Below, in pieces: positions 1 through 64,000 of a DNA stretch of 64,000 nucleotides; position 1 is the first letter of the stretch, and every line of letters begins with the position of its first letter. A program made the position numbers and the translations under genes. Origin of the DNA: Oscillospiraceae bacterium (lineage in GTDB: Bacteria > Bacillota > Clostridia > Oscillospirales > Oscillospiraceae); assembly GCA_016292255.1 (NCBI GenBank), contig JAEEZZ010000066.1, positions 1 to 64,000 on the forward strand, given 5' to 3'. The notes under the pieces are model-generated. The model was not told the DNA's origin, did not search any database, and was given only the letters and a program-made list of their open reading frames with translations.

Positions 1-1080
1 AATTCCGGCCAGGGCAAGAGCTATCTCATGAAGCTTCTGCTGACGAACCTGCGGGAGGCCGGGAAACGGATCATCACGCTGGACGCGGAAGCGGAGTACG
101 AGGATCTGACCGCCGCCCTCGGCGGCTGCTACATCGACTTCATGTCGGGGGAGTATATCATCAACCCTCTGGAACCCAAAGCCTGGAGCGACGGCAGCGG
201 AGACGTGGACGCGACAACGCCGGAGGCTTTCCGGCGTGTGACCCGCCTGTCCCAGCACGTCGCCTTCCTCAAGGACTTCTTCCGGGCCTACAAGGAGTTC
301 AACGACGCCCAGATCGACACCATTGAAATCCTGCTCATGAAACTGTACGCCCGCTTTGGGATCACCGACAGCACCGACTACAGCGAGAAGCGTCCGGGAG
401 ACTATCCCACCATGGCAGACTTCTATAAGCTCTGCGAAGAAGAATACAACACCTTCGACAAGCAGAGAAAATACTTGTATACGGAGAAGCTGCTGCGGGA
501 GGTCTGCCTGGGCATTCACTCCATGTGCGTCGGCGCGGAGAGCAAGTACTTCAATGGCCACACCAATATTGTGGACGATCAGTTCCTGTGCTTCGGCGTC
601 AAGGGCCTCATGGACACCAACAAACGGCTGAAGGATGCCATGCTGTTCAACATCCTGTCCTACATGAGCAACGAACTTCTGGGGAAGGGCGGCACGGCGG
701 CGTCCATCGACGAGCTCTATCTGTTCCTGACAAATCTGACCGCAATCGAATATATTCGCAATGCCTGCAAGCGCGTGCGTAAAAAGAACTCGGCGATTAT
801 CATGGCCTCGCAGAACATTGAGGATTTCCTGATCCCGTCCATCCGGGAATACACGAAACCGCTGTTCTCGATCCCGACGCATCACTTCCTTTTCAACCCC
901 GGCCAGATCAATCCCAAGGAGTTCATGGACGCCCTTCAGGTGGAGCCCAGCGAGTTTGAGCTGATCAAGTACCCGGAGCGCGGCTCCTGCCTGTACCGCT
1001 GCGGCAACGAGCGCTATCTGCTTCAGGTCATCGCGCCGGACCACAAGGCCGCGCTCTTCGGCACGGCGGGAGGCGCATAA
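1..1080 (+). CDS. VirB4/TraE-like conjugation ATPase, C-terminal part (5' end outside window)
   Basis: The frame is open to base 1 and reads NSGQGKSYLM (Walker A-like), then LDAEAEYEDL and an SIDELYLFL / IIMASQNIEDFL segment typical of VirB4 ATPases. Confidence 0.85.
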   Translation, partial: NSGQGKSYLMKLLLTNLREAGKRIITLDAEAEYEDLTAALGGCYIDFMSGEYIINPLEPKAWSDGSGDVDATTPEAFRRVTRLSQHVAFLKDFFRAYKEFNDAQIDTIEILLMKLYARFGITDSTDYSEKRPGDYPTMADFYKLCEEEYNTFDKQRKYLYTEKLLREVCLGIHSMCVGAESKYFNGHTNIVDDQFLCFGVKGLMDTNKRLKDAMLFNILSYMSNELLGKGGTAASIDELYLFLTNLTAIEYIRNACKRVRKKNSAIIMASQNIEDFLIPSIREYTKPLFSIPTHHFLFNPGQINPKEFMDALQVEPSEFELIKYPERGSCLYRCGNERYLLQVIAPDHKAALFGTAGGA

Positions 1081-2141
1081 TGAGCGCCGCTGCCATTGCC
1101 GCGAAAGTGGCTTCCGCCGTCCTCTCCAGCGAGAAGGGCCGTAAGACAGCCGGTACAGTGATCCTGGTCATTCTCGTCGTCCTGCTGACGCCAGTTCTGG
1201 CCATTGCCGCGCTGTTCAGCAGCGGCATCAGCTTTGACACCAGCAGCCTTGCGGACCAGGTCGTGGCCCAGATGTCAGCAGAGCAGCAGGCACGGATGGA
1301 GCAGATCAACGCCATGGGAATTGAGATCGAAAACGCCATGCGGGACGCCGGGTTCGGCGTCCGCTATCTGGAGGCCCACGTCCTCTTTCTCCTTGCCCTG
1401 TCGGATCACATGGGCGAGGAGGATTTTGTTTCCAGGCTCGTCAGTTGCTTCGCCGCCAACCAGACGGACTCCCAGCTCATTGCCGCCGTCAATGCCGAGT
1501 TCGGTACGGAGATAGACGTTGAAGATTTTACCCATGTGATGAACGGCATCCGATCCGTCTACATCGACACTTCCAATTACGTGGATCTCTCCATGAAAAA
1601 CAACCTGGATCTGGTCGAGTTCGCAAAGGAAGCGGAGCGGACAGGCTGGGGCTACGTCTGGGGGACCTACGGCCTGATTCTGACGGAGGAACGCTTCAAC
1701 GCCAAGCTGGAGCAGTATCCGGACGATATTGGCGAACACGAAGAATTCATTCGCAGCCACTGGATCGGCAGACGGACCGCGGACTGCGGCGGGCTCATCA
1801 AGGCCTACGGCTGGCTTGATCCCGACACGCATGAAATCTCCTACGGCACCAACGGCTTCACAGACTACGGCGCCAACGGGATGTACTATGCCGCTCCCGA
1901 AAAAGGCTCCATTGAGACTATCCCGGAGATTCCCGGCCTCGCCGTCTGGCATGAAGGTCACATCGGGATCTACATTGGCAACGGCGAGGTCATCGAGGCC
2001 ATGGGAACCCGATACGGCGTGGTCAAAACCGTTCTCGCGAACGGCTCCTGGACCGACTGGCTCAAGATCCCAGGCATTACCTACATCGAGGTGCCGGAGT
2101 CCCCGGCACCTACTGACACTACAGAAACGGAGGAACCATAA
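1080..2141 (+). CDS. Membrane-anchored NlpC/P60-like peptidoglycan hydrolase of the conjugation module
   Basis: N-terminal TM segment (VILVILVVLLTPVLAIAALF); C-terminal DCGGLIKAY and HIGIYIGNGEVIEA resemble NlpC/P60 Cys and His motifs. Confidence 0.7.
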   Translation: MSAAAIAAKVASAVLSSEKGRKTAGTVILVILVVLLTPVLAIAALFSSGISFDTSSLADQVVAQMSAEQQARMEQINAMGIEIENAMRDAGFGVRYLEAHVLFLLALSDHMGEEDFVSRLVSCFAANQTDSQLIAAVNAEFGTEIDVEDFTHVMNGIRSVYIDTSNYVDLSMKNNLDLVEFAKEAERTGWGYVWGTYGLILTEERFNAKLEQYPDDIGEHEEFIRSHWIGRRTADCGGLIKAYGWLDPDTHEISYGTNGFTDYGANGMYYAAPEKGSIETIPEIPGLAVWHEGHIGIYIGNGEVIEAMGTRYGVVKTVLANGSWTDWLKIPGITYIEVPESPAPTDTTETEEP

Positions 2142-3230
2142 ATGCAGCCTTATCTTTTGAAAATTCCCCTGCAGCGGAAAGATCCGGAGGTCCACTTCGA
2201 GGCATGCCAGGTGGATCACGTTCACACCCTGAGCGAAAGCGAATTCCGCTTCTTCCAGCACAACCTCATGCTGGAACATGATTTCCTGCGCGACTACAAT
2301 CTCCACCATGCCGCTCCGCCCTCGGAAGGCGTCCGCAACGGCGTCCTCATTTTGAGCTCGGGCTCGGATGACGGCATTCTCGTCTGCACTGAAGGCTACG
2401 ACTACGCCCGGTACAGCGCCTACGTTCCCTACGCCAAGCAGATTCTGATGCTGAAGCAGTACCCTGCACTCCAGGACTACGGCAAAGAGATGGCAGACCT
2501 GGTCGACAAGTGCATCCAGAAAGCCGTGACTGTCGGTCTGCCGGAGCCGTACAAGCTCTCGCTGGAAGCCCTGGGCGGGGAATCCGCCCACCAGTCATTC
2601 AATGACGAACTGTTCCTGGAGATGCTCGGCAACCGCTCCGAAGTGGAAGACATGGAGGTTGACGGCGACGACCTTCTGCTGACCATCTCCCAGGAGCATC
2701 TGCCCCGGCGTGATCAGGAGCTCCGGGTGCTCCTCGACGAGGATCTTAAAGTCGCCTGCGCGAAGCATCTGCTGTGGCTGTACGACGCTGGCGGCGAACA
2801 GGCCAACTTCAGCAACTGCGAATTCCTCGGGGTAGACTTCTCCGGCATGGAACTTAACAGCGCTGTCTTCGACGGAGCCGTATTCAAGTCCTGTACTTTC
2901 CATGACGCCTCTCTCTGTTTTACGTCCATGAAAGGCTGTACCTTCATCGGCTGCGGCTGCCGTGACATGACAGCAGAGGAAGCTGTTTTCCGGAACGCTG
3001 TTTTCGACCATTGCGATCTGACCGGCGCTGTCATGACCCACAGTGATCTCTCTGGGGCGGTGCTCCAGGACAGCGAGACGGAAAACGCCAGCCTTCAGAA
3101 CTGCCTGATCAAGGGCATGCTCCTGCGGGATGCGGGCTCCGCTACGCTGAACATGGTCGGCACGACCATCGACGAGGAAGCTTGGAGCGGCCAGGAGCTG
3201 CAGGCGTTATCTGAGGAGGAGTTGCTGTGA
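2142..3230 (+). CDS. ICE-encoded protein with C-terminal pentapeptide repeats
   Basis: C-terminal run ANFSNCEFLGVDFSGMELNSAVFDGAVFKSC...AVFRNAVFDHCDLTGAVMTHSDLSGAVL has A(D/N)LXX periodicity. Confidence 0.65.
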   Translation: MQPYLLKIPLQRKDPEVHFEACQVDHVHTLSESEFRFFQHNLMLEHDFLRDYNLHHAAPPSEGVRNGVLILSSGSDDGILVCTEGYDYARYSAYVPYAKQILMLKQYPALQDYGKEMADLVDKCIQKAVTVGLPEPYKLSLEALGGESAHQSFNDELFLEMLGNRSEVEDMEVDGDDLLLTISQEHLPRRDQELRVLLDEDLKVACAKHLLWLYDAGGEQANFSNCEFLGVDFSGMELNSAVFDGAVFKSCTFHDASLCFTSMKGCTFIGCGCRDMTAEEAVFRNAVFDHCDLTGAVMTHSDLSGAVLQDSETENASLQNCLIKGMLLRDAGSATLNMVGTTIDEEAWSGQELQALSEEELL

Positions 3231-3487
3231 AAACAACGACGATCCACGTCTCCTTTGACGAAGAAAAAATCAGCGCCTTGAATCTCTACCTCGGGTTGAA
3301 AAACCTGACCTTGGAAGGAGAACTGCAGGCCGCTCTCACCCAGCTCTTTCAGCGGCACGTTCCGTCGCAGGTACAGAACTTCATCTCCATGCGCAACGAC
3401 GGCAGCCCGGAGCCGGTGGTGCCGAAGCCCAAGCGCGGCAAGCCGTCTCCCGTCCAGACGGAGGAGGTGCCTGCCGGTGAGCAGTGA
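3227..3487 (+). CDS. Small uncharacterised ICE protein
   Basis: ORF overlapping the preceding stop, colinear with the module. Confidence 0.5.
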   Translation: MKTTTIHVSFDEEKISALNLYLGLKNLTLEGELQAALTQLFQRHVPSQVQNFISMRNDGSPEPVVPKPKRGKPSPVQTEEVPAGEQ

Positions 3488-3686
3488 CAACGAAAAACGG
3501 TGTCAGTTTCCGGATGGAGTGACAATCCGGCCTGACGGCGTCAACGAGCTTGATCCCTGCTTCTACGAAGAGATCGAAACGGTGAAACACTGCACGGTCC
3601 ATGTCCTGCGCTGCCAGCGTTGCGGTCACATCGAGATCGAGTGGGAACGGGAGTCGGCCAGTGAACCTGATGAAGAGGAGGGCTGA
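3477..3686 (+). CDS. Small Cys-containing protein (CxxCG)
   Basis: 69 aa ORF with VLRCQRCGHIEIEW, overlapping its neighbour. Confidence 0.45.
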   Translation: MSSDNEKRCQFPDGVTIRPDGVNELDPCFYEEIETVKHCTVHVLRCQRCGHIEIEWERESASEPDEEEG

Positions 3687-3687
3687 C

Positions 3688-3834
3688 ATGAGCAGCGAAA
3701 TCACGATCCCCGCAGAGTATGTTCCTGCGGTATTGTTCTGTGCGGCCTCCATGGAGCTCTCCGTGGAGGCTGTCGTTGAAATCGCAGTCAGATTCTATTT
3801 GCACGACAGGAGGCAAGAGCACAATGACGAATGA
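3688..3834 (+). CDS. Small protein, possibly ribbon-helix-helix-like
   Basis: MSSEITIPAEYVPAVLFCAASMELSVEAVVEIAVRFYLHDRRQEHNDE; overlaps the next start. Confidence 0.4.
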   Translation: MSSEITIPAEYVPAVLFCAASMELSVEAVVEIAVRFYLHDRRQEHNDE

Positions 3835-4291
3835 AACCAAAGGCATTACAGTCAAGATCGACGCAGGGCTCCACGCGCAGGTGCGTGAGTATATCGAAGC
3901 CCACGGCATGACCATGGCGGAATTCGTTGCCCAGGCTTTGGACAACGAGCTCCATCCCAAATATCAATTACAGGAGGCAAGCACAATGGCAAATACCAGA
4001 ACTGTTGCGTTCCAGGTTCCGGAGGATCTGTTCCAGAGGATCAAGGAGTACCTGGCCCGCAACAACATGACCCAGCGCCAGTTCTTCCTTGGCCTCATCG
4101 AGGCCGAGCTGGACCGGGAGCAGAACGAACGTTACGACCTCCAGGCGGCGGAATCCGCCAAAGCGGATCCCGCCGAAACGGAGCAGGCCGGGAATGATAC
4201 CGGCCCCGACGCCGACGAGCAGGCCGCTTCCGAAGAGGATTCCCAGCCCGATCCTGAGGAGACCGCTCCGGAGAACGAGCTCGCCATGTGA
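3824..4291 (+). CDS. Tandem ribbon-helix-helix-like DNA-binding protein
   Basis: Two RHH-like units: GITVKIDAGLHAQVREYIEAHGMTMAEFVAQAL and RTVAFQVPEDLFQRIKEYLARNNMTQRQFFLGLIEAEL. Confidence 0.5.
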   Translation: MTNETKGITVKIDAGLHAQVREYIEAHGMTMAEFVAQALDNELHPKYQLQEASTMANTRTVAFQVPEDLFQRIKEYLARNNMTQRQFFLGLIEAELDREQNERYDLQAAESAKADPAETEQAGNDTGPDADEQAASEEDSQPDPEETAPENELAM

Positions 4292-4469
4292 CCGCGCAGA
4301 ATCCCCCGCTGTGAGGCCCGTTGTGCCGATTTGTGGGCTTTTCACGCCGAAGAAGAGTGAGGACCCCAGGCATCATAACGAGCGGATTTGCGGGGTCTTT
4401 GAATGCGAACCGGCCCGCCTTCAGAATCCTGTTTCCAGGAGCTGTGGGCGGGTCGATTCGCAAGCAGGA

Positions 4470-4506
4470 GAAAAGCCTGGAGTCACTTCGGGACTCCAGG
4501 CTTTTC
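4470..4506. terminator. Perfect 15-bp inverted repeat (GAAAAGCCTGGAGTC / GACTCCAGGCTTTTC), terminator-like
   Basis: Direct reading; 7-nt loop ACTTCGG. Confidence 0.6.
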
Positions 4507-4567
4507 CACCGCCGCCGGCAACGCCGACGGCACAAGGGATTTCGGGCTTTCCATCGTTTCTGAAAAG

Positions 4568-4650
4568 TGGAGTCAAATCAGCAGCCCAGAATGCGTTTTG
4601 GAGTCAAAAGTCCAGTTTTCCCAGTGTTTCCCCACGTTTTTATGGAGTCA
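4568..4650. promoter_or_regulatory. Three direct repeats TGGAGTCA just upstream of mobilisation genes; candidate oriT or accessory-protein binding region
   Basis: TGGAGTCA at 4568-4575, 4599-4606 and 4643-4650; a fourth copy lies in the hairpin at 4478-4485. Confidence 0.4.
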
Positions 4651-4677
4651 TGCCCCTTTTGGAGGGAGATTACGCTT

Positions 4678-5079
4678 ATGAATAAAACCAAACACAAAAT
4701 CGCGGTGTATCTGCACCCGGAAACCATGGAGCAACTGGAACAGGTCTACCGCGAGGATGGCTGCAGAAGCCGAACTGAATTCATCGAGAAAGCTGTGCGC
4801 TTCTATCTGGCTTATCTTTCCGCATCGGATAGTCAATCCCTATTGCCCAACACCTTCCTGTCTAACATGAAAAGTATCGTTGCAGAGAGCGACAATCGCG
4901 TCAGCCGTCTGCTCTTCAAGCTCGCTGTTGAGATGGCGATGATGGTGAATCTTCTGGCAAGCATTTCTGACGTGGATGATATTACCTTGGCCCGTCTGCG
5001 CGGCGAATGCATCAAAGAAGTCAAAAAACTGAACGGCGCTCTCTCCATGGAGGAGGCTGTCAAATGGCAGCGGGGATAA
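4678..5079 (+). CDS. RHH-type relaxosome accessory protein (MobC-like)
   Basis: HKIAVYLHPETMEQLEQVYREDGCRSRTEFIEKAVRFYL is an RHH pattern, immediately upstream of the relaxase. Confidence 0.6.
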   Translation: MNKTKHKIAVYLHPETMEQLEQVYREDGCRSRTEFIEKAVRFYLAYLSASDSQSLLPNTFLSNMKSIVAESDNRVSRLLFKLAVEMAMMVNLLASISDVDDITLARLRGECIKEVKKLNGALSMEEAVKWQRG

Positions 5080-5082
5080 ATT

Positions 5083-7386
5083 ATGGCGCGGCTGATAACC
5101 AAGTTCAAGTTTGTCAAGCCCACCAGAAAGATGAGGCTGGGCGGTTATGCGGAGTACATTGCCAAGCGGGAAGGTGTTGAACGAATCGACAAAAGTCAGC
5201 GGCTGCTTCCTGCAACTCAAAAACAGACAGACCTGATTCGACGGCTGATCAAAGACTTCCCGGACAGCAAAAAGGCCTTTGAATACGAAGACTATCTGAA
5301 GAACAAAACCGTTGGGTTCGCCTCCGATTTCATTTCCAGAACGATAGAAGATCACGCGGATCAGTGCATGAATGTCAAAACCTACGCAGACTACATCGCA
5401 ACCCGTCCCAGAGCGGAGCGGTTTGGTTCGCATGGACTGTTCACCGACGATAGCGTTCCCGTGCAGCTCTCCAAGGTTTCCGCTGAGTTGAACCACCACA
5501 ATGGAAATGTGTGGACTGCAATAGTCTCCATTCGAAGAGAAGACGCAGAGCGTCTTGGCTATGATCAGGGCAAACGCTGGCGGGATATGCTCCGCTCCCA
5601 GACGCAAAACTTTTCGGATGCGTTCCACATTCCTATGCGAAATCTGAAATGGTTTGCGGCTTTCCACAACGAGTCCTATCACCCGCACGTCCATCTTATC
5701 GTCTATTCAACTGATCCCGCGGAAGGTTTTCTTTCCAAAGACGGTGTGGAAAAACTGCGTGCTTCTTTCGCAAAGGATATCTTCGCGCAGGATCTGCACA
5801 GCCTCTACGTTGCGCAGACAGAGCATCGGGATGCGCTTCGTGTGCAGAGCAGAGCCCAGATTGCGGAGATTATTTCGCAGATCAACCACGGTGTCTACGA
5901 CAACCTAGAGGTAGAGAACATGCTCTTGCTGTTGGCACAAAGGCTTGCGGACACGTCCGGAAAAAAGGTTTACGGCTACTTGAAAGCAGATGACAAAGGG
6001 CTGGTGGACGCCATCGTTGACGAACTTGCCGCTGACAGTCGGATCTCCAGGCTCTATGATTTGTGGTATGAACAGCGCGAAGAAATCCTTCGAACCTATA
6101 CCGATACGATGCCGGAGCGTATACCTTTGTCAGAAAACAAGGAGTTCAAAAGCATCAAAAACGCCGTCATCCAAGAAGCGCTGAACCTTTCCCTGCACCG
6201 GTTTTCTGTAGAAGAACCCATCGAGCCGGATGAATTGGCTCTCACGGAGTCAATGCCGAAGGAGCGCGAGGACGATGTTTTCCCTCCGACTCAAGGTGTT
6301 ATTTCACAGGAGCCACGGCAAGAAAACTATCAACCGTCTGCGGATTCAACGGAACTACCATCGAAGTCTGAGCCATTCGTCGCTCTGTATCAGCACAGAG
6401 ACGCCATTGATTTCAACAGCTACGCCTTCAAGCTATACCAAGCCGCAAAGGAATTGCTGAACCGGGACTCCGAAGAATATGATCCGGACAGAGCCGTTGC
6501 AATGCTGACCGCCGCCGCAGAAGAGGGCTTGTCTATCGCGCAATACCGCCTCGGCAAGCTCCTTCTGCTCGGAACGGATGTTGAGCAAAGCATAGAGGAC
6601 GCAGTCTTTTGGCTCGGCAAGGCCGCAGAGCAAGAGAACGAATGGGCCCAATACCTGCTCGGCAAAACGCTCCTTCGCGGAGAGCTTGTTGCCCAAGACT
6701 CCGTCCATGCGATGGAATTGCTGGAAGCATCATACCGGCAGGGCAACCGCTACGCCGCATACACCCTCGGAAAAGCGTATCTGGACGGACGCCTTCTGCC
6801 GCAGGATATCCCCGCTGCACTGGAACGGCTGTTCTTCTCGGCACAGGAAGAATTTGCCCCTGCACAATATCAGTACGGCAAACTGCTCTACCACGGAGAA
6901 CATCTTCCGCGGGATATCAATGCGGCCCTGCGGTATCTGGAAGCGGCGGCACAAGGGAAAAATCCCTATGCCGCCGCTCTTGCCGCAAAGATTTATCTGA
7001 CAGACGAAGCCCACAAGAGCATAACGGATACCATTAGGCTCTTCCAACTGGCCGCAGAGAACGGCAGCGACTATGCAGAGTGCATGCTTGGGAAGCTCTA
7101 TCTGTTCGGCCATGAAGTCGAACAAGACATCCGGCTCGCGCTCTATTGGCTGGAGGCTTCTGCCGGTCATGGTAATCAATACGCTGCCCAGCTCCTGCAC
7201 AGTTATCACACGGGGCGTATCTGGGGCTGTTCTCTTGGTGCGCTTCGCCTGCTCCAACAGCTTGCCCGGACCTTCGATGAACGGGAGCAGGAGCAGAACC
7301 GAAACCTAAAACTGATGAAAGCGGAGCGAAAGCTATTACAAAAGATTGAGGAAAAGCGACAGGCCCACGGCTTGAAACACGGATAA
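5083..7386 (+). CDS. MobP-type (MobP3-like) relaxase with C-terminal Sel1 repeats
   Basis: N-terminal FVKPTRKMRLGGYAEYIAKREGVERI; HxH motif HPHVHLIVYST; C-terminal Sel1-like repeats (AQYRLGKLLLLGTDV..., AQYLLGKTLLRGELV...). Confidence 0.8.
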   Translation: MARLITKFKFVKPTRKMRLGGYAEYIAKREGVERIDKSQRLLPATQKQTDLIRRLIKDFPDSKKAFEYEDYLKNKTVGFASDFISRTIEDHADQCMNVKTYADYIATRPRAERFGSHGLFTDDSVPVQLSKVSAELNHHNGNVWTAIVSIRREDAERLGYDQGKRWRDMLRSQTQNFSDAFHIPMRNLKWFAAFHNESYHPHVHLIVYSTDPAEGFLSKDGVEKLRASFAKDIFAQDLHSLYVAQTEHRDALRVQSRAQIAEIISQINHGVYDNLEVENMLLLLAQRLADTSGKKVYGYLKADDKGLVDAIVDELAADSRISRLYDLWYEQREEILRTYTDTMPERIPLSENKEFKSIKNAVIQEALNLSLHRFSVEEPIEPDELALTESMPKEREDDVFPPTQGVISQEPRQENYQPSADSTELPSKSEPFVALYQHRDAIDFNSYAFKLYQAAKELLNRDSEEYDPDRAVAMLTAAAEEGLSIAQYRLGKLLLLGTDVEQSIEDAVFWLGKAAEQENEWAQYLLGKTLLRGELVAQDSVHAMELLEASYRQGNRYAAYTLGKAYLDGRLLPQDIPAALERLFFSAQEEFAPAQYQYGKLLYHGEHLPRDINAALRYLEAAAQGKNPYAAALAAKIYLTDEAHKSITDTIRLFQLAAENGSDYAECMLGKLYLFGHEVEQDIRLALYWLEASAGHGNQYAAQLLHSYHTGRIWGCSLGALRLLQQLARTFDEREQEQNRNLKLMKAERKLLQKIEEKRQAHGLKHG

Positions 7387-7403
7387 CACAGAAAGGAATC
7401 GCC

Positions 7404-8282
7404 ATGTCAGAGTTATATTATTTCTCACCGGAGCAAAAGGAAATCGCCCAGCGGACTAATCTTGTAGAGTTGCTTCGCGCTCAGGGAGAGGTACTCAAAC
7501 CATCTGGTTCAGAATATGAATGGCTATGCCAGGGGCAGAAGGTCACCATCCGGCGCAATCTTTGGTATCATCAGTACGAGCAAGTCGGCGGGGACGCCGT
7601 TGGTTTTGTTCGCAAGTTCCTTGGAAAGAGCTACATCGACGCGGTAGAATATCTGCTCCGATTCAACGGCGAGCCCTTGCCGGAGCATCCGCATCAGATG
7701 CAGGAACCGTTTGTGCTGCCGCCCGCCTGCGAGAGTTTCAAACGCGTCTTCGCTTACCTCGTCAATCAGCGTAAAATTGACCGGGAGATCGTCTACGCAT
7801 TTGTTCACAAACGTATGATCTTCGAGTCGGCCAAGCACCACAACGTCGTGTTCGTTGGCTATGACAAGGACGGCGTTCCCCGCCATGCGCACAAGCGAAG
7901 CACAGCAAAAGAAGGGACCTACAAATGCAATGTCGCTGGGAGCCAGCCAGAATACAGTTTCCATTGGCACGGCATTGGAGAGGCCTTGTATCTCTTCGAG
8001 GCTCCCATCGATATGTTGTCCTTCATAACACTGCACCAGGACGGCTGGCGGCAGCAAAGCTATGCCGCGGCCTGCTCCGTCTCCGACAAGGTGTTGTTTC
8101 AAATGCTCCAGGACAATCCCAACATCAAAAACGTCTGCATCTGCTTCGACAGCGACGAGCCGGGGCAAACTGCCGTGCAGAGAATCTCGGACAGATTATT
8201 TCTTCGCGGAGTCAAATCAGAAGTCCTCATCCCAGCCCACAAGGACTGGAACGAGGACTTAATCTATGCAAGGAAGGAGTAA
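7404..8282 (+). CDS. DUF3991/toprim domain protein
   Basis: KNVCICFDSDEPGQTAVQRI is toprim-like; located between relaxase and T4CP as in Clostridial ICEs. Confidence 0.65.
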   Translation: MSELYYFSPEQKEIAQRTNLVELLRAQGEVLKPSGSEYEWLCQGQKVTIRRNLWYHQYEQVGGDAVGFVRKFLGKSYIDAVEYLLRFNGEPLPEHPHQMQEPFVLPPACESFKRVFAYLVNQRKIDREIVYAFVHKRMIFESAKHHNVVFVGYDKDGVPRHAHKRSTAKEGTYKCNVAGSQPEYSFHWHGIGEALYLFEAPIDMLSFITLHQDGWRQQSYAAACSVSDKVLFQMLQDNPNIKNVCICFDSDEPGQTAVQRISDRLFLRGVKSEVLIPAHKDWNEDLIYARKE

Positions 8283-8284
8283 GC

Positions 8285-10111
8285 ATGGAAAAACTTGCGT
8301 TCCTGATTCTCGTGGCAATCGGGATGTTCGGTCTGCTGACCGCCATCCCTTTGATCACACATATGTACAACCTCAACCATATCAAATCCAAGACGGTAGG
8401 CGACGGACAGCATGGCACAGCGCGGTGGGCCACCAAAAGCGAGATCCGAAAGACCTATCGGCACATCCCGTTCACCCCGGAGCAGTGGCGTAAAGATGCC
8501 GCAGCGGGAAAGGTGCCCGTCATTACCGGAACGAACAAACCGCTCCCCCAGGGCATCGTCGTCGGCTGTACTGGCAGGCAAAACACCACAGCAATGATCG
8601 ACACCGGCGACGTCCATGCGCTCATGATCGGCGCCGCAGGCGTTGGCAAGACGGCATACTGGCTCTATCCCTGCATCGAGTATGCCTGTGCATCTGGGAT
8701 GTCTTTTCTCTCCACTGATACGAAAGGAGACATCATGAGAAACTACGGAACCATTGCCAAGGACTACGGATACCACATCTCTGTGATTGATCTTCGCAAT
8801 CCTACCCGCTCCAACGGCAACAACCTTCTGCATCTTGTCAACAAGTATATGGATCTGTACCTGGACAATCCGACGCAGCTTGTCTACAAGGCCAAAGCGG
8901 AAAAGTATGCTAAGATCATTGCAAAGACAATCATCCTTGCCGGTTCCGGCAGTGCGGACTACGGCCAAAACGCATACTTCTATGATGCCGCGGAGGGCTT
9001 GTTAACCGCTACGATCCTTCTGATTGCGGAATTCTGTGAGCCGGAGGAGCGTCACATCGTTTCTGTCTTCAAAGTGATCCAGGAATTGCTGGCGCCCGCA
9101 AACGCCAAAGGCCGCAATCAGTTCCAGATGCTGATGGCCCTGTTGCCAGACGATCACAAAGCAAAATGGTTCGCCGGCGCTGCTTTGAATACCTCGGAGC
9201 AGGCGATGAATTCTGTCATGTCCACCGCTTTGTCTCGTCTGAATGCGTTCCTGAACTCAGAATTGGAGCAGCTCCTATGCTTCGATACGGAGATTGACGC
9301 CGAACGGTTTTGCAATGAGAAGTCCGCAATCTTTGTCATCATGCCGGAGGAAGACCCCACTATGTTCTTTATGATCTCGCTGATTATACAACAGCTCTAC
9401 CGCGAAATTCTCTCCGTTGCTGACGAGCAGGGTGGGAAGCTGAAGAACCGCTGCGTTTTCTTCTGCGATGAGTTTGGCACCTTGCCCAAGATCGAATCCG
9501 CAGAAATGATGTTTTCTGCCTCCCGCTCCAGGCGTTTGCAGATCGTCCCCATCATCCAATCCTTTGCACAGTTGGAAAAAAACTATGGCAAAGAAGGAGC
9601 AGAGATCATCGTGGACAACACCCAGCTTACAATCTTTGGCGGATTTGCCCCGAACAGCTCCTCCGCCGAAGTTCTGGCTAAGGCAATGGGAAGCCGCACC
9701 GTGATGTCCGGCTCTGTCAGTCGTGGCAAGGACAGTCCATCCGAATCCTTGCAGATGATGGAGCGCCAGCTCATGACGCCGGACGAGCTGAAGTCAATGC
9801 CGAAGGGACAGTTTGTTGTCATGAAGACGGGCTTTCATCCTATGAAGGTACGGTTGAAACTGTTCTTCAAATGGGGAATCTCCTTTGACAAGGAGCACTT
9901 CTTTGCCGTTCAGGAGCACGGAAATCGTGAGATTGCTTATGCCAGCAGGGCAGAGCTGCAGGCTGCAATCATAGCAAAATACCCGCCTAAGCAGCTTGCC
10001 ACAACGATGCCAGGGGCATCTTCCTTCGGAGGCCAGGCTCAGGCACACGCCCCCATACGCAACAAGAGCTTCCACTCGGCACTGCGACCCGCAGCGCCAA
10101 CTGGGGCATGA
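8285..10111 (+). CDS. VirD4/TraG-type conjugative coupling ATPase (T4CP)
   Basis: GAAGVGKTAYWLYP Walker A, FFCDEFGTLPKIESAEMMFSASRSRRLQIVPIIQSFAQLEKNYG. Confidence 0.9.
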   Translation: MEKLAFLILVAIGMFGLLTAIPLITHMYNLNHIKSKTVGDGQHGTARWATKSEIRKTYRHIPFTPEQWRKDAAAGKVPVITGTNKPLPQGIVVGCTGRQNTTAMIDTGDVHALMIGAAGVGKTAYWLYPCIEYACASGMSFLSTDTKGDIMRNYGTIAKDYGYHISVIDLRNPTRSNGNNLLHLVNKYMDLYLDNPTQLVYKAKAEKYAKIIAKTIILAGSGSADYGQNAYFYDAAEGLLTATILLIAEFCEPEERHIVSVFKVIQELLAPANAKGRNQFQMLMALLPDDHKAKWFAGAALNTSEQAMNSVMSTALSRLNAFLNSELEQLLCFDTEIDAERFCNEKSAIFVIMPEEDPTMFFMISLIIQQLYREILSVADEQGGKLKNRCVFFCDEFGTLPKIESAEMMFSASRSRRLQIVPIIQSFAQLEKNYGKEGAEIIVDNTQLTIFGGFAPNSSSAEVLAKAMGSRTVMSGSVSRGKDSPSESLQMMERQLMTPDELKSMPKGQFVVMKTGFHPMKVRLKLFFKWGISFDKEHFFAVQEHGNREIAYASRAELQAAIIAKYPPKQLATTMPGASSFGGQAQAHAPIRNKSFHSALRPAAPTGA

Positions 10112-10428
10112 TGCTCCCTCACAAGCGAAACTACATGATAGAAGGAAATTATATGGGAAATCTGAATTTTTTATATCAATTGGATCTGCCACATCGAGCG
10201 AAGCTGGTATACCTCTACCTCTACGAGAGACGGGGAAAAGATAACACCGCTTGGCCAGGACTCAACACGATTGCCAGCGACCTTTCCCTTTCCCGCAGCA
10301 CTGTCAAACGCGCCATACACGACTTAGAAAACGCGGGACTCGTCAAGAAAGAGTTGCGCTACCGGCAAAACGGCAGCGCAACTTCTAATCTTTACATCTT
10401 AACGTGTGAGTCACTCCAAACATGCTAG
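10108..10428 (+). CDS. Winged-HTH protein
   Basis: LNTIASDLSLSRSTVKRAIHDLENAGLVKKE. Confidence 0.7.
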   Translation: MMLPHKRNYMIEGNYMGNLNFLYQLDLPHRAKLVYLYLYERRGKDNTAWPGLNTIASDLSLSRSTVKRAIHDLENAGLVKKELRYRQNGSATSNLYILTCESLQTC

Positions 10429-10601
10429 ACAAGCTTCTTTAAGCTACGGATGTGAAGTTTTCATTACTTATGTTCCGCCAAGAGGAAACTATGTCTTCAC
10501 GGTGAACCGAGGCCCGGTTCAAGGTAGTCCCCCTTGAAGTAATCATCCTAAGAAAATACTATCAGAAGAGAAGATCCTGCTTTAAGTAATCGTAATGTCT
10601 G

Positions 10602-11882
10602 CTACTCATCTTGCTTGTTGTCCTCTTCTCCATATTTCCATTCCAAAGCCATATGGTTCCATGCTTTCTGTAACAATAAACTCCCTTCTTTATCGCAAAT
10701 AGATTTGGCAATGTGCGTTTTAAAGACAATTGCTTCAAAATGTGGTGGATATTTGCCCGCCCGTTTGCTTAGCCGACACTCCAACACAATTGGGTATTCG
10801 TCGTTATATGGAGCATTAACACACTCTGCTTTTCTGATATGTTTTTCGGAATAACTGTCAAAAGGTTTACCTAAACGTGAAATGGTAGATAGTTTTGTCT
10901 CATTCCCACTTGTTACACAAAGAAAAGGGGCATATGTAAAGTCACGATTCAAAGATAACTGTTCTTCAATATTTCTACTAAAACAATCAAATTGCAAGGA
11001 ACCATCTCCATATTGAACATTAACGATATTAATATCGCAAATACAATACGGCTTTCCATCTTCGGAGTAATAGTATATACAATTCTGCAACAACAAACGA
11101 CTAAATGGCAATGGGCTTTGGTGCTCTCGCATTAAGAGATCTGCTTCGTATGTTGTGGATAAGATCTGCTCTTTTTCATTTACAAGCTGTGCTTCCGATT
11201 CATCTTTTGTGGGAGTAGGTTTATACGGCTTATAATAATATCTGCATGACGGCCAATACTCCTCAAATATTCGTGCCTGGTCATCATCCCGAATATACTT
11301 ATTAGCCGCTAAAAGAATAACCCATGCCGCTACAGCGTAATAGTCTTTCTTTGTTTGAAGCTTTATCTCCAGAATGGGGCCAATTTGCTTCTCACAATAG
11401 ATGAAGAGCGTTAATTCTTTTTCGTCTCCGCGAAGTTCAAGCTTTTCTTTACTTCTTGACCAAACGGAGAAAAAGTCTCTCACTTCTCTTTCTACATCAT
11501 GTAGGGTATAAGATCTTTGCCCACTCTGTCTGTAGAAACGTTTATATTCAAAAAAAGGCAACTCGAAAAATGTAATCTCGGGCTGATCATGGCCAAGCCA
11601 CATACTAATGCTTGAAATCCTTTTTTTCCATTTGCTTTCTCCAAATGAATAGCCCCCATCGATAAAAAAGCACAACCCTCCCCTACCTATGACATCCGTA
11701 TCATCTTCCGAATTGCTGTTTAGTACTCTAATTTCCCCATAACTTATCACTAAGGGCAATTCCGAGTGAATATCTATGAATACCCCGCAGCTCTTCTCAA
11801 CTTCCTTTGAAATCAGTACCCGATCACCTAGAAGAGCGTTCCTCCCGGATAGCGATCTGTTTGCATCCTGCATAGAATCCAT
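10602..11882 (-). CDS. Uncharacterised 426 aa protein, distal gene of defence operon
   Basis: Long ORF, colinear with the defence operon; no family recognised by eye. Confidence 0.6.
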   Translation of the reverse strand: MDSMQDANRSLSGRNALLGDRVLISKEVEKSCGVFIDIHSELPLVISYGEIRVLNSNSEDDTDVIGRGGLCFFIDGGYSFGESKWKKRISSISMWLGHDQPEITFFELPFFEYKRFYRQSGQRSYTLHDVEREVRDFFSVWSRSKEKLELRGDEKELTLFIYCEKQIGPILEIKLQTKKDYYAVAAWVILLAANKYIRDDDQARIFEEYWPSCRYYYKPYKPTPTKDESEAQLVNEKEQILSTTYEADLLMREHQSPLPFSRLLLQNCIYYYSEDGKPYCICDINIVNVQYGDGSLQFDCFSRNIEEQLSLNRDFTYAPFLCVTSGNETKLSTISRLGKPFDSYSEKHIRKAECVNAPYNDEYPIVLECRLSKRAGKYPPHFEAIVFKTHIAKSICDKEGSLLLQKAWNHMALEWKYGEEDNKQDE

Positions 11883-11973
11883 AATATGCTCCTAACCTAA
11901 TGCTGACGATAATTGCTTTTTGTCTTCTATTCCCATATAGAAACAGAAACAATTACTGCGTGGTTCTGCTGAA

Positions 11974-12897
11974 TTACTGGCTGTTTAGCCACTTAACCAT
12001 TTTCGTAGGATCCCGGAAGATTTCCTGATCAACATTTTCAAACTCATATTGGTCTTTTTCTACGGAATCGGACGAATCATCATAAAACTCATCCTCATCG
12101 TCTTCCTCTTCTGGATCTAGTTCTTCTCCAAATGGATTGTCATCCTCTTCATCATCCATTTCAAGGAGCATAAGGTCAAGTTCCTCACTTATGCTTTCCG
12201 TCGAAGTATTATATGACTCATCGTAATCAACATAATCACAATCATATTTGTGTTGCGGTTCAGTCAAAGCACGCTCAAGATAATCGTTGAGGGTTTCTTT
12301 GTCAATTCCATCAATTCCAGCAGCGGAGAAATAATTAATTGGGATTATTGCATTGGGCATTGGTTTGGTTGATAAATAATAACCTCTTGCCAACATATAC
12401 ACCATGTCAATAAAGTATTCACGACCGCTCGATATCGACATATTTGCAATGTCGAGTCGATGAAGAAGCCGATCATAGTCATCAATTGTTGGATACCAAT
12501 CCGAGAGCAGACATTGCAATCCAAACCCTACAAATGAAAGCATAACGTCATTATCACAACGAAACAAACAGATCGAAGCGGATGATCCAACAAGAGGATG
12601 TATTGTCGTATGAATGTTATGTGCTACTTGGCTGCGATGCAATCTATTTGACAGCAGATTAATTGAAAAAAAGACACATCCATTTGCAGAAAACAGACGA
12701 GATATATTGTTATACTCTCTAAACATGTCTCGTTGCTCGCGGGTCAACGAGACATTGTGCTTGTTGTCAAAATACGCGAACCGTTCTGGTGAATGGTTAA
12801 TGAATTCCGGCTTGGAGGTGGCAACATGTCCAGCACTGGAGAACAGTTCCATCGCATATGTATAGAATGTTTCTGCTTCCCAATCTTGGCTTGACAC
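11974..12897 (-). CDS. Uncharacterised 307 aa protein with strongly acidic C-terminal tail
   Basis: C-term LLEMDDEEDDNPFGEELDPEEEDDEDEFYDDSSDSVEKD. Confidence 0.6.
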   Translation of the reverse strand: MSSQDWEAETFYTYAMELFSSAGHVATSKPEFINHSPERFAYFDNKHNVSLTREQRDMFREYNNISRLFSANGCVFFSINLLSNRLHRSQVAHNIHTTIHPLVGSSASICLFRCDNDVMLSFVGFGLQCLLSDWYPTIDDYDRLLHRLDIANMSISSGREYFIDMVYMLARGYYLSTKPMPNAIIPINYFSAAGIDGIDKETLNDYLERALTEPQHKYDCDYVDYDESYNTSTESISEELDLMLLEMDDEEDDNPFGEELDPEEEDDEDEFYDDSSDSVEKDQYEFENVDQEIFRDPTKMVKWLNSQ

Positions 12898-12937
12898 ATT
12901 GCCACCTCCTCGCTTTTTGGTATTTGCTACTGGCTCT

Positions 12938-13489
12938 CTATCTGATTAACTGTGCGAGTTCATCCGCATAAGAAATACCTTCAAGTTCTTTTTTGAATGT
13001 TGTCATTACCTCGTATGTCTTGTTAAGATAGTCATCGCTTGTTTGGCAACCATCCGTAAACTGCTCATACATTACTTCGATTCCTCCACGAACATAGTCA
13101 TGAAACAGTTCCATATTCTTATGAAATTCATCGGCTTTTTCAGGTTGCGTGTCATAGCGGAAGGCTCTGTTGATTCGCTCCTCGGGTGAAAGCTCCGTTT
13201 TTTTGTCAAGAAGCATAACCATGCGATAGAGGAAAACGCAGTTATCTCGTTCATTTGCAAAAGCATCCGCATAAACACGAGCGCGATCATCAGAAGAGGT
13301 GTCGCGTTTTGCTGTGCGACTATAGAGTAACCCAAAAACTGCTGCATTCATATAAACATCAATATATCTTTCAAACAACCTTGCAGCCGTCGGATTATCG
13401 GGGCTTTTATCATCCCGCGCGTTTTTCTTTGCAAGAAACTTCAGATATGTAGCATGTTTGCCATTTATCGTATAATCGTTCTCAAACAT
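12938..13489 (-). CDS. Uncharacterised 183 aa protein, phosphorothioation-island associated
   Basis: 12 bp downstream of the Rad50/DndD-like ATPase in the same operon. Confidence 0.6.
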   Translation of the reverse strand: MFENDYTINGKHATYLKFLAKKNARDDKSPDNPTAARLFERYIDVYMNAAVFGLLYSRTAKRDTSSDDRARVYADAFANERDNCVFLYRMVMLLDKKTELSPEERINRAFRYDTQPEKADEFHKNMELFHDYVRGGIEVMYEQFTDGCQTSDDYLNKTYEVMTTFKKELEGISYADELAQLIR

Positions 13490-13501
13490 GTTGCCGCCTC
13501 C

Positions 13502-15484
13502 TTAGTTAAGACGGGTTAAGGTTTCACTGATCTTCACTAAATGATACCTCTGTCCAACCCGTTCATTCATGACTGGTTCCGCATAGTTCCAGTCTTTCTG
13601 CATAACAAACATAATAACTTGCTCAGCAATCTCCGGCAGAACCTTGGAGATATTAGCTGTATGTGTTTCATCAGCATTTGAAAAAGGAGCATCCATCACA
13701 AGAGGATATGGCTCTGAGGAAAGATTAATGCCGTTTTCTGAGCGATCAGTGACGATTTTTCCCTTTGCTAATGCAACAAGGCCCGCAATAAACGCAAAGT
13801 TCTTAACTCGGTTAGAACCTTCGGATTCGCCAGCGGCAATTTCCTTATCAGAGATAGTAGTCAGCAACTCCACATGATACTTGGTGTCAATCGCAACACG
13901 CCTATGACCGTGATACATTTTTTCAAATATTTCATTGACTTTCGTTTCCAAATCCTCACGGATATTGAACTCTTTCTCTTTATAAGTTTCTGTAAGCCAT
14001 TCGCGAACTCTCTCGGCATAGGCAATAATTTCCATCGCTTGCCGGTTTTTCTCAGATACTGCCGTAAGAGAATCGTAAATTTTCTTATACCGCTCAATAT
14101 CATTTTTCTGAGCGCCGTCTTCTCGATTCAAACGGTCTTTTTTTGAATGGAGATCGCGAAGACGTATTCTAATATCAGCTAATTCAGATTCGTATTGACG
14201 CATGTTTTCCTTGCCGGAAATTTGATCTCGAATTGTTTGTAGCTCATCTTCCCAATCTTGGATGCGGCCTTTTGAGCGAAGGATGGCCTTATAGCGTTCA
14301 TCAAGACTGTCATATGTGCGTCCGGCGGGTCGAGAAAAACTATTGAGTTTTTCCCTATAGTGTCGCACGGTATTTCCAATAGATTCAGGTGGCACATATG
14401 CCAGTTCAGCCATCAAGTGTTGATATGCGTCATTTCCCTCTTTGATTTCCTGCCCACAGATACAACGGCCACGTTTAATGAGTTCCATGATAGTGGGCTT
14501 TGTCAAATCACGTATCCCCTTATCATCAACCTTGACCTCTTTGAGAAAAGCGCTTGCTGTAGCTAGAAGGGGCTGTGCAAAAAACGCGAGAGATCCTGCG
14601 CTAAACTCCCGGAAATAAGCCGTTGTTGCATCATCAAGCGCTTTACGTTCTGTGGAGATCCTGCGTTCCAGGTCATCTTTCTTTTTCTGCATGGAAGCTG
14701 TGGTTTGGTTATCTCGCAAAATGGCGTCAAGCTGTTCTTTGCGGGCATCATACTGATTAATCTGAGATTCGCAATCTCCCAATTGCTCTGCAAGCGCAGA
14801 CCGTTTTGCTTCTGCTGTTTGCATACGATTAAGAGCTTCTTGAGCTTTTGTGTCTCCGTCTAAGTCCATACTTCCGTACAGTTTTCCAATTACCGTCGTC
14901 TTCTTTGTACGGTCTCCAAGATGCTTTATTGCAGCATCCATAATCGACAAGCCTAAAAGCCCTTTAACCGCCTCGGCAACATCTTTTCTCGAGCTAATCG
15001 AACTGACACGCTCCGTATCAAAGAAGAAGTAAGAGGATAAATCTTCCGGAAGAATGTTATTGATTACTTTCTCAACTTGGGAGGCTTTTACAGACTCGGT
15101 TTGGCCATCTCCTTGTTTATACGATACCTTAATAACCGGAACACTCTCGCCCCTGACATTACCGTTTGAACAGTTATACCTTTGAGTTCGCGTGATAAAG
15201 TACTCTATGCCATTGTGTAGAACAGTGATTTCTACCTCTACGACTTTCTGCTCGCCACTTCGCATTTCTGCGGCAAGCTCATAATTGAGGAGAAAATCCG
15301 GGCGTTGGTCAAAGTTAACTTTCCCATAAAAGCACCAGTTGAATGCCTGCAAAAGAGTAGTTTTGCCGAATGTATTATCACCAAGGATGATGGTGACATT
15401 TTTCTCCGGGTCACAGGAGAAATCCACCTTTGTTGTTCCCCGGAACTGTCGAAAGTTCTCCATGCGTAACGACTTAATCAGCAT
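13502..15484 (-). CDS. Rad50/SMC-like AAA ATPase related to DndD
   Basis: MLIKSLRMENFRQFRG start, Walker A GDNTFGKTT, CICGQ zinc-hook-like motif within coiled coil, LVMDAPFSNADETH Walker B/D-loop. Confidence 0.75.
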   Translation of the reverse strand: MLIKSLRMENFRQFRGTTKVDFSCDPEKNVTIILGDNTFGKTTLLQAFNWCFYGKVNFDQRPDFLLNYELAAEMRSGEQKVVEVEITVLHNGIEYFITRTQRYNCSNGNVRGESVPVIKVSYKQGDGQTESVKASQVEKVINNILPEDLSSYFFFDTERVSSISSRKDVAEAVKGLLGLSIMDAAIKHLGDRTKKTTVIGKLYGSMDLDGDTKAQEALNRMQTAEAKRSALAEQLGDCESQINQYDARKEQLDAILRDNQTTASMQKKKDDLERRISTERKALDDATTAYFREFSAGSLAFFAQPLLATASAFLKEVKVDDKGIRDLTKPTIMELIKRGRCICGQEIKEGNDAYQHLMAELAYVPPESIGNTVRHYREKLNSFSRPAGRTYDSLDERYKAILRSKGRIQDWEDELQTIRDQISGKENMRQYESELADIRIRLRDLHSKKDRLNREDGAQKNDIERYKKIYDSLTAVSEKNRQAMEIIAYAERVREWLTETYKEKEFNIREDLETKVNEIFEKMYHGHRRVAIDTKYHVELLTTISDKEIAAGESEGSNRVKNFAFIAGLVALAKGKIVTDRSENGINLSSEPYPLVMDAPFSNADETHTANISKVLPEIAEQVIMFVMQKDWNYAEPVMNERVGQRYHLVKISETLTRLN

Positions 15485-15495
15485 GTCTTATCACC

Positions 15496-15657
15496 TCAGT
15501 AATTCTTTTTAGCTTCATCTGTAATGATGCGGCGAATTGTTTCTACCATCTGCTCCGTGGTTTTCTCTCGTGTTTTAAGGTTTTCTTGTTCAGCTTTGAG
15601 AATCTTGTACTTCATTGCGTTTAGCCGCTTCTCCTGAACATCCAGGTCACTAGTCAT
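15496..15657 (-). CDS. 53 aa coiled-coil small protein between helicase and SMC-like ATPase
   Basis: MTSDLDVQEKRLNAMKYKILKAEQENLKTREKTTEQMVETIRRIITDEAKKNY; its start overlaps the helicase stop region. Confidence 0.55.
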   Translation of the reverse strand: MTSDLDVQEKRLNAMKYKILKAEQENLKTREKTTEQMVETIRRIITDEAKKNY

Positions 15658-17833
15658 ATTCTTCAACCTCCTCAGTGATAATATCGCCATCTATGTTATA
15701 GCTTCTTTGAATTGCAGATATAAGTGAATCAGAATCAAACGGATTCTCTGCAATTGCCGCAAAATCTTTCATTCGGATAATTTCACGTTTAGCCAACGAC
15801 TTAACACTTTCTATCACATCCGAATCATAGTTTCGTACTTCATCAAGCGGAATTGGCAAAGTAATAAAATCAAAAATTACAGCGCATCTTTTGCCCAAAT
15901 ATTTTCTTAGAACTCTTCCTCTTCGTTGCACATACTCCTTTGGATTTGTACTACTAGCAAGAATAAACGCAGTCCGTATACTGGGGATATTAACGCCTTC
16001 ATCCAAGCAGCGGATAGCAACCAGCGCTTGAAGATGGGTGCCCTCCGCGAAATCAGCCTTTATCCGTTCTCGCTCCTCTGCGTTTTCCGCTGAAGTGAAC
16101 TTTGTTACTCGCATTTGTAGATCATTGCCTAGCATAGCAGACACAATGTCTATCTGACGCGCTTCTTCAACAGGAGGTTTATTCTCCTCGTAATCAACAT
16201 CATGCATTGTCGTTGCACCACAATATACAAGTATCTGATTTTCATTCACATAATCTTTCATCAAACGTCGTAGTGCCATAATTTTGTCTGAAGCGCCCGC
16301 TACTATTCGCGCTCGCTTTATTAGTAGCATCTTCGCATATTCGCTTAACTTGACATTTCCATCTTTATCGAGGTGTATGTTTTTTCGTATTTTTGATGTT
16401 AGGTCAAGATAATTGCCCAGTTCATTCTCGTTGAGCGACACAGGAACCGGATGATAATAATACGGGGTCAACATATCGTTGTCGATAGCCGCTTTAAGTG
16501 TATACTCTATACATTTATCGCCAAAGTAATCGTACAGCTTTTTTGTCCCCTCGGGGTCTCCATGACGATCAATCGTTGCAGAAAGAGCCAGGCGATACGG
16601 AAAATGCGGCAGAAGCGTTTTACTCAGTTTTTCAGCGCCAAAGTTGTGCGCCTCGTCTACAACCAATACAACATTGCCACGAAGTTTTGCCATCAAATCT
16701 TGCACATAATCAATGGCAAACGTAGCATTTGTTGAAACCATGCAGAAATGTTTCTGTACACCTAGATTAAAGCTTGCAACAGCAGTTTTCAGCCGGTCCC
16801 GCCAATTTCGCTGTGAAGAGGCAGAGTAGCATACTATCGGTTTCATTCCGAACGCAATGATATCTTCTTTCCATTGTTCGACCAAGTGTTGATACGGACA
16901 AATAATTATCACTGCAAGAGTTTGTTGCATATCTGTATATAGCCTAGATATTGCAGCCAGTGCTGTATATGTCTTTCCAGTACCCGTTGCCATGTCGAAG
17001 ATCCCAACATAGCCTCTATTGGCCCACTCAGCAATCGCATCCATCTGATATTGACGCATATGAACATAAGGGGGAATCATTGGGCCCGCTGATGCAGCTG
17101 GTTCATCAACAGGCAATACTTCTTCCATGGTAGGGTTATCATCGAGTCCGGTATCGATACGATTATTCACTCTGTATCGGCGAAGAATCTCCTCCTTAAC
17201 ATCTGGAAAATCAATAACCCTTATGCTCGGCTCATAATCTTCCCACATCGCATTAAAGGCAGATTGCTTCATATATACGCGGTCTGCATCTTGGGTCCAG
17301 GAAGGAAATACATCAATTGCCTCGTAATTCTGTGTAAATGCGTTGGCACTTTCGTTCATAGAACCAGAAAACGCAATAATATTCCCATCACTATCATACA
17401 TTAATCCGAGTTTTTCATGAAACATGCCGATAGTATTTTCGTCTTCAAGGAACGCTATTTTTATCTCTAACCTTCCCGCTGCAATAAGGTTACTAAGTAA
17501 ATTCAACCGTGCTTCTTCAAACTTCCCCTTAGGTTCTCGGAGTTCACGAAGTAATGCCTCCTTGATTACTTCGTCACGGCGACGAATTCCATCATTGATA
17601 GCATCAACATCTTCAGGCGAAAGACGAGGAGAGGCAATCATTTGAATAGAACCGCCGTTTTCAATTAGACCGCAGATGCCTGCCGTGAGGGATAGAAGGG
17701 ATGAAGATGAAAAGAAGCCAACAGCTCTCTTATATGAAACCGCCTGTTTAAGGACGGGATTATAGAAATCTCGAATCACATTGTCAAGCCGTGATCTATA
17801 CTCTGGTTTTAAGTCAATGTCCTGGAAGCTCAT
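15650..17833 (-). CDS. DEAD/DEAH superfamily 2 helicase with N-terminal phospholipase D-like nuclease domain
   Basis: HEKLGLMYDSDGNIIAFSGSMNES (HKD-like), MATGTGKTYTAL Walker A, VVDEAHNFG, C-terminal VQRRGRVLRKY motif VI. Confidence 0.85.
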   Translation of the reverse strand: MSFQDIDLKPEYRSRLDNVIRDFYNPVLKQAVSYKRAVGFFSSSSLLSLTAGICGLIENGGSIQMIASPRLSPEDVDAINDGIRRRDEVIKEALLRELREPKGKFEEARLNLLSNLIAAGRLEIKIAFLEDENTIGMFHEKLGLMYDSDGNIIAFSGSMNESANAFTQNYEAIDVFPSWTQDADRVYMKQSAFNAMWEDYEPSIRVIDFPDVKEEILRRYRVNNRIDTGLDDNPTMEEVLPVDEPAASAGPMIPPYVHMRQYQMDAIAEWANRGYVGIFDMATGTGKTYTALAAISRLYTDMQQTLAVIIICPYQHLVEQWKEDIIAFGMKPIVCYSASSQRNWRDRLKTAVASFNLGVQKHFCMVSTNATFAIDYVQDLMAKLRGNVVLVVDEAHNFGAEKLSKTLLPHFPYRLALSATIDRHGDPEGTKKLYDYFGDKCIEYTLKAAIDNDMLTPYYYHPVPVSLNENELGNYLDLTSKIRKNIHLDKDGNVKLSEYAKMLLIKRARIVAGASDKIMALRRLMKDYVNENQILVYCGATTMHDVDYEENKPPVEEARQIDIVSAMLGNDLQMRVTKFTSAENAEERERIKADFAEGTHLQALVAIRCLDEGVNIPSIRTAFILASSTNPKEYVQRRGRVLRKYLGKRCAVIFDFITLPIPLDEVRNYDSDVIESVKSLAKREIIRMKDFAAIAENPFDSDSLISAIQRSYNIDGDIITEEVEEYD

Positions 17834-17845
17834 ATTAAACCACCT

Positions 17846-18991
17846 TTACAAATTCTCCTCTATATCATCAAGGGCATTCTTCAGTTCTTCAAAGTCCTTT
17901 TCACTTGTGAGCGCATTTACACTCAAGCGGATTGTCCCTGAAGGAAAAGTCCCAAGAAACTGATGGGCTTTCGGCGCACAATGCAGCCCCGTTCTGACAG
18001 AAATACCTCGCTCTGCAAAGATAGCACCGGCGCTATCGCTACTTATAGCATCGAGTAAACAAGAAACAATACCAACGTATTTACAACCTTCGTTATTACC
18101 TATCACAGTAAGAAAGTCATAACTAGAAAGAATCTGCAATAACCTTTTCCGTCGTTTCTCCTCCTCGAAAAATAATCTCTCCACGGACATTTCTTTTATC
18201 CATTTTAGTGCTGCATTTAAGCCTGCAACTCCAGCAATGTTAATTGTTCCCATTTCATACTTTTCGGGAATGGCATTTGGCATACCCTGATTTGCTGAGT
18301 CATAACCAGTCCCGCCGAACAATATGGATGGGAGGTTAATCGTCGGTTTCATAACAAAGCCTGAAATACCGGTTGGCCCAAAGAGTGTTTTATGGCCAGC
18401 GAAAACAGCAAAGTCAATTGTCTCAAGCCCTGCATTTATCTCGATTAGTCCAGCCGTTTGTGCCATGTCAGCAAGCGTTATAGCGTTGTATTCTTTGGCC
18501 AACTCAAAGATAGCTTCAATTGGCGCAACAAGTCCAATAACATTGCTGGCATGGCTAACAATTACAAAGTCAGGTTTAGTCGCATCAAATTGATAGCGTA
18601 TTCGCGTCAAATCATATTCAAGAGATTGCGAGACAGCAAGCTCCGTAACCGTGATTTGCCCACGCCGTTCATAATTGTAAAGAACGCGGGTAACGGCATT
18701 GTGCTCAAATGGGCTAATATATATGTTTTTTGCTCCTCCAGCGATTACCCCTTGAATAATCATGTTAAGTGCAATTGTCGCCGTTGGAGTGAACACTACT
18801 TGCTTTGCTGAACAATGTAATAGTTCTTGAATGAGCGTCCTCGTCTCATCAATAATACCTTTAGCTGTGTTCGCCAAAGCATATCCACCTCGGCCTGCAC
18901 TTCCACCATAGTTGCGGTAGAAACTGTCCATAAAGGAATAGACCACATCTGGCTTTGGATATGTAGTTGCTGCATTATCGAAATACGCCAT
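17846..18991 (-). CDS. Cysteine desulfurase (class V aminotransferase; SspA/DndA-like)
   Basis: FDNAATTYPKP start, FAGHKTLFGPTG PLP-Lys motif, SVRTGLHCAPKAH catalytic Cys region. Confidence 0.88.
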   Translation of the reverse strand: MAYFDNAATTYPKPDVVYSFMDSFYRNYGGSAGRGGYALANTAKGIIDETRTLIQELLHCSAKQVVFTPTATIALNMIIQGVIAGGAKNIYISPFEHNAVTRVLYNYERRGQITVTELAVSQSLEYDLTRIRYQFDATKPDFVIVSHASNVIGLVAPIEAIFELAKEYNAITLADMAQTAGLIEINAGLETIDFAVFAGHKTLFGPTGISGFVMKPTINLPSILFGGTGYDSANQGMPNAIPEKYEMGTINIAGVAGLNAALKWIKEMSVERLFFEEEKRRKRLLQILSSYDFLTVIGNNEGCKYVGIVSCLLDAISSDSAGAIFAERGISVRTGLHCAPKAHQFLGTFPSGTIRLSVNALTSEKDFEELKNALDDIEENL

Positions 18992-18995
18992 TTTG

Positions 18996-19382
18996 TCAAT
19001 CCCCTTGTATTAACTGATTTGAAGAGTCAATCTCTAAGTACTTAACTAAGCGTGAATACATATATTTATTTGGATCAATTCCAAAATCGATGTTTATCGG
19101 CTTGTCATCCATCGCACAGGAAAAATGGAAATTACCAAATACTTTAAATAGTTCATTTTGATCAGTTCTGGTTATTATACCTTTGTCGAAGGCTTGTTGA
19201 GCTGTTTTCTCAAAATCACATAAACATTCCCAAAAGCTCTCTTCCAGTGCCAGAGTAATCTCACCTACATCGATCTCCTCGTGTGCGGGCTGCATAGATT
19301 GAACGTAAACCTCACATCCAATGAGGTCGTGAGTATTCTCGCTGTAACAATTAATATCTAGTAAGAACTTAACCTCACCCAT
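18996..19382 (-). CDS. Uncharacterised 128 aa protein between SspC-like ATPase and cysteine desulfurase
   Basis: ORF with 4-bp gap to the desulfurase gene. Confidence 0.5.
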   Translation of the reverse strand: MGEVKFLLDINCYSENTHDLIGCEVYVQSMQPAHEEIDVGEITLALEESFWECLCDFEKTAQQAFDKGIITRTDQNELFKVFGNFHFSCAMDDKPINIDFGIDPNKYMYSRLVKYLEIDSSNQLIQGD

Positions 19383-19420
19383 AATAAACCTCTTGTTTTC
19401 TCTTGTTCCAAGCCTTCATC

Positions 19421-22400
19421 TCAACATAGCTTTTTAAGAACTTCCATTAGAATCTGGCGTTTCTCTTGTTCCGAGATCGAGTGGCCCATAGCGTCAAGCG
19501 ATGCAGTGATTTGATTAAACAGTAGTTTTCCTCTGGATGTGACTTCAACCTTATCAAAGCGCCTAACGGTATTCTTTCCGTCTTCATCAGCAAAGGTAAC
19601 CTGATAACTAGAGGTTTCGTTTATGGTCTCTGCAACTGTCGTGTCATGAAATTCTCTCGCCGTCTGCATGTATTTCACAAGGGCTTCGAAAAATACCTTT
19701 TCTGTCCGCCCATCCCAGTCTTCAATTCGAAGTCCTGTCGCGAGCTTAGCAAGTCTTGTAATGAAAAAATCCTCGTCGTTAGTTGCGTTCCTAAGGTGCT
19801 GCAAAAACCGTTCTGTTCCGTCAGGGAAAAGCTGCTCAAAACTCTTTGGATCTAAGGACTCACACCATTCCTTGACTACTGCTGTTAAAGTGGCATTTTT
19901 GCCGGATTCCTTGTCCTCCCTGGGAAGGAACCGGAGCTTAGTCTCTTCTATCAAATGCATTTTGAGCTCGCTAAGAAGTCCGTCAAAAAGTGTCTTCGCG
20001 CCGATGACATCGCCAGCTACATCTGCTGTAAAGTCCTCGTAGGCAAAAGTGGTCGGCAGCTTTTTAAATAACAAATCCGATCCACTTGCATTTGCTCTGA
20101 GAACCTTCATCATCTCTTGCTGGCGTTTTCCGATTTTAATGCCATTCGGACGAATCTTACACTCTTTCGAAAACTTAGGAAGCGCCATATACCACCGTCG
20201 CATAGCGTTAGCGACGTAATCATAAGAGCTTCCAGCCTTCTCTGCATCAATGACGTAGTCGTCGAATGCCAAAGCTAGCCGTGCAATGTAATCTTCTTTT
20301 TCTGGATTCCAATCGAGGTACTCAATTGAGAAATTACTCGGCTCGCTGTTAATCTGAACCAACACATCTAGGTTCGTCGGTACCGATCCAAAACGATCAC
20401 TAATCACGACCTGGGGCCGATAGTTGTGCATGACTACGGCTACATAGATCGGGATCAGTCCATTACGAAGGCCAATGTGGTAGTCCGGCGAAGTCAGTCT
20501 ATTGTATAGCTCCGAGAAACTAATCCGCCCATTCTGACGAGTCTCAAGCACAAAGTTCTCTATCGTCTCAAGCATATTCCGCATTGCTGCGTCCTCTGGC
20601 TGCAGATTGAGTTGAGAGATGCCTCCTTCCTCGTTCCAGATGCCTGTCCGAAGCAACGTACTACGCATAATGGACACTTCTTGTCCTGTGCCGGAAAGCC
20701 CGAGGTTAGGTTCAAGCTCATTTCGAAGAAGCGCACTAATAATCTTATTTCGGCTATTTGCAGCAATGCTGGTTATCTCATTTTTGTTGACAGATTCATT
20801 GTTAATAACGGGAGTCAGTCCAAATACTCTATCACAAATCTGAGACATCACTTCTGTCAAGCCGGATTTCCGACGCACGCTTATTATCTCTCCGTCATGA
20901 TAATAGACTGAGCGATAGCTTTCCGGATGTGTATACGAACTGATGAATCCATTGATGACTTCCTGCAAGTCCTCGAACACAACTTCATATTCATCGAACA
21001 GAACCGGATCGTCAGTGGTCTGGTCCCGAAGTTGTTTTACCGCGGCATATTCTCGAATCACCCCATCGATCTCTCGGAAGTGTTTAGGCAACACAAAGAT
21101 GAAGCGATCAAAACCCTTGCTAGTTTCCTTAACGATGTCAGAGATTTCTTTAACCTGGTTTTCACTATCAGGTATGATCCCGTAAATGACGCCATCTGAC
21201 GGAATACTCTCGCTCTTTATATTCCAATCAACATCATCAGTTATCTCGCTCCCATCGATAAACTGGAAGCAGAAAAACCTCGTCATCCCACGTTCGTCAT
21301 TGTATCGCGATGGATACATATAGTTGTCAAAGTTAGCAGCGTTAAGCACGCCTTTTGCAGTGACTCTGCCAGCTTGAGCTTCTATCTGATCGTGAATTTT
21401 CTGGTGAATATCGACGCCCGACGTCTGCTTTAGGCGCAGATAATCATTACTCCGCTTGATATATACAACAAACTCTTTCTCGATCAGATCGGTAATTGCT
21501 TGCTCGATCTCGTCGACATCGTAACTTCCAGAGTATATTCCGATAATCTGTTCTTTGGTTGGACTGAGCCTTTCATACTGTTCGAGAATGTAAATCAAAG
21601 ATATTGTCTTGACAATCTTGCTTCCGAGGGTCCCTTCCGGAATCTGATTAAGAATGGCACTCGTCAAAACAAAAGTATCATGGATTCCTCCAGCATAAAC
21701 TTCCTTCTTGAACAATGGCTCAAAGTAATCATAAATCTGATCCGGCGTCACCAGAGTAAAATCGTTCTCATAGACATCGAGGAACGAGTCAAGCGTGGCG
21801 GTTCCTTCCGCAGACAGGAAGGTAAAGAGCGTTCGCTCGTTCTGCGCAACGCGTTCAGACAGCCTTGGGAGTATAAAAGTCGAGACCGGGTGAAGCGGGA
21901 AGCATCCTTTTATTGCCGTCTCAATTTCTCCCTGAGCATCAGTAAACATCTGATGCCTCCGGTAACGCGTAAAGAGTGCTTCAAAGTCCAGAGCATGCGC
22001 ATTGCAGAAAGTGCTCCAAAGAGGGTCCTTATGTTGGATGACAGAGGAAATGACCTCGTAGGTCTGGGTAAAGTTATTGTTCAAGTGGATATGCTTGAAG
22101 CGCTCGGATACTCCTCGCCAGCCATCTGTTTTTTCCTTAGGAAGTTTGTCGATGTAGTTACTTATCTCCTTATGGGAAATGAGCATCAGATGAAGTTGTA
22201 GCGCTCCACTCCGACAGCACTTCTCAGCAAAATCCTGCAGCATCTTCGTGTCACTTACTGAAGCATCGACTATGTTAGCCTCTAAGAATTTGCTGAACTC
22301 ATCGTAAACCACATAAAGACCCGTATAGCCCATCGGTTTGAGGCTCTTTGCAACACTTTCATAGAGTTCTACAACATCGAAGCCAAGGAATGGATTAAAC

Positions 22401-23026
22401 ACACTTCCGGCAGTCAACGTCGGATAGATTCGTTCAAAGGTCTCATATGCGCCTACATCATAGCTTTCGAGACGTTCGATCAAAATACTGACCGGTTCAT
22501 CAATAGCTTCCTGGAACCTAGTAAATGTCTCCGGAAATTCTTTCTCCCAGCGACGAATCACGTTAGTCGCAGCATGATAGTTAGTTTCCGGCATAGCCGA
22601 TATAATGTCATGCTCAGAAAGTGTTCTCTGGAGGGAAAGCAAGAATGCTTGCGTGAGGCTCGTATTGCTACCGCTAATTACGACGGGAAGAATTTTGGTA
22701 TCGCTCTCGTAATAGTTTTGCACAAGCTGATAAAGCCTCGGATTCTCTTGTATCTTCGGCATCATCTTTTCGAACAGTGCCAAATCACGTTTTAGGAGCA
22801 TTGAAAGAATAGAAAGCACAATATGAGACTTGCCTTTACCATATGCTCCGATCAGCACTCTCGCCCGGTCGGCCGAAGCAGGGTTAACACTGAGTAATAT
22901 TTCTTCAAGAAGGCTCAGTGCAGACTTGGTCGGTATAAAGTTTCTTAGTTTTTCATCACTTCCGAGGTCGTACCCGATGTTAACAGAGTACTGGAATCCC
23001 GAGGCAACAGAAATCATATCACGCAT
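19421..23026 (-). CDS. Large P-loop ATPase, SspC-like component of phosphorothioation system
   Basis: RVLIGAYGKGKSHIVLSILSMLL Walker A; about 1200 aa; follows the DUF4007 gene with an 8-nt overlap if the start is 23026. Confidence 0.7.
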   Translation of the reverse strand: MRDMISVASGFQYSVNIGYDLGSDEKLRNFIPTKSALSLLEEILLSVNPASADRARVLIGAYGKGKSHIVLSILSMLLKRDLALFEKMMPKIQENPRLYQLVQNYYESDTKILPVVISGSNTSLTQAFLLSLQRTLSEHDIISAMPETNYHAATNVIRRWEKEFPETFTRFQEAIDEPVSILIERLESYDVGAYETFERIYPTLTAGSVFNPFLGFDVVELYESVAKSLKPMGYTGLYVVYDEFSKFLEANIVDASVSDTKMLQDFAEKCCRSGALQLHLMLISHKEISNYIDKLPKEKTDGWRGVSERFKHIHLNNNFTQTYEVISSVIQHKDPLWSTFCNAHALDFEALFTRYRRHQMFTDAQGEIETAIKGCFPLHPVSTFILPRLSERVAQNERTLFTFLSAEGTATLDSFLDVYENDFTLVTPDQIYDYFEPLFKKEVYAGGIHDTFVLTSAILNQIPEGTLGSKIVKTISLIYILEQYERLSPTKEQIIGIYSGSYDVDEIEQAITDLIEKEFVVYIKRSNDYLRLKQTSGVDIHQKIHDQIEAQAGRVTAKGVLNAANFDNYMYPSRYNDERGMTRFFCFQFIDGSEITDDVDWNIKSESIPSDGVIYGIIPDSENQVKEISDIVKETSKGFDRFIFVLPKHFREIDGVIREYAAVKQLRDQTTDDPVLFDEYEVVFEDLQEVINGFISSYTHPESYRSVYYHDGEIISVRRKSGLTEVMSQICDRVFGLTPVINNESVNKNEITSIAANSRNKIISALLRNELEPNLGLSGTGQEVSIMRSTLLRTGIWNEEGGISQLNLQPEDAAMRNMLETIENFVLETRQNGRISFSELYNRLTSPDYHIGLRNGLIPIYVAVVMHNYRPQVVISDRFGSVPTNLDVLVQINSEPSNFSIEYLDWNPEKEDYIARLALAFDDYVIDAEKAGSSYDYVANAMRRWYMALPKFSKECKIRPNGIKIGKRQQEMMKVLRANASGSDLLFKKLPTTFAYEDFTADVAGDVIGAKTLFDGLLSELKMHLIEETKLRFLPREDKESGKNATLTAVVKEWCESLDPKSFEQLFPDGTERFLQHLRNATNDEDFFITRLAKLATGLRIEDWDGRTEKVFFEALVKYMQTAREFHDTTVAETINETSSYQVTFADEDGKNTVRRFDKVEVTSRGKLLFNQITASLDAMGHSISEQEKRQILMEVLKKLC

Positions 23027-23933
23027 TTTGTACCTCCTGACTCTGCTCATCGATAGAAGAATAAAATCGTTCTACGCAGCCTAAGAAGTCCAACTCGGTA
23101 TGAATGGTAATCACATCAAGCCCCGCTGTTCTGTTTATCTTGATAAGGCCCAGCCGTTCAATACGGTACAGAGCATCAAGCATGGTAATAGAGTCGAGAT
23201 TGAACACCTTGCCGATATTGCATGGAGCAGTTAAAAGTTCATTAAGACTAATCTCGTTTCTGCCATTCGCATTTTTTACGATAACAGCCAGGACAACATA
23301 GGGATTGAGAGTATCGCTTGCCGGGATACTCTTCTTGTAAGTCTTTTTTCGCTTGTTAAGAATATCGACCAGTCCGAGTTCGCCAAAGGGACAATCTATG
23401 TTGTTTTCCGGATTCACCCGATCCGGGTTTGACTTATAGCGCGGAAGATAGGTATTAATGATGCACTGGAAGTCATCATTAAGAGACCTAATGGCGTACT
23501 CCGTCTCTGTGTCTTCCATCTTGATGTACTTTTGAAGCGCAGTCACAAAATCTTCCCGCGAGAATTCCGACATAGAGAACTCGTTAAAGAAGAAATACCA
23601 AGCCGTCGCTTCTTCTTTCTGCGAAGCAAGGCAATACTGTAGAAGATAGAGCGTTCCGAGTTCCTCAATATAAGTATCGTGCTCATAGATCAGCTTTCCG
23701 AGGTCAGTAAAGCTCTGCGTCCGCTTCCCTTTATTCGGCTCCTCCGTAAGGCCAACTGTCTGAAGCCAATACCTAAGCGCCTTAACCATATTTGCTCCGA
23801 TCCCAAGGACATCCATCGGATTCTCGTCGTGCGAAATGAACACATCGGGCTTTTTTGCAACATATCGCATGCCCTTACTAAGCCATCCTTTTCTGATAAA
23901 GAACGTGTCATGAGCTCTAAATTTCATCGGCAT
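23019..23933 (-). CDS. DUF4007 family protein (SspB-like)
   Basis: KFRAHDTFFIRKGWLSKGMRYV...LGIGANMVKALRYWLQTVGL matches the DUF4007 signature as I recall it; located between SspD-like and SspC-like genes. Confidence 0.75.
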   Translation of the reverse strand: MPMKFRAHDTFFIRKGWLSKGMRYVAKKPDVFISHDENPMDVLGIGANMVKALRYWLQTVGLTEEPNKGKRTQSFTDLGKLIYEHDTYIEELGTLYLLQYCLASQKEEATAWYFFFNEFSMSEFSREDFVTALQKYIKMEDTETEYAIRSLNDDFQCIINTYLPRYKSNPDRVNPENNIDCPFGELGLVDILNKRKKTYKKSIPASDTLNPYVVLAVIVKNANGRNEISLNELLTAPCNIGKVFNLDSITMLDALYRIERLGLIKINRTAGLDVITIHTELDFLGCVERFYSSIDEQSQEVQNA

Positions 23934-23952
23934 CGCCGTGACCTCCAAACGT

Positions 23953-25668
23953 TTACTTTGTTCGCAAATACTTGTCCATCATGCATCCGCCATCAAGGTA
24001 TTTCGCAGTCATACACATTTTGCAATGGACGCATTTCCCGGGATCGATAAAATAAGTATCCCCAACTATTGAAATTGCGCCTTGCCGACAAATAGATTCG
24101 CACTTAAGGCATTTTCTGCAAGCATTATATTTTTTGATTTGGTATCCAACCATTCGTTGCAAATCATCATGGTCCGCAACATTCATTGTTCTAACCTTGA
24201 CAGCATAATCGTATCCGTCTTGGTTGAAAGGTTGGATTGATAGTATCGGAACATTTGTACGGACATCCAAGATAATAGTTTCTCGCAAGAGTTTTTTCCC
24301 AAGCTCTGGAGCAGCTTTCCCAAACGGAACAAACATTCCGACAAGCTCCTCATCAAAAGGCCTAACAAGGCGATATATTTTGGCATGATCTTCCGTCGTA
24401 CAGTTGGTAAATCGAATCTTTACGTCCCCGGCAGATGCAAGGCCATTTCCACCTTGACGGGCTTTCCACTTTCCGCTATCTACATAAACTTCTGGATCTG
24501 GCTTGCCAATCTGTTTCGCAAAAGCAATAAGAAACTCTCTCCACTTTTTTGACTGTTCTGGCATATATATTTTTGAAAGGAATTGTGCTCTCAGGTTATT
24601 GTTTGGGCAGCACCAACAACCAACACGATCATATCCCAGCCGGTAAGCGGAGTTAAAGTCAATCTTCTCGGCCAAAATGTAAAGCCAGATATCAATATCT
24701 TTCCAGAAGAAAATGGGGGAGGCAACAGTCTGCTGCTGGATTTTGACTGACTCAGCGTTGTCCTCAATTCGATTATACTTGCTTCGGCTGACTGATTCAG
24801 ATTTCCGAATTCCATAGAAGGTCAGGATCTGTTGACTCCGGTACATGCTACTAATAACTCTAGTTATTGGGCCAGTTTTAAACATGGAGCAACACCAACG
24901 CATCATTCGCGCAGGGGGACCAATGTCTTCACATACATCGTAGAAGTCCTGTTCCTCGTTCTTAGCAATCATAAAGATTGCCAGCGGATGGGTAGCCCTG
25001 AATCTGTACGCATACTCAATGGTAGCGGGGAATTCTAGCGTAGTATTACCAAAAATGTGAACCAAGCTGGGATTACTCAACGCTTTTGTTACAACATCTG
25101 CCGTTACGGTAGAATCTTTTCCACCGGAAAATGATATTACAATGTTTTCCTCTTTGAATTTTTCTGCGGCTTTGCGAACAAAACTAAAGGCTTCGTCTCT
25201 CAGATATGAAAGCCTGTGTTGATTAGCTTTTACAAAAAGGGTTATGCTTCTATCAAAAGCCGTGTAATCTATCGACTTGCTATATACTTTAACCTGTTCG
25301 GCCAGTAAATCTGTGTTAGCTTCGGAAAAAGTCTTCAACGGAACATTTAATGATTTCCCGTCGATATAGTATCGTGTAGTAGATGCCCAGCAAGAGCAGT
25401 CCATGTATAGCAACGGATCTTTGCCAAGCAATAAAGCAATCAGAAGCTTTTCTTCCGGGAAAACCGGCCTAATGTCAGAAGACAAATAGCGTGTTTTTCT
25501 TCTGCAGATGGGGCACACATCTTTACTTGGAGAATTGACAGTCTCAATGATGGGAATCCTGCAGTTTTCACACCAAAAAACTTCGATTGGGAGATCTTCT
25601 TCGGTATTCTGTCCACAAACAGGGCAGGTTCTCTCATTCGTTTCGATATTACAGTTTCTACACCACAT
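23953..25668 (-). CDS. PAPS-reductase/ATP-pyrophosphatase family protein (SspD/DndC-like) with N-terminal zinc ribbons and C-terminal ferredoxin-like domain
   Basis: ISFSGGKDSTVTADV PP-loop; N-term CRNCNIETNERTCPVCG and CENCR...CPICRR; C-term CRKCLKCESICRQGA...CVHCKMC. Confidence 0.85.
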   Translation of the reverse strand: MWCRNCNIETNERTCPVCGQNTEEDLPIEVFWCENCRIPIIETVNSPSKDVCPICRRKTRYLSSDIRPVFPEEKLLIALLLGKDPLLYMDCSCWASTTRYYIDGKSLNVPLKTFSEANTDLLAEQVKVYSKSIDYTAFDRSITLFVKANQHRLSYLRDEAFSFVRKAAEKFKEENIVISFSGGKDSTVTADVVTKALSNPSLVHIFGNTTLEFPATIEYAYRFRATHPLAIFMIAKNEEQDFYDVCEDIGPPARMMRWCCSMFKTGPITRVISSMYRSQQILTFYGIRKSESVSRSKYNRIEDNAESVKIQQQTVASPIFFWKDIDIWLYILAEKIDFNSAYRLGYDRVGCWCCPNNNLRAQFLSKIYMPEQSKKWREFLIAFAKQIGKPDPEVYVDSGKWKARQGGNGLASAGDVKIRFTNCTTEDHAKIYRLVRPFDEELVGMFVPFGKAAPELGKKLLRETIILDVRTNVPILSIQPFNQDGYDYAVKVRTMNVADHDDLQRMVGYQIKKYNACRKCLKCESICRQGAISIVGDTYFIDPGKCVHCKMCMTAKYLDGGCMMDKYLRTK

Positions 25669-25796
25669 TTTCGAGATAATCTCCTTTGTTCTGCCTGCGA
25701 TTATTGCATTTGAAATGTACCATCGACTCTGTAAATGGACATGTTAATCACAATTCTTCCATTTGCTACGTAAAGCGATAAACCCTGTACAATTTC

Positions 25797-26777
25797 TCAA
25801 CTATAATTGTTTTCGAGGAGCATAGCAAATCGTTGGACAGCACTTTCTGGTCCTTGAATCCTTACTTTCCGGCCGAATTGGAAGACCCAAGCGAAGAAGG
25901 TGGGGCTGAGGGAGACCTCGGCGGTTAGGAGGAAGTGGGTGTCGTCTACAACCTTCGTTTTGGCCTTATCGCCAAAGTGGTCGATGACGGAGTTCATGGC
26001 GTCCTCGTGGCAAAGAAGTTCTACCGTCGTGCGTTCACCATCGAAGAGCTGGAAAGCTTTTTCGCTGAAATCCGCAATGCTGTAGCCTTTGGGCTTCTTC
26101 ATGGCAGCGTCGTTGAGAAGCTTGGGCGTCTCGGAAATCCGGTCAACCCGGAAGGTGGCGACCTTCTCATGTTTATCGGACCAGCCTACCATGTAGTAGC
26201 AGTCGCCGTTCCAGGTCAGCGTGTAGGGACTGAAAACGTAGGGCTTTCCGTCGTTCTTGATACGCTTCCGCTTGGAGGAGGTGTAGGTGAAATAGAAGAA
26301 CTTGATCTTCTTCCTTTCGTTAATAGCCCGGTTGATTACGTCAATGAACTCGTAGATCTGCTCGTTCTTCGGCTTGATCCGTTCTGACAGGGAGATGTTT
26401 CGTTTCAGGTCTCCTGTCTGGTGGACGTTGGCCAGGGCCGCCAGCTTGTCCGTCAGGACCTTGCTCTTGGAGGCGGTGATGAACTTGGAGGAGGCCACGG
26501 CGTCGATCAGCAGCTTGAGCTCGGCCTGCTCGAAGGTCCGGGAGCCCAGGTAGTACTTATTCTGCGTGGAGTGGATCGTCCGCACGTCGTAACCGGCCAT
26601 AGCCAGGGCTTCCATGTCCCGCCCGATGGTGATGCGGAAGGAATCGATGCCCCAGCGCTCCTTCAGCAGCCGGATGCACTCCGGCGTGGAGATGGGATGC
26701 TCGGCGTCGCTGTCGGTCTCCAGAAGCTGTAACAGCCGCAGCAGGCGAATTCTGCTCTCGTTCTTTTCCTTTTCCAT
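25797..26777 (-). CDS. HTH/WYL-domain transcriptional regulator heading the defence operon
   Basis: N-terminal HTH; YVFSPYTLTWNGDCYYMVGWSDKHEKVATFRVDRI WYL-type core; GGAGG RBS 5 nt upstream of ATG 26777. Confidence 0.85.
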   Translation of the reverse strand: MEKEKNESRIRLLRLLQLLETDSDAEHPISTPECIRLLKERWGIDSFRITIGRDMEALAMAGYDVRTIHSTQNKYYLGSRTFEQAELKLLIDAVASSKFITASKSKVLTDKLAALANVHQTGDLKRNISLSERIKPKNEQIYEFIDVINRAINERKKIKFFYFTYTSSKRKRIKNDGKPYVFSPYTLTWNGDCYYMVGWSDKHEKVATFRVDRISETPKLLNDAAMKKPKGYSIADFSEKAFQLFDGERTTVELLCHEDAMNSVIDHFGDKAKTKVVDDTHFLLTAEVSLSPTFFAWVFQFGRKVRIQGPESAVQRFAMLLENNYS

Positions 26778-26798
26778 TGCAACCTCCAAAACGCAGAG

Positions 26799-26846
26799 AG
26801 GGCCGCGAAAGCGAGTCTTGTTCTACTCGGTTTCACGGCCCTCCGT
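26799..26846 (-). promoter_or_regulatory. Long inverted repeat in WYL-gene leader
   Basis: GAGGGCCGCGAAAGCGAGT / ACTCGGTTTCACGGCCCTC between promoter and start codon. Confidence 0.6.
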
Positions 26847-26869
26847 TTCTAAATTAATCCGTGTTTTAC

Positions 26870-26898
26870 ATTATAACACATCTTTTTTCGATATGCAA
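26870..26898 (-). promoter_or_regulatory. Sigma70-type promoter for WYL/defence operon (TTGCAT-N17-TATAAT)
   Basis: Read on the minus strand. Confidence 0.6.
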
Positions 26899-27047
26899 CT
26901 GTAAAGACGGCTTCTCCTGTATATGTATTTGGACACCACAAAACTATTTTTGGATAATTCTGTCCATTCAGTGGCATTTGTTTAATGCCAAGCGCAGTAT
27001 CAAGTCAGCTTCTGTTGGCTCAATACTGCGCCTTAATATTCAAATAA

Positions 27048-27674
27048 TCAAGCCGTAAAGAGTTTGCCATACTCGACGCGAATCAGTGTTTTTCCACAGG
27101 TAGCGCTCGTGCCAGAGCCATAGGCCATTTTGCCGAAGGTGTTGACAAAGCTGATGGTGCGGTCGGGATTGAGACACACAAAGGTTTCGTTAGGCCGAGC
27201 AGTAGGCTTTGTTCCGTCATAGAAGGTGAAACCCTCGGCTTCGGCCTGCTCCGCAAAGGCCCGGCCCAGCTCAGGCGTGGGGAGATGCACATAGACCTTC
27301 GCGTCCAGCCGGGAAAGGACGGTTAGCGGCTTGTCCTTCGGCAGGAAGCCCTGCAGCGTCTCGTCCTCTAACGGCGAGAAGCCGCAGGCCAGGCAGAGCG
27401 CCGCGCAGCGGGCAAGAATAGGCTGGCGCCCCTCTTCGGTCAGATCGCCACCTTTCTCTGCGCTTGCAGATACTTCATAAAACGCGCAGTATTGCCTGCA
27501 TAGCTCTCCACAAAGATCTTTCGCCGTAGCACAGTTTACGAAGTCCTCCCAGTCGCCGCGTTTCTCGTCCCAAACGCCAACCGTGATGCCGTGGGAGGTT
27601 TTTGCGATCTCGACATTGTCATCTTCTTTTAGGTACTCTTTGAACACGTTTAAAACTAATTTAATGTCTTCCAT
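27048..27674 (-). CDS. Uncharacterised 208 aa protein downstream of SAM-I-like aptamer
   Basis: ORF with RBS AACGAGGAG upstream; no family recognised. Confidence 0.6.
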   Translation of the reverse strand: MEDIKLVLNVFKEYLKEDDNVEIAKTSHGITVGVWDEKRGDWEDFVNCATAKDLCGELCRQYCAFYEVSASAEKGGDLTEEGRQPILARCAALCLACGFSPLEDETLQGFLPKDKPLTVLSRLDAKVYVHLPTPELGRAFAEQAEAEGFTFYDGTKPTARPNETFVCLNPDRTISFVNTFGKMAYGSGTSATCGKTLIRVEYGKLFTA

Positions 27675-27714
27675 GATGATTCTCCTCGTTTATTATTCCC
27701 CAAAGGGTATGCAA

Positions 27715-27841
27715 GAGGCCCCGTCTGCACGACGGGGCCTCGGTCATCCATATCGTCCCCATCGTACAAGCTTTAGCACCTTACTTCTTAGCAGGTTGCT
27801 GTGCGGTCGCCGGGCTTGTCCCTCGCGCACTCTTTATAGGT
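27715..27841 (-). ncRNA. SAM-I / SAM-I-IV-like riboswitch candidate with downstream GC hairpin
   Basis: Minus strand: CCTATAAAGAGTGCGCGAGGGACAAGCCC..GACCGCACAGCAACC..AAGGTGCTAAAGCTTGTACGATGGG, then GAGGCCCCGTC-GTGCA-GACGGGGCCTC. Helices GTGCG/CGCAC, AGCAACC/GGTGCT, CAAGC/GCTTG and CCTAT/ATGGG. Confidence 0.6.
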
Positions 27842-27848
27842 CACCTAT

Positions 27849-27877
27849 ATTGTAATTGTCTCCGGCGGGGCTGTCAA
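27849..27877 (-). promoter_or_regulatory. Sigma70-type promoter TTGACA-N17-TACAAT driving the aptamer leader
   Basis: Read on the minus strand, about 8 nt upstream of the aptamer P1. Confidence 0.65.
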
Positions 27878-27917
27878 GTGAAATGTAATTCACATCGGAT
27901 ATGACCCAGCCTTCGCA

Positions 27918-28550
27918 TCAGGATGATTCTTCCGCTTTCTCCGAAACCAGCTCTGTGACGGCATAGGGCAAAAGATTGGTTGCTTTAACTTCAGGATTGA
28001 TCCAATGGCGGATTGCCTTTTTAGGCAGAATCAGCGGCATTCGGTCGTGTATATGGGAAACGTCCTCGCTGGATGCCTTTGTCACAATGACAAAGACGGG
28101 AAGTCCGTTTTCAATACGGTACAGGCCGCAGAGATAGGTGAGATTCGCGTCCTTCGGCTGGATAGCATATTTCGTTTTGATTGTGCTTCTGCCGTCCTCC
28201 GAAGGGAGATGCTGCCATTCAATGTACCAGGAGGCGGGGATCACGCAGCGGTGCTTCTCCCAGGCTTCCCGAAAGAGAGGATTCTCGGCGGCCGACTCGG
28301 TCCTGGCATTGATGACAGGGATTTTTCGACCAGGTACGGTAAAGCCCCAAATCATGGGAAAGAGTGCCGGCTTTTTCTGCTTATCCATAGCGAGAACGGC
28401 GGCAACATCGGTAGGCCGCACTTCTCCGGCTCGCACCAGCGGCGCGGGATGAGTCTTCTGAACCCGCAGGAACAGGCCGGACTTTTCTGCGCCTTCCACA
28501 ATCGGAGCAAAGTCCGGATCATTTTCCTTGATGTAAAACCGGCAGCACAT
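27918..28550 (-). CDS. SOS response-associated peptidase (SRAP / YedK / HMCES family)
   Basis: Starts MCCRFYIKEND; PVINARTESAAENPLFREAWEKHRCVIPASWYIEW; HDRMPLIL. Confidence 0.92.
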   Translation of the reverse strand: MCCRFYIKENDPDFAPIVEGAEKSGLFLRVQKTHPAPLVRAGEVRPTDVAAVLAMDKQKKPALFPMIWGFTVPGRKIPVINARTESAAENPLFREAWEKHRCVIPASWYIEWQHLPSEDGRSTIKTKYAIQPKDANLTYLCGLYRIENGLPVFVIVTKASSEDVSHIHDRMPLILPKKAIRHWINPEVKATNLLPYAVTELVSEKAEESS

Positions 28551-28594
28551 ACCGAGGCTCCCCCTTACAGGATCTATCTGTTTTCAAGGCCCTT

Positions 28595-29008
28595 CTATTT
28601 GCTCAAACAATCACAATACTTGATTTCCGAATCCCAACCGTCTTTCCAGCGGCTGTAGCTGTCATCACCATATTCCTGAATGATACGTTCCTTCCACTTC
28701 GCAGGAGAAGCATAATATTTCAAATGAAACTGGCCGGAACCGTTATCCAAAAAGGAAAGGCAAAGAGCAGGGTCGCTTTGGAAGACTTTTTCATGCCGGG
28801 TGAAGTAGGAGAAAATCCAGAATGGGTGAGTGCGGTTCGTCAGCACCCAGACCACGTTGTTTCCCGCAACATTCGGGAAGAAGCGAGTCCTCTTTAGTGC
28901 TTTGAACAGATCCTTAGCGTTTGCATTGTCCGGGAGCTCGACAGTCTGCCGGTGATCGAAAACGTCGTCTCCCGCGCAAACGCTGTCCCGGTTAATTGTG
29001 ATCGTCAT
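28595..29008 (-). CDS. Uncharacterised 137 aa protein
   Basis: Internal start MTITINRDSVCAGDDVFDHR. Confidence 0.5.
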   Translation of the reverse strand: MTITINRDSVCAGDDVFDHRQTVELPDNANAKDLFKALKRTRFFPNVAGNNVVWVLTNRTHPFWIFSYFTRHEKVFQSDPALCLSFLDNGSGQFHLKYYASPAKWKERIIQEYGDDSYSRWKDGWDSEIKYCDCLSK

Positions 29009-29058
29009 GGGTTCTGGGCTCCTCTCTGGACATAGATTAGTTTTTTGCCGCTGCCGTA

Positions 29059-29087
29059 TTGCAAAACAGGGAAAAACGTGGTAAGAT
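29059..29087 (+). promoter_or_regulatory. Promoter TTGCAA-N17-TAAGAT
   Basis: Immediately upstream of the structured leader RNA candidate. Confidence 0.5.
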
Positions 29088-29091
29088 ACTC

Positions 29092-29200
29092 CTGCGGCAC
29101 AAGTACATACGAGTGATTTCGAGGTCATGTTTTTGCTATTCTGGCAAAAACACACCTCCTGTTTTCGTGTCCTCGGAATCACTGAAAACTTGTGTCGCAG
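29092..29200 (+). ncRNA. Structured 5' leader RNA candidate (long stem with internal loops)
   Basis: CTGCGGCACAAGT/ACTTGTGTCGCAG, AGTGATTTCGAGG/CCTCGGAATCACT and GTTTTTGC/GCAAAAAC nest; mismatches are G-U compatible. Confidence 0.55.
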
Positions 29201-29222
29201 CAATCGGAGTGATGTGTTTTTC

Positions 29223-29251
29223 GGGCATCTGCTTCGGCGGGTGCCCTTTTT
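29223..29251 (+). terminator. Intrinsic terminator with UUCG loop upstream of MBL gene
   Basis: GGGCATCTGC-TTCG-GCGGGTGCCC followed by TTTTT. Confidence 0.75.
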
Positions 29252-29276
29252 GTTTGCGCGAAAGGAGGGGGATGTT

Positions 29277-30605
29277 GTGACCAGAAAGAAAGCAATCGCT
29301 ATTGTTCTAATTATCTCGATTGTCTTCGATTTTTTGAATGGATGTGGATTAGAGACAGCGAATTCTCACGTTAGTTCAGAACGAGCATCCTCTATTACTT
29401 CCGCAACTCCTGAAACCAGTTCATTTGATACCCATTTTTCTTCCGAGGCTTTTACGGCAGCAGAAATTCAGACAACTGAGATAACAACGGAAGAACCGGC
29501 AACAGAGCCACCTCCGGAAACCGAGCCAACGCTAGAAATGACCGAGGACTCCACATTCGAGATTTTCTTTTTAGATGTCGGTCAAGGTGATGCCGCATGC
29601 ATTCTGTGCGATGGACACGCTATGATGATCGATGGAGGGAACAATTCAGAATCCAGCCTTATCTACTCTTTCCTGAAATCTCATGGTATCTCATATCTGG
29701 ATTGTATTGTTGCCACCCACCCTGATGCAGATCATATTGGCGGTCTGTCGGGTGCTCTCAATTACGCAGATGTTGGCGGAGCGTATTGTACCGTAACCTC
29801 ATATGACACGGAGACATTTAGAGATCTCACAAAATACCTTGGCCGAAGAAACCGCGATATCACCGTTCCTGAACCGGGAGACACAGTCTATCTTGGCTGT
29901 GCAAAGGTCACATTTTTGTACCCGGACGCCGGAGTCACGCGATCTGACAATACATCGATTGCGCTTCGTATTGAGTACGGAGATACTTCTTTCTTCTTCG
30001 CCGGCGATTGTGAAAATGATGATGAAACGGCAATTCTTTCCAGCGACTATGTTTTGCAAAGCACAGTACTGAAAGTTTCTCATCATGGAAGCCGCTATTC
30101 AACTGGAAACGCTTTTCTTAACGCAGTTAGCCCAACCTATGCGATCATATCTGTTGGAGGGGATAATACTTACGGGCATCCTACCGATGATGTTCTTTCC
30201 AGGCTTCATGATAAAGGTGTTGTATTATACCGCACAGATATCCAGGGGGATGTCCATTGCACAAGCGATGGCATGTATGTATATTTCGATGTTGAAAGAA
30301 ACAGCGATTTCGATACGTTCCTGGCCGCCGGCGGGTACAAGAATTATCAGGAGGAACTGGCGGCACAGACAGAGCCGGATACAAGTCAGGAGACCGTTCC
30401 GGATCGCACAATTCCGGGAGCGGATGACCCGGTAGAAACGGAGCCGCAGGTCACATACATTGCAAATACGAATTCTCACAAATTCCACTATCCAAGTTGC
30501 TCCTCGGTGGGACAAATGAAAGAAAACAACAAGTGGTATTTTACAGGAAGCCGTGATGAGTTAATCGAGCTTGGATATGAGCCTTGCAAGAGATGCAATC
30601 CGTAA
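29277..30605 (+). CDS. ComEC/Rec2-like metallo-beta-lactamase-fold lipoprotein with C-terminal Cys-rich (Ada-like) motif
   Basis: GTG start with AAAGGAGGGG RBS; FFLDVGQGDAACI, ATHPDADHIGGLSG, KVSHHGSRYS; C-term FHYPSCSSV...GYEPCKRCNP. Confidence 0.85.
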   Translation: MTRKKAIAIVLIISIVFDFLNGCGLETANSHVSSERASSITSATPETSSFDTHFSSEAFTAAEIQTTEITTEEPATEPPPETEPTLEMTEDSTFEIFFLDVGQGDAACILCDGHAMMIDGGNNSESSLIYSFLKSHGISYLDCIVATHPDADHIGGLSGALNYADVGGAYCTVTSYDTETFRDLTKYLGRRNRDITVPEPGDTVYLGCAKVTFLYPDAGVTRSDNTSIALRIEYGDTSFFFAGDCENDDETAILSSDYVLQSTVLKVSHHGSRYSTGNAFLNAVSPTYAIISVGGDNTYGHPTDDVLSRLHDKGVVLYRTDIQGDVHCTSDGMYVYFDVERNSDFDTFLAAGGYKNYQEELAAQTEPDTSQETVPDRTIPGADDPVETEPQVTYIANTNSHKFHYPSCSSVGQMKENNKWYFTGSRDELIELGYEPCKRCNP

Positions 30606-30750
30606 AAAAGACAAATTTTCTAACAAAACGGGGAAGATAAAAATATTTTTTGAAATTTTGCATTTTCCTGTCAAAGTTTGGCTTCAAAATGACTCTATAT
30701 AGGTAGAGTGGTTTCTAAACGGAAGCCATACCGACAAATCATGAGAGGAA

Positions 30751-31191
30751 GTGCGTCAAATGCTTGGTCGCCTTGTTTTCGCTCGTATGTATTCAGATCC
30801 GAGTTTGGATGATGTGAGGGCAGATGAGCGCAGCCTCACAGACAGAGAGCTGGAAGAAAGGTTTGCCGGAACAATCGAAGTTCTGAAACGAGAGGCAATC
30901 ATAAAAGGCGAACTCCAGGCGGATATGGATAAAACAAAGGAAGCACTTTCCATGGTTAAAAAAGCGGATCATCTGGCAGAGGAGAACGGCTGGGACATTA
31001 CCGTGTTTCGGGAGACAGGGGAACTCCACGTTCAGATCGTTCCGGATACCATTTTGGACATACAACCCATGGGACCGCTCTTCGAATCAGCGTACAGAGT
31101 TTCTGTGGATCGCGACGAAAAGGGAATCGCAAGGTTTCACTTTCGATACTCAACGCATCAATATGTCGGCAACGACACATTTCCTTGGTGA
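30751..31191 (+). CDS. Uncharacterised 146 aa protein
   Basis: ORF after a conserved-looking leader; no family recognised. Confidence 0.45.
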   Translation: MRQMLGRLVFARMYSDPSLDDVRADERSLTDRELEERFAGTIEVLKREAIIKGELQADMDKTKEALSMVKKADHLAEENGWDITVFRETGELHVQIVPDTILDIQPMGPLFESAYRVSVDRDEKGIARFHFRYSTHQYVGNDTFPW

Positions 31192-31196
31192 CGTCG

Positions 31197-31400
31197 TCAG
31201 CCGGCAGCGCGAAGCAAAAAGCTCAAGCCATCTTCATATTGCTTATTGGAAATAGCGTTTCGCTCCAGGAATATACCCAGCATCTCCTTCTGACTTTGAA
31301 GGAGATGCTTTTTCTTTTGCGCAGGGTTCATGACCGCCCACCGGCGCTGCTGCTCCAGCTGTTCATGCAGCTCGAGCTCGACATCTTTTGTCATGGCCAA
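31197..31400 (-). CDS. Small uncharacterised protein
   Basis: 67 aa ORF next to a convergent gene. Confidence 0.4.
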   Translation of the reverse strand: MAMTKDVELELHEQLEQQRRWAVMNPAQKKKHLLQSQKEMLGIFLERNAISNKQYEDGLSFLLRAAG

Positions 31401-31411
31401 AAGCCTCCCTT

Positions 31412-32125
31412 TTATTCGTCTATCGTTTCCTCATCGTCCGCATCGCTATCGAAAAGAGGATCGTATTTTTTCCGGACGTCATCGAACTGCGGACCAGCCA
31501 GATGACGGAGAACGCTGTTGTAAGACTCCCGGTACATTTCACTGCCATTGGCCAGCTCCCGCTTATAACCGATCTCCGCTTTCTTCAGGAACTGATACGC
31601 AGAATCGAGATCTGTGTACATGGCTCCTCCAGGGGAAAGCTCTCGGCCCAAGGCATAGCACAGGCTGGGATAGCGTTCCAGATCCTCGTTCCAGGCAATC
31701 ACGTTGGGAGTCTCCCAGGGCTCGTCCAGCACAAAGCTGGCAGCCATGCGGTAGTAATAGACGGACATTTCCGCATCCTTGACGCCCCACTTGTCGCTGC
31801 CGAAGATATCGCCCAGCTTGTATGCGGCATCCACATCCCGCTTCATGGCGGCAATTCTGAAATAGGCAAGCGCCAGGGAGAGGTTGGGCTTGATGCTCCG
31901 TCCATACAGATAGCAATACCCCAGGGTGGAGACAGCATGGATGTTTCCCATGGCCGCAGCCAGCCGGAAGTATTCTAATGATTGATCGTAGGTTTCCGAC
32001 TTGTAGAGCTTCGCGCCTTTGTTGTTAATGTAGTTGGAATCACACAGCATGACTGCGTTCATATCCGTAGCGGTCAGAGTCAATTTTTTAGACATAATCT
32101 TTTCCTCGCAGTCATTGTACGGCAA
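31412..32125 (-). CDS. Sel1-repeat protein
   Basis: AAAMGNIHAVSTLGYCYLYGRSIKPNLSLALAYFRIAAMKRDVDAAYKLGDIF. Confidence 0.65.
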   Translation of the reverse strand: MPYNDCEEKIMSKKLTLTATDMNAVMLCDSNYINNKGAKLYKSETYDQSLEYFRLAAAMGNIHAVSTLGYCYLYGRSIKPNLSLALAYFRIAAMKRDVDAAYKLGDIFGSDKWGVKDAEMSVYYYRMAASFVLDEPWETPNVIAWNEDLERYPSLCYALGRELSPGGAMYTDLDSAYQFLKKAEIGYKRELANGSEMYRESYNSVLRHLAGPQFDDVRKKYDPLFDSDADDEETIDE

Positions 32126-32822
32126 TACTCTGCTGATAGTTGTTCATGAGCAGATCAACCGATGCTCGAAAGTCAGAATCCTCGACCTTTCCGGCTTCCC
32201 AGTCGGCAAATAGATTTCCAAACGAGGCGATTACTTCTGTCGCTTCGCGAAGCTTCTCCCACGGGGTCTTTCTTTTGCGTGCGGGCACAGACTTCAGCGC
32301 AGGGACGCGCTTATGGTACAGCAGTTCTTCTGGAACCGGGCATGTGCCTTTGAGGATAAGAAACTCGCACTGCTTAACAGTATAGTTCGAGAATGATCTG
32401 CCGCCAGCAGGATCATCCAAGAGCACCGTCAGGCTGGCATCTCCGAAATAGCGGATCGTTCCCAATCCCAATTGCTTTGAGCTTGCCCAAAACAGCACTT
32501 TATCATTGGCGCGGGCTTCCGTCCCAACTGCGTCTTTGATATGTCTCCTGTTGTATTCCCGCAGCTTGTCCGGATATACCTCAGACCGCTTCCTGGGCTT
32601 CAAGGCAACGCCAAGTGCGGTGATATCCAAAACGCTTCTCGGCAGAAAAGGTCTTGAAAAGTCTCCATCCGCCAGAATTCTTTCTCGTCCGTCTTTTCCG
32701 ACGCGAAAGCTCCTGACTGACCCGCGCCTGGCTTCCAGACCGGAGCCGCGGTACTGCACAATAAGGTCCCCGACTTTTATCCGGTTTCCAATAACGTCGA
32801 GCACCTGAATATTCAGATCCAT
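32112..32822 (-). CDS. Uncharacterised regulatory-block protein
   Basis: Start MDLNIQVLDVIGNRIKVGDLIVQYRG. Confidence 0.5.
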   Translation of the reverse strand: MDLNIQVLDVIGNRIKVGDLIVQYRGSGLEARRGSVRSFRVGKDGRERILADGDFSRPFLPRSVLDITALGVALKPRKRSEVYPDKLREYNRRHIKDAVGTEARANDKVLFWASSKQLGLGTIRYFGDASLTVLLDDPAGGRSFSNYTVKQCEFLILKGTCPVPEELLYHKRVPALKSVPARKRKTPWEKLREATEVIASFGNLFADWEAGKVEDSDFRASVDLLMNNYQQSIAVQ

Positions 32823-32836
32823 TATCACGCCTCCCC

Positions 32837-33088
32837 TCAATTCGCGGATCTTAAGGGCTTGCTGGGATCGTTCCCAGGCTTCGGCGGGTTGAAGAATTCT
32901 CCTACCGTCATATCCAGCCCATCGCAAATTCTGGTAATTGTTTCCAGCCGCGGCTGTCCACCGCGCTTCCTGACAATAGAAAGCGTTGACGGATTGATCC
33001 CGCAAGTTTTTGCCAGACTGGAGAGCGTCATGCCGTGAAGAGCAGCCAATTCCTGAACACGAGCATAAGCATCAAATTCATTTTTCAT
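32837..33088 (-). CDS. XRE-family HTH regulator
   Basis: LAALHGMTLSSLAKTCGINPSTLSIVRKRGGQPRLETITRICDGLDMTVGEFF. Confidence 0.85.
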   Translation of the reverse strand: MKNEFDAYARVQELAALHGMTLSSLAKTCGINPSTLSIVRKRGGQPRLETITRICDGLDMTVGEFFNPPKPGNDPSKPLRSAN

Positions 33089-33204
33089 TGTAAAAGAACC
33101 CCCTTTTTTACCGAATTCTTTTGGAATTATTACCCCCTTTTTTCTTGGGACACTCGCATTGTAGCACTCTAACAGTCCCATTAATTGGATAGATAAGCGT
33201 GGTT

Positions 33205-34026
33205 TCAGTTTAATACGCGGCCGCAAATTTTGAAGCTATCGCTAGGCAAAACCACCCGCGGCGCATATTTGCGGTTATAGGAGATCAGGACCGGCTTGCT
33301 GTGAACATTACCATTGCTGTCCGTATAGTCGTCCCTCTCATCTTCACCAGGGTCCTGTTCATCGTATGCTTTGATATATCCTTCGCCGTCCAGAACAAAG
33401 ATCCCAACCTCACCAGGCTGCAGTTCGTTGCAAACCTGCACCCACGCCAGCTGGTGATCCAAATAGACCGGTTCCATACTGTCGCCATTGACACGAACAG
33501 CAAAATCGGCTCCTGCAGGGACGCTGCTCTCCGGAAAACGCATCAGCTCAATATTCTCGCCGTCCAGAAATTCGCCGGTGCCCGCGGATGCAGCCAGTGT
33601 GCTGACCGGCATTTCGATATACTTGACAGCTTTTTTCCGGGTAATCACAACGGGCTTATAATGACCGCTGGCAATCAAATCATTTTTATAATCCTCAACC
33701 TTCTGCAGACCGACTTCGTTCAGTGTTGCAGCGGTATTCATAAAATAAGAATATGCGTCAGGTATGTTCAGCGCATTGCAAATTGCCAGAAGCTGATACG
33801 CATTCGGGACAGTTTCACCTTTTTCCCAACGAATCAGAGAAGTGTAGCCCACATCCACATCTCTTTCTTTCAGCCTCTGCTGCAAATCTTTTAGCGTAAT
33901 ACCGGTTTTCTTTCGAGCCTGTACGATTCGCTGGGCAACGATACACAGTTCCCGCTCGGCCTCGGCATGATATATCTGATTGCTGTCATTTGCTGCGGGT
34001 CTCATTTTCTCTGTAAGCTGGATCAT
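33205..34026 (-). CDS. XRE HTH / S24 peptidase (LexA/CI-like) repressor
   Basis: N-term HTH; C-term SSVPAGADFAVRVNGDSMEPVYLDHQLAWVQ (S24 catalytic Ser region). Confidence 0.9.
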   Translation of the reverse strand: MIQLTEKMRPAANDSNQIYHAEAERELCIVAQRIVQARKKTGITLKDLQQRLKERDVDVGYTSLIRWEKGETVPNAYQLLAICNALNIPDAYSYFMNTAATLNEVGLQKVEDYKNDLIASGHYKPVVITRKKAVKYIEMPVSTLAASAGTGEFLDGENIELMRFPESSVPAGADFAVRVNGDSMEPVYLDHQLAWVQVCNELQPGEVGIFVLDGEGYIKAYDEQDPGEDERDDYTDSNGNVHSKPVLISYNRKYAPRVVLPSDSFKICGRVLN

Positions 34027-34110
34027 ATCAATCCCTCCTTTGCGTATTAAAACTACCATAAATGGAATATAATGTCAATAAAAAATTTCATAGATGTGAC
34101 ATTTGCAATA

Positions 34111-34139
34111 TTGACAAACACCTCGCACGAAATTATAAT
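34111..34139 (+). promoter_or_regulatory. Perfect consensus promoter TTGACA-N17-TATAAT with flanking palindromes
   Basis: Direct reading; TGTCAATA(34073)/TATTGACA and GCAAACAAATGTTTGC (34157-34172) flank it. Confidence 0.8.
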
Positions 34140-34195
34140 CAAGCCATAAGAGAAATGCAAACAAATGTTTGCTGACTTCAGTGAGGGATGTATGA

Positions 34196-34420
34196 GTGAA
34201 AAAAACAACAGTAAGCGTAGAGTGCTCGCGCCAGGAACAGGGTAGCCTGATTCCATTGAGCCTTAAATGGGCCGATGGCCGCGAATGGAAGATCGACAGG
34301 GTCCTCCACACATGTATCTCCCATTCCGGGGAGTATGACGGGATTCGCTACACCGTTATGATCGGAAGCGAAGAGAGATATCTGTATCATACGGCGGCGG
34401 ACTGGTATGTTATCGCGTAG
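34196..34420 (+). CDS. Small uncharacterised protein of SOS-like operon
   Basis: First ORF after the consensus promoter. Confidence 0.55.
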   Translation: MKKTTVSVECSRQEQGSLIPLSLKWADGREWKIDRVLHTCISHSGEYDGIRYTVMIGSEERYLYHTAADWYVIA

Positions 34421-34432
34421 GGAGGGATAGGA

Positions 34433-35179
34433 ATGAAAAGCTTTACTTCTTACGAAGAGCTGGAGAATCTCTGCGAAGCCATGATTAAAGACTTCTTCCG
34501 GCAGAAAGGATATACTAATGTTCTCTGTGTGGATATAGAGGCCTTTGTCACCGAGTACCTGGGGACGCCAGTCGTTTATGAAACGTTTGCAGAAGAAGAT
34601 CCCGGAAAAATCGGTTTTCTGTCTGACGGCGCAAGGCCTCTTCTGGTACGCAGAGGCAGTATCACAACGGAGGTCGTATTTCCTCCAGACACGATTGTAA
34701 TCGACGCATTCCTGCTTCACGAGCAGGAGAGTGCGAGAAAGAGGTTTACCATCGCGCATGAAGGCGCTCACCATCTCCTGGGACGGCACGTCCCTGTCCA
34801 GACCAACTTTGCGGCAGCTTTCCACAACGAGTACGATAACGAACAGGCCTATACGAAGGAAGCCTTGCGGGAGATGCTTTCCATCAACGAAAGCTTTGCG
34901 AACCGCGGCGGAGCCTGCTTTTTGATGCCGCAGTTTCTTGTATTGCGTGCTTTGGCTCGATTTAACGCATCCAAGCCCGTAATTGTCTACGAGGGAAAGG
35001 TGCTGGCCCAAAGCCAAAAACTTTTGGTTCAGCGGATGGCTGACGCGATGGGCGTTTCTTATACCGCATTTTTCAACCGCCTGCGGGAGCTCCGCATGTT
35101 TGAGCATCGCCCCATTGAGGAATATGTTCACAGCGAGCTTTGCTATGGGGGGGAGCATAATGCTGTCACAAACTCGTAA
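34433..35179 (+). CDS. ImmA/IrrE-family metallo-endopeptidase
   Basis: FTIAHEGAHHLLGRH (HExxH-like) in an XRE-associated setting. Confidence 0.85.
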   Translation: MKSFTSYEELENLCEAMIKDFFRQKGYTNVLCVDIEAFVTEYLGTPVVYETFAEEDPGKIGFLSDGARPLLVRRGSITTEVVFPPDTIVIDAFLLHEQESARKRFTIAHEGAHHLLGRHVPVQTNFAAAFHNEYDNEQAYTKEALREMLSINESFANRGGACFLMPQFLVLRALARFNASKPVIVYEGKVLAQSQKLLVQRMADAMGVSYTAFFNRLRELRMFEHRPIEEYVHSELCYGGEHNAVTNS

Positions 35180-35399
35180 CGGCAGCCGAGACAAGGCCGG
35201 CTCTTTGCCACGACAATTTCTGAATCCAGGGAAAATCAGCCCGGAAAAAACTGTCCTGCGAACCGTAAAATGCCCAAACTGTAAGTACCCGCTTCTGGAG
35301 GTCTATGGCTTCAAGCATTACTATATTCGCGTAAAATGCCAAAAGTGTAAATTCTCAGAAGCGATTGATACGGCTCTCTTCCGAAAAGTCAGAAGGTGA
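35160..35399 (+). CDS. Small zinc-ribbon protein
   Basis: VKCPNCKYPLLEV...VKCQKCKFSEAI. Confidence 0.6.
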   Translation: MLSQTRNGSRDKAGSLPRQFLNPGKISPEKTVLRTVKCPNCKYPLLEVYGFKHYYIRVKCQKCKFSEAIDTALFRKVRR

Positions 35400-36802
35400 T
35401 CGCTGTGGACAGGGTCTATATTTGCATTGACTTGAAAAGTTTCTATGCTTCGGTTGAATGCGTTGCCAGGGGCCTTGATCCGCTGAAAGCCAAGCTGCTT
35501 GTGGCAGACGAGACCCGGTCGGATCAAACCATCTGCCTTGCAGTCTCTCCAGCGTTAAAAGCCATTGGCGTTTCATCAAGACCCAGGTTGTTTGAAGCGA
35601 AGCAGCAGATCCGGAAGTATGAGTTTCTGAACAAAACGAAAGTCAGCTATATTATAGCGCCTCCAAGAATGGCTGCTTATGAGCGCGTCTCGGCAAAGGT
35701 ATACTCTGTCTACCTGAAATACGTATCGACAGAGGATATCCACGTTTATTCCATAGATGAGTGCTTCATTGACGCGACCGGATATATGCATCTGTACAGA
35801 AAAGATGCTGCGGCCCTGGGCCTGCATCCTGCAAGGCTTATGGCAACGACGATGATTCGTGACGTCCTTCGAACTACAGGAATAACCGCAACCGTGGGGA
35901 TTGGAGAAAACCTCTATCTTGCCAAGGTGTCGATGGACATCCTTGCCAAAAAGGCGCCGCCAGACGAAAACGGGGTCCGGATCGCCGAATTGACCGAGGA
36001 AGCCTATAGAGTTCTACTTTGGAATCATCGCCCGCTGACGGACTTCTGGCAGATCGGACCGGGAAGGGCTCGGACGCTTAACAAGTCCCATATGTTTACC
36101 ATGGGCGATATCGCAGCCAGAAGCACGTTTGACGAGGAATATTTTTATAAAACCTTTGGGATCATAGGCGAACTCATAATAGACCATGCCTGGGGAATGG
36201 AATCCGCTACCATGCAGGATATCAAATCCTACCGTACAGAGAGCCATTCCATGTCCAATGGCCAGGTTCTTGCCAGACCTTACAAATACGATGAGGCGCG
36301 CAACGCTTTTCTGGAAATGGCTGAGGTTCTGTGCACAGATATGTTTTCCAATGATGTAGTGACAAAAGCCTGCTCATGGTGGGTGGTATATGACTATAAA
36401 AGTCTGGAGTATTGTCCCGGTTATGAGGGTCCGCTTTCCTTGGATTTCTATAACCGGCTTTTTCCTCAGCCCAATTACGGTACAGTAAAGCTTCCCATTG
36501 CCACAAACAGCATTGAATTGATCTCTGCGGCGCTTGTAAAGCAGTTTGACGAAAAAACTGACCATCGGCTGCTTTACCGACGTATTGGAGTATGCGCCAT
36601 GGATATAACAGAAGATACTGGTGTGTATCAGATCAGCATGTTCGTTGATTACGAAGCCTTGGAGCGAGAGAATAAGCTCCGTACAGCCATGCACGCTGTC
36701 CGTCAGCGGTTTGGACCTAACTCCGTATTCAGGGGCATGAACCTTGTAGAAGGGGCCACAACGCTGGAGCGGAATCGTCTCATAGGCGGCCATAAAGCGT
36801 AA
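35396..36802 (+). CDS. Y-family DNA polymerase (UmuC/ImpB-like)
   Basis: YICIDLKSFYASVECVARGLDPL, VYSIDECFIDATGYM, GIGENLYLAKVSMDILAKK. Confidence 0.92.
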   Translation: MIAVDRVYICIDLKSFYASVECVARGLDPLKAKLLVADETRSDQTICLAVSPALKAIGVSSRPRLFEAKQQIRKYEFLNKTKVSYIIAPPRMAAYERVSAKVYSVYLKYVSTEDIHVYSIDECFIDATGYMHLYRKDAAALGLHPARLMATTMIRDVLRTTGITATVGIGENLYLAKVSMDILAKKAPPDENGVRIAELTEEAYRVLLWNHRPLTDFWQIGPGRARTLNKSHMFTMGDIAARSTFDEEYFYKTFGIIGELIIDHAWGMESATMQDIKSYRTESHSMSNGQVLARPYKYDEARNAFLEMAEVLCTDMFSNDVVTKACSWWVVYDYKSLEYCPGYEGPLSLDFYNRLFPQPNYGTVKLPIATNSIELISAALVKQFDEKTDHRLLYRRIGVCAMDITEDTGVYQISMFVDYEALERENKLRTAMHAVRQRFGPNSVFRGMNLVEGATTLERNRLIGGHKA

Positions 36803-36824
36803 ATCTGCATGAGGGGTGATGCCG

Positions 36825-37355
36825 ATGGAATCCTTCGGAAAAGTGGAAATACCGGCTGATTTCAAGTACATGAGCATATTATTGAAAGGCAGACCTGTCC
36901 ACGAAATAGATGACGCCTTTTCCCGCCTGCATCCCAAGATGCCAAACGGGCAGCGCGCGAACCAGTTCGCTCCGTTCGATGCTTTGAAAGGGTTTCATGA
37001 GGCGATCCTGTCAAAAGAAGCAATGTACGAGCCTCGCGTCAAACTGAATCGCGAGGCTGAGCGAGAACTGAACCGTCGTCTGGACATCCTCCACAATCTG
37101 ACATTTAACTCCAGACTGGCCAGGATCCACCGCCCTTACATCACGGTCACATATTTTGTGCCATGCGCAGATCCTCAACATGATGCCTTCGGCAGCTTAG
37201 GGAAATACGAAACGGTATCCGGTATTTGCTGGGCTGTCGACCCGGACTTCCGGCACTGTCTGCGAATTGGAGATACAGTTCTTCAATTAGCTGATATTCT
37301 GAAAATCGAGAACGACACACAATTGTTCAATCAACCGTTTGACCAGGTTGGTTGA
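36825..37355 (+). CDS. YolD-like protein downstream of Y-family polymerase
   Basis: GQRANQFAPFDALKGFHEAI plus gene position. Confidence 0.6.
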   Translation: MESFGKVEIPADFKYMSILLKGRPVHEIDDAFSRLHPKMPNGQRANQFAPFDALKGFHEAILSKEAMYEPRVKLNREAERELNRRLDILHNLTFNSRLARIHRPYITVTYFVPCADPQHDAFGSLGKYETVSGICWAVDPDFRHCLRIGDTVLQLADILKIENDTQLFNQPFDQVG

Positions 37356-37474
37356 GCGACCGGTTAACGGGTTGCTTTCCAGAGAGAAAGCGGCGACCGG
37401 GCTGGGACAACTGAATAAAGCGACTTTAAATCGAGCGAGCGGAGCAGGACCCTGAAAAGGGCTGAAAACCTACC

Positions 37475-37556
37475 AAGCACCGTACAAAGTCGGAATTGGA
37501 CATTCCAAGGGGAAAGTATGCCCTTTTGTCCGGCTCCGAATTGGCGGTGCTTTTTT
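37475..37556 (+). terminator. Extended interrupted hairpin ending in T6
   Basis: AAGCACCG..TCGGA..GGAC..GTCC..TCCGA..CGGTGCTT TTTT. Confidence 0.6.
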
Positions 37557-37576
37557 GTTCCGCCTTTGTATGAATG

Positions 37577-37617
37577 ATTGGTCCTTTTTCAAGCTTCCCG
37601 CTTGAGAAAGGACCAAT
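37577..37617 (+). promoter_or_regulatory. 18-bp hairpin sequestering SD of a 12-codon leader peptide
   Basis: ATTGGTCCTTTTTCAAGC-TTCCC-GCTTGAGAAAGGACCAAT; single mismatch is G-U. Confidence 0.6.
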
Positions 37618-37618
37618 T

Positions 37619-37657
37619 ATGTTTATCTGGCTATGTTTCACAGCAAAGTACCCCTGA
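37619..37657 (+). CDS. Leader peptide MFIWLCFTAKYP
   Basis: ATG TTT ATC TGG CTA TGT TTC ACA GCA AAG TAC CCC TGA with AAAGGA upstream. Confidence 0.4.
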   Translation: MFIWLCFTAKYP

Positions 37658-37796
37658 CAGAATTCTAATAGATAGTCGTTTAGCCCTGTGGATTGGGTTT
37701 GACTAACCTTATATAGCAAATGCTGGATTCAAAAGATCCTGCGATAAAAAAAGAACCGCGCTAAGCGGTTCACAACTTGAAAGGAGAACCTCTACT

Positions 37797-38936
37797 ATGA
37801 AAAAGCTTCAGAAATTCCTTGCCCTTGCGGTATGCATCGCCATCCTCATCGGCATCCTTGCGTATCCGGCGCACGCTTCGAATGACACTTCCGGCGTCTC
37901 TGAGGGAATCCTCGCCATCCAGCAGATCTATCCCGAAGGCACCGTCTGCACCAACACGACCCAGGAGTTCCGCATCAATGCCCATGGGCCCTGCTACATT
38001 ATGGCGGCCCAGGGCTGCTGGGGCTTCGCCGTAAAGTTCGTTGCTGAATATTACGGCTATGATCTGAAGCAGAGCATCCCCGCCACGTGGCTGGAGATCA
38101 ACAAGTCCGTTTCTTCCCAATACCCAAAAGCCGCCTATACGACAGCCCGCGAGAGCGTGCAGATTGGAGATATCCTGGCAGTCGTCAACCCTGGCCACGC
38201 CATGGTAGTGATCTCAATGGATGAGACCGGCGTCACCATCGGGGAAGGAAACTACGGCGGCCACGTGCATTACGGTCGGCGGCTGTCCTACGAAGCCATC
38301 GACCAGAACGTCGCCTACATTTTCCGTATCATGCCGCCTGTGCGTGATGGCAGCGCCCATGAGAACTGTCCCTGTCACCGGTTCAGTGACATGCCCGCCT
38401 ACGGCACGCCCGAGCACGAGGCCATTGACTGGGCCTTTACGCACAAGCCGCAAAAGCTCACGGCCGGAACCAGCGGGACCACGTTCAGCCCTGCGGAGAC
38501 CGTCACCCGCGCCCAGGCGCTGACATTCCTCTGGAAAGCCTTCGGAGAACCGGAGCCTATAACTCGTGCCTGCCCCTTTAAGGATGTGAAAATGGGTTCC
38601 TACTACTACAAGGCGGTTCTCTGGGCGGTCGAGAACGGCGTCACAGCCGGCACCTCCGCTGTGACCTTCTCGCCGAACCAGACCTGCAACCGTTCCGAGA
38701 TCTTGACCTTCATTTACCGTGCCCTCGGCAGTCCCGTGTGCAATTGCGGAAATCCCTTCTCCGACGTGATGGACGGGAAGTGGTACGCACGAACGGCAGC
38801 CTGGGCATACGACAACTGCATCGAAGTCGGCGCGCAAGGAGCCTTTTGCCCGAAAACGGCCTGCACCCGCGCCAGCACCATCCTGTACATCTATCGCGCC
38901 TTGGAGCACAAAGCCCTTGCCACTGCCGCGCCGTAG
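37797..38936 (+). CDS. Secreted C39-like cysteine peptidase with SLH domains
   Basis: Signal peptide; GPCYIMAAQGCWGFAVKFVAEYYG, GHAMVVISMDE; three SLH-like repeats (FSDMPAYGTPEHEAIDWAF..., FKDVKMGSYYYKAVLWAVENGVTAGTS...). Confidence 0.75.
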   Translation: MKKLQKFLALAVCIAILIGILAYPAHASNDTSGVSEGILAIQQIYPEGTVCTNTTQEFRINAHGPCYIMAAQGCWGFAVKFVAEYYGYDLKQSIPATWLEINKSVSSQYPKAAYTTARESVQIGDILAVVNPGHAMVVISMDETGVTIGEGNYGGHVHYGRRLSYEAIDQNVAYIFRIMPPVRDGSAHENCPCHRFSDMPAYGTPEHEAIDWAFTHKPQKLTAGTSGTTFSPAETVTRAQALTFLWKAFGEPEPITRACPFKDVKMGSYYYKAVLWAVENGVTAGTSAVTFSPNQTCNRSEILTFIYRALGSPVCNCGNPFSDVMDGKWYARTAAWAYDNCIEVGAQGAFCPKTACTRASTILYIYRALEHKALATAAP

Positions 38937-38964
38937 TCGGTTTTCCTGCGAAGGAAGGCAAAAA

Positions 38965-38992
38965 GCACGGGGCGCGTTTCCGTACCCCGTGC
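38965..38992 (+). terminator. Terminator-like hairpin GCACGGGG/CCCCGTGC
   Basis: Direct reading downstream of the SLH gene. Confidence 0.5.
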
Positions 38993-39270
38993 CATGACAA
39001 GCACCTTGATTTGAACGAGGACTCCGGCGCTGCCGTGTTCTCCCCGGCTTAAACTATCACTTGCCGGAACAATAATACCACAGACCACCGAATAACACAA
39101 GCACTTTTTCCGGAGCCGCGCCGGATCACCACGCGGAAAAAATATCGTTAGCCTGAGTGCGCATCAGGGCAAGGATACATAGAGCAGCCACGACCCCAAT
39201 GGAGTCCGCGCCTGCCGTGTGTAGCCTTTCCTTGATGCGCTCTTTGCGTATCCTGAAGCTATGCCCTCTG

Positions 39271-39312
39271 TGTGTCCTTCCCCATGAACGCTTCCCAGGC
39301 GGAAAGGACACA
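39271..39312 (+). promoter_or_regulatory. Hairpin sequestering SD of the sigma-factor gene
   Basis: TGTGTCCTT-CC / GGAAAGGACACA immediately before ATG 39315. Confidence 0.5.
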
Positions 39313-39314
39313 TT

Positions 39315-39821
39315 ATGCTGTACGGAATTGAAAACGAGGTAAGAGATGAAAATTGCAAGATCAGGAAGCCATCAAAACACGCGGAAAACCAATACACGCT
39401 GATCAGAACCGACGATGGAAGATTCTTCGCCCTCTTCAAAGACGGGGAGGGAAAAGAACAAATGTGCGAGATTGCCGAGGAGCTTTATCAAGAAATGCTT
39501 CAGCAGGCAAGAGAGGATGAAGCTTATCTGCGTTGGAACCGCCGCCATTTGGATGACAATTCAGATCCCGATGTATTTGAAACTGCTCGTGGAGAGATTT
39601 GCCCACACTCATTGGAGGAAACAGTCATTAGAGCGATTCTCATAAGTGACCTTCTGCAGTCTCTGCCCGATGTACAACGGAGGCGCCTTGAAATGAAGTA
39701 TCTACAAAACATGAGCTTAGAACAAATTGCCATAAAAGAAGGGTGCTCATTTGTTGCGGTTAAATACTGCATTGATATCGCTCTGAATACACTAAGAAAA
39801 AAATTTAGCTCAGAGACTTAA
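39315..39821 (+). CDS. RNA polymerase sigma-70 region 4-like factor of ICE
   Basis: LQSLPDVQRRRLEMKYLQNMSLEQIAIKEGCSFVAVKYCIDIALNTLRKKF. Confidence 0.8.
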   Translation: MLYGIENEVRDENCKIRKPSKHAENQYTLIRTDDGRFFALFKDGEGKEQMCEIAEELYQEMLQQAREDEAYLRWNRRHLDDNSDPDVFETARGEICPHSLEETVIRAILISDLLQSLPDVQRRRLEMKYLQNMSLEQIAIKEGCSFVAVKYCIDIALNTLRKKFSSET

Positions 39822-39837
39822 AAAAATGCCGATTTCT

Positions 39838-40180
39838 GTCCTACCAGGTGAAGGGGTTCTTGGAAAGCCCCGGAACGGGAGTTCGAAGCTCCACATTGTA
39901 TCTTGAAAGCTGAATACACCTTCAGCAAGTACGTTCCCGCTGTTGTTACCCGATGAGGGGGCAAGCCGATGGAGCAGAACACCCTGGCAGAGCAGGGCTG
40001 TTTTGTTTCGGACGGTCGGTGGTTCCGACCGTAAGGCGATGACAGGCAGCGCACACAATGATACTTCCGCCTTGCACGCGTCACTGCATGGGGCGGCCAC
40101 GAGAGATCCTCGCGGGGGTGAGATTCCCATGATACGGCTTCACCAGCCGCAGCTTGCTGTATGCCTTACTTCCGGGGCGA
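39838..40180 (+). ncRNA. Candidate structured non-coding region after sigma-factor gene
   Basis: No supported CDS; several hairpins incl. TGTAT/ATACA, CCCTG/CAGGG, ACGGTCGG/CCGACCGT (40012-40032), CGGCT/AGCCG. Confidence 0.4.
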
Positions 40181-40226
40181 TGAGATCAAATAGGAAGGAA
40201 AAACACAAAACGACCAAAAACAATCC

Positions 40227-40257
40227 AGCCCAGCGGTCGCTATCCGGCCGCTGGGCT
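40227..40257 (+). terminator. Hairpin AGCCCAGCGG/CCGCTGGGCT
   Basis: Direct reading. Confidence 0.5.
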
Positions 40258-40310
40258 CTTCACAATACGCCTCTTGTGCTGACAAGAGGTCTGCACAGGA
40301 GGATATCAAC

Positions 40311-40730
40311 ATGAAACAAGCAATCATTCTCATCATAGAAGACATGGACGATGAGGAAAGCTCCTGTATGAAGGAGATTGGCATTTATATCGAAATGCCG
40401 GGCCAGGCGCTCCATTTCTACGACTATCTCTCCGAGACCGATAATGCGTCCTTCCACACCCGTAGGCACAGACAATTCGATAAGCTGTGTTCTATGCTGG
40501 AACGGTGGGAGATGGCTGGCATCGGGGCTGAAATCCACAAGCGGTTCAAAAACCTGGAGGAATGGGAAGCGTGGAAAAAGGAAGTTAACTTTTCAGACTA
40601 CGAAGAACGTTGGCATATCTTTATTCAGCAGGATGACGGTTCCTGGGACTTCTATCTGGAACTGACCTTTGCTTTCCCGCCTGCCCTCGAAGAAATCTAC
40701 CGCATGGCGGAATCCATGGGGAAGTCATAA
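40311..40730 (+). CDS. Uncharacterised 139 aa ICE protein
   Basis: ORF with good RBS GGAGGAT. Confidence 0.5.
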   Translation: MKQAIILIIEDMDDEESSCMKEIGIYIEMPGQALHFYDYLSETDNASFHTRRHRQFDKLCSMLERWEMAGIGAEIHKRFKNLEEWEAWKKEVNFSDYEERWHIFIQQDDGSWDFYLELTFAFPPALEEIYRMAESMGKS

Positions 40731-40811
40731 GAAAGACTGTCTGCTTTTTCGGTTTTGGGGGTAGACTTTCGACGCAAAAACGTATAGTATGGTACCAGAG
40801 GTGAGGAACAG

Positions 40812-41858
40812 ATGCGACTCAAATACCTACTGCTGCTTGCGGCGCTCCTTCTCTTGGCAGGCTGCCAGAAAGAGCCAGCTATCGTGACAGACTCAATGAC
40901 GCCCACGAATTCGGAATCGGCAATTGTCTCTGATTCGACCGCGATAACAACGGAAACCGATCTGCCGGTCTATTCTGAGACGGTCGCAGAAACGCAGTCC
41001 CCGGAGACAGATCCTACAGAAGCAACTGTCATGACGGAGGCGACGCAGGCGCCAACGGAAACGCTGAGCTCTCAGACGGAGCCGACCGAGGCAAAGCCTA
41101 CTGATCCGCCGAAACCTACGGAACCAAAACCCACTGATCCAAAGCCCACGGATCCGCCAAAGCCCACGGAGCCCAAACCAACGGAGCCAAAGCCTACGGA
41201 TCCGCCAAAGCCGTCTGAACCGGCTCACGTTCACAGCTACAAGAGCACGGTTGTTGCGCCGACATGCACGGCAAAAGGCTACACGGAGCACAAATGTTCC
41301 TGCGGCGACAGCTATAAGGACAGCTACACCGACGCCCTTGGCCACAGCATGACGGAGCAAACGGTCGCGGCTACCTGCACGGCGGGAGGCTATACCCAGC
41401 GGACCTGCTCCAGATGCGGCGCAACGGAGAAAACCAACACTACTGCTGCTCTTGGGCATGAATACAAGGATACCGTTGTGCCTCCCACCACGACCTCGGA
41501 GGGCTATACGGAACACAAATGCTCCCGCTGCGGCGACAGCTACAGAGACAACTACACCCCGAAGATAAAGGAAACCTTCGACATTCAGGCCGTCATGGAC
41601 TACGGAAACGCTTACGCACAGAGCTTAGGCTTCACGATTGATTACTCGCTAAACATGAATAACTCGGGCTATTATCCCGGATATAATGGTGGTGGGTACA
41701 GCCTTGACTTCCTGAAGCGTGAAGCAAAAGACATTGTCCAATATACCTATGACAGCCTTCTGTCATTCGAAGAGACAATCGATGGTTTCCGCGGTAGAGT
41801 GCTAGTTACCTATAACTCTGAAACCGACAAGTATCGGATTGTGTTCCTGTACGGCTAA
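40812..41858 (+). CDS. Lipoprotein with Pro/Thr-rich linker and Cys-pair repeats
   Basis: Lipobox LLLAGCQK; PKPTDPPKPTEPKPTDP...; three repeats of the type TVVAPTCTAKGYTEHKCSCGDSY. Confidence 0.75.
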   Translation: MRLKYLLLLAALLLLAGCQKEPAIVTDSMTPTNSESAIVSDSTAITTETDLPVYSETVAETQSPETDPTEATVMTEATQAPTETLSSQTEPTEAKPTDPPKPTEPKPTDPKPTDPPKPTEPKPTEPKPTDPPKPSEPAHVHSYKSTVVAPTCTAKGYTEHKCSCGDSYKDSYTDALGHSMTEQTVAATCTAGGYTQRTCSRCGATEKTNTTAALGHEYKDTVVPPTTTSEGYTEHKCSRCGDSYRDNYTPKIKETFDIQAVMDYGNAYAQSLGFTIDYSLNMNNSGYYPGYNGGGYSLDFLKREAKDIVQYTYDSLLSFEETIDGFRGRVLVTYNSETDKYRIVFLYG

Positions 41859-41896
41859 CGCCATCCCGCTCACAATCAACCCAATAACCACAACCA

Positions 41897-41923
41897 GGCA
41901 CGGCTCAACGCCGTGCCTTTTTT
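41897..41923 (+). terminator. Intrinsic terminator GGCACGGC-TCAAC-GCCGTGCC-TTTTTT
   Basis: Direct reading. Confidence 0.85.
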
Positions 41924-41952
41924 GCGCTCACAACCAAGGAGGATAAACCAAA

Positions 41953-44385
41953 ATGAACAAGAAAACCAGGCGTATTCTTTCCCTGCTTCTGCTGTTTTCT
42001 CTGCTGGTAGGGGTTCTCCCGCTGACTGGCGTCTACAGGGCGGCGGCAGCGGAACCGGGAACCGTGGCCACGGAAGAGGAAAGCGAACCCCCCGCTGTGA
42101 CGGAAACAGACCCTACAGAACCCATGGAGAAAACGCCAACAGAAACGGAGCCGGAGGACACAGACACCCCGGAAGATCCCACATGGGAAGAAGATGACTC
42201 TGGCGAGATCACTGATCTCGACCCGGAAAATCCCGGAGACGAGGATGCCAAGGACCAGGAGCCCCAGGAAGATGAGGTGAGGGCGGCAAGCTATAGCCTG
42301 CAGATCCCCATGATCCTCTACGGAACATCAACCTTCAGCGTCTCGTTCAAATATCCTAACGATCCGAATCAAACAACCTATACTGTCGGCCTTTCAGGAC
42401 TGCGATATCACTATCTGAACGGAAAGATGGCCTACTGTCTGGAGCCCCAGGCGGGAAGTACGGCTGGAGCAATTTATTCCCAGATTGCTGGCGGAGCGAA
42501 CTTGAATGTTTGGGATAAGTTTCTCAATGCTGCTCAGCGAAACGCGATTGCGCTAGCCTTGGCCTATGGCGCTCCCAATCGTTTGAACAGTAGCAACAGC
42601 CTGACAAAGCACGGATATGAAGCGGCCACGCAGGTCATTGTTTGGGAGCTGATTATCGGTTACCGGAGCTCTGCCAGGCCGTTTACCCGGGCCAACGCAG
42701 GACTGTATAATTTTGTCCTGAACCTGTGCAATCCCAATGACAGCACTGGTACATTAAGAGCTGCTTACGTCAGCGGATATAGCACCATTGTCTCTGCCAT
42801 GCAGAACCACGGTGATATCCCGAGCTTTGGATCCAGACGATTGGCCACAGCTCCCACGCATGAGATGGCCTATGACTCTGCTGCTGGAGTATATAAAGTA
42901 GTTTTGACCGATACGAATAACGCGATCAACAATGACTTCCCGTATACGAATGGCAACGGGCTCACGTTTTCCAAATCGGGGAACAAGCTGACGGTAACCG
43001 CTACTGCAGCGGCCCTGCAAAATGCTCCTGTAACCGTGATGTCGACCGGCAGCAATCCGGATGTCGAAGACGCCTCCCCGGTCATCTGGGGCACGTCTGC
43101 CAGCAACCATACTCAGGGCCAGATCCTCTGTCAGATGGCGGAGCCTGACCCCGTGCCGTGCTATTTCAAGCTGACGGCACCAACTATGACCACGCTGACC
43201 ATCCAGAAGGTCTGCGCTGACGGCAAAATCGGAGGGATCACGTTTACCGTGAAGGACAGCGCCGGCAATACGCTCTTTACCGGCCAGACCGACGCGGAGG
43301 GCAAGCTGAACGTGCCGAACCTGGAGATCGGTGCGACGGTCACCGTTACGGAAACCGTGCCGGAGGATTATGTGTGCGAGAACCGTACACAAACTGTCAC
43401 TCTGACAGCAGGGACCAATACCGTCACCTTCCGCAATGTTCCGCTGGGGACCGCAGCCATGAACAAGGTCTCGGATGCCGGCGACGTGGAGGGCTACTGC
43501 TTCAATCTCTATCGCGCAAAGGCTGGAAACACAGGTTCAAAAACCTGGCACGGCAAATCTGACGCGGATGGCCGGATCTATGAAACGGACGGCAGCTACA
43601 ACGTCCTTGGCACTGAGAAGTCATATGTGTTCAAGGGCTTGACGGACGGGACATACTCATTCCGAGAGGTTCTGTCCGTCTATGGAGCCGGGAACGTCTG
43701 GCCGGAAAGCATTGCGTTTTCGACGAGCGGCGGATCCACTCCCGCCTGCAATTTGACCTTCACCGGCGACCAGCTGATTGCCCAGGATAACGGCGACTGC
43801 ACCGTTTCCGGGATCAATCTCACCGGTCTGGACGGCGGCGGTACGCTGACGATTACGATCAAGAACGAGCTGGTCATCGTACCCGAGGGTGAGATCTCCG
43901 TCCGAAAGGTAAATCAGAACAGCCAGCCGCTTTCCGGTGTGACCTTCCTGCTGGAATACTCCACGGACGGAGGGACAAGCTGGACGGCGGTTACCAGCCG
44001 AAACGAGAGCGATCCGATTACGACTGGAGCCTGTACTTCTGCCGGCCTGAATAACGGCAAGCTGATCACCGGAAACGATGGCCTTGCGGTCTTCGCCGGG
44101 CTCTGCGTGGAAACCGACGCAGGCCCGATCCTGTACCGGTTGACAGAGACTGCGACAAAACCCGGCTACAGTCTTCTCGTCACCTCAGCCTATGAAGGCC
44201 CGTTGCCCGAGGATGAGGAGTACGTCGTCACCCTCACCGTCGTGAACATGCCGGAATATCAGCTGCCCATGACAGGCGGCAAGGGACTCGCCATTTCCGG
44301 GGCAGGCGTTGCCCTGGCGCTGGCCGCTGCTGCTGCGCTTCTGTATCTGCTCCGTAAAAAGGGCAAACAGAGAAATTACATCTAA
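41953..44385 (+). CDS. LPXTG-anchored thioester-domain tip pilin/adhesin with Cna-B-like domains
   Basis: KMAYCLEPQ (TED Cys) and ATQVIVWELI (TED Gln) motifs; Cna-B-type repeats; LPMTG + TM + RKKGK tail. Confidence 0.85.
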   Translation: MNKKTRRILSLLLLFSLLVGVLPLTGVYRAAAAEPGTVATEEESEPPAVTETDPTEPMEKTPTETEPEDTDTPEDPTWEEDDSGEITDLDPENPGDEDAKDQEPQEDEVRAASYSLQIPMILYGTSTFSVSFKYPNDPNQTTYTVGLSGLRYHYLNGKMAYCLEPQAGSTAGAIYSQIAGGANLNVWDKFLNAAQRNAIALALAYGAPNRLNSSNSLTKHGYEAATQVIVWELIIGYRSSARPFTRANAGLYNFVLNLCNPNDSTGTLRAAYVSGYSTIVSAMQNHGDIPSFGSRRLATAPTHEMAYDSAAGVYKVVLTDTNNAINNDFPYTNGNGLTFSKSGNKLTVTATAAALQNAPVTVMSTGSNPDVEDASPVIWGTSASNHTQGQILCQMAEPDPVPCYFKLTAPTMTTLTIQKVCADGKIGGITFTVKDSAGNTLFTGQTDAEGKLNVPNLEIGATVTVTETVPEDYVCENRTQTVTLTAGTNTVTFRNVPLGTAAMNKVSDAGDVEGYCFNLYRAKAGNTGSKTWHGKSDADGRIYETDGSYNVLGTEKSYVFKGLTDGTYSFREVLSVYGAGNVWPESIAFSTSGGSTPACNLTFTGDQLIAQDNGDCTVSGINLTGLDGGGTLTITIKNELVIVPEGEISVRKVNQNSQPLSGVTFLLEYSTDGGTSWTAVTSRNESDPITTGACTSAGLNNGKLITGNDGLAVFAGLCVETDAGPILYRLTETATKPGYSLLVTSAYEGPLPEDEEYVVTLTVVNMPEYQLPMTGGKGLAISGAGVALALAAAAALLYLLRKKGKQRNYI

Positions 44386-44401
44386 AGGAAAGGAACGTCA
44401 G

Positions 44402-45607
44402 ATGAAAAACACAATTACTGTTATGCTCGTATCCACCCTGTCGGCGGTTGTTCTCTCCGCCTGCTTCTTCGTCGGCAAAGCGGTTACTTCGAGCGAACCT
44501 GCTCCGACCGAACCCGTGCCGTCTTCGGTGACTGCCTCGGTGGCCAAACCGAGCGATACCGAGATCCATGTGCCTTCGGAAACAACCGAGCCCACGGCTC
44601 CGGCTGTTCCGGCCAGGCTTACCCAGGAAGAACAGCTGGCCGTCAGCTTCGTGGAGGCCGTGATCCGGGAGGATTACGCTTCTGTTCTGGAAATGCTGTC
44701 CTCCTCCGTCTATCCCGACGCCCCGGTCTTTGAGGACGATATCCAATGGGCCCTGCCCAGGACCGATTTCAAAGTGCTGAAGGGCTTCGACCCTGAAACG
44801 GTCCAGTATACCGCCGTGCTGGATCATGGCGGGAACGTCGCCGTCACCGTCAGTGACGCCTCTGGCGCAAAAGAGACCGTGACGGTCAGGACTGAGATCC
44901 CCAAGGACGGGGACGGCTCTCCCAAGGTCAACGGCAGCGGCGACTTCTACCGTACCCGTTTCGGCTTCCGCACCCCCAGCGGCGTGAAAGTGGAGATTGG
45001 CGGCATTGAGATCGACCGGAATTATATCACGCAGAAGAACACCGGGACGATCAGCATGTACACCGACTGGCTGATCCCGGTCATCGGGATCAAGGACAAA
45101 ACGATCCGACTCTCCTGCGACTGCTTTGACGAGACGGTGTCATTCACCCCCAAGTCCTGGTCAGATCCGCAGCAGGATGGCGAGTGCCGGCTTTTCCCTT
45201 ATTACGAAGAGGAAGATGTTCTGCTGATCGTCAAAAACCTGTGGAACGATATGTACGCCACAGTACAAGCCCCTGATTCCAAGGCCTCGGATCTATACGC
45301 CTTTATTGCTTCCGACGCGGATCCGGATACCGCCCAGAACATCTATGACGCCTACAAGAGCCTGGATGATGAGAATGTGAAAATGACGCAAACCGTATTC
45401 CGCACGGACGGCTCGACCTTCTGGGCAAACGACCATTGTCTGGTCGTTAACATCGGTTATGAACTGACCTGGGGATCTGACGGGAACAAGAGCATGAAGC
45501 GCCTGGGTCACATTATCCTGGCCAGGGAAGAGGAGGGCTGGAAGGTGTACCGCGCCACGGACACAAGCCTGTTTTCTTTCCTCAATTATTTCACCAGCGA
45601 GTGGTGA
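44402..45607 (+). CDS. Lipoprotein, uncharacterised, pilus-locus linked
   Basis: VSTLSAVVLSACFF signal/lipobox. Confidence 0.6.
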   Translation: MKNTITVMLVSTLSAVVLSACFFVGKAVTSSEPAPTEPVPSSVTASVAKPSDTEIHVPSETTEPTAPAVPARLTQEEQLAVSFVEAVIREDYASVLEMLSSSVYPDAPVFEDDIQWALPRTDFKVLKGFDPETVQYTAVLDHGGNVAVTVSDASGAKETVTVRTEIPKDGDGSPKVNGSGDFYRTRFGFRTPSGVKVEIGGIEIDRNYITQKNTGTISMYTDWLIPVIGIKDKTIRLSCDCFDETVSFTPKSWSDPQQDGECRLFPYYEEEDVLLIVKNLWNDMYATVQAPDSKASDLYAFIASDADPDTAQNIYDAYKSLDDENVKMTQTVFRTDGSTFWANDHCLVVNIGYELTWGSDGNKSMKRLGHIILAREEEGWKVYRATDTSLFSFLNYFTSEW

Positions 45608-45657
45608 TCCCCATTCCGCCAAAATACTGAAACCAAAACATTGGAGGTGTAATCATT

Positions 45658-46089
45658 ATGCCCGCAAAGAAAAGCTACTACGCGGAGCTGGCCAGCAAAG
45701 CCAATCAGGCCCTTGTGTATGCCAGAATCGACCGCCTCGTCAACAGCAGCTCCACCCACGTCAAGGCCTACGCCTCGGTCAATCTGGGCGGCGCCTTTTC
45801 TGTCCACGGCCTCAAGGTCGTGGATTCCGTCAACGGCCTGTTCGTGCAGATGCCCCAGACCTCCTATAAGAAGCAGGACGGCAAGGTCGCTTATACGGAC
45901 GTGTTCCACCCCACGACCGCCGACGCCAGAGCGGAGATCAAAGCCAGGGTCCTGGAGGCCTATCAGCAGAAGATCGCTGAAGATCCCAGCCAGGCAGCAG
46001 CTCCGCCCGAACCGCAGTACGCCGTGATCGAGGACGCCGATCCGGACGATCCCTTCGGCAGCCAGCTTCCCTTCGACATGAGCATGTGA
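45658..46089 (+). CDS. SpoVG-family protein
   Basis: SSSTHVKAYASVNLGGAFSVHGLKVVDSVNGLFVQMPQ matches the SpoVG core. Confidence 0.8.
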   Translation: MPAKKSYYAELASKANQALVYARIDRLVNSSSTHVKAYASVNLGGAFSVHGLKVVDSVNGLFVQMPQTSYKKQDGKVAYTDVFHPTTADARAEIKARVLEAYQQKIAEDPSQAAAPPEPQYAVIEDADPDDPFGSQLPFDMSM

Positions 46090-46123
46090 GCCTATGGCTC
46101 CTGAAACGTGCCCGCCCTACCGC

Positions 46124-46156
46124 AGCAGAGACGCCCCCAAAGGCGCTCTGCTTTTT
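46124..46156 (+). terminator. Hairpin AGCAGAG/CTCTGCT with T-tract
   Basis: Direct reading. Confidence 0.6.
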
Positions 46157-46203
46157 GTTTTCTCCCTTCAATCCAAATATTATAAAAACGAAAGGACGAT
46201 ACT

Positions 46204-48129
46204 ATGAAAACCAATATCAAGCGGATCCTCGCGGCCATGATGGTCATCGCCATTCTCTTCACCCTGTCCGTGAGCGCCTTCGCCGCGTCCACGCCCGAGG
46301 CGACCATCGACTACACCAGAACCGGCTCCCTGAGCATCTACAAGTATGACATGACCTCCGCCGCCGAAGACGGCGTGTGGAGCACCGAGTCCTACGTCTC
46401 CACCGGCCTCGCGGACAGCGACGTGGAGCAGACCCTCAATCCCTACGCTATCCAGGGCGTGGAGTTCACTTACCTGCGGGTGGCCGACATCGAGACCTTC
46501 TCCGACATCGTGGACGGCGAAAGCATCACGAAAGTTCTTTACGGCGTTCCCGGCACGGAGAACGACATGGCTTTCCTGACCGCCCTCGGCCTGACGGCGG
46601 CGGACGCCTACGCCCCCGCCACCAAGACTGTGGACGGCACCATCTGGTACTACTACGAGTCCGATACCCTGATCAACGCCCTGCGGAATAAGCTGGACGC
46701 CAACGCCACTGAGATCAAGAACGCGCTGGAGAACGTGGTCAAGACCCAGGGCGGCACCGCCATGCCCGAGACCGACGCCTATGGCCACAGCGAGGCCCAG
46801 GGCCTGGAGCTGGGCCTGTATCTGGTGGTGGAAACCCGCGTCCCCGAGGATGTGGTCAACACCACGGCTCCCTTCTTCACCTCTCTGCCCATGACTACCA
46901 TCGACGGAGCGGAGTGGAACTACGATCTGGTCCTGTACCCCAAGAACGCCACCGGCGGCCCCACCCTGGAAAAGACTCTGCGGGAAGCCAACGCCGATAC
47001 AGGCAAGAACAACGGCTCCGACGATATCACGGACGGCTACGCCCACACCGGTACCGCCTCTGACGGCGACGTGATCGACTATCAGGTGATCTCCCGCCTG
47101 CCGGTCATCACCTCCAGGGCTTCCTACCTGACCACCTACACCTTTGTCGATACCCTCTGCAAGGGCGTTACCTACAACAAAAACGACGTGAAGCTGGAGT
47201 GGTTCACCGACGCCGACTGCACGGAGAAGATCACCGAATGGACCGAGACCGACGAGGACCTGAAGTTCAGCGTCTCCTACGCTGATGGCGCGGATGACGC
47301 CGAGGTGATGACCATCTCCATGACCGCCGCGGGCCTGGCCGAGATCAACGGCTCCGCCGCCGTCTACGGCAGCGACTCCATCTACAGCGGCTACTCCGAG
47401 TGCTATATCCGGATCACCTACGCCGGTACCGTCAATTCCGACGCCACCGTGATCTACGGCGACAGCGGCAACCCCAACGAGGTTGTTCTGGAGTGGCGCA
47501 GAACCAACACCGCCTACTATGACACCCTGCAGGACTGCTGCCATCTGTACGTCTACGGCATCGAGGTCAGCAAGCGCTTCAGCGACAACGCCGGCAACTA
47601 CGGCGAGGTCACCTTCACCGTCTACAACGAGACGGACGGCTACTGGCTGAAGGCGGAGCAGGCCGAGGACGGCCTCTACTACGTGACCGACCATATGGCG
47701 ACGGAGGACGAGGCCACCAGCTTTATCCCCAACACCGAGACCGGCGTTCTGAAGATCTGGGGCCTGGAAGATGACGCTTACACTGTCACCGAGACCCACA
47801 CCGCCAAGGGTTACACGCTCCTGAAGGACTCCATCTCCATCGTCATCACCGCCACGGAGAGCGATACGTTCTGCGAGATCTGCGGCGCGGCTCTCCTGAC
47901 CGCCTCCGCTGCCGTCAACGGCAAGCCCGTGACCATGCTGGAAAACAACGGTTCCGTCAACGCCGTCGTGCCCCTGACCGTGGTCAACACCAAGGGCCCC
48001 GACCTGCCCGTCACCGGCGACAACGGCGTGTGGATGTACGGCGTCTTCGGCACCTTGCTGATGACCGCCGCTGCTGCCGCGATCATCCTTGCCATGAAGA
48101 GCAAGAAAGCTTCCAAGCACAAGCAGTAA
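46204..48129 (+). CDS. Major pilin (isopeptide-forming, SpaA-like), LPVTG-anchored
   Basis: Signal peptide; GLELGLYLVVETRVPEDVV; DLPVTGDNG + TM + KSKKASKHKQ. Confidence 0.88.
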   Translation: MKTNIKRILAAMMVIAILFTLSVSAFAASTPEATIDYTRTGSLSIYKYDMTSAAEDGVWSTESYVSTGLADSDVEQTLNPYAIQGVEFTYLRVADIETFSDIVDGESITKVLYGVPGTENDMAFLTALGLTAADAYAPATKTVDGTIWYYYESDTLINALRNKLDANATEIKNALENVVKTQGGTAMPETDAYGHSEAQGLELGLYLVVETRVPEDVVNTTAPFFTSLPMTTIDGAEWNYDLVLYPKNATGGPTLEKTLREANADTGKNNGSDDITDGYAHTGTASDGDVIDYQVISRLPVITSRASYLTTYTFVDTLCKGVTYNKNDVKLEWFTDADCTEKITEWTETDEDLKFSVSYADGADDAEVMTISMTAAGLAEINGSAAVYGSDSIYSGYSECYIRITYAGTVNSDATVIYGDSGNPNEVVLEWRRTNTAYYDTLQDCCHLYVYGIEVSKRFSDNAGNYGEVTFTVYNETDGYWLKAEQAEDGLYYVTDHMATEDEATSFIPNTETGVLKIWGLEDDAYTVTETHTAKGYTLLKDSISIVITATESDTFCEICGAALLTASAAVNGKPVTMLENNGSVNAVVPLTVVNTKGPDLPVTGDNGVWMYGVFGTLLMTAAAAAIILAMKSKKASKHKQ

Positions 48130-48137
48130 AAGCCCCA

Positions 48138-48173
48138 AAGGCCGGCTGCCCGTTTTCGAGCAGCCGGCCTTTC
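48138..48173. terminator. Bidirectional terminator AAGGCCGGCTGC / GCAGCCGGCCTT
   Basis: Direct reading between convergent pilin and serpin genes. Confidence 0.8.
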
Positions 48174-48185
48174 TGGCCTCAGTTA

Positions 48186-49508
48186 TTAGTTCACGATCTG
48201 GCCCCAGAACAGGAGCTCGGGGGATTCACCATTCTTCAGAATGTAGAAGCTGAAGGGCTGATCGGCCAGGAAGATCTCAGGAGTCTCGGGTTCGCCCGGT
48301 TCGGCGCTTTCGGCCACCATGATAATTGCAGTGACCGCCGCAGCCTCCAGGCCTTCCTCGTCGATATGAACTTTGGCCTTTTGGATGATGTCCTCGACAT
48401 AGAGCGAATCGGTGTACAGGGGATCGAATTCCGCAGCGCCATCTGTAAACATCCTGTCACAGCCCATGAGCTTCAGGTAGTTCACCAGCTCCTTCTGATC
48501 CAGGGAAGTCTCGACATCGAACATGGGAACGGTGACGTCCACCAGCTTGTATTCCGCCTTGGCGAGCTTCTCAGCCAGGCCGGTATCCTCGCCCAGGACG
48601 AAGACCATGGACATGCCGCCCTGAAGGGGAACGGAAACCAGCTGCGTCTGATCATCCTTGTAATACGCCATGTGAGAGGTCTGCTCCATAAAGGGCTTCT
48701 GGACCTTCTCGCCGGAACGGGTGGTAAAGTCCCGGTCCCCGAGCTTATAGAAGCCGCCGTCCCAGCCGGTCTTCAGATACAGTGCGTTCACCAGGACCGC
48801 AGAGGTTTCTGAAGCGTCGTTCAGGATGCTGGGGATCAGGCCGTTCGTCTTTTCGTTCACCCAGGCGTTCACAGCGTCGGCCAGTTCAGCGGCCTTGGCG
48901 GAATACGCTTCCGCGTAGCAGGTCTTGGCGATATCGTCCAGGAAGCTCTGGCGGAACTCACCGGGCAGATCCTGATTGGACCAGACGGAATTGACCACCC
49001 AATAGGCAGAGGTTATTTTCTGGCCTTCGGAAGCACCGGGGAAGAAGGAAGCGTATTCTGCGGCCTCTTTCTCCATAGCTTCGAAGTACTCCTTGAAGCC
49101 GTCCACACCGGCCAGAACCGTGGCGTACCAAGCCCGGAGCTCATCCAAATTCTTGAAGCCGAGTGCCTCAAGAAGCTGGGCCTGGGTCTCGCCCTCCGCG
49201 CCGAGGGCAGCCATGGTCAGGGCGGCCTTGAAGGACAGCGGGGAGACGGTGAAGTTCTCGTCGGCCCGTCCGGCCTGCTTCAGATACTCGACCAGCTGAT
49301 TGTCAAAGGCGGAGAAGCCCAAGGCTTTAGCGTTGATCACTGCCGAAAGCGGAACAGCGGGGACGGGCTCTTCGGGCTTGACCTGCGGCTCTTTCGTGCC
49401 CGCGGGATCAGAAGCGGGAACGGGATCCTCAATGCCCCGACAGCCGGTCAGACAGGAAACGGCCAGGATTACGGCCAATGTTAAGCAGATAATCGTTTTG
49501 AGTTTCAT
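48186..49508 (-). CDS. Lipoprotein serpin (serine protease inhibitor family)
   Basis: Lipobox SCLTGC; LVNALYLKTGWD; RCL hinge EEGLEAAAVTA; QPFSFYILKNGESPELLFWGQI. Confidence 0.92.
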   Translation of the reverse strand: MKLKTIICLTLAVILAVSCLTGCRGIEDPVPASDPAGTKEPQVKPEEPVPAVPLSAVINAKALGFSAFDNQLVEYLKQAGRADENFTVSPLSFKAALTMAALGAEGETQAQLLEALGFKNLDELRAWYATVLAGVDGFKEYFEAMEKEAAEYASFFPGASEGQKITSAYWVVNSVWSNQDLPGEFRQSFLDDIAKTCYAEAYSAKAAELADAVNAWVNEKTNGLIPSILNDASETSAVLVNALYLKTGWDGGFYKLGDRDFTTRSGEKVQKPFMEQTSHMAYYKDDQTQLVSVPLQGGMSMVFVLGEDTGLAEKLAKAEYKLVDVTVPMFDVETSLDQKELVNYLKLMGCDRMFTDGAAEFDPLYTDSLYVEDIIQKAKVHIDEEGLEAAAVTAIIMVAESAEPGEPETPEIFLADQPFSFYILKNGESPELLFWGQIVN

Positions 49509-49671
49509 TTTGGATCGTCCTCCATTTGCAAATTCGAGTGCTTGCAGCGCTTACTGGCTATATGACGATTCAGAACGGGAATTGTTCCAGTGAAAGCGGG
49601 AAGCGCTTGTTTTTCGGGCTGCGGCTCTATCGCTCTGCCCGGCTTCTGATTCAAAAAAACATCAAAAAACT

Positions 49672-50046
49672 ATGACCAAGAAGGAGAAAAACACTATGAA
49701 AGATCCCAATATGGGTGATACCCTGCTCGACACCCTTCAGTCCTATTTTGTCGGAAGGGAGAACCAAATCAAGTCTGTAGATCTGGGCATTATCTTTGGC
49801 CTGGATTCCAAGCTGATCCAGGAGCTGATCCACACGCTCCGCCACGAAGGGTATCCCATTTGCGGAGACCATGACGGATACTTCTACGCAAGCTGCGATG
49901 CAGACATTGAAGACACCGCCAAGTGGCTCCTGACCATGGGCTGGCGGATCCAGGAAACGGCCTGCGCCATGCTGATCGCGGCGAACCTTGACCACAACGC
50001 TCCCTACGCGCTGGCAATCATGAAGGAGGCGACAATCACGTTATGA
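49672..50046 (+). CDS. HTH-like ICE regulatory protein
   Basis: ORF with GLDSKLIQELIHTLRHEGYPICGDHDGYFYA. Confidence 0.55.
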   Translation: MTKKEKNTMKDPNMGDTLLDTLQSYFVGRENQIKSVDLGIIFGLDSKLIQELIHTLRHEGYPICGDHDGYFYASCDADIEDTAKWLLTMGWRIQETACAMLIAANLDHNAPYALAIMKEATITL

Positions 50047-50243
50047 GCGTCAAAATGCGAAAATGCCGCACGCCATATAAGCGGCCCACCAAGCGGATCC
50101 GGATCGATCCGGTCGTAGAAATAGACGCGCGCTTCTCCCTTGTTTGCGAAGACGATTATCGGCATTCTACGGTCACCGCCCGCCGCTGCGTGTGGGACGG
50201 GACCTGCGAATCCTGTCCCAGCTCGTACCGCTGCAATTTCTGA
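50043..50243 (+). CDS. Small Cys-containing protein
   Basis: Overlaps the preceding stop; CVWDGTCESCPSSYRC. Confidence 0.45.
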   Translation: MSVKMRKCRTPYKRPTKRIRIDPVVEIDARFSLVCEDDYRHSTVTARRCVWDGTCESCPSSYRCNF

Positions 50244-50270
50244 AACCGCAGCCCCGAAAAAGGAGGTTCC

Positions 50271-51128
50271 ATGAAACGGCGAAAACTCTATATTATTCTG
50301 GCGGCTATTCTTTTTCTCCTGGCGGCAGGCTTTACGGCGTACCCGCTGGCCGCCAATTATATCAACGACAGGCATCAGTCTCTGATTCAGACAGACTATT
50401 CCACAGCGATAAAGAAGTTGGACAACACAGATATAGCGGCGGCCCGGCAGACTGCCCAGGACTATAACGAGCGCTTGAAGCCGATCCGCTACGACCGGGA
50501 GGCCGTGGACGCCGCTTCCGTCTCTTACGAAGAGCAGCTGAACCTTACCGGTTCCGGGATCATGGGCTACGTGGAGATCCCGAAGCTGGGTGTTAACCTC
50601 CCCATCTATCACGGGACGGAAGAGGCTGCGCTCCAGAAGGGCGTCGGCCACCTGATCGGCTCCAGCCTCCCCATCGGCGGCGTTGGGACCCACAGCGTCA
50701 TCACCGGGCACAGCGGCGTCGCCGGCAAACGGCTGTTTTCCGATTTGGAGCAGCTCGCGCCGGGAGACGTGTTCTATCTGCGCGTCTTGGACGAGACCCT
50801 GGCTTATGAGGTGACGGAGTGCAATACCGTCCTGCCCTATGAGACGGACCTGCTCCTGCCGGATGCGGAAAAAGATCTCTGCACCCTGGTCACCTGTGTG
50901 CCCTTCGGCGTTAACAGCCACCGTCTGCTGGTCCGGGGCTCCAGAGTACCGTACCAGGCAGCCGCCGCAAATGATACACACGTTGCCTATAACCCCGCAA
51001 AATCCACCTGGAAGGAGCAGTACGAAAAGAGCCTTGCGATTGGCGGGGCAGCCGCGCTCGGCGTGATTACCGCAGGGCTGCTGGTCTCTTTCTTCCGAAA
51101 GAAACGGAGGAAGCGCCATGAAGCATAA
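50271..51128 (+). CDS. Class C-like sortase
   Basis: THSVITGHSG, LCTLVTCVPFGVNSHRLLVRGSR, C-terminal TM. Confidence 0.92.
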   Translation: MKRRKLYIILAAILFLLAAGFTAYPLAANYINDRHQSLIQTDYSTAIKKLDNTDIAAARQTAQDYNERLKPIRYDREAVDAASVSYEEQLNLTGSGIMGYVEIPKLGVNLPIYHGTEEAALQKGVGHLIGSSLPIGGVGTHSVITGHSGVAGKRLFSDLEQLAPGDVFYLRVLDETLAYEVTECNTVLPYETDLLLPDAEKDLCTLVTCVPFGVNSHRLLVRGSRVPYQAAAANDTHVAYNPAKSTWKEQYEKSLAIGGAAALGVITAGLLVSFFRKKRRKRHEA

Positions 51129-51924
51129 AATTCTGTTTGCTATCGGAGCCCTTTTACTGCTGGCCGGCCTTGCGGTCCTGCTGTACCCAACCGCGAAAAC
51201 TGCCGTCCTGCACGGCAAGGAGAGAGACAGTATCGAGGCTTTCGAGAAGTACGTGGAAACGGCCCAGGCAGCGGAACCCACGTCTCAGAGCATGAGCCCG
51301 GAAGACGGGCCGCTGTCAACAGAACCGGAAGCCGGGACACCCGAACCCGCCCGCATTTTTCCGGAGCTGTGGGAGGCCTGTGTGGCCTTCAACGAGCAGC
51401 TCCCGAAAACGCAGCGCGAAACCTACACGGAGGACAGCATGCGCAGACCGTCCCTGCGGCTATCCGACTACGGCTGGGAGCAGGAAGTCTTCGGGTACAT
51501 ATCCATCCCCGCCGTTGGGATCGAAGCACCTTTGTATCTCGGCGCAAGCAGTGCCCATATGGACGTGGGCGCTGCCATCCTCGGTCAGACCTCCATGCCC
51601 ATTGGCGGGGAGAGCACCCATTGTGTGATCGCCGGCCATCGGACCTGGTCCGGCGCGATCCAGTTCAAGGGGCTGGAGCAGCTCGCCGTGGGTGACAGAG
51701 TCTATCTCACGAACCCATGGGAAACTCTGACCTACGAGGTCATCGAAATCAAAACCGTTCTGCCGGACGTGACGGACGAAATCATGGTGCAAAAGGGCCG
51801 GGATCTGATTACCGTCTTTACCTGCACCTATCCTAACAGCCGCAGGCTTCTTGTGACCTGCGAGCGCGTCGAAGAAGGAGGAACAAAATCATGGAAGCCG
51901 ATTCTGCTGCCCTGGGTTGCATAG
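51118..51924 (+). CDS. Second sortase
   Basis: THCVIAGHRTW, LITVFTCTYPNSRRLLVTCER. Confidence 0.9.
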   Translation: MKHKILFAIGALLLLAGLAVLLYPTAKTAVLHGKERDSIEAFEKYVETAQAAEPTSQSMSPEDGPLSTEPEAGTPEPARIFPELWEACVAFNEQLPKTQRETYTEDSMRRPSLRLSDYGWEQEVFGYISIPAVGIEAPLYLGASSAHMDVGAAILGQTSMPIGGESTHCVIAGHRTWSGAIQFKGLEQLAVGDRVYLTNPWETLTYEVIEIKTVLPDVTDEIMVQKGRDLITVFTCTYPNSRRLLVTCERVEEGGTKSWKPILLPWVA

Positions 51925-52043
51925 CCGTCGAGATAGGCCTGTTGCGGCTGCTTCGAGACAGCGGCGCGATCACGGAAAAAGAGTACCGGGGCATCTGCGA
52001 GGTGGCCCGAAAGCATACCGGATCCGACCTTTTTCTGCTTTGA
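51891..52043 (+). CDS. 50 aa SHOCT-like small protein
   Basis: MEADSAALGCIAVEIGLLRLLRDSGAITEKEYRGICEVARKHTGSDLFLL. Confidence 0.5.
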   Translation: MEADSAALGCIAVEIGLLRLLRDSGAITEKEYRGICEVARKHTGSDLFLL

Positions 52044-52152
52044 CATCGTTGCTAAATGCCCTGTTATTTCTGCGAAAAACCCGCATATTTCAGTAGATAT
52101 CTTCGAAGTCTTGTGGTATTGTGTGAGTTACAAAAAGAGAGGAGCTGATCGC

Positions 52153-53700
52153 ATGCCAACCGTCCGAACGATCCTGCCGCAAAGCACAAACGAGGCCGTA
52201 CCGATCCTGCGGGTGGCGGCATATTGCAGAGTCTCCAGTGACTCTGACGACCAGCAGCATTCCTTTGGCGTTCAAACTGAATACTACAGAAACCTGATCG
52301 GCGAGAATCCTCTCTGGACTCTCGCTGATATTTATGCGGACGAGGGCATCACCGGAACCTCCACGAGACGCCGTGACGAATTCAACCGTATGATCTCCGA
52401 CTGCAAGAAGGGTAAGATCGACAGGATCCTGACCAAATCGGTCTCCCGCTTCGCCCGGAACACGGTGGACTGTCTGGAGACGGTACGCATGCTCTCCGGG
52501 CTCGGGATCAGCATCCTGTTCGAAAAGGAGCTGATCGATACCGCGAAAATGTCCAGTGAGGTGATCCTGAGCTTCATGAGCACCCAGGCGCAGGACGAAT
52601 CCGCTTCCATCTCCGGAAATATGCTCTGGAGCTATGAGAAGCGGATGAAAAACGGCAGCTTCATCTGCTGCTATACGCCCTACGGCTACCGCTGGCAGGA
52701 TCGAGAGCTGATAATTGTCGAGGAGGAAGCTGAAATCGTTCGCAGAATCTACTCGGAATACCTTTCCGGAGTCGGCATGGTCCAGATCGCCAGAAGGCTC
52801 GAGGCGGATAAGGTGCCACACAGAACTGGCTACCACTGGACGCCGGAAACCGTCGATTATATCCTTCACAACGAGAAATACACCGGAGATGCCCTGCTCC
52901 AGAAATTCTTTACGACAACTACACTTCCCGTGAAGCAAAAGGAAAACCACGGCCAAAAGCGAATGTTCTATGTTGAAAACAGCCATCCATCCATTATCCC
53001 GAAGGATACGTACCTGGCAGCGCAAGCGCTTACGGCGGCAAGACGGCCCAAGCCCGGCACGCCGCAGCGGCACCCGTTTGTTGGGCTCATCCACTGCGGA
53101 CAGTGCGGCCATCCGTTCCGCAGGGTCGTGCGGGGAAACACCGTATACTGGAAGTGCCGCAGATATGTCAAGCAGAAAACAGACTGCGTCCCGATAAGAA
53201 TCGACGAAGAGGACGTCATTGCCGCCGTATTACGCGCAGGCCGGGTTCTGAAGGAGAACCCGCAAATCATAGCGGAGACCGTCGAAGCACTGAGCGGCCT
53301 CTACGAAAAAAGCAATGCCTCCCCCGCAAGGCTGAGTGAAATAGACCAGAAAATCACAACGCTGGTCTCCCAGATCCATCTGTTGTCCCAGCTGCAGACA
53401 CAGGGGATCCTGGACGCCGCCGATTTTACAGGACAGCGGGAATCGCTGAACAGTCAGGTCGCGAAGCTCAGAGCGGAGCGAAGTGCCATCCTTCGTAGGG
53501 ATGATGAAAGTGATATCGCCGAGCTGAGAGAACTGGCGGACGCCATCGAAGACCTGGACACGGAAGACGCGGAAAGCGTCATGAGCGATATGCTTCAGCT
53601 TATGGAGCAGATCACCGTCATCTCCAATACAGAGATCACGATAACCCTGACCGGCGGACTCACGATACCGGAGCGTCTGCCGAAAAAGAAACGGAGATAA
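52153..53700 (+). CDS. Large serine recombinase
   Basis: RVAAYCRVSSDSDDQQHSF catalytic motif; recombinase domain; C.xC zinc ribbon; C-terminal coiled coil. Confidence 0.92.
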   Translation: MPTVRTILPQSTNEAVPILRVAAYCRVSSDSDDQQHSFGVQTEYYRNLIGENPLWTLADIYADEGITGTSTRRRDEFNRMISDCKKGKIDRILTKSVSRFARNTVDCLETVRMLSGLGISILFEKELIDTAKMSSEVILSFMSTQAQDESASISGNMLWSYEKRMKNGSFICCYTPYGYRWQDRELIIVEEEAEIVRRIYSEYLSGVGMVQIARRLEADKVPHRTGYHWTPETVDYILHNEKYTGDALLQKFFTTTTLPVKQKENHGQKRMFYVENSHPSIIPKDTYLAAQALTAARRPKPGTPQRHPFVGLIHCGQCGHPFRRVVRGNTVYWKCRRYVKQKTDCVPIRIDEEDVIAAVLRAGRVLKENPQIIAETVEALSGLYEKSNASPARLSEIDQKITTLVSQIHLLSQLQTQGILDAADFTGQRESLNSQVAKLRAERSAILRRDDESDIAELRELADAIEDLDTEDAESVMSDMLQLMEQITVISNTEITITLTGGLTIPERLPKKKRR

Positions 53701-53702
53701 AC

Positions 53703-54611
53703 ATGAAAAACAGAAACCTGCCCTTTGGCTATATAATCCAGAACGGTGCGATTCGAATCGCGCCAGGCGAGGCTGAGATCGTCCGCGCCGTCTTCGATGA
53801 CTACATCGCCGGCGCTTCGCTGAAGCGTATAGCGGAGGACCTGACGGCTCGCCGTGTGGAATTTCTGCCGGGGGAGTATGTCTGGAACAAAAACAGGATC
53901 GCCCGGCTCCTTGCCGACCGCAGATATTCCGGCGCGTCCGGATATGATCCGATTATTGACAACGCCAGCTTTGACGCGGCCCAGAGGATCTGCGAAAGCA
54001 GAAACACCCGCGGCGCCTGCGCTCATTCAGAGATCGTCTCGCCCGCTGTCGTGGAGATCCGGTGCGGGGTCTGCGGAGGCAGGGCCGTTAGGGTTTGTGA
54101 TCAAAGGACCGCTTACCGTCAGAAGTTCCGCTGCGCCGACTGCGGTGCCGAGTACCGGATGACCTCTGAAACGCTCAACGGACTGCTGGAGGACCTTCTG
54201 CGGCACGCGGTGATTAAAGCACAGCCGCAGACTGTGACGAGTCTGGAAGTGCGCCGCATGGAGAACGAGATCGCACGTCTCTTTGACATGCCGTCCCCTG
54301 ACGGTGCTATGATCCGAAGGCTCATCTTCGATGTGGCCGCGGAGAAATACCGGCTCTTGACCGCCGGTCGTGAAATAACGGATAAACTGAGGACAGATCT
54401 GGCTCCAGCCAATCTGTCCTCTTCCAATATAAGGAAAACTGTCATGGAAACCGTCAGCATGATCACGCTGACCGGTGATGAAACGATTGATGTCACCCTG
54501 ATCAACGGTCAGGTGCTCAGGAAGGAGCAGGCAAATGGAACAGGCGGATCTGAAAACCGTTCGGATGATTCAGCCGAGCGTATCCCCGGAACAAAAGAAG
54601 GAGTCGCATAA
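53703..54611 (+). CDS. Recombinase-domain protein lacking N-terminal serine catalytic domain
   Basis: Starts directly in the recombinase domain (LPFGYIIQNGAIRIAPGEAEIVRAVFDDYIAG...); zinc ribbon CGVCGGRAV...CADCGAEY. Confidence 0.8.
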   Translation: MKNRNLPFGYIIQNGAIRIAPGEAEIVRAVFDDYIAGASLKRIAEDLTARRVEFLPGEYVWNKNRIARLLADRRYSGASGYDPIIDNASFDAAQRICESRNTRGACAHSEIVSPAVVEIRCGVCGGRAVRVCDQRTAYRQKFRCADCGAEYRMTSETLNGLLEDLLRHAVIKAQPQTVTSLEVRRMENEIARLFDMPSPDGAMIRRLIFDVAAEKYRLLTAGREITDKLRTDLAPANLSSSNIRKTVMETVSMITLTGDETIDVTLINGQVLRKEQANGTGGSENRSDDSAERIPGTKEGVA

Positions 54612-56136
54612 GCAGCTGCGGGTCGCGGCCTATTGCCGCGTCTCCACTGATTCCGATGAGCAGGAACTGAGCTTTGAAGCACAGCGCGAATATTACACCG
54701 ATAAGATCATGCGCAACCCCGAGTGGACGATGGCCGGCATCTTTGCCGACGAGGGAATCTCAGGCACCCAGGCGAACAAGCGCAAGGAATTCATGCGCAT
54801 GATCCGTCTCTGCCGTCAGGGGAAGATAGACCTGATCCTAACAAAATCCGTCTCCCGGTTCTCCCGAAACACCGTGGACTGCCTGACCTATGTCCGGGAA
54901 CTGAAGGGGCTCGGGATCCCGGTGGTCTTCGAGAAAGAAGGCCTCAACACCATGCACATGACCAGTGAGATCTATATCAGCATGCACGGGATCTTCGCTC
55001 AGTCGGAATCCGAGTCGCTCAGCGGTAACGTCCGGATGGGCGTGCAGATGGCGGCCAAGAAGGGCAAGGTCAACTTCAATTACTCGTCCTTCCTCGGATA
55101 TAGACGTGGGCCGGACAACAAGCCGGAAATCGACCCGGAGCAAGCCGAGACCGTGAAGCTGATTTATCAGAGGTTCCTGGCCGGTGACAGCCTCGTTGCG
55201 ATCTCGCGGCTCCTCAATGAAAAGCGAATCCCTACCCCGATGAAAAAAACGAACTGGGGAACGCAAACGATCCAATCCATCCTGACGAACGAGAAATACA
55301 AGGGCGACGCCCTGCTGCAGAAAACATACGTATCGGACTGCATTACCCATAAGATTAAGAAGAATGACGACAGGCCAAAATACTACGTGGAGAACAACCA
55401 CCCTGCCATCATTTCCCCGGAAACCTTCAACCGGGTTCAGGAGGAGATTGCCAGGCGCAACAGTAAAAGGAAGGTCAAACAGGTCGGCACAAAAACGAGC
55501 CTCGGAAAATACTCCGGAAAATACGCTCTGACCGAGCGCCTCGTCTGTGGCAAATGCGGAAGCCCTTACCGCCGCTGCACCTGGACCTCTCACGGAGTGA
55601 AGCGGGTGGTTTGGAGGTGCATCAGCCGGCTGGATTACGGAACGAAGTACTGCCCCGATTCGCCTACCATCTATGAAACAGATTTACACGCCGCAATTAT
55701 GCGGGGAATCTGCGATCTCGCAACGCATGGAACGGCCGCGCAGCCTGTGGACGCGCTAAAGCTGCATGTAAAAGCGTACTTCGGGAAAGGCAATAGTACT
55801 GCCGAAGACGAATTAAGAGCTCAGGAACTGATCAGCAGAATCACCCAAGCTGCAGCTGGCGGGGTCTACTCCGAAGAAATGGCCTCGATGGTTGCGGAAT
55901 TGAACGAACTGAAGCAGCGTATCGCTGAAGCTAAGGCAAGACACAGCAAAAACGCATTATCAAATCAGCGCATGGATGGTGTAATGGCTGCGATAAACAA
56001 GCTTTCAGACGCAGACGTTGAGTTTAGTGATGACATCGTTCGGCAGATTGTTGACTGCGTTCGTATTCAGTCTGCGGACAAGATCGAGATCAGTTTCAAA
56101 AACGGAGATATTCACGAAATGCTACTTGCTACGTAA
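54535..56136 (+). CDS. Large serine recombinase
   Basis: RVAAYCRVSTDSDEQELSFEAQREYY; recombinase domain; zinc ribbon CGKCGSPYRRC. Confidence 0.92.
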   Translation: MEQADLKTVRMIQPSVSPEQKKESHKQLRVAAYCRVSTDSDEQELSFEAQREYYTDKIMRNPEWTMAGIFADEGISGTQANKRKEFMRMIRLCRQGKIDLILTKSVSRFSRNTVDCLTYVRELKGLGIPVVFEKEGLNTMHMTSEIYISMHGIFAQSESESLSGNVRMGVQMAAKKGKVNFNYSSFLGYRRGPDNKPEIDPEQAETVKLIYQRFLAGDSLVAISRLLNEKRIPTPMKKTNWGTQTIQSILTNEKYKGDALLQKTYVSDCITHKIKKNDDRPKYYVENNHPAIISPETFNRVQEEIARRNSKRKVKQVGTKTSLGKYSGKYALTERLVCGKCGSPYRRCTWTSHGVKRVVWRCISRLDYGTKYCPDSPTIYETDLHAAIMRGICDLATHGTAAQPVDALKLHVKAYFGKGNSTAEDELRAQELISRITQAAAGGVYSEEMASMVAELNELKQRIAEAKARHSKNALSNQRMDGVMAAINKLSDADVEFSDDIVRQIVDCVRIQSADKIEISFKNGDIHEMLLAT

Positions 56137-56182
56137 ATCACCGTTACGAAAAACGGAGCAAAACAGAGGTGGTGTATTCGAC

Positions 56183-56791
56183 ATGGAAAGCCGTACATAC
56201 TACTATGCCAGAGTCTCTACAAAAGAGCAAAACCTCGACCGCCAAATCGCAGCGTTCGTTGGGCTTGGCGCTGAAGAACGTGAAATCATTACGGATAAGG
56301 AGAGCGGAAAGAGCTTAGACCGTCCAGGATACCAGGCGCTCAAGAATGTGATTCTCCGTCAAGGCGATACACTGGTCGTCAAGTCTCTCGACCGGCTGAG
56401 CCGCAGTAAAACCGATATCCACAACGAATTACAATTTTTCAAAGACCAGGGGATACGACTGAAGGTGATTGACCTTCCGACAACCATGATGGATTTGCCG
56501 GAAGGTCAATCTTGGGTTTTCGAGATGGTGAACAACATTCTGATTGAAGTGATGGGAACCATTGCCGAGCAGGAACGGCTGACGATCAAGCAGCGTCAGG
56601 CCGAAGGGATCGAAGCGGCTAAGGTCAAAGGAAAGAGGCTGGGAAGGCCACCGATGAAGAGGCCAGAGAACTGGGAGCAGGTATATGGTTCCTGGAAACG
56701 AGGCGAGATCACAGCAAGAAAGGCGATTGAAATGCTGGGCATGAAAACAGCAACCTTCTACAAGCTCGTCCGCACGGTGGAGAACAGATAA
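56183..56791 (+). CDS. Small serine resolvase/invertase
   Basis: YYYARVSTKEQNLDRQIAAF; DTLVVKSLDRLSRSKTDI; C-terminal HTH. Confidence 0.9.
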   Translation: MESRTYYYARVSTKEQNLDRQIAAFVGLGAEEREIITDKESGKSLDRPGYQALKNVILRQGDTLVVKSLDRLSRSKTDIHNELQFFKDQGIRLKVIDLPTTMMDLPEGQSWVFEMVNNILIEVMGTIAEQERLTIKQRQAEGIEAAKVKGKRLGRPPMKRPENWEQVYGSWKRGEITARKAIEMLGMKTATFYKLVRTVENR

Positions 56792-56972
56792 GGCGGGCAA
56801 TGTCTCGATAAAAGCTCGCCCATTCTTAGAAATAGGGATAAACGCCCATTTGGAGAATTATAGAGAGTTTTTCGTGCCCTCTTGGAGTGTGGATAAAAGT
56901 CTGCTTTTCTATACAGCCCGTTACTATTACTATCTGTCTATTCAAAATTGTTATTGTATTGCAGAGCAATAC

Positions 56973-57215
56973 TTAATCATTTTGATCATTGTCATCCCAA
57001 TCTTCGCCCTCACCAAGCTCGTCCAAATTATCCACGGCATCTGGAACTTCTTCTCTGTTCTCCTGTTGCATTTCCTCAAACATCATAAATGCAATGAATT
57101 CTTCACCGATGTCAGTTTTGCCGTCCCCGCTAAAATCGAACAGCGCCTCAAGATCAAACAAACCCACAATAAAACGCCCCCTTCGGTTGTGGTGATGTTC
57201 CGCACTGTGCGTCAA
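56973..57215 (-). CDS. Small EF-hand-like acidic protein
   Basis: LFDFSGDGKTDIGEEFIAFMMFEEM (DxSxDGxxD loop). Confidence 0.45.
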   Translation of the reverse strand: MTHSAEHHHNRRGRFIVGLFDLEALFDFSGDGKTDIGEEFIAFMMFEEMQQENREEVPDAVDNLDELGEGEDWDDNDQND

Positions 57216-57240
57216 ACGACATTTTTTGATTTATCCATGA

Positions 57241-57738
57241 TTACTCACAACACAGTAATTGAACACATGTGTCAAAGTCATATTCAAGTTTTGTAAAAGT
57301 CACATTGATCCCGTACTGTGTTTTCAGTTGTTTTGCGCAACCCAGAAAGGAATAATCGTTAGTGACTGTAATGAAATATACTCGGTAACTGTCCGTGTGT
57401 TCTTCTGTGACATCAAGAATTTTCACTGCTTCGCAAACTGCAGCCGCAGTTTCCTTTATCTTTCTGCAAAGGGAATCGTTATGATCCTGAACTTGTTTTG
57501 TGCGCCGTGACATTTGTTGCTTCGCAATGTAGTAATTACAAGCTTTTCCAATACAGTTATGTTCTACCCGCTGTTTTTCTGTTAAGAAGCCTGGGTGCTC
57601 CGAGAATTGACAATACCCCACACAGCGGGAACACCCAACATTCGAACCTGAAATCGTTCGATTATGGTCTCTGGACATTCGTTTTCTGTCAAAAGGATGT
57701 CGCTGATCCACATCCCATATATCAGCAGTTCCGATCAT
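57241..57738 (-). CDS. Cys-rich uncharacterised protein
   Basis: CSRCVGYC...CIGKAC cluster; start 57738 overlaps the upstream stop (ATGA). Confidence 0.5.
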   Translation of the reverse strand: MIGTADIWDVDQRHPFDRKRMSRDHNRTISGSNVGCSRCVGYCQFSEHPGFLTEKQRVEHNCIGKACNYYIAKQQMSRRTKQVQDHNDSLCRKIKETAAAVCEAVKILDVTEEHTDSYRVYFITVTNDYSFLGCAKQLKTQYGINVTFTKLEYDFDTCVQLLCCE

Positions 57739-58106
57739 ATCGCAATCCTCGTGGTAGAGTCGGTCCTCTGGATATATGTACTCTTCCTGATCAAACGGCA
57801 CGCCCGACATCTTTTAGGCTCTATCCAGTTATTATCCCGGACAACTTTTTGGAAAGAGGCAGAATACCTAAACTTGTTTCCACAATCCTGACACTGCAAT
57901 TGTTTGTCTGTAAACTGGCAACCTATGATTTCGTTGCTCACACATTGCTGAGTGTCGTTGTTTCTGTTCATCAAGACGATTGAAACAGGAACAACGGGGG
58001 TACTTGGGGGTGCTTTCATAACGACGGTTTGTTGCCTGTCTTCCCAAAGATACAGTCGCTCCATAGCGATTTCATAATTATCTTCCTCGTACTTTGCCCA
58101 ACCCAT
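57735..58106 (-). CDS. Zinc-ribbon protein
   Basis: LQCQDCGNKFRYSASFQKVVRDNNWIEPKRCRACRLIRK. Confidence 0.6.
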   Translation of the reverse strand: MGWAKYEEDNYEIAMERLYLWEDRQQTVVMKAPPSTPVVPVSIVLMNRNNDTQQCVSNEIIGCQFTDKQLQCQDCGNKFRYSASFQKVVRDNNWIEPKRCRACRLIRKSTYIQRTDSTTRIAI

Positions 58107-58164
58107 AACGCACACTCCTTTATTGGTTTGTGGTTACATCATATCAGCAAAGGCGAAATCTTTG

Positions 58165-58180
58165 TAGGACAGTTTTTGTC
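58165..58180. promoter_or_regulatory. Operator-like motif TAGGACAGTTTTTGTC, copy 1
   Basis: Contains GACA-AAAAC-TGTC palindrome; identical copy at 59750-59765. Confidence 0.55.
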
Positions 58181-58225
58181 GTAAAACTTTTACAGTTTGC
58201 CCTTTTCGGCCTATCAACCGCCACG

Positions 58226-58447
58226 CTATGCTGGCTGGTCAGAAAAGAAAGCTATAAAGGGAACATCAAAGAACTCTGCCAGTTCCTGTACAACATCAAT
58301 CTTGTTGATACCATTATTGATGTACCTGCTGACAGTGCGAATATCCATACCATAATCGTAAGAAAAGTCTTCCTGCGAGCGGTAGTTTTCTTGGATTAAC
58401 TTTCGTAACATCATGCCAGCATTTTGCTGTGGAGATAACTTTTCCAT
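58226..58447 (-). CDS. Small XRE-type HTH protein
   Basis: ENYRSQEDFSYDYGMDIRTVSRYINNGINKIDVVQELAEFFDVPF. Confidence 0.65.
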   Translation of the reverse strand: MEKLSPQQNAGMMLRKLIQENYRSQEDFSYDYGMDIRTVSRYINNGINKIDVVQELAEFFDVPFIAFFSDQPA

Positions 58448-58460
58448 TTCCGTTACCTCC

Positions 58461-59690
58461 TTAATTCCTGCACCAAACCCGCCGTATTGTACGGCGAACA
58501 TTCAGTATGTCATCTGCGCTCGATTCAAAAAATACTGGTTTAAGCCCTCCTTTTTTCTCGGGGGAGATTGCCTTTTTAATTACATCAATATATTCAGTCC
58601 AATCAGAAGTCTCTTTAGCAGTCTTTTCAACATACAATTCTGTTGGCCTTTTTGCTCTCTCCTCAACAGGGAGATAATCATCATCGCAGATGTATCTCAT
58701 CTCCGATTCTTCTTCTGGAGAAAACTCAATATGAGCGGCATCCGACCAATTAAACCAGCAATAAAAGTTCATTATTTTCATCATAAACTCGCGCATTGCA
58801 GCTTTAATGTTTTCCCCAGGAAATGCGTTGCAAAACTGCTGGGCAGCATCGATGTCATCAAAGAACTCTTTACATCGCCAGGGAATAAAATCCTTGGTTG
58901 GAAAGAGTGCTCCACTGTAGCTAAACCTGCGGATCTTTACATAGGAGAAAAAGTCTTTATATGTTTCCTCTTTATATGCCTCCCTGTATCGGCAAACATT
59001 TTCATAAGTAATCAGCGTGTTTGGCATAACTCTGTCGCCAGCATGAAACCATGAGGCCAGGAAATTCATCTCGTGTATTTCTTCTTCGCACAGATCAGAG
59101 TTGACCGCCTTAAAAAACAGTTCTTTCAGCCGCTGCACCATTGTGTTGAATGATCTTATCATTTCAGGGCAACGAGGGAATGAAAAGAAGATTTCTGTTT
59201 CAATGTGCAGATTTTCAATTTTTGCATTCTTGTGATATGTGCCAGGCACTACAGCATCAATTTCCTTTAGCTTCCTGACGAGCCGGGACTTAACATTCGA
59301 GTAGTTATATCGTGGCTCAACAGTGATACCGCTCTTCTCGCCAAAAATGGCAAGAAGAAGCTGCTCTTCTGGGGTTGGCGCTTCTCCCTTAAAACCTGAA
59401 GAGAAAGCCCACCGCCTCAGAAATTCATTATACAAGCCAAAAAAAGGATACTTTTCTGCGTATCGTCTTGCTGCAAGTTCATCCATGTTTAGGATTTCCT
59501 GCTTGTCCATACCTAAGTGGATAGACAGCCTAGAAAGTGTCCAATCATCTACAAATCCACCCGGAAACAATGGCCGGTCAATAAAACTGTCGCTTTGAGC
59601 GTCATATTCAGATAAGAAATCAGCTCTGATCGCATTGTATCTATCGAAAATTCGCTCCACATATTTGGAAAGTTCGTAGGCATTAACCAT
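58461..59690 (-). CDS. Uncharacterised 409 aa protein
   Basis: Long ORF; no recognised motif. Confidence 0.55.
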   Translation of the reverse strand: MVNAYELSKYVERIFDRYNAIRADFLSEYDAQSDSFIDRPLFPGGFVDDWTLSRLSIHLGMDKQEILNMDELAARRYAEKYPFFGLYNEFLRRWAFSSGFKGEAPTPEEQLLLAIFGEKSGITVEPRYNYSNVKSRLVRKLKEIDAVVPGTYHKNAKIENLHIETEIFFSFPRCPEMIRSFNTMVQRLKELFFKAVNSDLCEEEIHEMNFLASWFHAGDRVMPNTLITYENVCRYREAYKEETYKDFFSYVKIRRFSYSGALFPTKDFIPWRCKEFFDDIDAAQQFCNAFPGENIKAAMREFMMKIMNFYCWFNWSDAAHIEFSPEEESEMRYICDDDYLPVEERAKRPTELYVEKTAKETSDWTEYIDVIKKAISPEKKGGLKPVFFESSADDILNVRRTIRRVWCRN

Positions 59691-59749
59691 TTATCTGCAC
59701 CTCATCTCTCTAGGATATATATAGTATACACGGTAATCCACCACATGTT

Positions 59750-59765
59750 TAGGACAGTTTTTGTC
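59750..59765. promoter_or_regulatory. Operator-like motif TAGGACAGTTTTTGTC, copy 2
   Basis: Identical 16-mer upstream of the 409 aa gene. Confidence 0.55.
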
Positions 59766-59891
59766 TTATGAGAATTACAGCATTATATAATATCATAACA
59801 TATAAAAAACCACTTGTCTACTTCAGAGACACATAGGAAAGCCATAATACATATGTTGGAAAATGACGCTCTTATCCATGTGTAGTTTTCA

Positions 59892-59920
59892 TTGCTTTTA
59901 TAGCTGTTAACCTGTATAAT
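59892..59920 (+). promoter_or_regulatory. Promoter TTGCTT-N17-TATAAT for second WYL gene
   Basis: Direct reading. Confidence 0.6.
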
Positions 59921-59978
59921 GATGGCGTAATACTAGATTGTTTATTGGAGGCTGTACGCAACGGAGGTCAGAAATCAG

Positions 59979-60974
59979 ATGGAACAAACGAAGATCAGAT
60001 TGTTGCGAGTTCTTTCGATCATTCGGGAGACAAACGAAGATCACCCAATCACCGCGAACCAGATCGTTCACCAATTACATTTGTACGGAATGGAGGCTGA
60101 ACGGAAGGCTGTTTTGCGGGACATCGCAGCGCTTCAGGATTACGGATACGATATTCTCCTGCATGAGGACAACAAGCAGGGTTATTATCTGGCCTCCCGC
60201 GAATTTGAGGATTGGGAGCTGAAAGTCATCATTGACGCGGTTGCCGGGGCGGGCTTTTTGACGTCAGAAAACAGCGAAAGCCTCTGCAAGCGCATCGCGT
60301 CCCTTGCCAGCAAGGCGGGGCAAGCTGTGCTGAGAAGCGCAACCCCCGTATTCTCAAACGTAAAGAACGGAGACCCTACAACAAAAAACGCCATTGATCA
60401 ATTGCTGACTGCGATTCGCAGAAAGAAGAAGGTCGGATTCCGTTATGTTTTTACAGGAAACGATCTGGAAAAACATCTGCGGTACGACGGAGCCGAATAT
60501 CAGATCTCCCCGTATGCGCTGATTTGGCGGCAGGACAGATACTATCTGATCGGCAATTTTGAGCGATACAAGACCCTGTCCTATTACCGCCTGGATCGTA
60601 TCAGAGAGCTTCACCTACTGGATGCGCCGATCGTTCCGATGGAAGAACTCCTCGGCCCAAATGCCGATATGCAGATGAAGGAATACATCAATCGGAACCT
60701 CAACAATTACGGTGGAAAGCAGACAAGAATCCGTCTCCGTGTGGATGCGGATATGACGGATCTGCTTGTTGATACCTTCGGCAGCAATTTCCGAATTGAG
60801 AAAGTGATTGACAACACGATGCTCGTCTCCGCAACCGTAAGCGACGGCTGGGGTCTGAACGCATGGCTGCTGCAGCACGGGGATAGCGTTGAGATTCTTG
60901 AACCGGAAGAGATTCGGAAGGAGTTTGTTCACTTATTAGATCAAATCAGGGAGAAATATCATAATCAGAAGTAA
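59979..60974 (+). CDS. HTH/WYL-domain regulator (second)
   Basis: YQISPYALIWRQDRYYLIGNFERYKTLSYYRLDRI. Confidence 0.9.
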   Translation: MEQTKIRLLRVLSIIRETNEDHPITANQIVHQLHLYGMEAERKAVLRDIAALQDYGYDILLHEDNKQGYYLASREFEDWELKVIIDAVAGAGFLTSENSESLCKRIASLASKAGQAVLRSATPVFSNVKNGDPTTKNAIDQLLTAIRRKKKVGFRYVFTGNDLEKHLRYDGAEYQISPYALIWRQDRYYLIGNFERYKTLSYYRLDRIRELHLLDAPIVPMEELLGPNADMQMKEYINRNLNNYGGKQTRIRLRVDADMTDLLVDTFGSNFRIEKVIDNTMLVSATVSDGWGLNAWLLQHGDSVEILEPEEIRKEFVHLLDQIREKYHNQK

Positions 60975-61057
60975 CCTATCCCATATTTGTCCACGACACC
61001 CGGCTATAATCAATCATGGAAAGACACCTGAAACAATGATTGTAAAAGGAGGGTCGT

Positions 61058-61567
61058 GTGATGAAATACACATCCGCACAGGCAAACAAGCTGCTCCGAA
61101 AGCGGCAGGAGGAGCGCGACGTTCTGTTGTATCAGGAGAACATTAGCCGTACTTTTGTTGCCGCGACGACAGAAGACAAAGAACGTGCCCGACCGGAATA
61201 CAGCTACAGAGATACACAGGATAGGCTCAAAAAGCTCGAAGCAGACATCCGGGCGATCAAGCACGCAATCAGCGTATTCAATACCACGCACTTCGTGGAT
61301 GGGTTTGACATGACCGTAGATCAACTCCTGGTATACCTCCCGCAGCTGAACGAACGGAAAAACCGCCTCGGAAAAATGGCGTCCGCTCTGCCCAAGCAGC
61401 GAATGTCCAACAACGGACGCTCAAATCTGATCGAATACGAATATGCAAATTATGAAATTGAGGCCGCGAAGAAAGACTATGAGGCTGCCAGCGACGAACT
61501 GGCAATGGCTCAAGTTGCGCTGGATCAGCTGAACAACACCGAGATCATGGAAATTAACGTGGAATAA
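61058..61567 (+). CDS. Coiled-coil protein, possibly DIP1984-like
   Basis: DRLKKLEADIRAIKHAISVFNTTHFVDGFDMTVDQLLVYLPQLNERKNRL. Confidence 0.45.
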   Translation: MMKYTSAQANKLLRKRQEERDVLLYQENISRTFVAATTEDKERARPEYSYRDTQDRLKKLEADIRAIKHAISVFNTTHFVDGFDMTVDQLLVYLPQLNERKNRLGKMASALPKQRMSNNGRSNLIEYEYANYEIEAAKKDYEAASDELAMAQVALDQLNNTEIMEINVE

Positions 61568-61774
61568 TTCTTTTTTTCCGTCATCAGCCATTCCCAGACT
61601 CCAGACGGCCGTTATTCTATCGTTATCAGGCACAGTAAATTGTTATTATGATTGTTGTTCGTTAACGTCCGGCCGACCAAAACATTGCTGTTTTCCTGGC
61701 TGATGAAAAAACTTGACCCACGCGGCGGAAGTACGGTTATACGCTGATAATAGATACCATAAGGGGAGGAACAC

Positions 61775-62695
61775 ATGAGACATACCGGTAGATACAAAGG
61801 GACCGAAAAACTTCTTCTCAACGGGAAAGAACTGCCGTATTCCATGCTGGATTTTTGGAGCATCAATCTTTCCGAAATCCTGCTGAATATGACACGGGGA
61901 AGCTTCGCGGAGTTTCTGGTCAGATGCGCCTTGACCGAGGGCGGCTTTGACGCGCTGGGGGACGACGCCGTAAAAACGGGTGTGGAGGCATTTGATATTG
62001 ACGGTCCTGAAATCACCACCCCGCATGGGAAACGCGCAAGCAGGATTGAGGTCAAATCCTCTGCCAGCGTTCAGATTGATACTCCGGACGATAAAGAGCC
62101 GATTACCTTACCTCCGAGTCAGTTGAAATTCAGTATACGAAAAGCAATTGACTGGCAATCCAAATCAAAAGTTGCCCAACGAAACAATGATCTCTATGTG
62201 TTTGCCCACTATAAGGCAACCAGTAAGTCTGACAATATGCTGGATCTTTCTTTCTGGGATTTTTACGTTTATCCGACCTATAAAATTGACAGAGACGCAT
62301 CAGGCTTGGCAAAGCAAAACAGCATTTCCGTTTACAGGCTGCAGATGCTGGATGTCCCCTGTGTATCATTCCGCGACCTGTTCCAAGAGATCAAGAAAGT
62401 CACAGACGATATTACTTCACACTATGCTTCAAATTGGTATGGTGTGGAGTTGATTTCCGATCCGAGCACACGCTCAGAGGCCGAGAAAGCGGAAATCGCT
62501 ATTTTATCAGCAGCCTGCCGGGAAATGGGATATGAATACTCCGCTCGATATCTTGAATTGTTTGGAAAAAGAGCGATGGACCCGGGATTCACCCATGGGA
62601 TAAACCAGGCAGTTGAAGCATTCTATAAAAAATGCGTTGAGGAGTTGCATCCATATAATTGGTACCACCAGTACCCAAAGGATATCATCCTCTGA
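61775..62695 (+). CDS. Putative PD-(D/E)XK-like nuclease-fold protein
   Basis: EAFDIDGPEITTPHGKRASRIEVKSSASVQI (D...ExK spacing). Confidence 0.4.
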   Translation: MRHTGRYKGTEKLLLNGKELPYSMLDFWSINLSEILLNMTRGSFAEFLVRCALTEGGFDALGDDAVKTGVEAFDIDGPEITTPHGKRASRIEVKSSASVQIDTPDDKEPITLPPSQLKFSIRKAIDWQSKSKVAQRNNDLYVFAHYKATSKSDNMLDLSFWDFYVYPTYKIDRDASGLAKQNSISVYRLQMLDVPCVSFRDLFQEIKKVTDDITSHYASNWYGVELISDPSTRSEAEKAEIAILSAACREMGYEYSARYLELFGKRAMDPGFTHGINQAVEAFYKKCVEELHPYNWYHQYPKDIIL

Positions 62696-62737
62696 ACAAA
62701 AAAGCTTTCAGAATTCTAAAGAACGGAGTGTTTAGAA

Positions 62738-63544
62738 ATGATTGGAGCAATCATCGGAGATATTGTCGGTTCTGTTTACGAATTTGACAACATCAAAACA
62801 AAAGACTTCGTTCCGTTTGCTGGGCATCACGGGAATGCGTGCACGTTTACGGACGATTCTGTCATGACCCTTGCCGTGGCGCTGGCCTTGCTCGGGGCAG
62901 ACGGTAATTGGGATCTGCTCCCAGCATATACGGATCGGGCCATGCATGAGCTTGGCAGACGGTACCCGGACAGAGGCTATGGAGAGCGATTCGGAATGTG
63001 GCTGTTTCTGGATGGCCATGAGCCCTACAACAGCTTCGGAAACGGAGCTGCGATGCGGGTCAGTCCGGTCGCCTATGCCGCAAGGGACTTGGATGAGGTG
63101 AAATTGCTTTCCAGACTTGTCACCGGCATAACGCACAACCACCCGGAGGGCTTGAAGGGCGCAGAAGCGACTGCGGTCTGTACCTGGATGGCACTGCATG
63201 GAAGCAGCAAAACCGAAATTGAGCAGATAGTATCAGCGGAATACTACGATCTGTGGTTCACACTTGATGAGCTCCGACCGACCTACGAATTCAACGAAAG
63301 CTGCCAGGAAACGGTTCCGCAGGCAATTAAAGCGTTTCTGGAAGCCGTTGACTTTGAGGACGCGATCAAGAACGCGGTCTCTCTCGGTGGCGACAGCGAC
63401 ACCCTCGCGGCAATCACCGGCGCGATTGCTGGCGCGTACTATGAGATTCCAAACGTCATGCGAGAAAAGACGGTACAGCTGCTGGGGCCGGGTCTGACGG
63501 CGATTCTGGACAGGTTTGAAGCAAATTTCGACGGAAAGACTTGA
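62738..63544 (+). CDS. ADP-ribosylglycohydrolase family protein
   Basis: MIGAIIGDIVGSVYEF; TDDSVMTLAVA; GNGAAMRVSPVAYAA; LGGDSDTLAAITGAIAGAYY. Confidence 0.93.
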   Translation: MIGAIIGDIVGSVYEFDNIKTKDFVPFAGHHGNACTFTDDSVMTLAVALALLGADGNWDLLPAYTDRAMHELGRRYPDRGYGERFGMWLFLDGHEPYNSFGNGAAMRVSPVAYAARDLDEVKLLSRLVTGITHNHPEGLKGAEATAVCTWMALHGSSKTEIEQIVSAEYYDLWFTLDELRPTYEFNESCQETVPQAIKAFLEAVDFEDAIKNAVSLGGDSDTLAAITGAIAGAYYEIPNVMREKTVQLLGPGLTAILDRFEANFDGKT

Positions 63545-63569
63545 CAACTGCTCTGAAATTCGATATGCT
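63541..63569 (+). promoter_or_regulatory. Promoter TTGACA-N17-TATGCT upstream of aptamer B
   Basis: Direct reading, overlapping the ADP-ribosylglycohydrolase stop codon. Confidence 0.45.
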
Positions 63570-63577
63570 ATTATATA

Positions 63578-63656
63578 CCATAGAGAGTGCGCGAGGGACA
63601 AGCCCATTGACCGCACACCAACCTGCAACAGCAAGGTGGTAAAGCTTGAACGATGG
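63578..63656 (+). ncRNA. SAM-I / SAM-I-IV-like riboswitch candidate (aptamer B)
   Basis: CCATAGAGAGTGCGCGAGGGACAAGCCCATTGACCGCACACCAACCTGCAACAGCAAGGTGGTAAAGCTTGAACGATGG; same architecture as 27758-27841 with a compensatory change in P3. Confidence 0.62.
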
Positions 63657-63672
63657 GGAACGTTGCGTGACT

Positions 63673-63700
63673 GCACCTGTCGGAAACGATGGGTGCTTTT
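63673..63700 (+). terminator. Terminator of riboswitch B expression platform
   Basis: GCACCTGTCG-GAAA-CGATGGGTGC then TTTTGCTTCTTT. Confidence 0.65.
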
Positions 63701-63769
63701 GCTTCTTTCGGTCCGTCGAACGGCAGGAATAACGAAGCCCGAACAGAACAACGAAACAAGAAGGAGCAG

Positions 63770-64000
63770 ATGATGATGACAACTGTGGAACGCGCGATTC
63801 AATTTGCTGTTTTTGCCCATGCCGGAACGAAGCGCAAGGGAAAAGACCGCCCCTATATTCTGCACCCGATCGAGGCAATGACCATTGCCGCGGGCCTGAC
63901 GGAGGATGAGGACGTATTGGCCGCCGCAGTACTGCACGACGTGGTGGAAGACACCCATCTCAACGGAGACGATATTGAACGGGAATTCGGGCCCAGGGTC
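63770..64000 (+). CDS. HD-domain (RelA/SpoT-like hydrolase) protein, truncated by window end
   Basis: AIQFAVFAHAGTKRKGKDRPYILHPIEAM...AAAVLHDVVEDT. Confidence 0.85.
   Translation, partial: MMMTTVERAIQFAVFAHAGTKRKGKDRPYILHPIEAMTIAAGLTEDEDVLAAAVLHDVVEDTHLNGDDIEREFGPRV

What the first reader, a model, noticed from the sequence alone, without database searches (positions are those of the whole stretch)
10602..26777. Hybrid phosphorothioation (Ssp/Dnd-like) defence island carried by the conjugative element
A colinear minus-strand operon encodes a WYL regulator, an SspD/DndC-like sulfurtransferase, a DUF4007/SspB-like protein, a giant SspC-like P-loop ATPase, a 128 aa orphan, a cysteine desulfurase, a PLD-helicase, a 53 aa coiled-coil protein, a Rad50/DndD-like ATPase and three unassigned proteins. 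Intergenic gaps are mostly a few bases. Established knowledge: DndABCDE and SspABCD install sulfur in the DNA backbone and pair with restriction modules (DndFGH, SspE, SspFGH). Here the core is Ssp-like but a DndD-like ATPase sits among the likely effectors. No SspE-type (DUF262/HNH) gene is visible. Inference: this may be an SspABCD-SspFGH-like or novel effector arrangement.
Basis: partly seen in the sequence, partly recalled or inferred. Interest (0 to 1): 0.85.

Follow-up and report, generated by a model that had tools for sequence, protein, structure and literature searches.

The report
Two-module DNA-sulfur phage-defence operon
A gut bacterium's conjugative element carries an operon that probably marks the host's own DNA with sulfur (the Ssp enzymes) and attacks unmarked DNA with a helicase-nuclease set (the Pbe proteins); both halves are known, but I found no description of this pairing, which recurs in at least six bacterial phyla.

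Summary
Window 10602-26789 (minus strand) is a compact operon: WYL regulator, SspD, SspB, SspC, a 128-aa orphan, SspA, four effector genes and two unassigned genes. The modification half is SspABCD-like; its SspD is the long, ferredoxin-tailed type shared with BREX-4 BrxP. No SspE, SspFGH, DndFGH, PglZ or BrxL gene was found in it. Of the 80 nearest PbeA loci, 63 carry SspB and SspC beside Pbe, in six named phyla. The halves are separate cartridges: tree distances agree within them (0.93-0.97; 0.80) and hardly between them (0.12-0.24). A gene right after pbeD travels with the Pbe half: the orf307 family in the window and 19 relatives, a SigA-like sigma factor in about 28, RNA-polymerase alpha-CTD/sigma-4 proteins in others. 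The island is cargo: a related element in the same genome has the same flanks without it. Phosphorothioation, defence and cleavage are inferred, not shown. I found no paper describing Ssp-Pbe pairing, but only part of the literature was searchable.

The parts
25797..26789 (-). WYL-domain regulator (ATG at 26777)
   Evidence: Pfam WYL 1.8e-12 and WCX 1.1e-5
23953..25668 (-). SspD-like PP-loop sulfurtransferase, 571 aa: zinc ribbon, PAPS_reduct with SGGKDST, C-terminal Fe-S cysteines
   Evidence: Pfam PF01507 6e-30; PADLOC BrxP 4.9e-76, SspD 9e-13; motifs conserved
23019..23948 (-). SspB, DUF4007 DNA-recognition protein
   Evidence: PF13182 4.5e-85; PADLOC SspB 8e-59
19421..23050 (-). SspC, 1209-aa P-loop ATPase
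   Evidence: PADLOC SspC 1.2e-129, ahead of BrxC 3.9e-50
18996..19382 (-). 128-aa orphan inserted between sspC and sspA
   Evidence: No relative in 149 genomes of the order, 80 related loci or viral contigs
17846..18991 (-). SspA, dedicated cysteine desulfurase
   Evidence: Aminotran_5 2.5e-69; TIGR01977 above cut-off; TGLHCAP active-site cysteine; tree agrees with SspB/C/D, rho 0.93-0.95
15650..17833 (-). PbeA, HKD (PLD) nuclease fused to SF2 helicase, 727 aa
   Evidence: PADLOC PbeA 6e-248; NCBIfam TIGR04095 domain, 520 bits against cut-off 600; HxK..D..GSxN motif in 79 of 79
15496..15690 (-). PbeB, small charged protein, 64 aa (53 aa from the internal ATG)
   Evidence: Position; homologues in relatives
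13502..15484 (-). PbeC, CxC-hook ABC ATPase, 660 aa (Walker A GDNTFGKT, hook CIC at residues 341-343)
   Evidence: PADLOC PbeC 1.1e-115, DndD 1.8e-39; CxC in 71 of 72 sequences
12938..13489 (-). PbeD, proposed DndE-type DNA-binding partner of PbeC, 183 aa
   Evidence: Conserved after pbeC in 74 loci; AF2 pLDDT 86; DndE only a weak structural match
11974..12897 (-). orf307, conserved occupant of the slot after pbeD; acidic tail
   Evidence: Family of 20 including the window; no family or significant fold match
10602..11882 (-). orf426, last gene, no known relative
   Evidence: None in 250 family genomes or viral contigs
26798..26843 (.). Inverted repeat (two 19-nt arms, 89% complementary) directly upstream of the WYL gene; possible operator or terminator

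Best explanation
This is a phosphorothioate-based restriction-modification system made of two exchangeable cartridges on a conjugative element. Modification cartridge (inferred from the families): SspA takes sulfur from cysteine, SspD passes it to the DNA backbone, SspB recognises the site and the SspC ATPase powers or scans, leaving phosphorothioate marks on self DNA. Restriction cartridge (inferred): PbeC and PbeD scan DNA and read its modification state, PbeA translocates on and cleaves or blocks unmarked DNA through its HKD active site, PbeB restrains or couples the complex, and the gene after pbeD (orf307 here; sigma-like or alpha-CTD/sigma-4 proteins in relatives) is a clade-specific fifth subunit of unknown role. 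WYL probably represses the operon. Shown here: gene content, intact catalytic motifs, module structure, recurrence and cargo status. Not shown: sulfur in DNA, phage defence, cleavage.
For: Strong family matches for SspA, SspB, SspC, SspD, PbeA and PbeC, with PbeB and PbeD in the expected places. Catalytic motifs kept: HKD 79/79 PbeA, CxC 71/72 PbeC, PP-loop 57/57 SspD, RxGxxC 66/68 SspA. Same arrangement in 63 of the 80 nearest PbeA loci; 9 more show partial Ssp genes on truncated contigs; of the other 8 only 4 have the full upstream flank. Tree distances agree within Ssp (0.93-0.97) and within PbeA/PbeC (0.80) but hardly between (0.12-0.24); the type of the gene after pbeD needs 3 changes on the Pbe trees, the minimum for four types, against 11-13 on the Ssp trees. 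Empty site in a sister element of the same genome: homology stops at 10396 and resumes at 27994. Both halves were shown to act in antiviral defence with other partners (PMC8092258, PMC6459918).
Against: PbeD has no detectable sequence similarity to DndE and only a non-significant structural match. SspD scores far better as BrxP than as classical SspD. Archaeal PbeABCD was reported not to cleave viral DNA (PMC6459918), in tension with the intact HKD site. There are no phosphorothioate or phage data. The window lies in a fragmented, 86%-complete assembly. orf128, orf307 and orf426 have no assigned role.
Confidence: 0.85

Rival explanations
1. The two halves are independent systems that happen to be adjacent in a defence island: a solitary or BREX-like Ssp modification unit next to a Pbe unit that uses another signal.
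For: Pbe units occur without Ssp on plasmids (L. plantarum) or with Dnd (Ruegeria); distances between the halves barely correlate; PMC10853773 argues that such modules are often decoupled.
Against: One apparent transcription unit with 12 bp between sspA and pbeA; the same junction in tens of loci across six named phyla; a Rhizobium plasmid has the same two halves in another order; repeated swaps that keep the pairing look like functional coupling.
Confidence: 0.12
2. It is a degenerate or variant BREX type 4 system.
For: SspD matches BrxP best; BrxC and DUF4007 are shared components (PMC12839542).
Against: No PglZ or BrxL match in any tested operon gene; SspC matches SspC models far better than BrxC; PbeABCD stands in their place.
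Confidence: 0.02
3. A variant of the best explanation in which the operon works by abortive infection: PbeA cleaves host DNA, or orf307/orf426 act as toxins, after phage sensing, with phosphorothioate as a safety catch.
For: PMC10853773 proposes suicide with PbeB as inhibitor; unrestrained SspFGH is toxic without modification (PMC8092258); orf307 and orf426 are unassigned.
Against: No direct evidence here; orf307 has no toxin-like match.
Confidence: 0.25

Closest known systems
DndCDEA-PbeABCD (Haloterrigena jeotgali A29, PMC6459918; reinterpreted in PMC10853773)
   Same: Same PbeA (PLD + ResIII + Helicase_C), small PbeB, CxC ABC ATPase PbeC, small PbeD, in the same order
   Different: Modification module here is SspABCD instead of DndCDEA; bacterial; an extra conserved gene follows pbeD
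SspABCD-SspE and SspABCD-SspFGH (PMC8092258)
   Same: Modification module SspA, SspB, SspC, SspD
   Different: No SspE, SspF, SspG or SspH; effector is PbeABCD; SspD is the long zinc-ribbon/ferredoxin type
BREX type 4 (brxPCZL; PMC12839542, PMC11931770)
   Same: BrxP-like SspD with Fe-S tail, DUF4007, BrxC/SspC ATPase, cysteine desulfurase
   Different: No PglZ, no BrxL
Solitary PbeAC systems (165 of 553 in PMC6459918) and Ssp modules without SspE/SspFGH (about 84% in PMC8092258)
   Same: Both surveys left partners unassigned
   Different: Ssp-Pbe pairing could account for part of both; I did not re-examine their strain lists

Membership tests
SspABCD modification module | SspB (DUF4007) | tested here: met
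   PF13182 E 4.5e-85; PADLOC SspB 8e-59
SspABCD modification module | SspC ATPase | tested here: met
   PADLOC SspC 1.2e-129
SspABCD modification module | SspD PP-loop sulfurtransferase | tested here: met
   PAPS_reduct 6e-30, SGGKDST; but the BrxP model scores above the SspD model
SspABCD modification module | SspA or a substitute desulfurase | tested here: met
   Dedicated, operonic, co-evolving with SspB/C/D
SspABCD modification module | Phosphorothioate in DNA | not testable with these tools
   Needs LC-MS/MS or PT-seq
PbeABCD | PbeA: PLD + ResIII + Helicase_C | tested here: met
PbeABCD | PbeC: ABC ATPase with CxC hook | tested here: met
PbeABCD | PbeB and PbeD small proteins in order A-B-C-D | tested here: met
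   64 and 183 aa in that order; conserved in relatives
PbeABCD | PbeD is a DndE-type two-RHH protein | tested here: inconclusive
   AF2 pLDDT 86; best DndE match 4lrv TM 0.54 by target length but E 1.7; hhalign finds no similarity
PbeABCD | Antiviral activity dependent on phosphorothioation | not testable with these tools
   Needs phage assays
SspFGH | SspF, SspG, SspH present | tested here: not met
   No match in the operon, though the models find the genes in a relative, L023
SspE | DUF262/GmrSD protein | tested here: not met
   No GmrSD match in the operon; found beside Pbe in L063 and L097
DndABCDE-DndFGH | DndC, DndE, DndF, DndG and DndH | tested here: not met
   DndC only far below cut-off; TIGR03184 (DndE) has no match in the window's genome; no DndF/G/H match in the operon
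BREX type 4 | PglZ and BrxL | tested here: not met
   No such match in the operon

The most novel reading that the evidence does not exclude
PbeABCD restriction modules have a fifth, clade-specific subunit, which in many clades is built from transcription-initiation parts (a SigA-like sigma factor, or RNA-polymerase alpha-CTD plus sigma region 4). They would find or stall invading DNA by recognising promoters or RNA polymerase, and orf307 in the window would be an unrelated protein doing the same job. Phosphorothioate restriction would then be coupled to transcription of the invader.
Probability: 0.25. Interest if true: 0.8.

Novelty: new variant of a known kind. Interest (0 to 1): 0.6.

Why it matters
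Surveys left many Pbe modules without a known modification partner (165 of 553 with neither Dnd nor a methylase nearby, PMC6459918) and most Ssp modules without a known restriction partner (PMC8092258). The Ssp-Pbe pairing offers a candidate partner for part of both groups. Repeated exchange of the two halves implies that one Pbe restriction set can read marks made by quite different Ssp sets, which bears on how self is recognised. The promoter-recognition proteins in the Pbe half are an unexpected lead on how restriction might be targeted, and cultured relatives make it testable.

Tried and rejected
SspFGH, SspE, DndFGH and BREX-4 membership were each tested and rejected. orf307 was first suspected to be a diverged sigma factor: profile comparison and the AlphaFold model with Foldseek give no support; weak hits to DHH/DHHA1 phosphoesterases (E 0.01, TM 0.2) and of one homologue to the ZorC C-terminus are below trust. 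PbeD as DndE: no support from sequence, weak from structure. Relatives of orf128 and orf426: none found. PbeA in viral contigs: one distant hit only. My first assignment of the gene after pbeD misplaced two loci (L101, where the sigma-like gene is one gene further on, and L105, where it lies upstream of sspD); one search corrected this. Both were still labelled 'sigma' in the tree test. The housekeeping-SigA comparison rests on a fasttree build with long branches, so 'one clade' is tentative.

Full report
WHAT IS THERE. The window is contig C80 (68.9 kb) of an 86%-complete, 168-contig assembly. Its nearest named PbeA relatives are Oscillospiraceae. On the minus strand from 26789 down to 10602 lies one compact operon: WYL regulator; SspD (571 aa); SspB (309 aa); SspC (1209 aa); a 128-aa orphan; SspA (381 aa); PbeA (727 aa); PbeB (64 or 53 aa); PbeC (660 aa); PbeD (183 aa); orf307; orf426. 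From SspD to orf307 the gaps run from -41 to +40 bp. GC content is 43% in the island against 55% and 49% in the flanks.

MODIFICATION HALF. SspB is a full-length DUF4007 protein (E 4.5e-85) and SspC matches SspC models at 1.2e-129. SspD has the PP-loop SGGKDST, but also an N-terminal zinc ribbon and a ferredoxin-like cysteine tail. It matches the BREX-4 BrxP model (4.9e-76) far better than the classical SspD model (9e-13). PMC12839542 describes the Fe-S tail both in BREX-4 PAPS reductases and in a subset of SspD, and PMC11931770 lists brxPCZL among the phosphorothioate-making families. SspA is a dedicated desulfurase: it passes TIGR01977 and its tree follows SspB, SspC and SspD (rho 0.93-0.95). 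No tRNA-thiolation or sulfate-reduction equivalog reaches its cut-off for SspD.

EFFECTOR HALF. PbeA matches PADLOC PbeA at 6e-248 and the helicase-domain model TIGR04095 'DNA phosphorothioation system restriction enzyme' at 520 bits, under its cut-off of 600. PbeC matches PADLOC PbeC at 1.1e-115, above DndD (1.8e-39), and carries the CxC hook (CIC) that PMC10853773 uses to separate this clade from DndD. Across relatives the HKD nuclease motif is present in 79 of 79 PbeA and CxC in 71 of 72 PbeC. The order matches pbeABCD as first described in archaea (PMC6459918). PbeD is said to be the DndE cognate (PMC10853773). Here that is inconclusive: the model is confident (pLDDT 86) and DndE 4lrv has the highest match probability in the list, but at E 1.7, and profile comparison finds nothing. 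No SspE, SspFGH, DndFGH, PglZ or BrxL match was found in the operon. The SspFGH models do work on a same-family Ssp locus (L023).

HOW COMMON. A scan of about 85,000 species genomes with a PbeA alignment returned the 80 nearest loci. Of these, 63 have SspB and SspC beside PbeA; 9 more have partial Ssp genes on truncated contigs; 8 have none, of which only 4 have a full 10-kb upstream flank. The 63 span Bacillota, Bacteroidota, Actinomycetota, Pseudomonadota, Campylobacterota and Planctomycetota, several through metagenome bins. Some loci lacking the long SspD carry a short PAPS-reductase instead (L102, L109). A Rhizobium plasmid has the same two halves in a different order, so the pairing has probably formed more than once. 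Elsewhere Pbe pairs with Dnd (Ruegeria plasmid) or stands alone (L. plantarum plasmid). These numbers apply to the PbeA clade near the window (at least 48% identity), not to all PbeA.

TWO CARTRIDGES. For 52 loci (the window included) with all six proteins, Spearman correlations of tree distances are 0.93-0.97 among SspA, B, C and D, 0.80 between PbeA and PbeC, and 0.12-0.24 between the halves. The window itself is an example: its nearest SspB, SspC and SspD belong to L089, whose PbeA is only 51% identical, while its nearest PbeA and PbeC belong to L030-L032. The break lies between sspA and pbeA.

THE GENE AFTER pbeD. In most loci a gene starts within about 40 bp of the pbeD stop. In the window and 19 relatives it is the orf307 family. 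In about 28 loci it is a sigma-70 family protein (regions 2 and 4 in 27 of 29 scanned) whose profile matches SigA end to end (E 1e-75) but which mostly groups apart from housekeeping SigA (tentative). In three loci it is a 908-912-aa protein with RNA-polymerase alpha-CTD repeats and sigma region 4 (for L059; L069 and L075 are its homologues). Related sigma-4 proteins lie upstream of sspD in L062, L066, L074 and L088, and 1026-1080-aa 'sigma factor-like' proteins lie directly before pbeA on plasmids. The type of this gene changes only 3 times on the Pbe trees, the minimum for four types, but 11-13 times on the Ssp trees. The gene therefore belongs to the restriction half. orf307 is not detectably related to the sigma proteins, and its model (pLDDT 75) has no significant structural match. 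Sigma-like parts occur elsewhere in defence: the PADLOC MzaA model matches these proteins, and PMC10853773 notes a sigma-related HTH in some DndH.

CARGO. The left flank carries MobL relaxase, Toprim, VirD4/TraG and an HTH protein. A second element in the same genome (contig C74, VirD4 82% identical) has the same genes followed directly by the SRAP gene; nucleotide homology to the window ends at 10396 and resumes at 27994. The whole island, with a 208-aa gene preceded by a SAM riboswitch, is thus inserted cargo.

HOW IT PROBABLY WORKS. Inferred from the families: the Ssp half writes phosphorothioate marks on self DNA; the Pbe half scans for unmarked DNA and the helicase-nuclease PbeA attacks it or blocks its replication. 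Xiong et al. (PMC6459918) saw replication blocked without cleavage in archaea; Rakesh et al. (PMC10853773) argue for cleavage; the fully conserved HKD motif favours a nuclease. None of this was measured here.

NOVELTY. Both halves are known families. I found no paper describing Ssp paired with Pbe; one early survey (PMC7464106) counted strains with modification genes and pbeA-D without saying, in the text I read, which modification genes. Only open-licence PMC papers were searchable, and the gut PT-gene survey cited in PMC11931770 could not be read, so this is 'not found', not 'absent'. I rate it a new variant of a known kind.

Noticed in passing
L055-L109 (e.g. L055:14882-15982); L059:14898-17624; L115:8921-12001: SigA-like sigma factors, or alpha-CTD/sigma-4 proteins, sit beside pbeABCD in many loci and plasmids.
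   Followed up: partly
27756-27842 (-), before the gene 27048-27674: SAM riboswitch (55.9 bits) upstream of a 208-aa protein of unknown family, inside the cargo.
   Followed up: no
26798-26843: Near-perfect inverted repeat directly upstream of the WYL gene; operator or terminator.
   Followed up: no
G000:C74 (L132) 5739-6353: Empty-site copy of the element in the same genome; a different WYL-like gene lies at L132:8419-9405.
   Followed up: partly
L023, L025: SspDBCA followed by SspF, SspG and an SspH/DndH-like protein (L023, same family; L025, same order, has the same layout); L023 has a second, diverged DUF4007 protein after it.
   Followed up: partly
L063:15819-18473; L097:8139-10295: SspE-like (GmrSD) protein encoded beside an Ssp-Pbe locus: two effectors with one modification set.
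   Followed up: no
29127-30605 (+): Metallo-beta-lactamase protein with an Ada-type zinc domain and similarity to defence MBL models (LmuA, Avs1a), next to an SRAP gene; possibly another defence gene.
   Followed up: no
40055-40132 (+); 63575-63659 (+): pemK leader RNA and a second SAM riboswitch outside the finding.
   Followed up: no
L102:9914-20572: Pbe genes placed before SspB-SspC instead of after: another arrangement of the same two halves.
   Followed up: no
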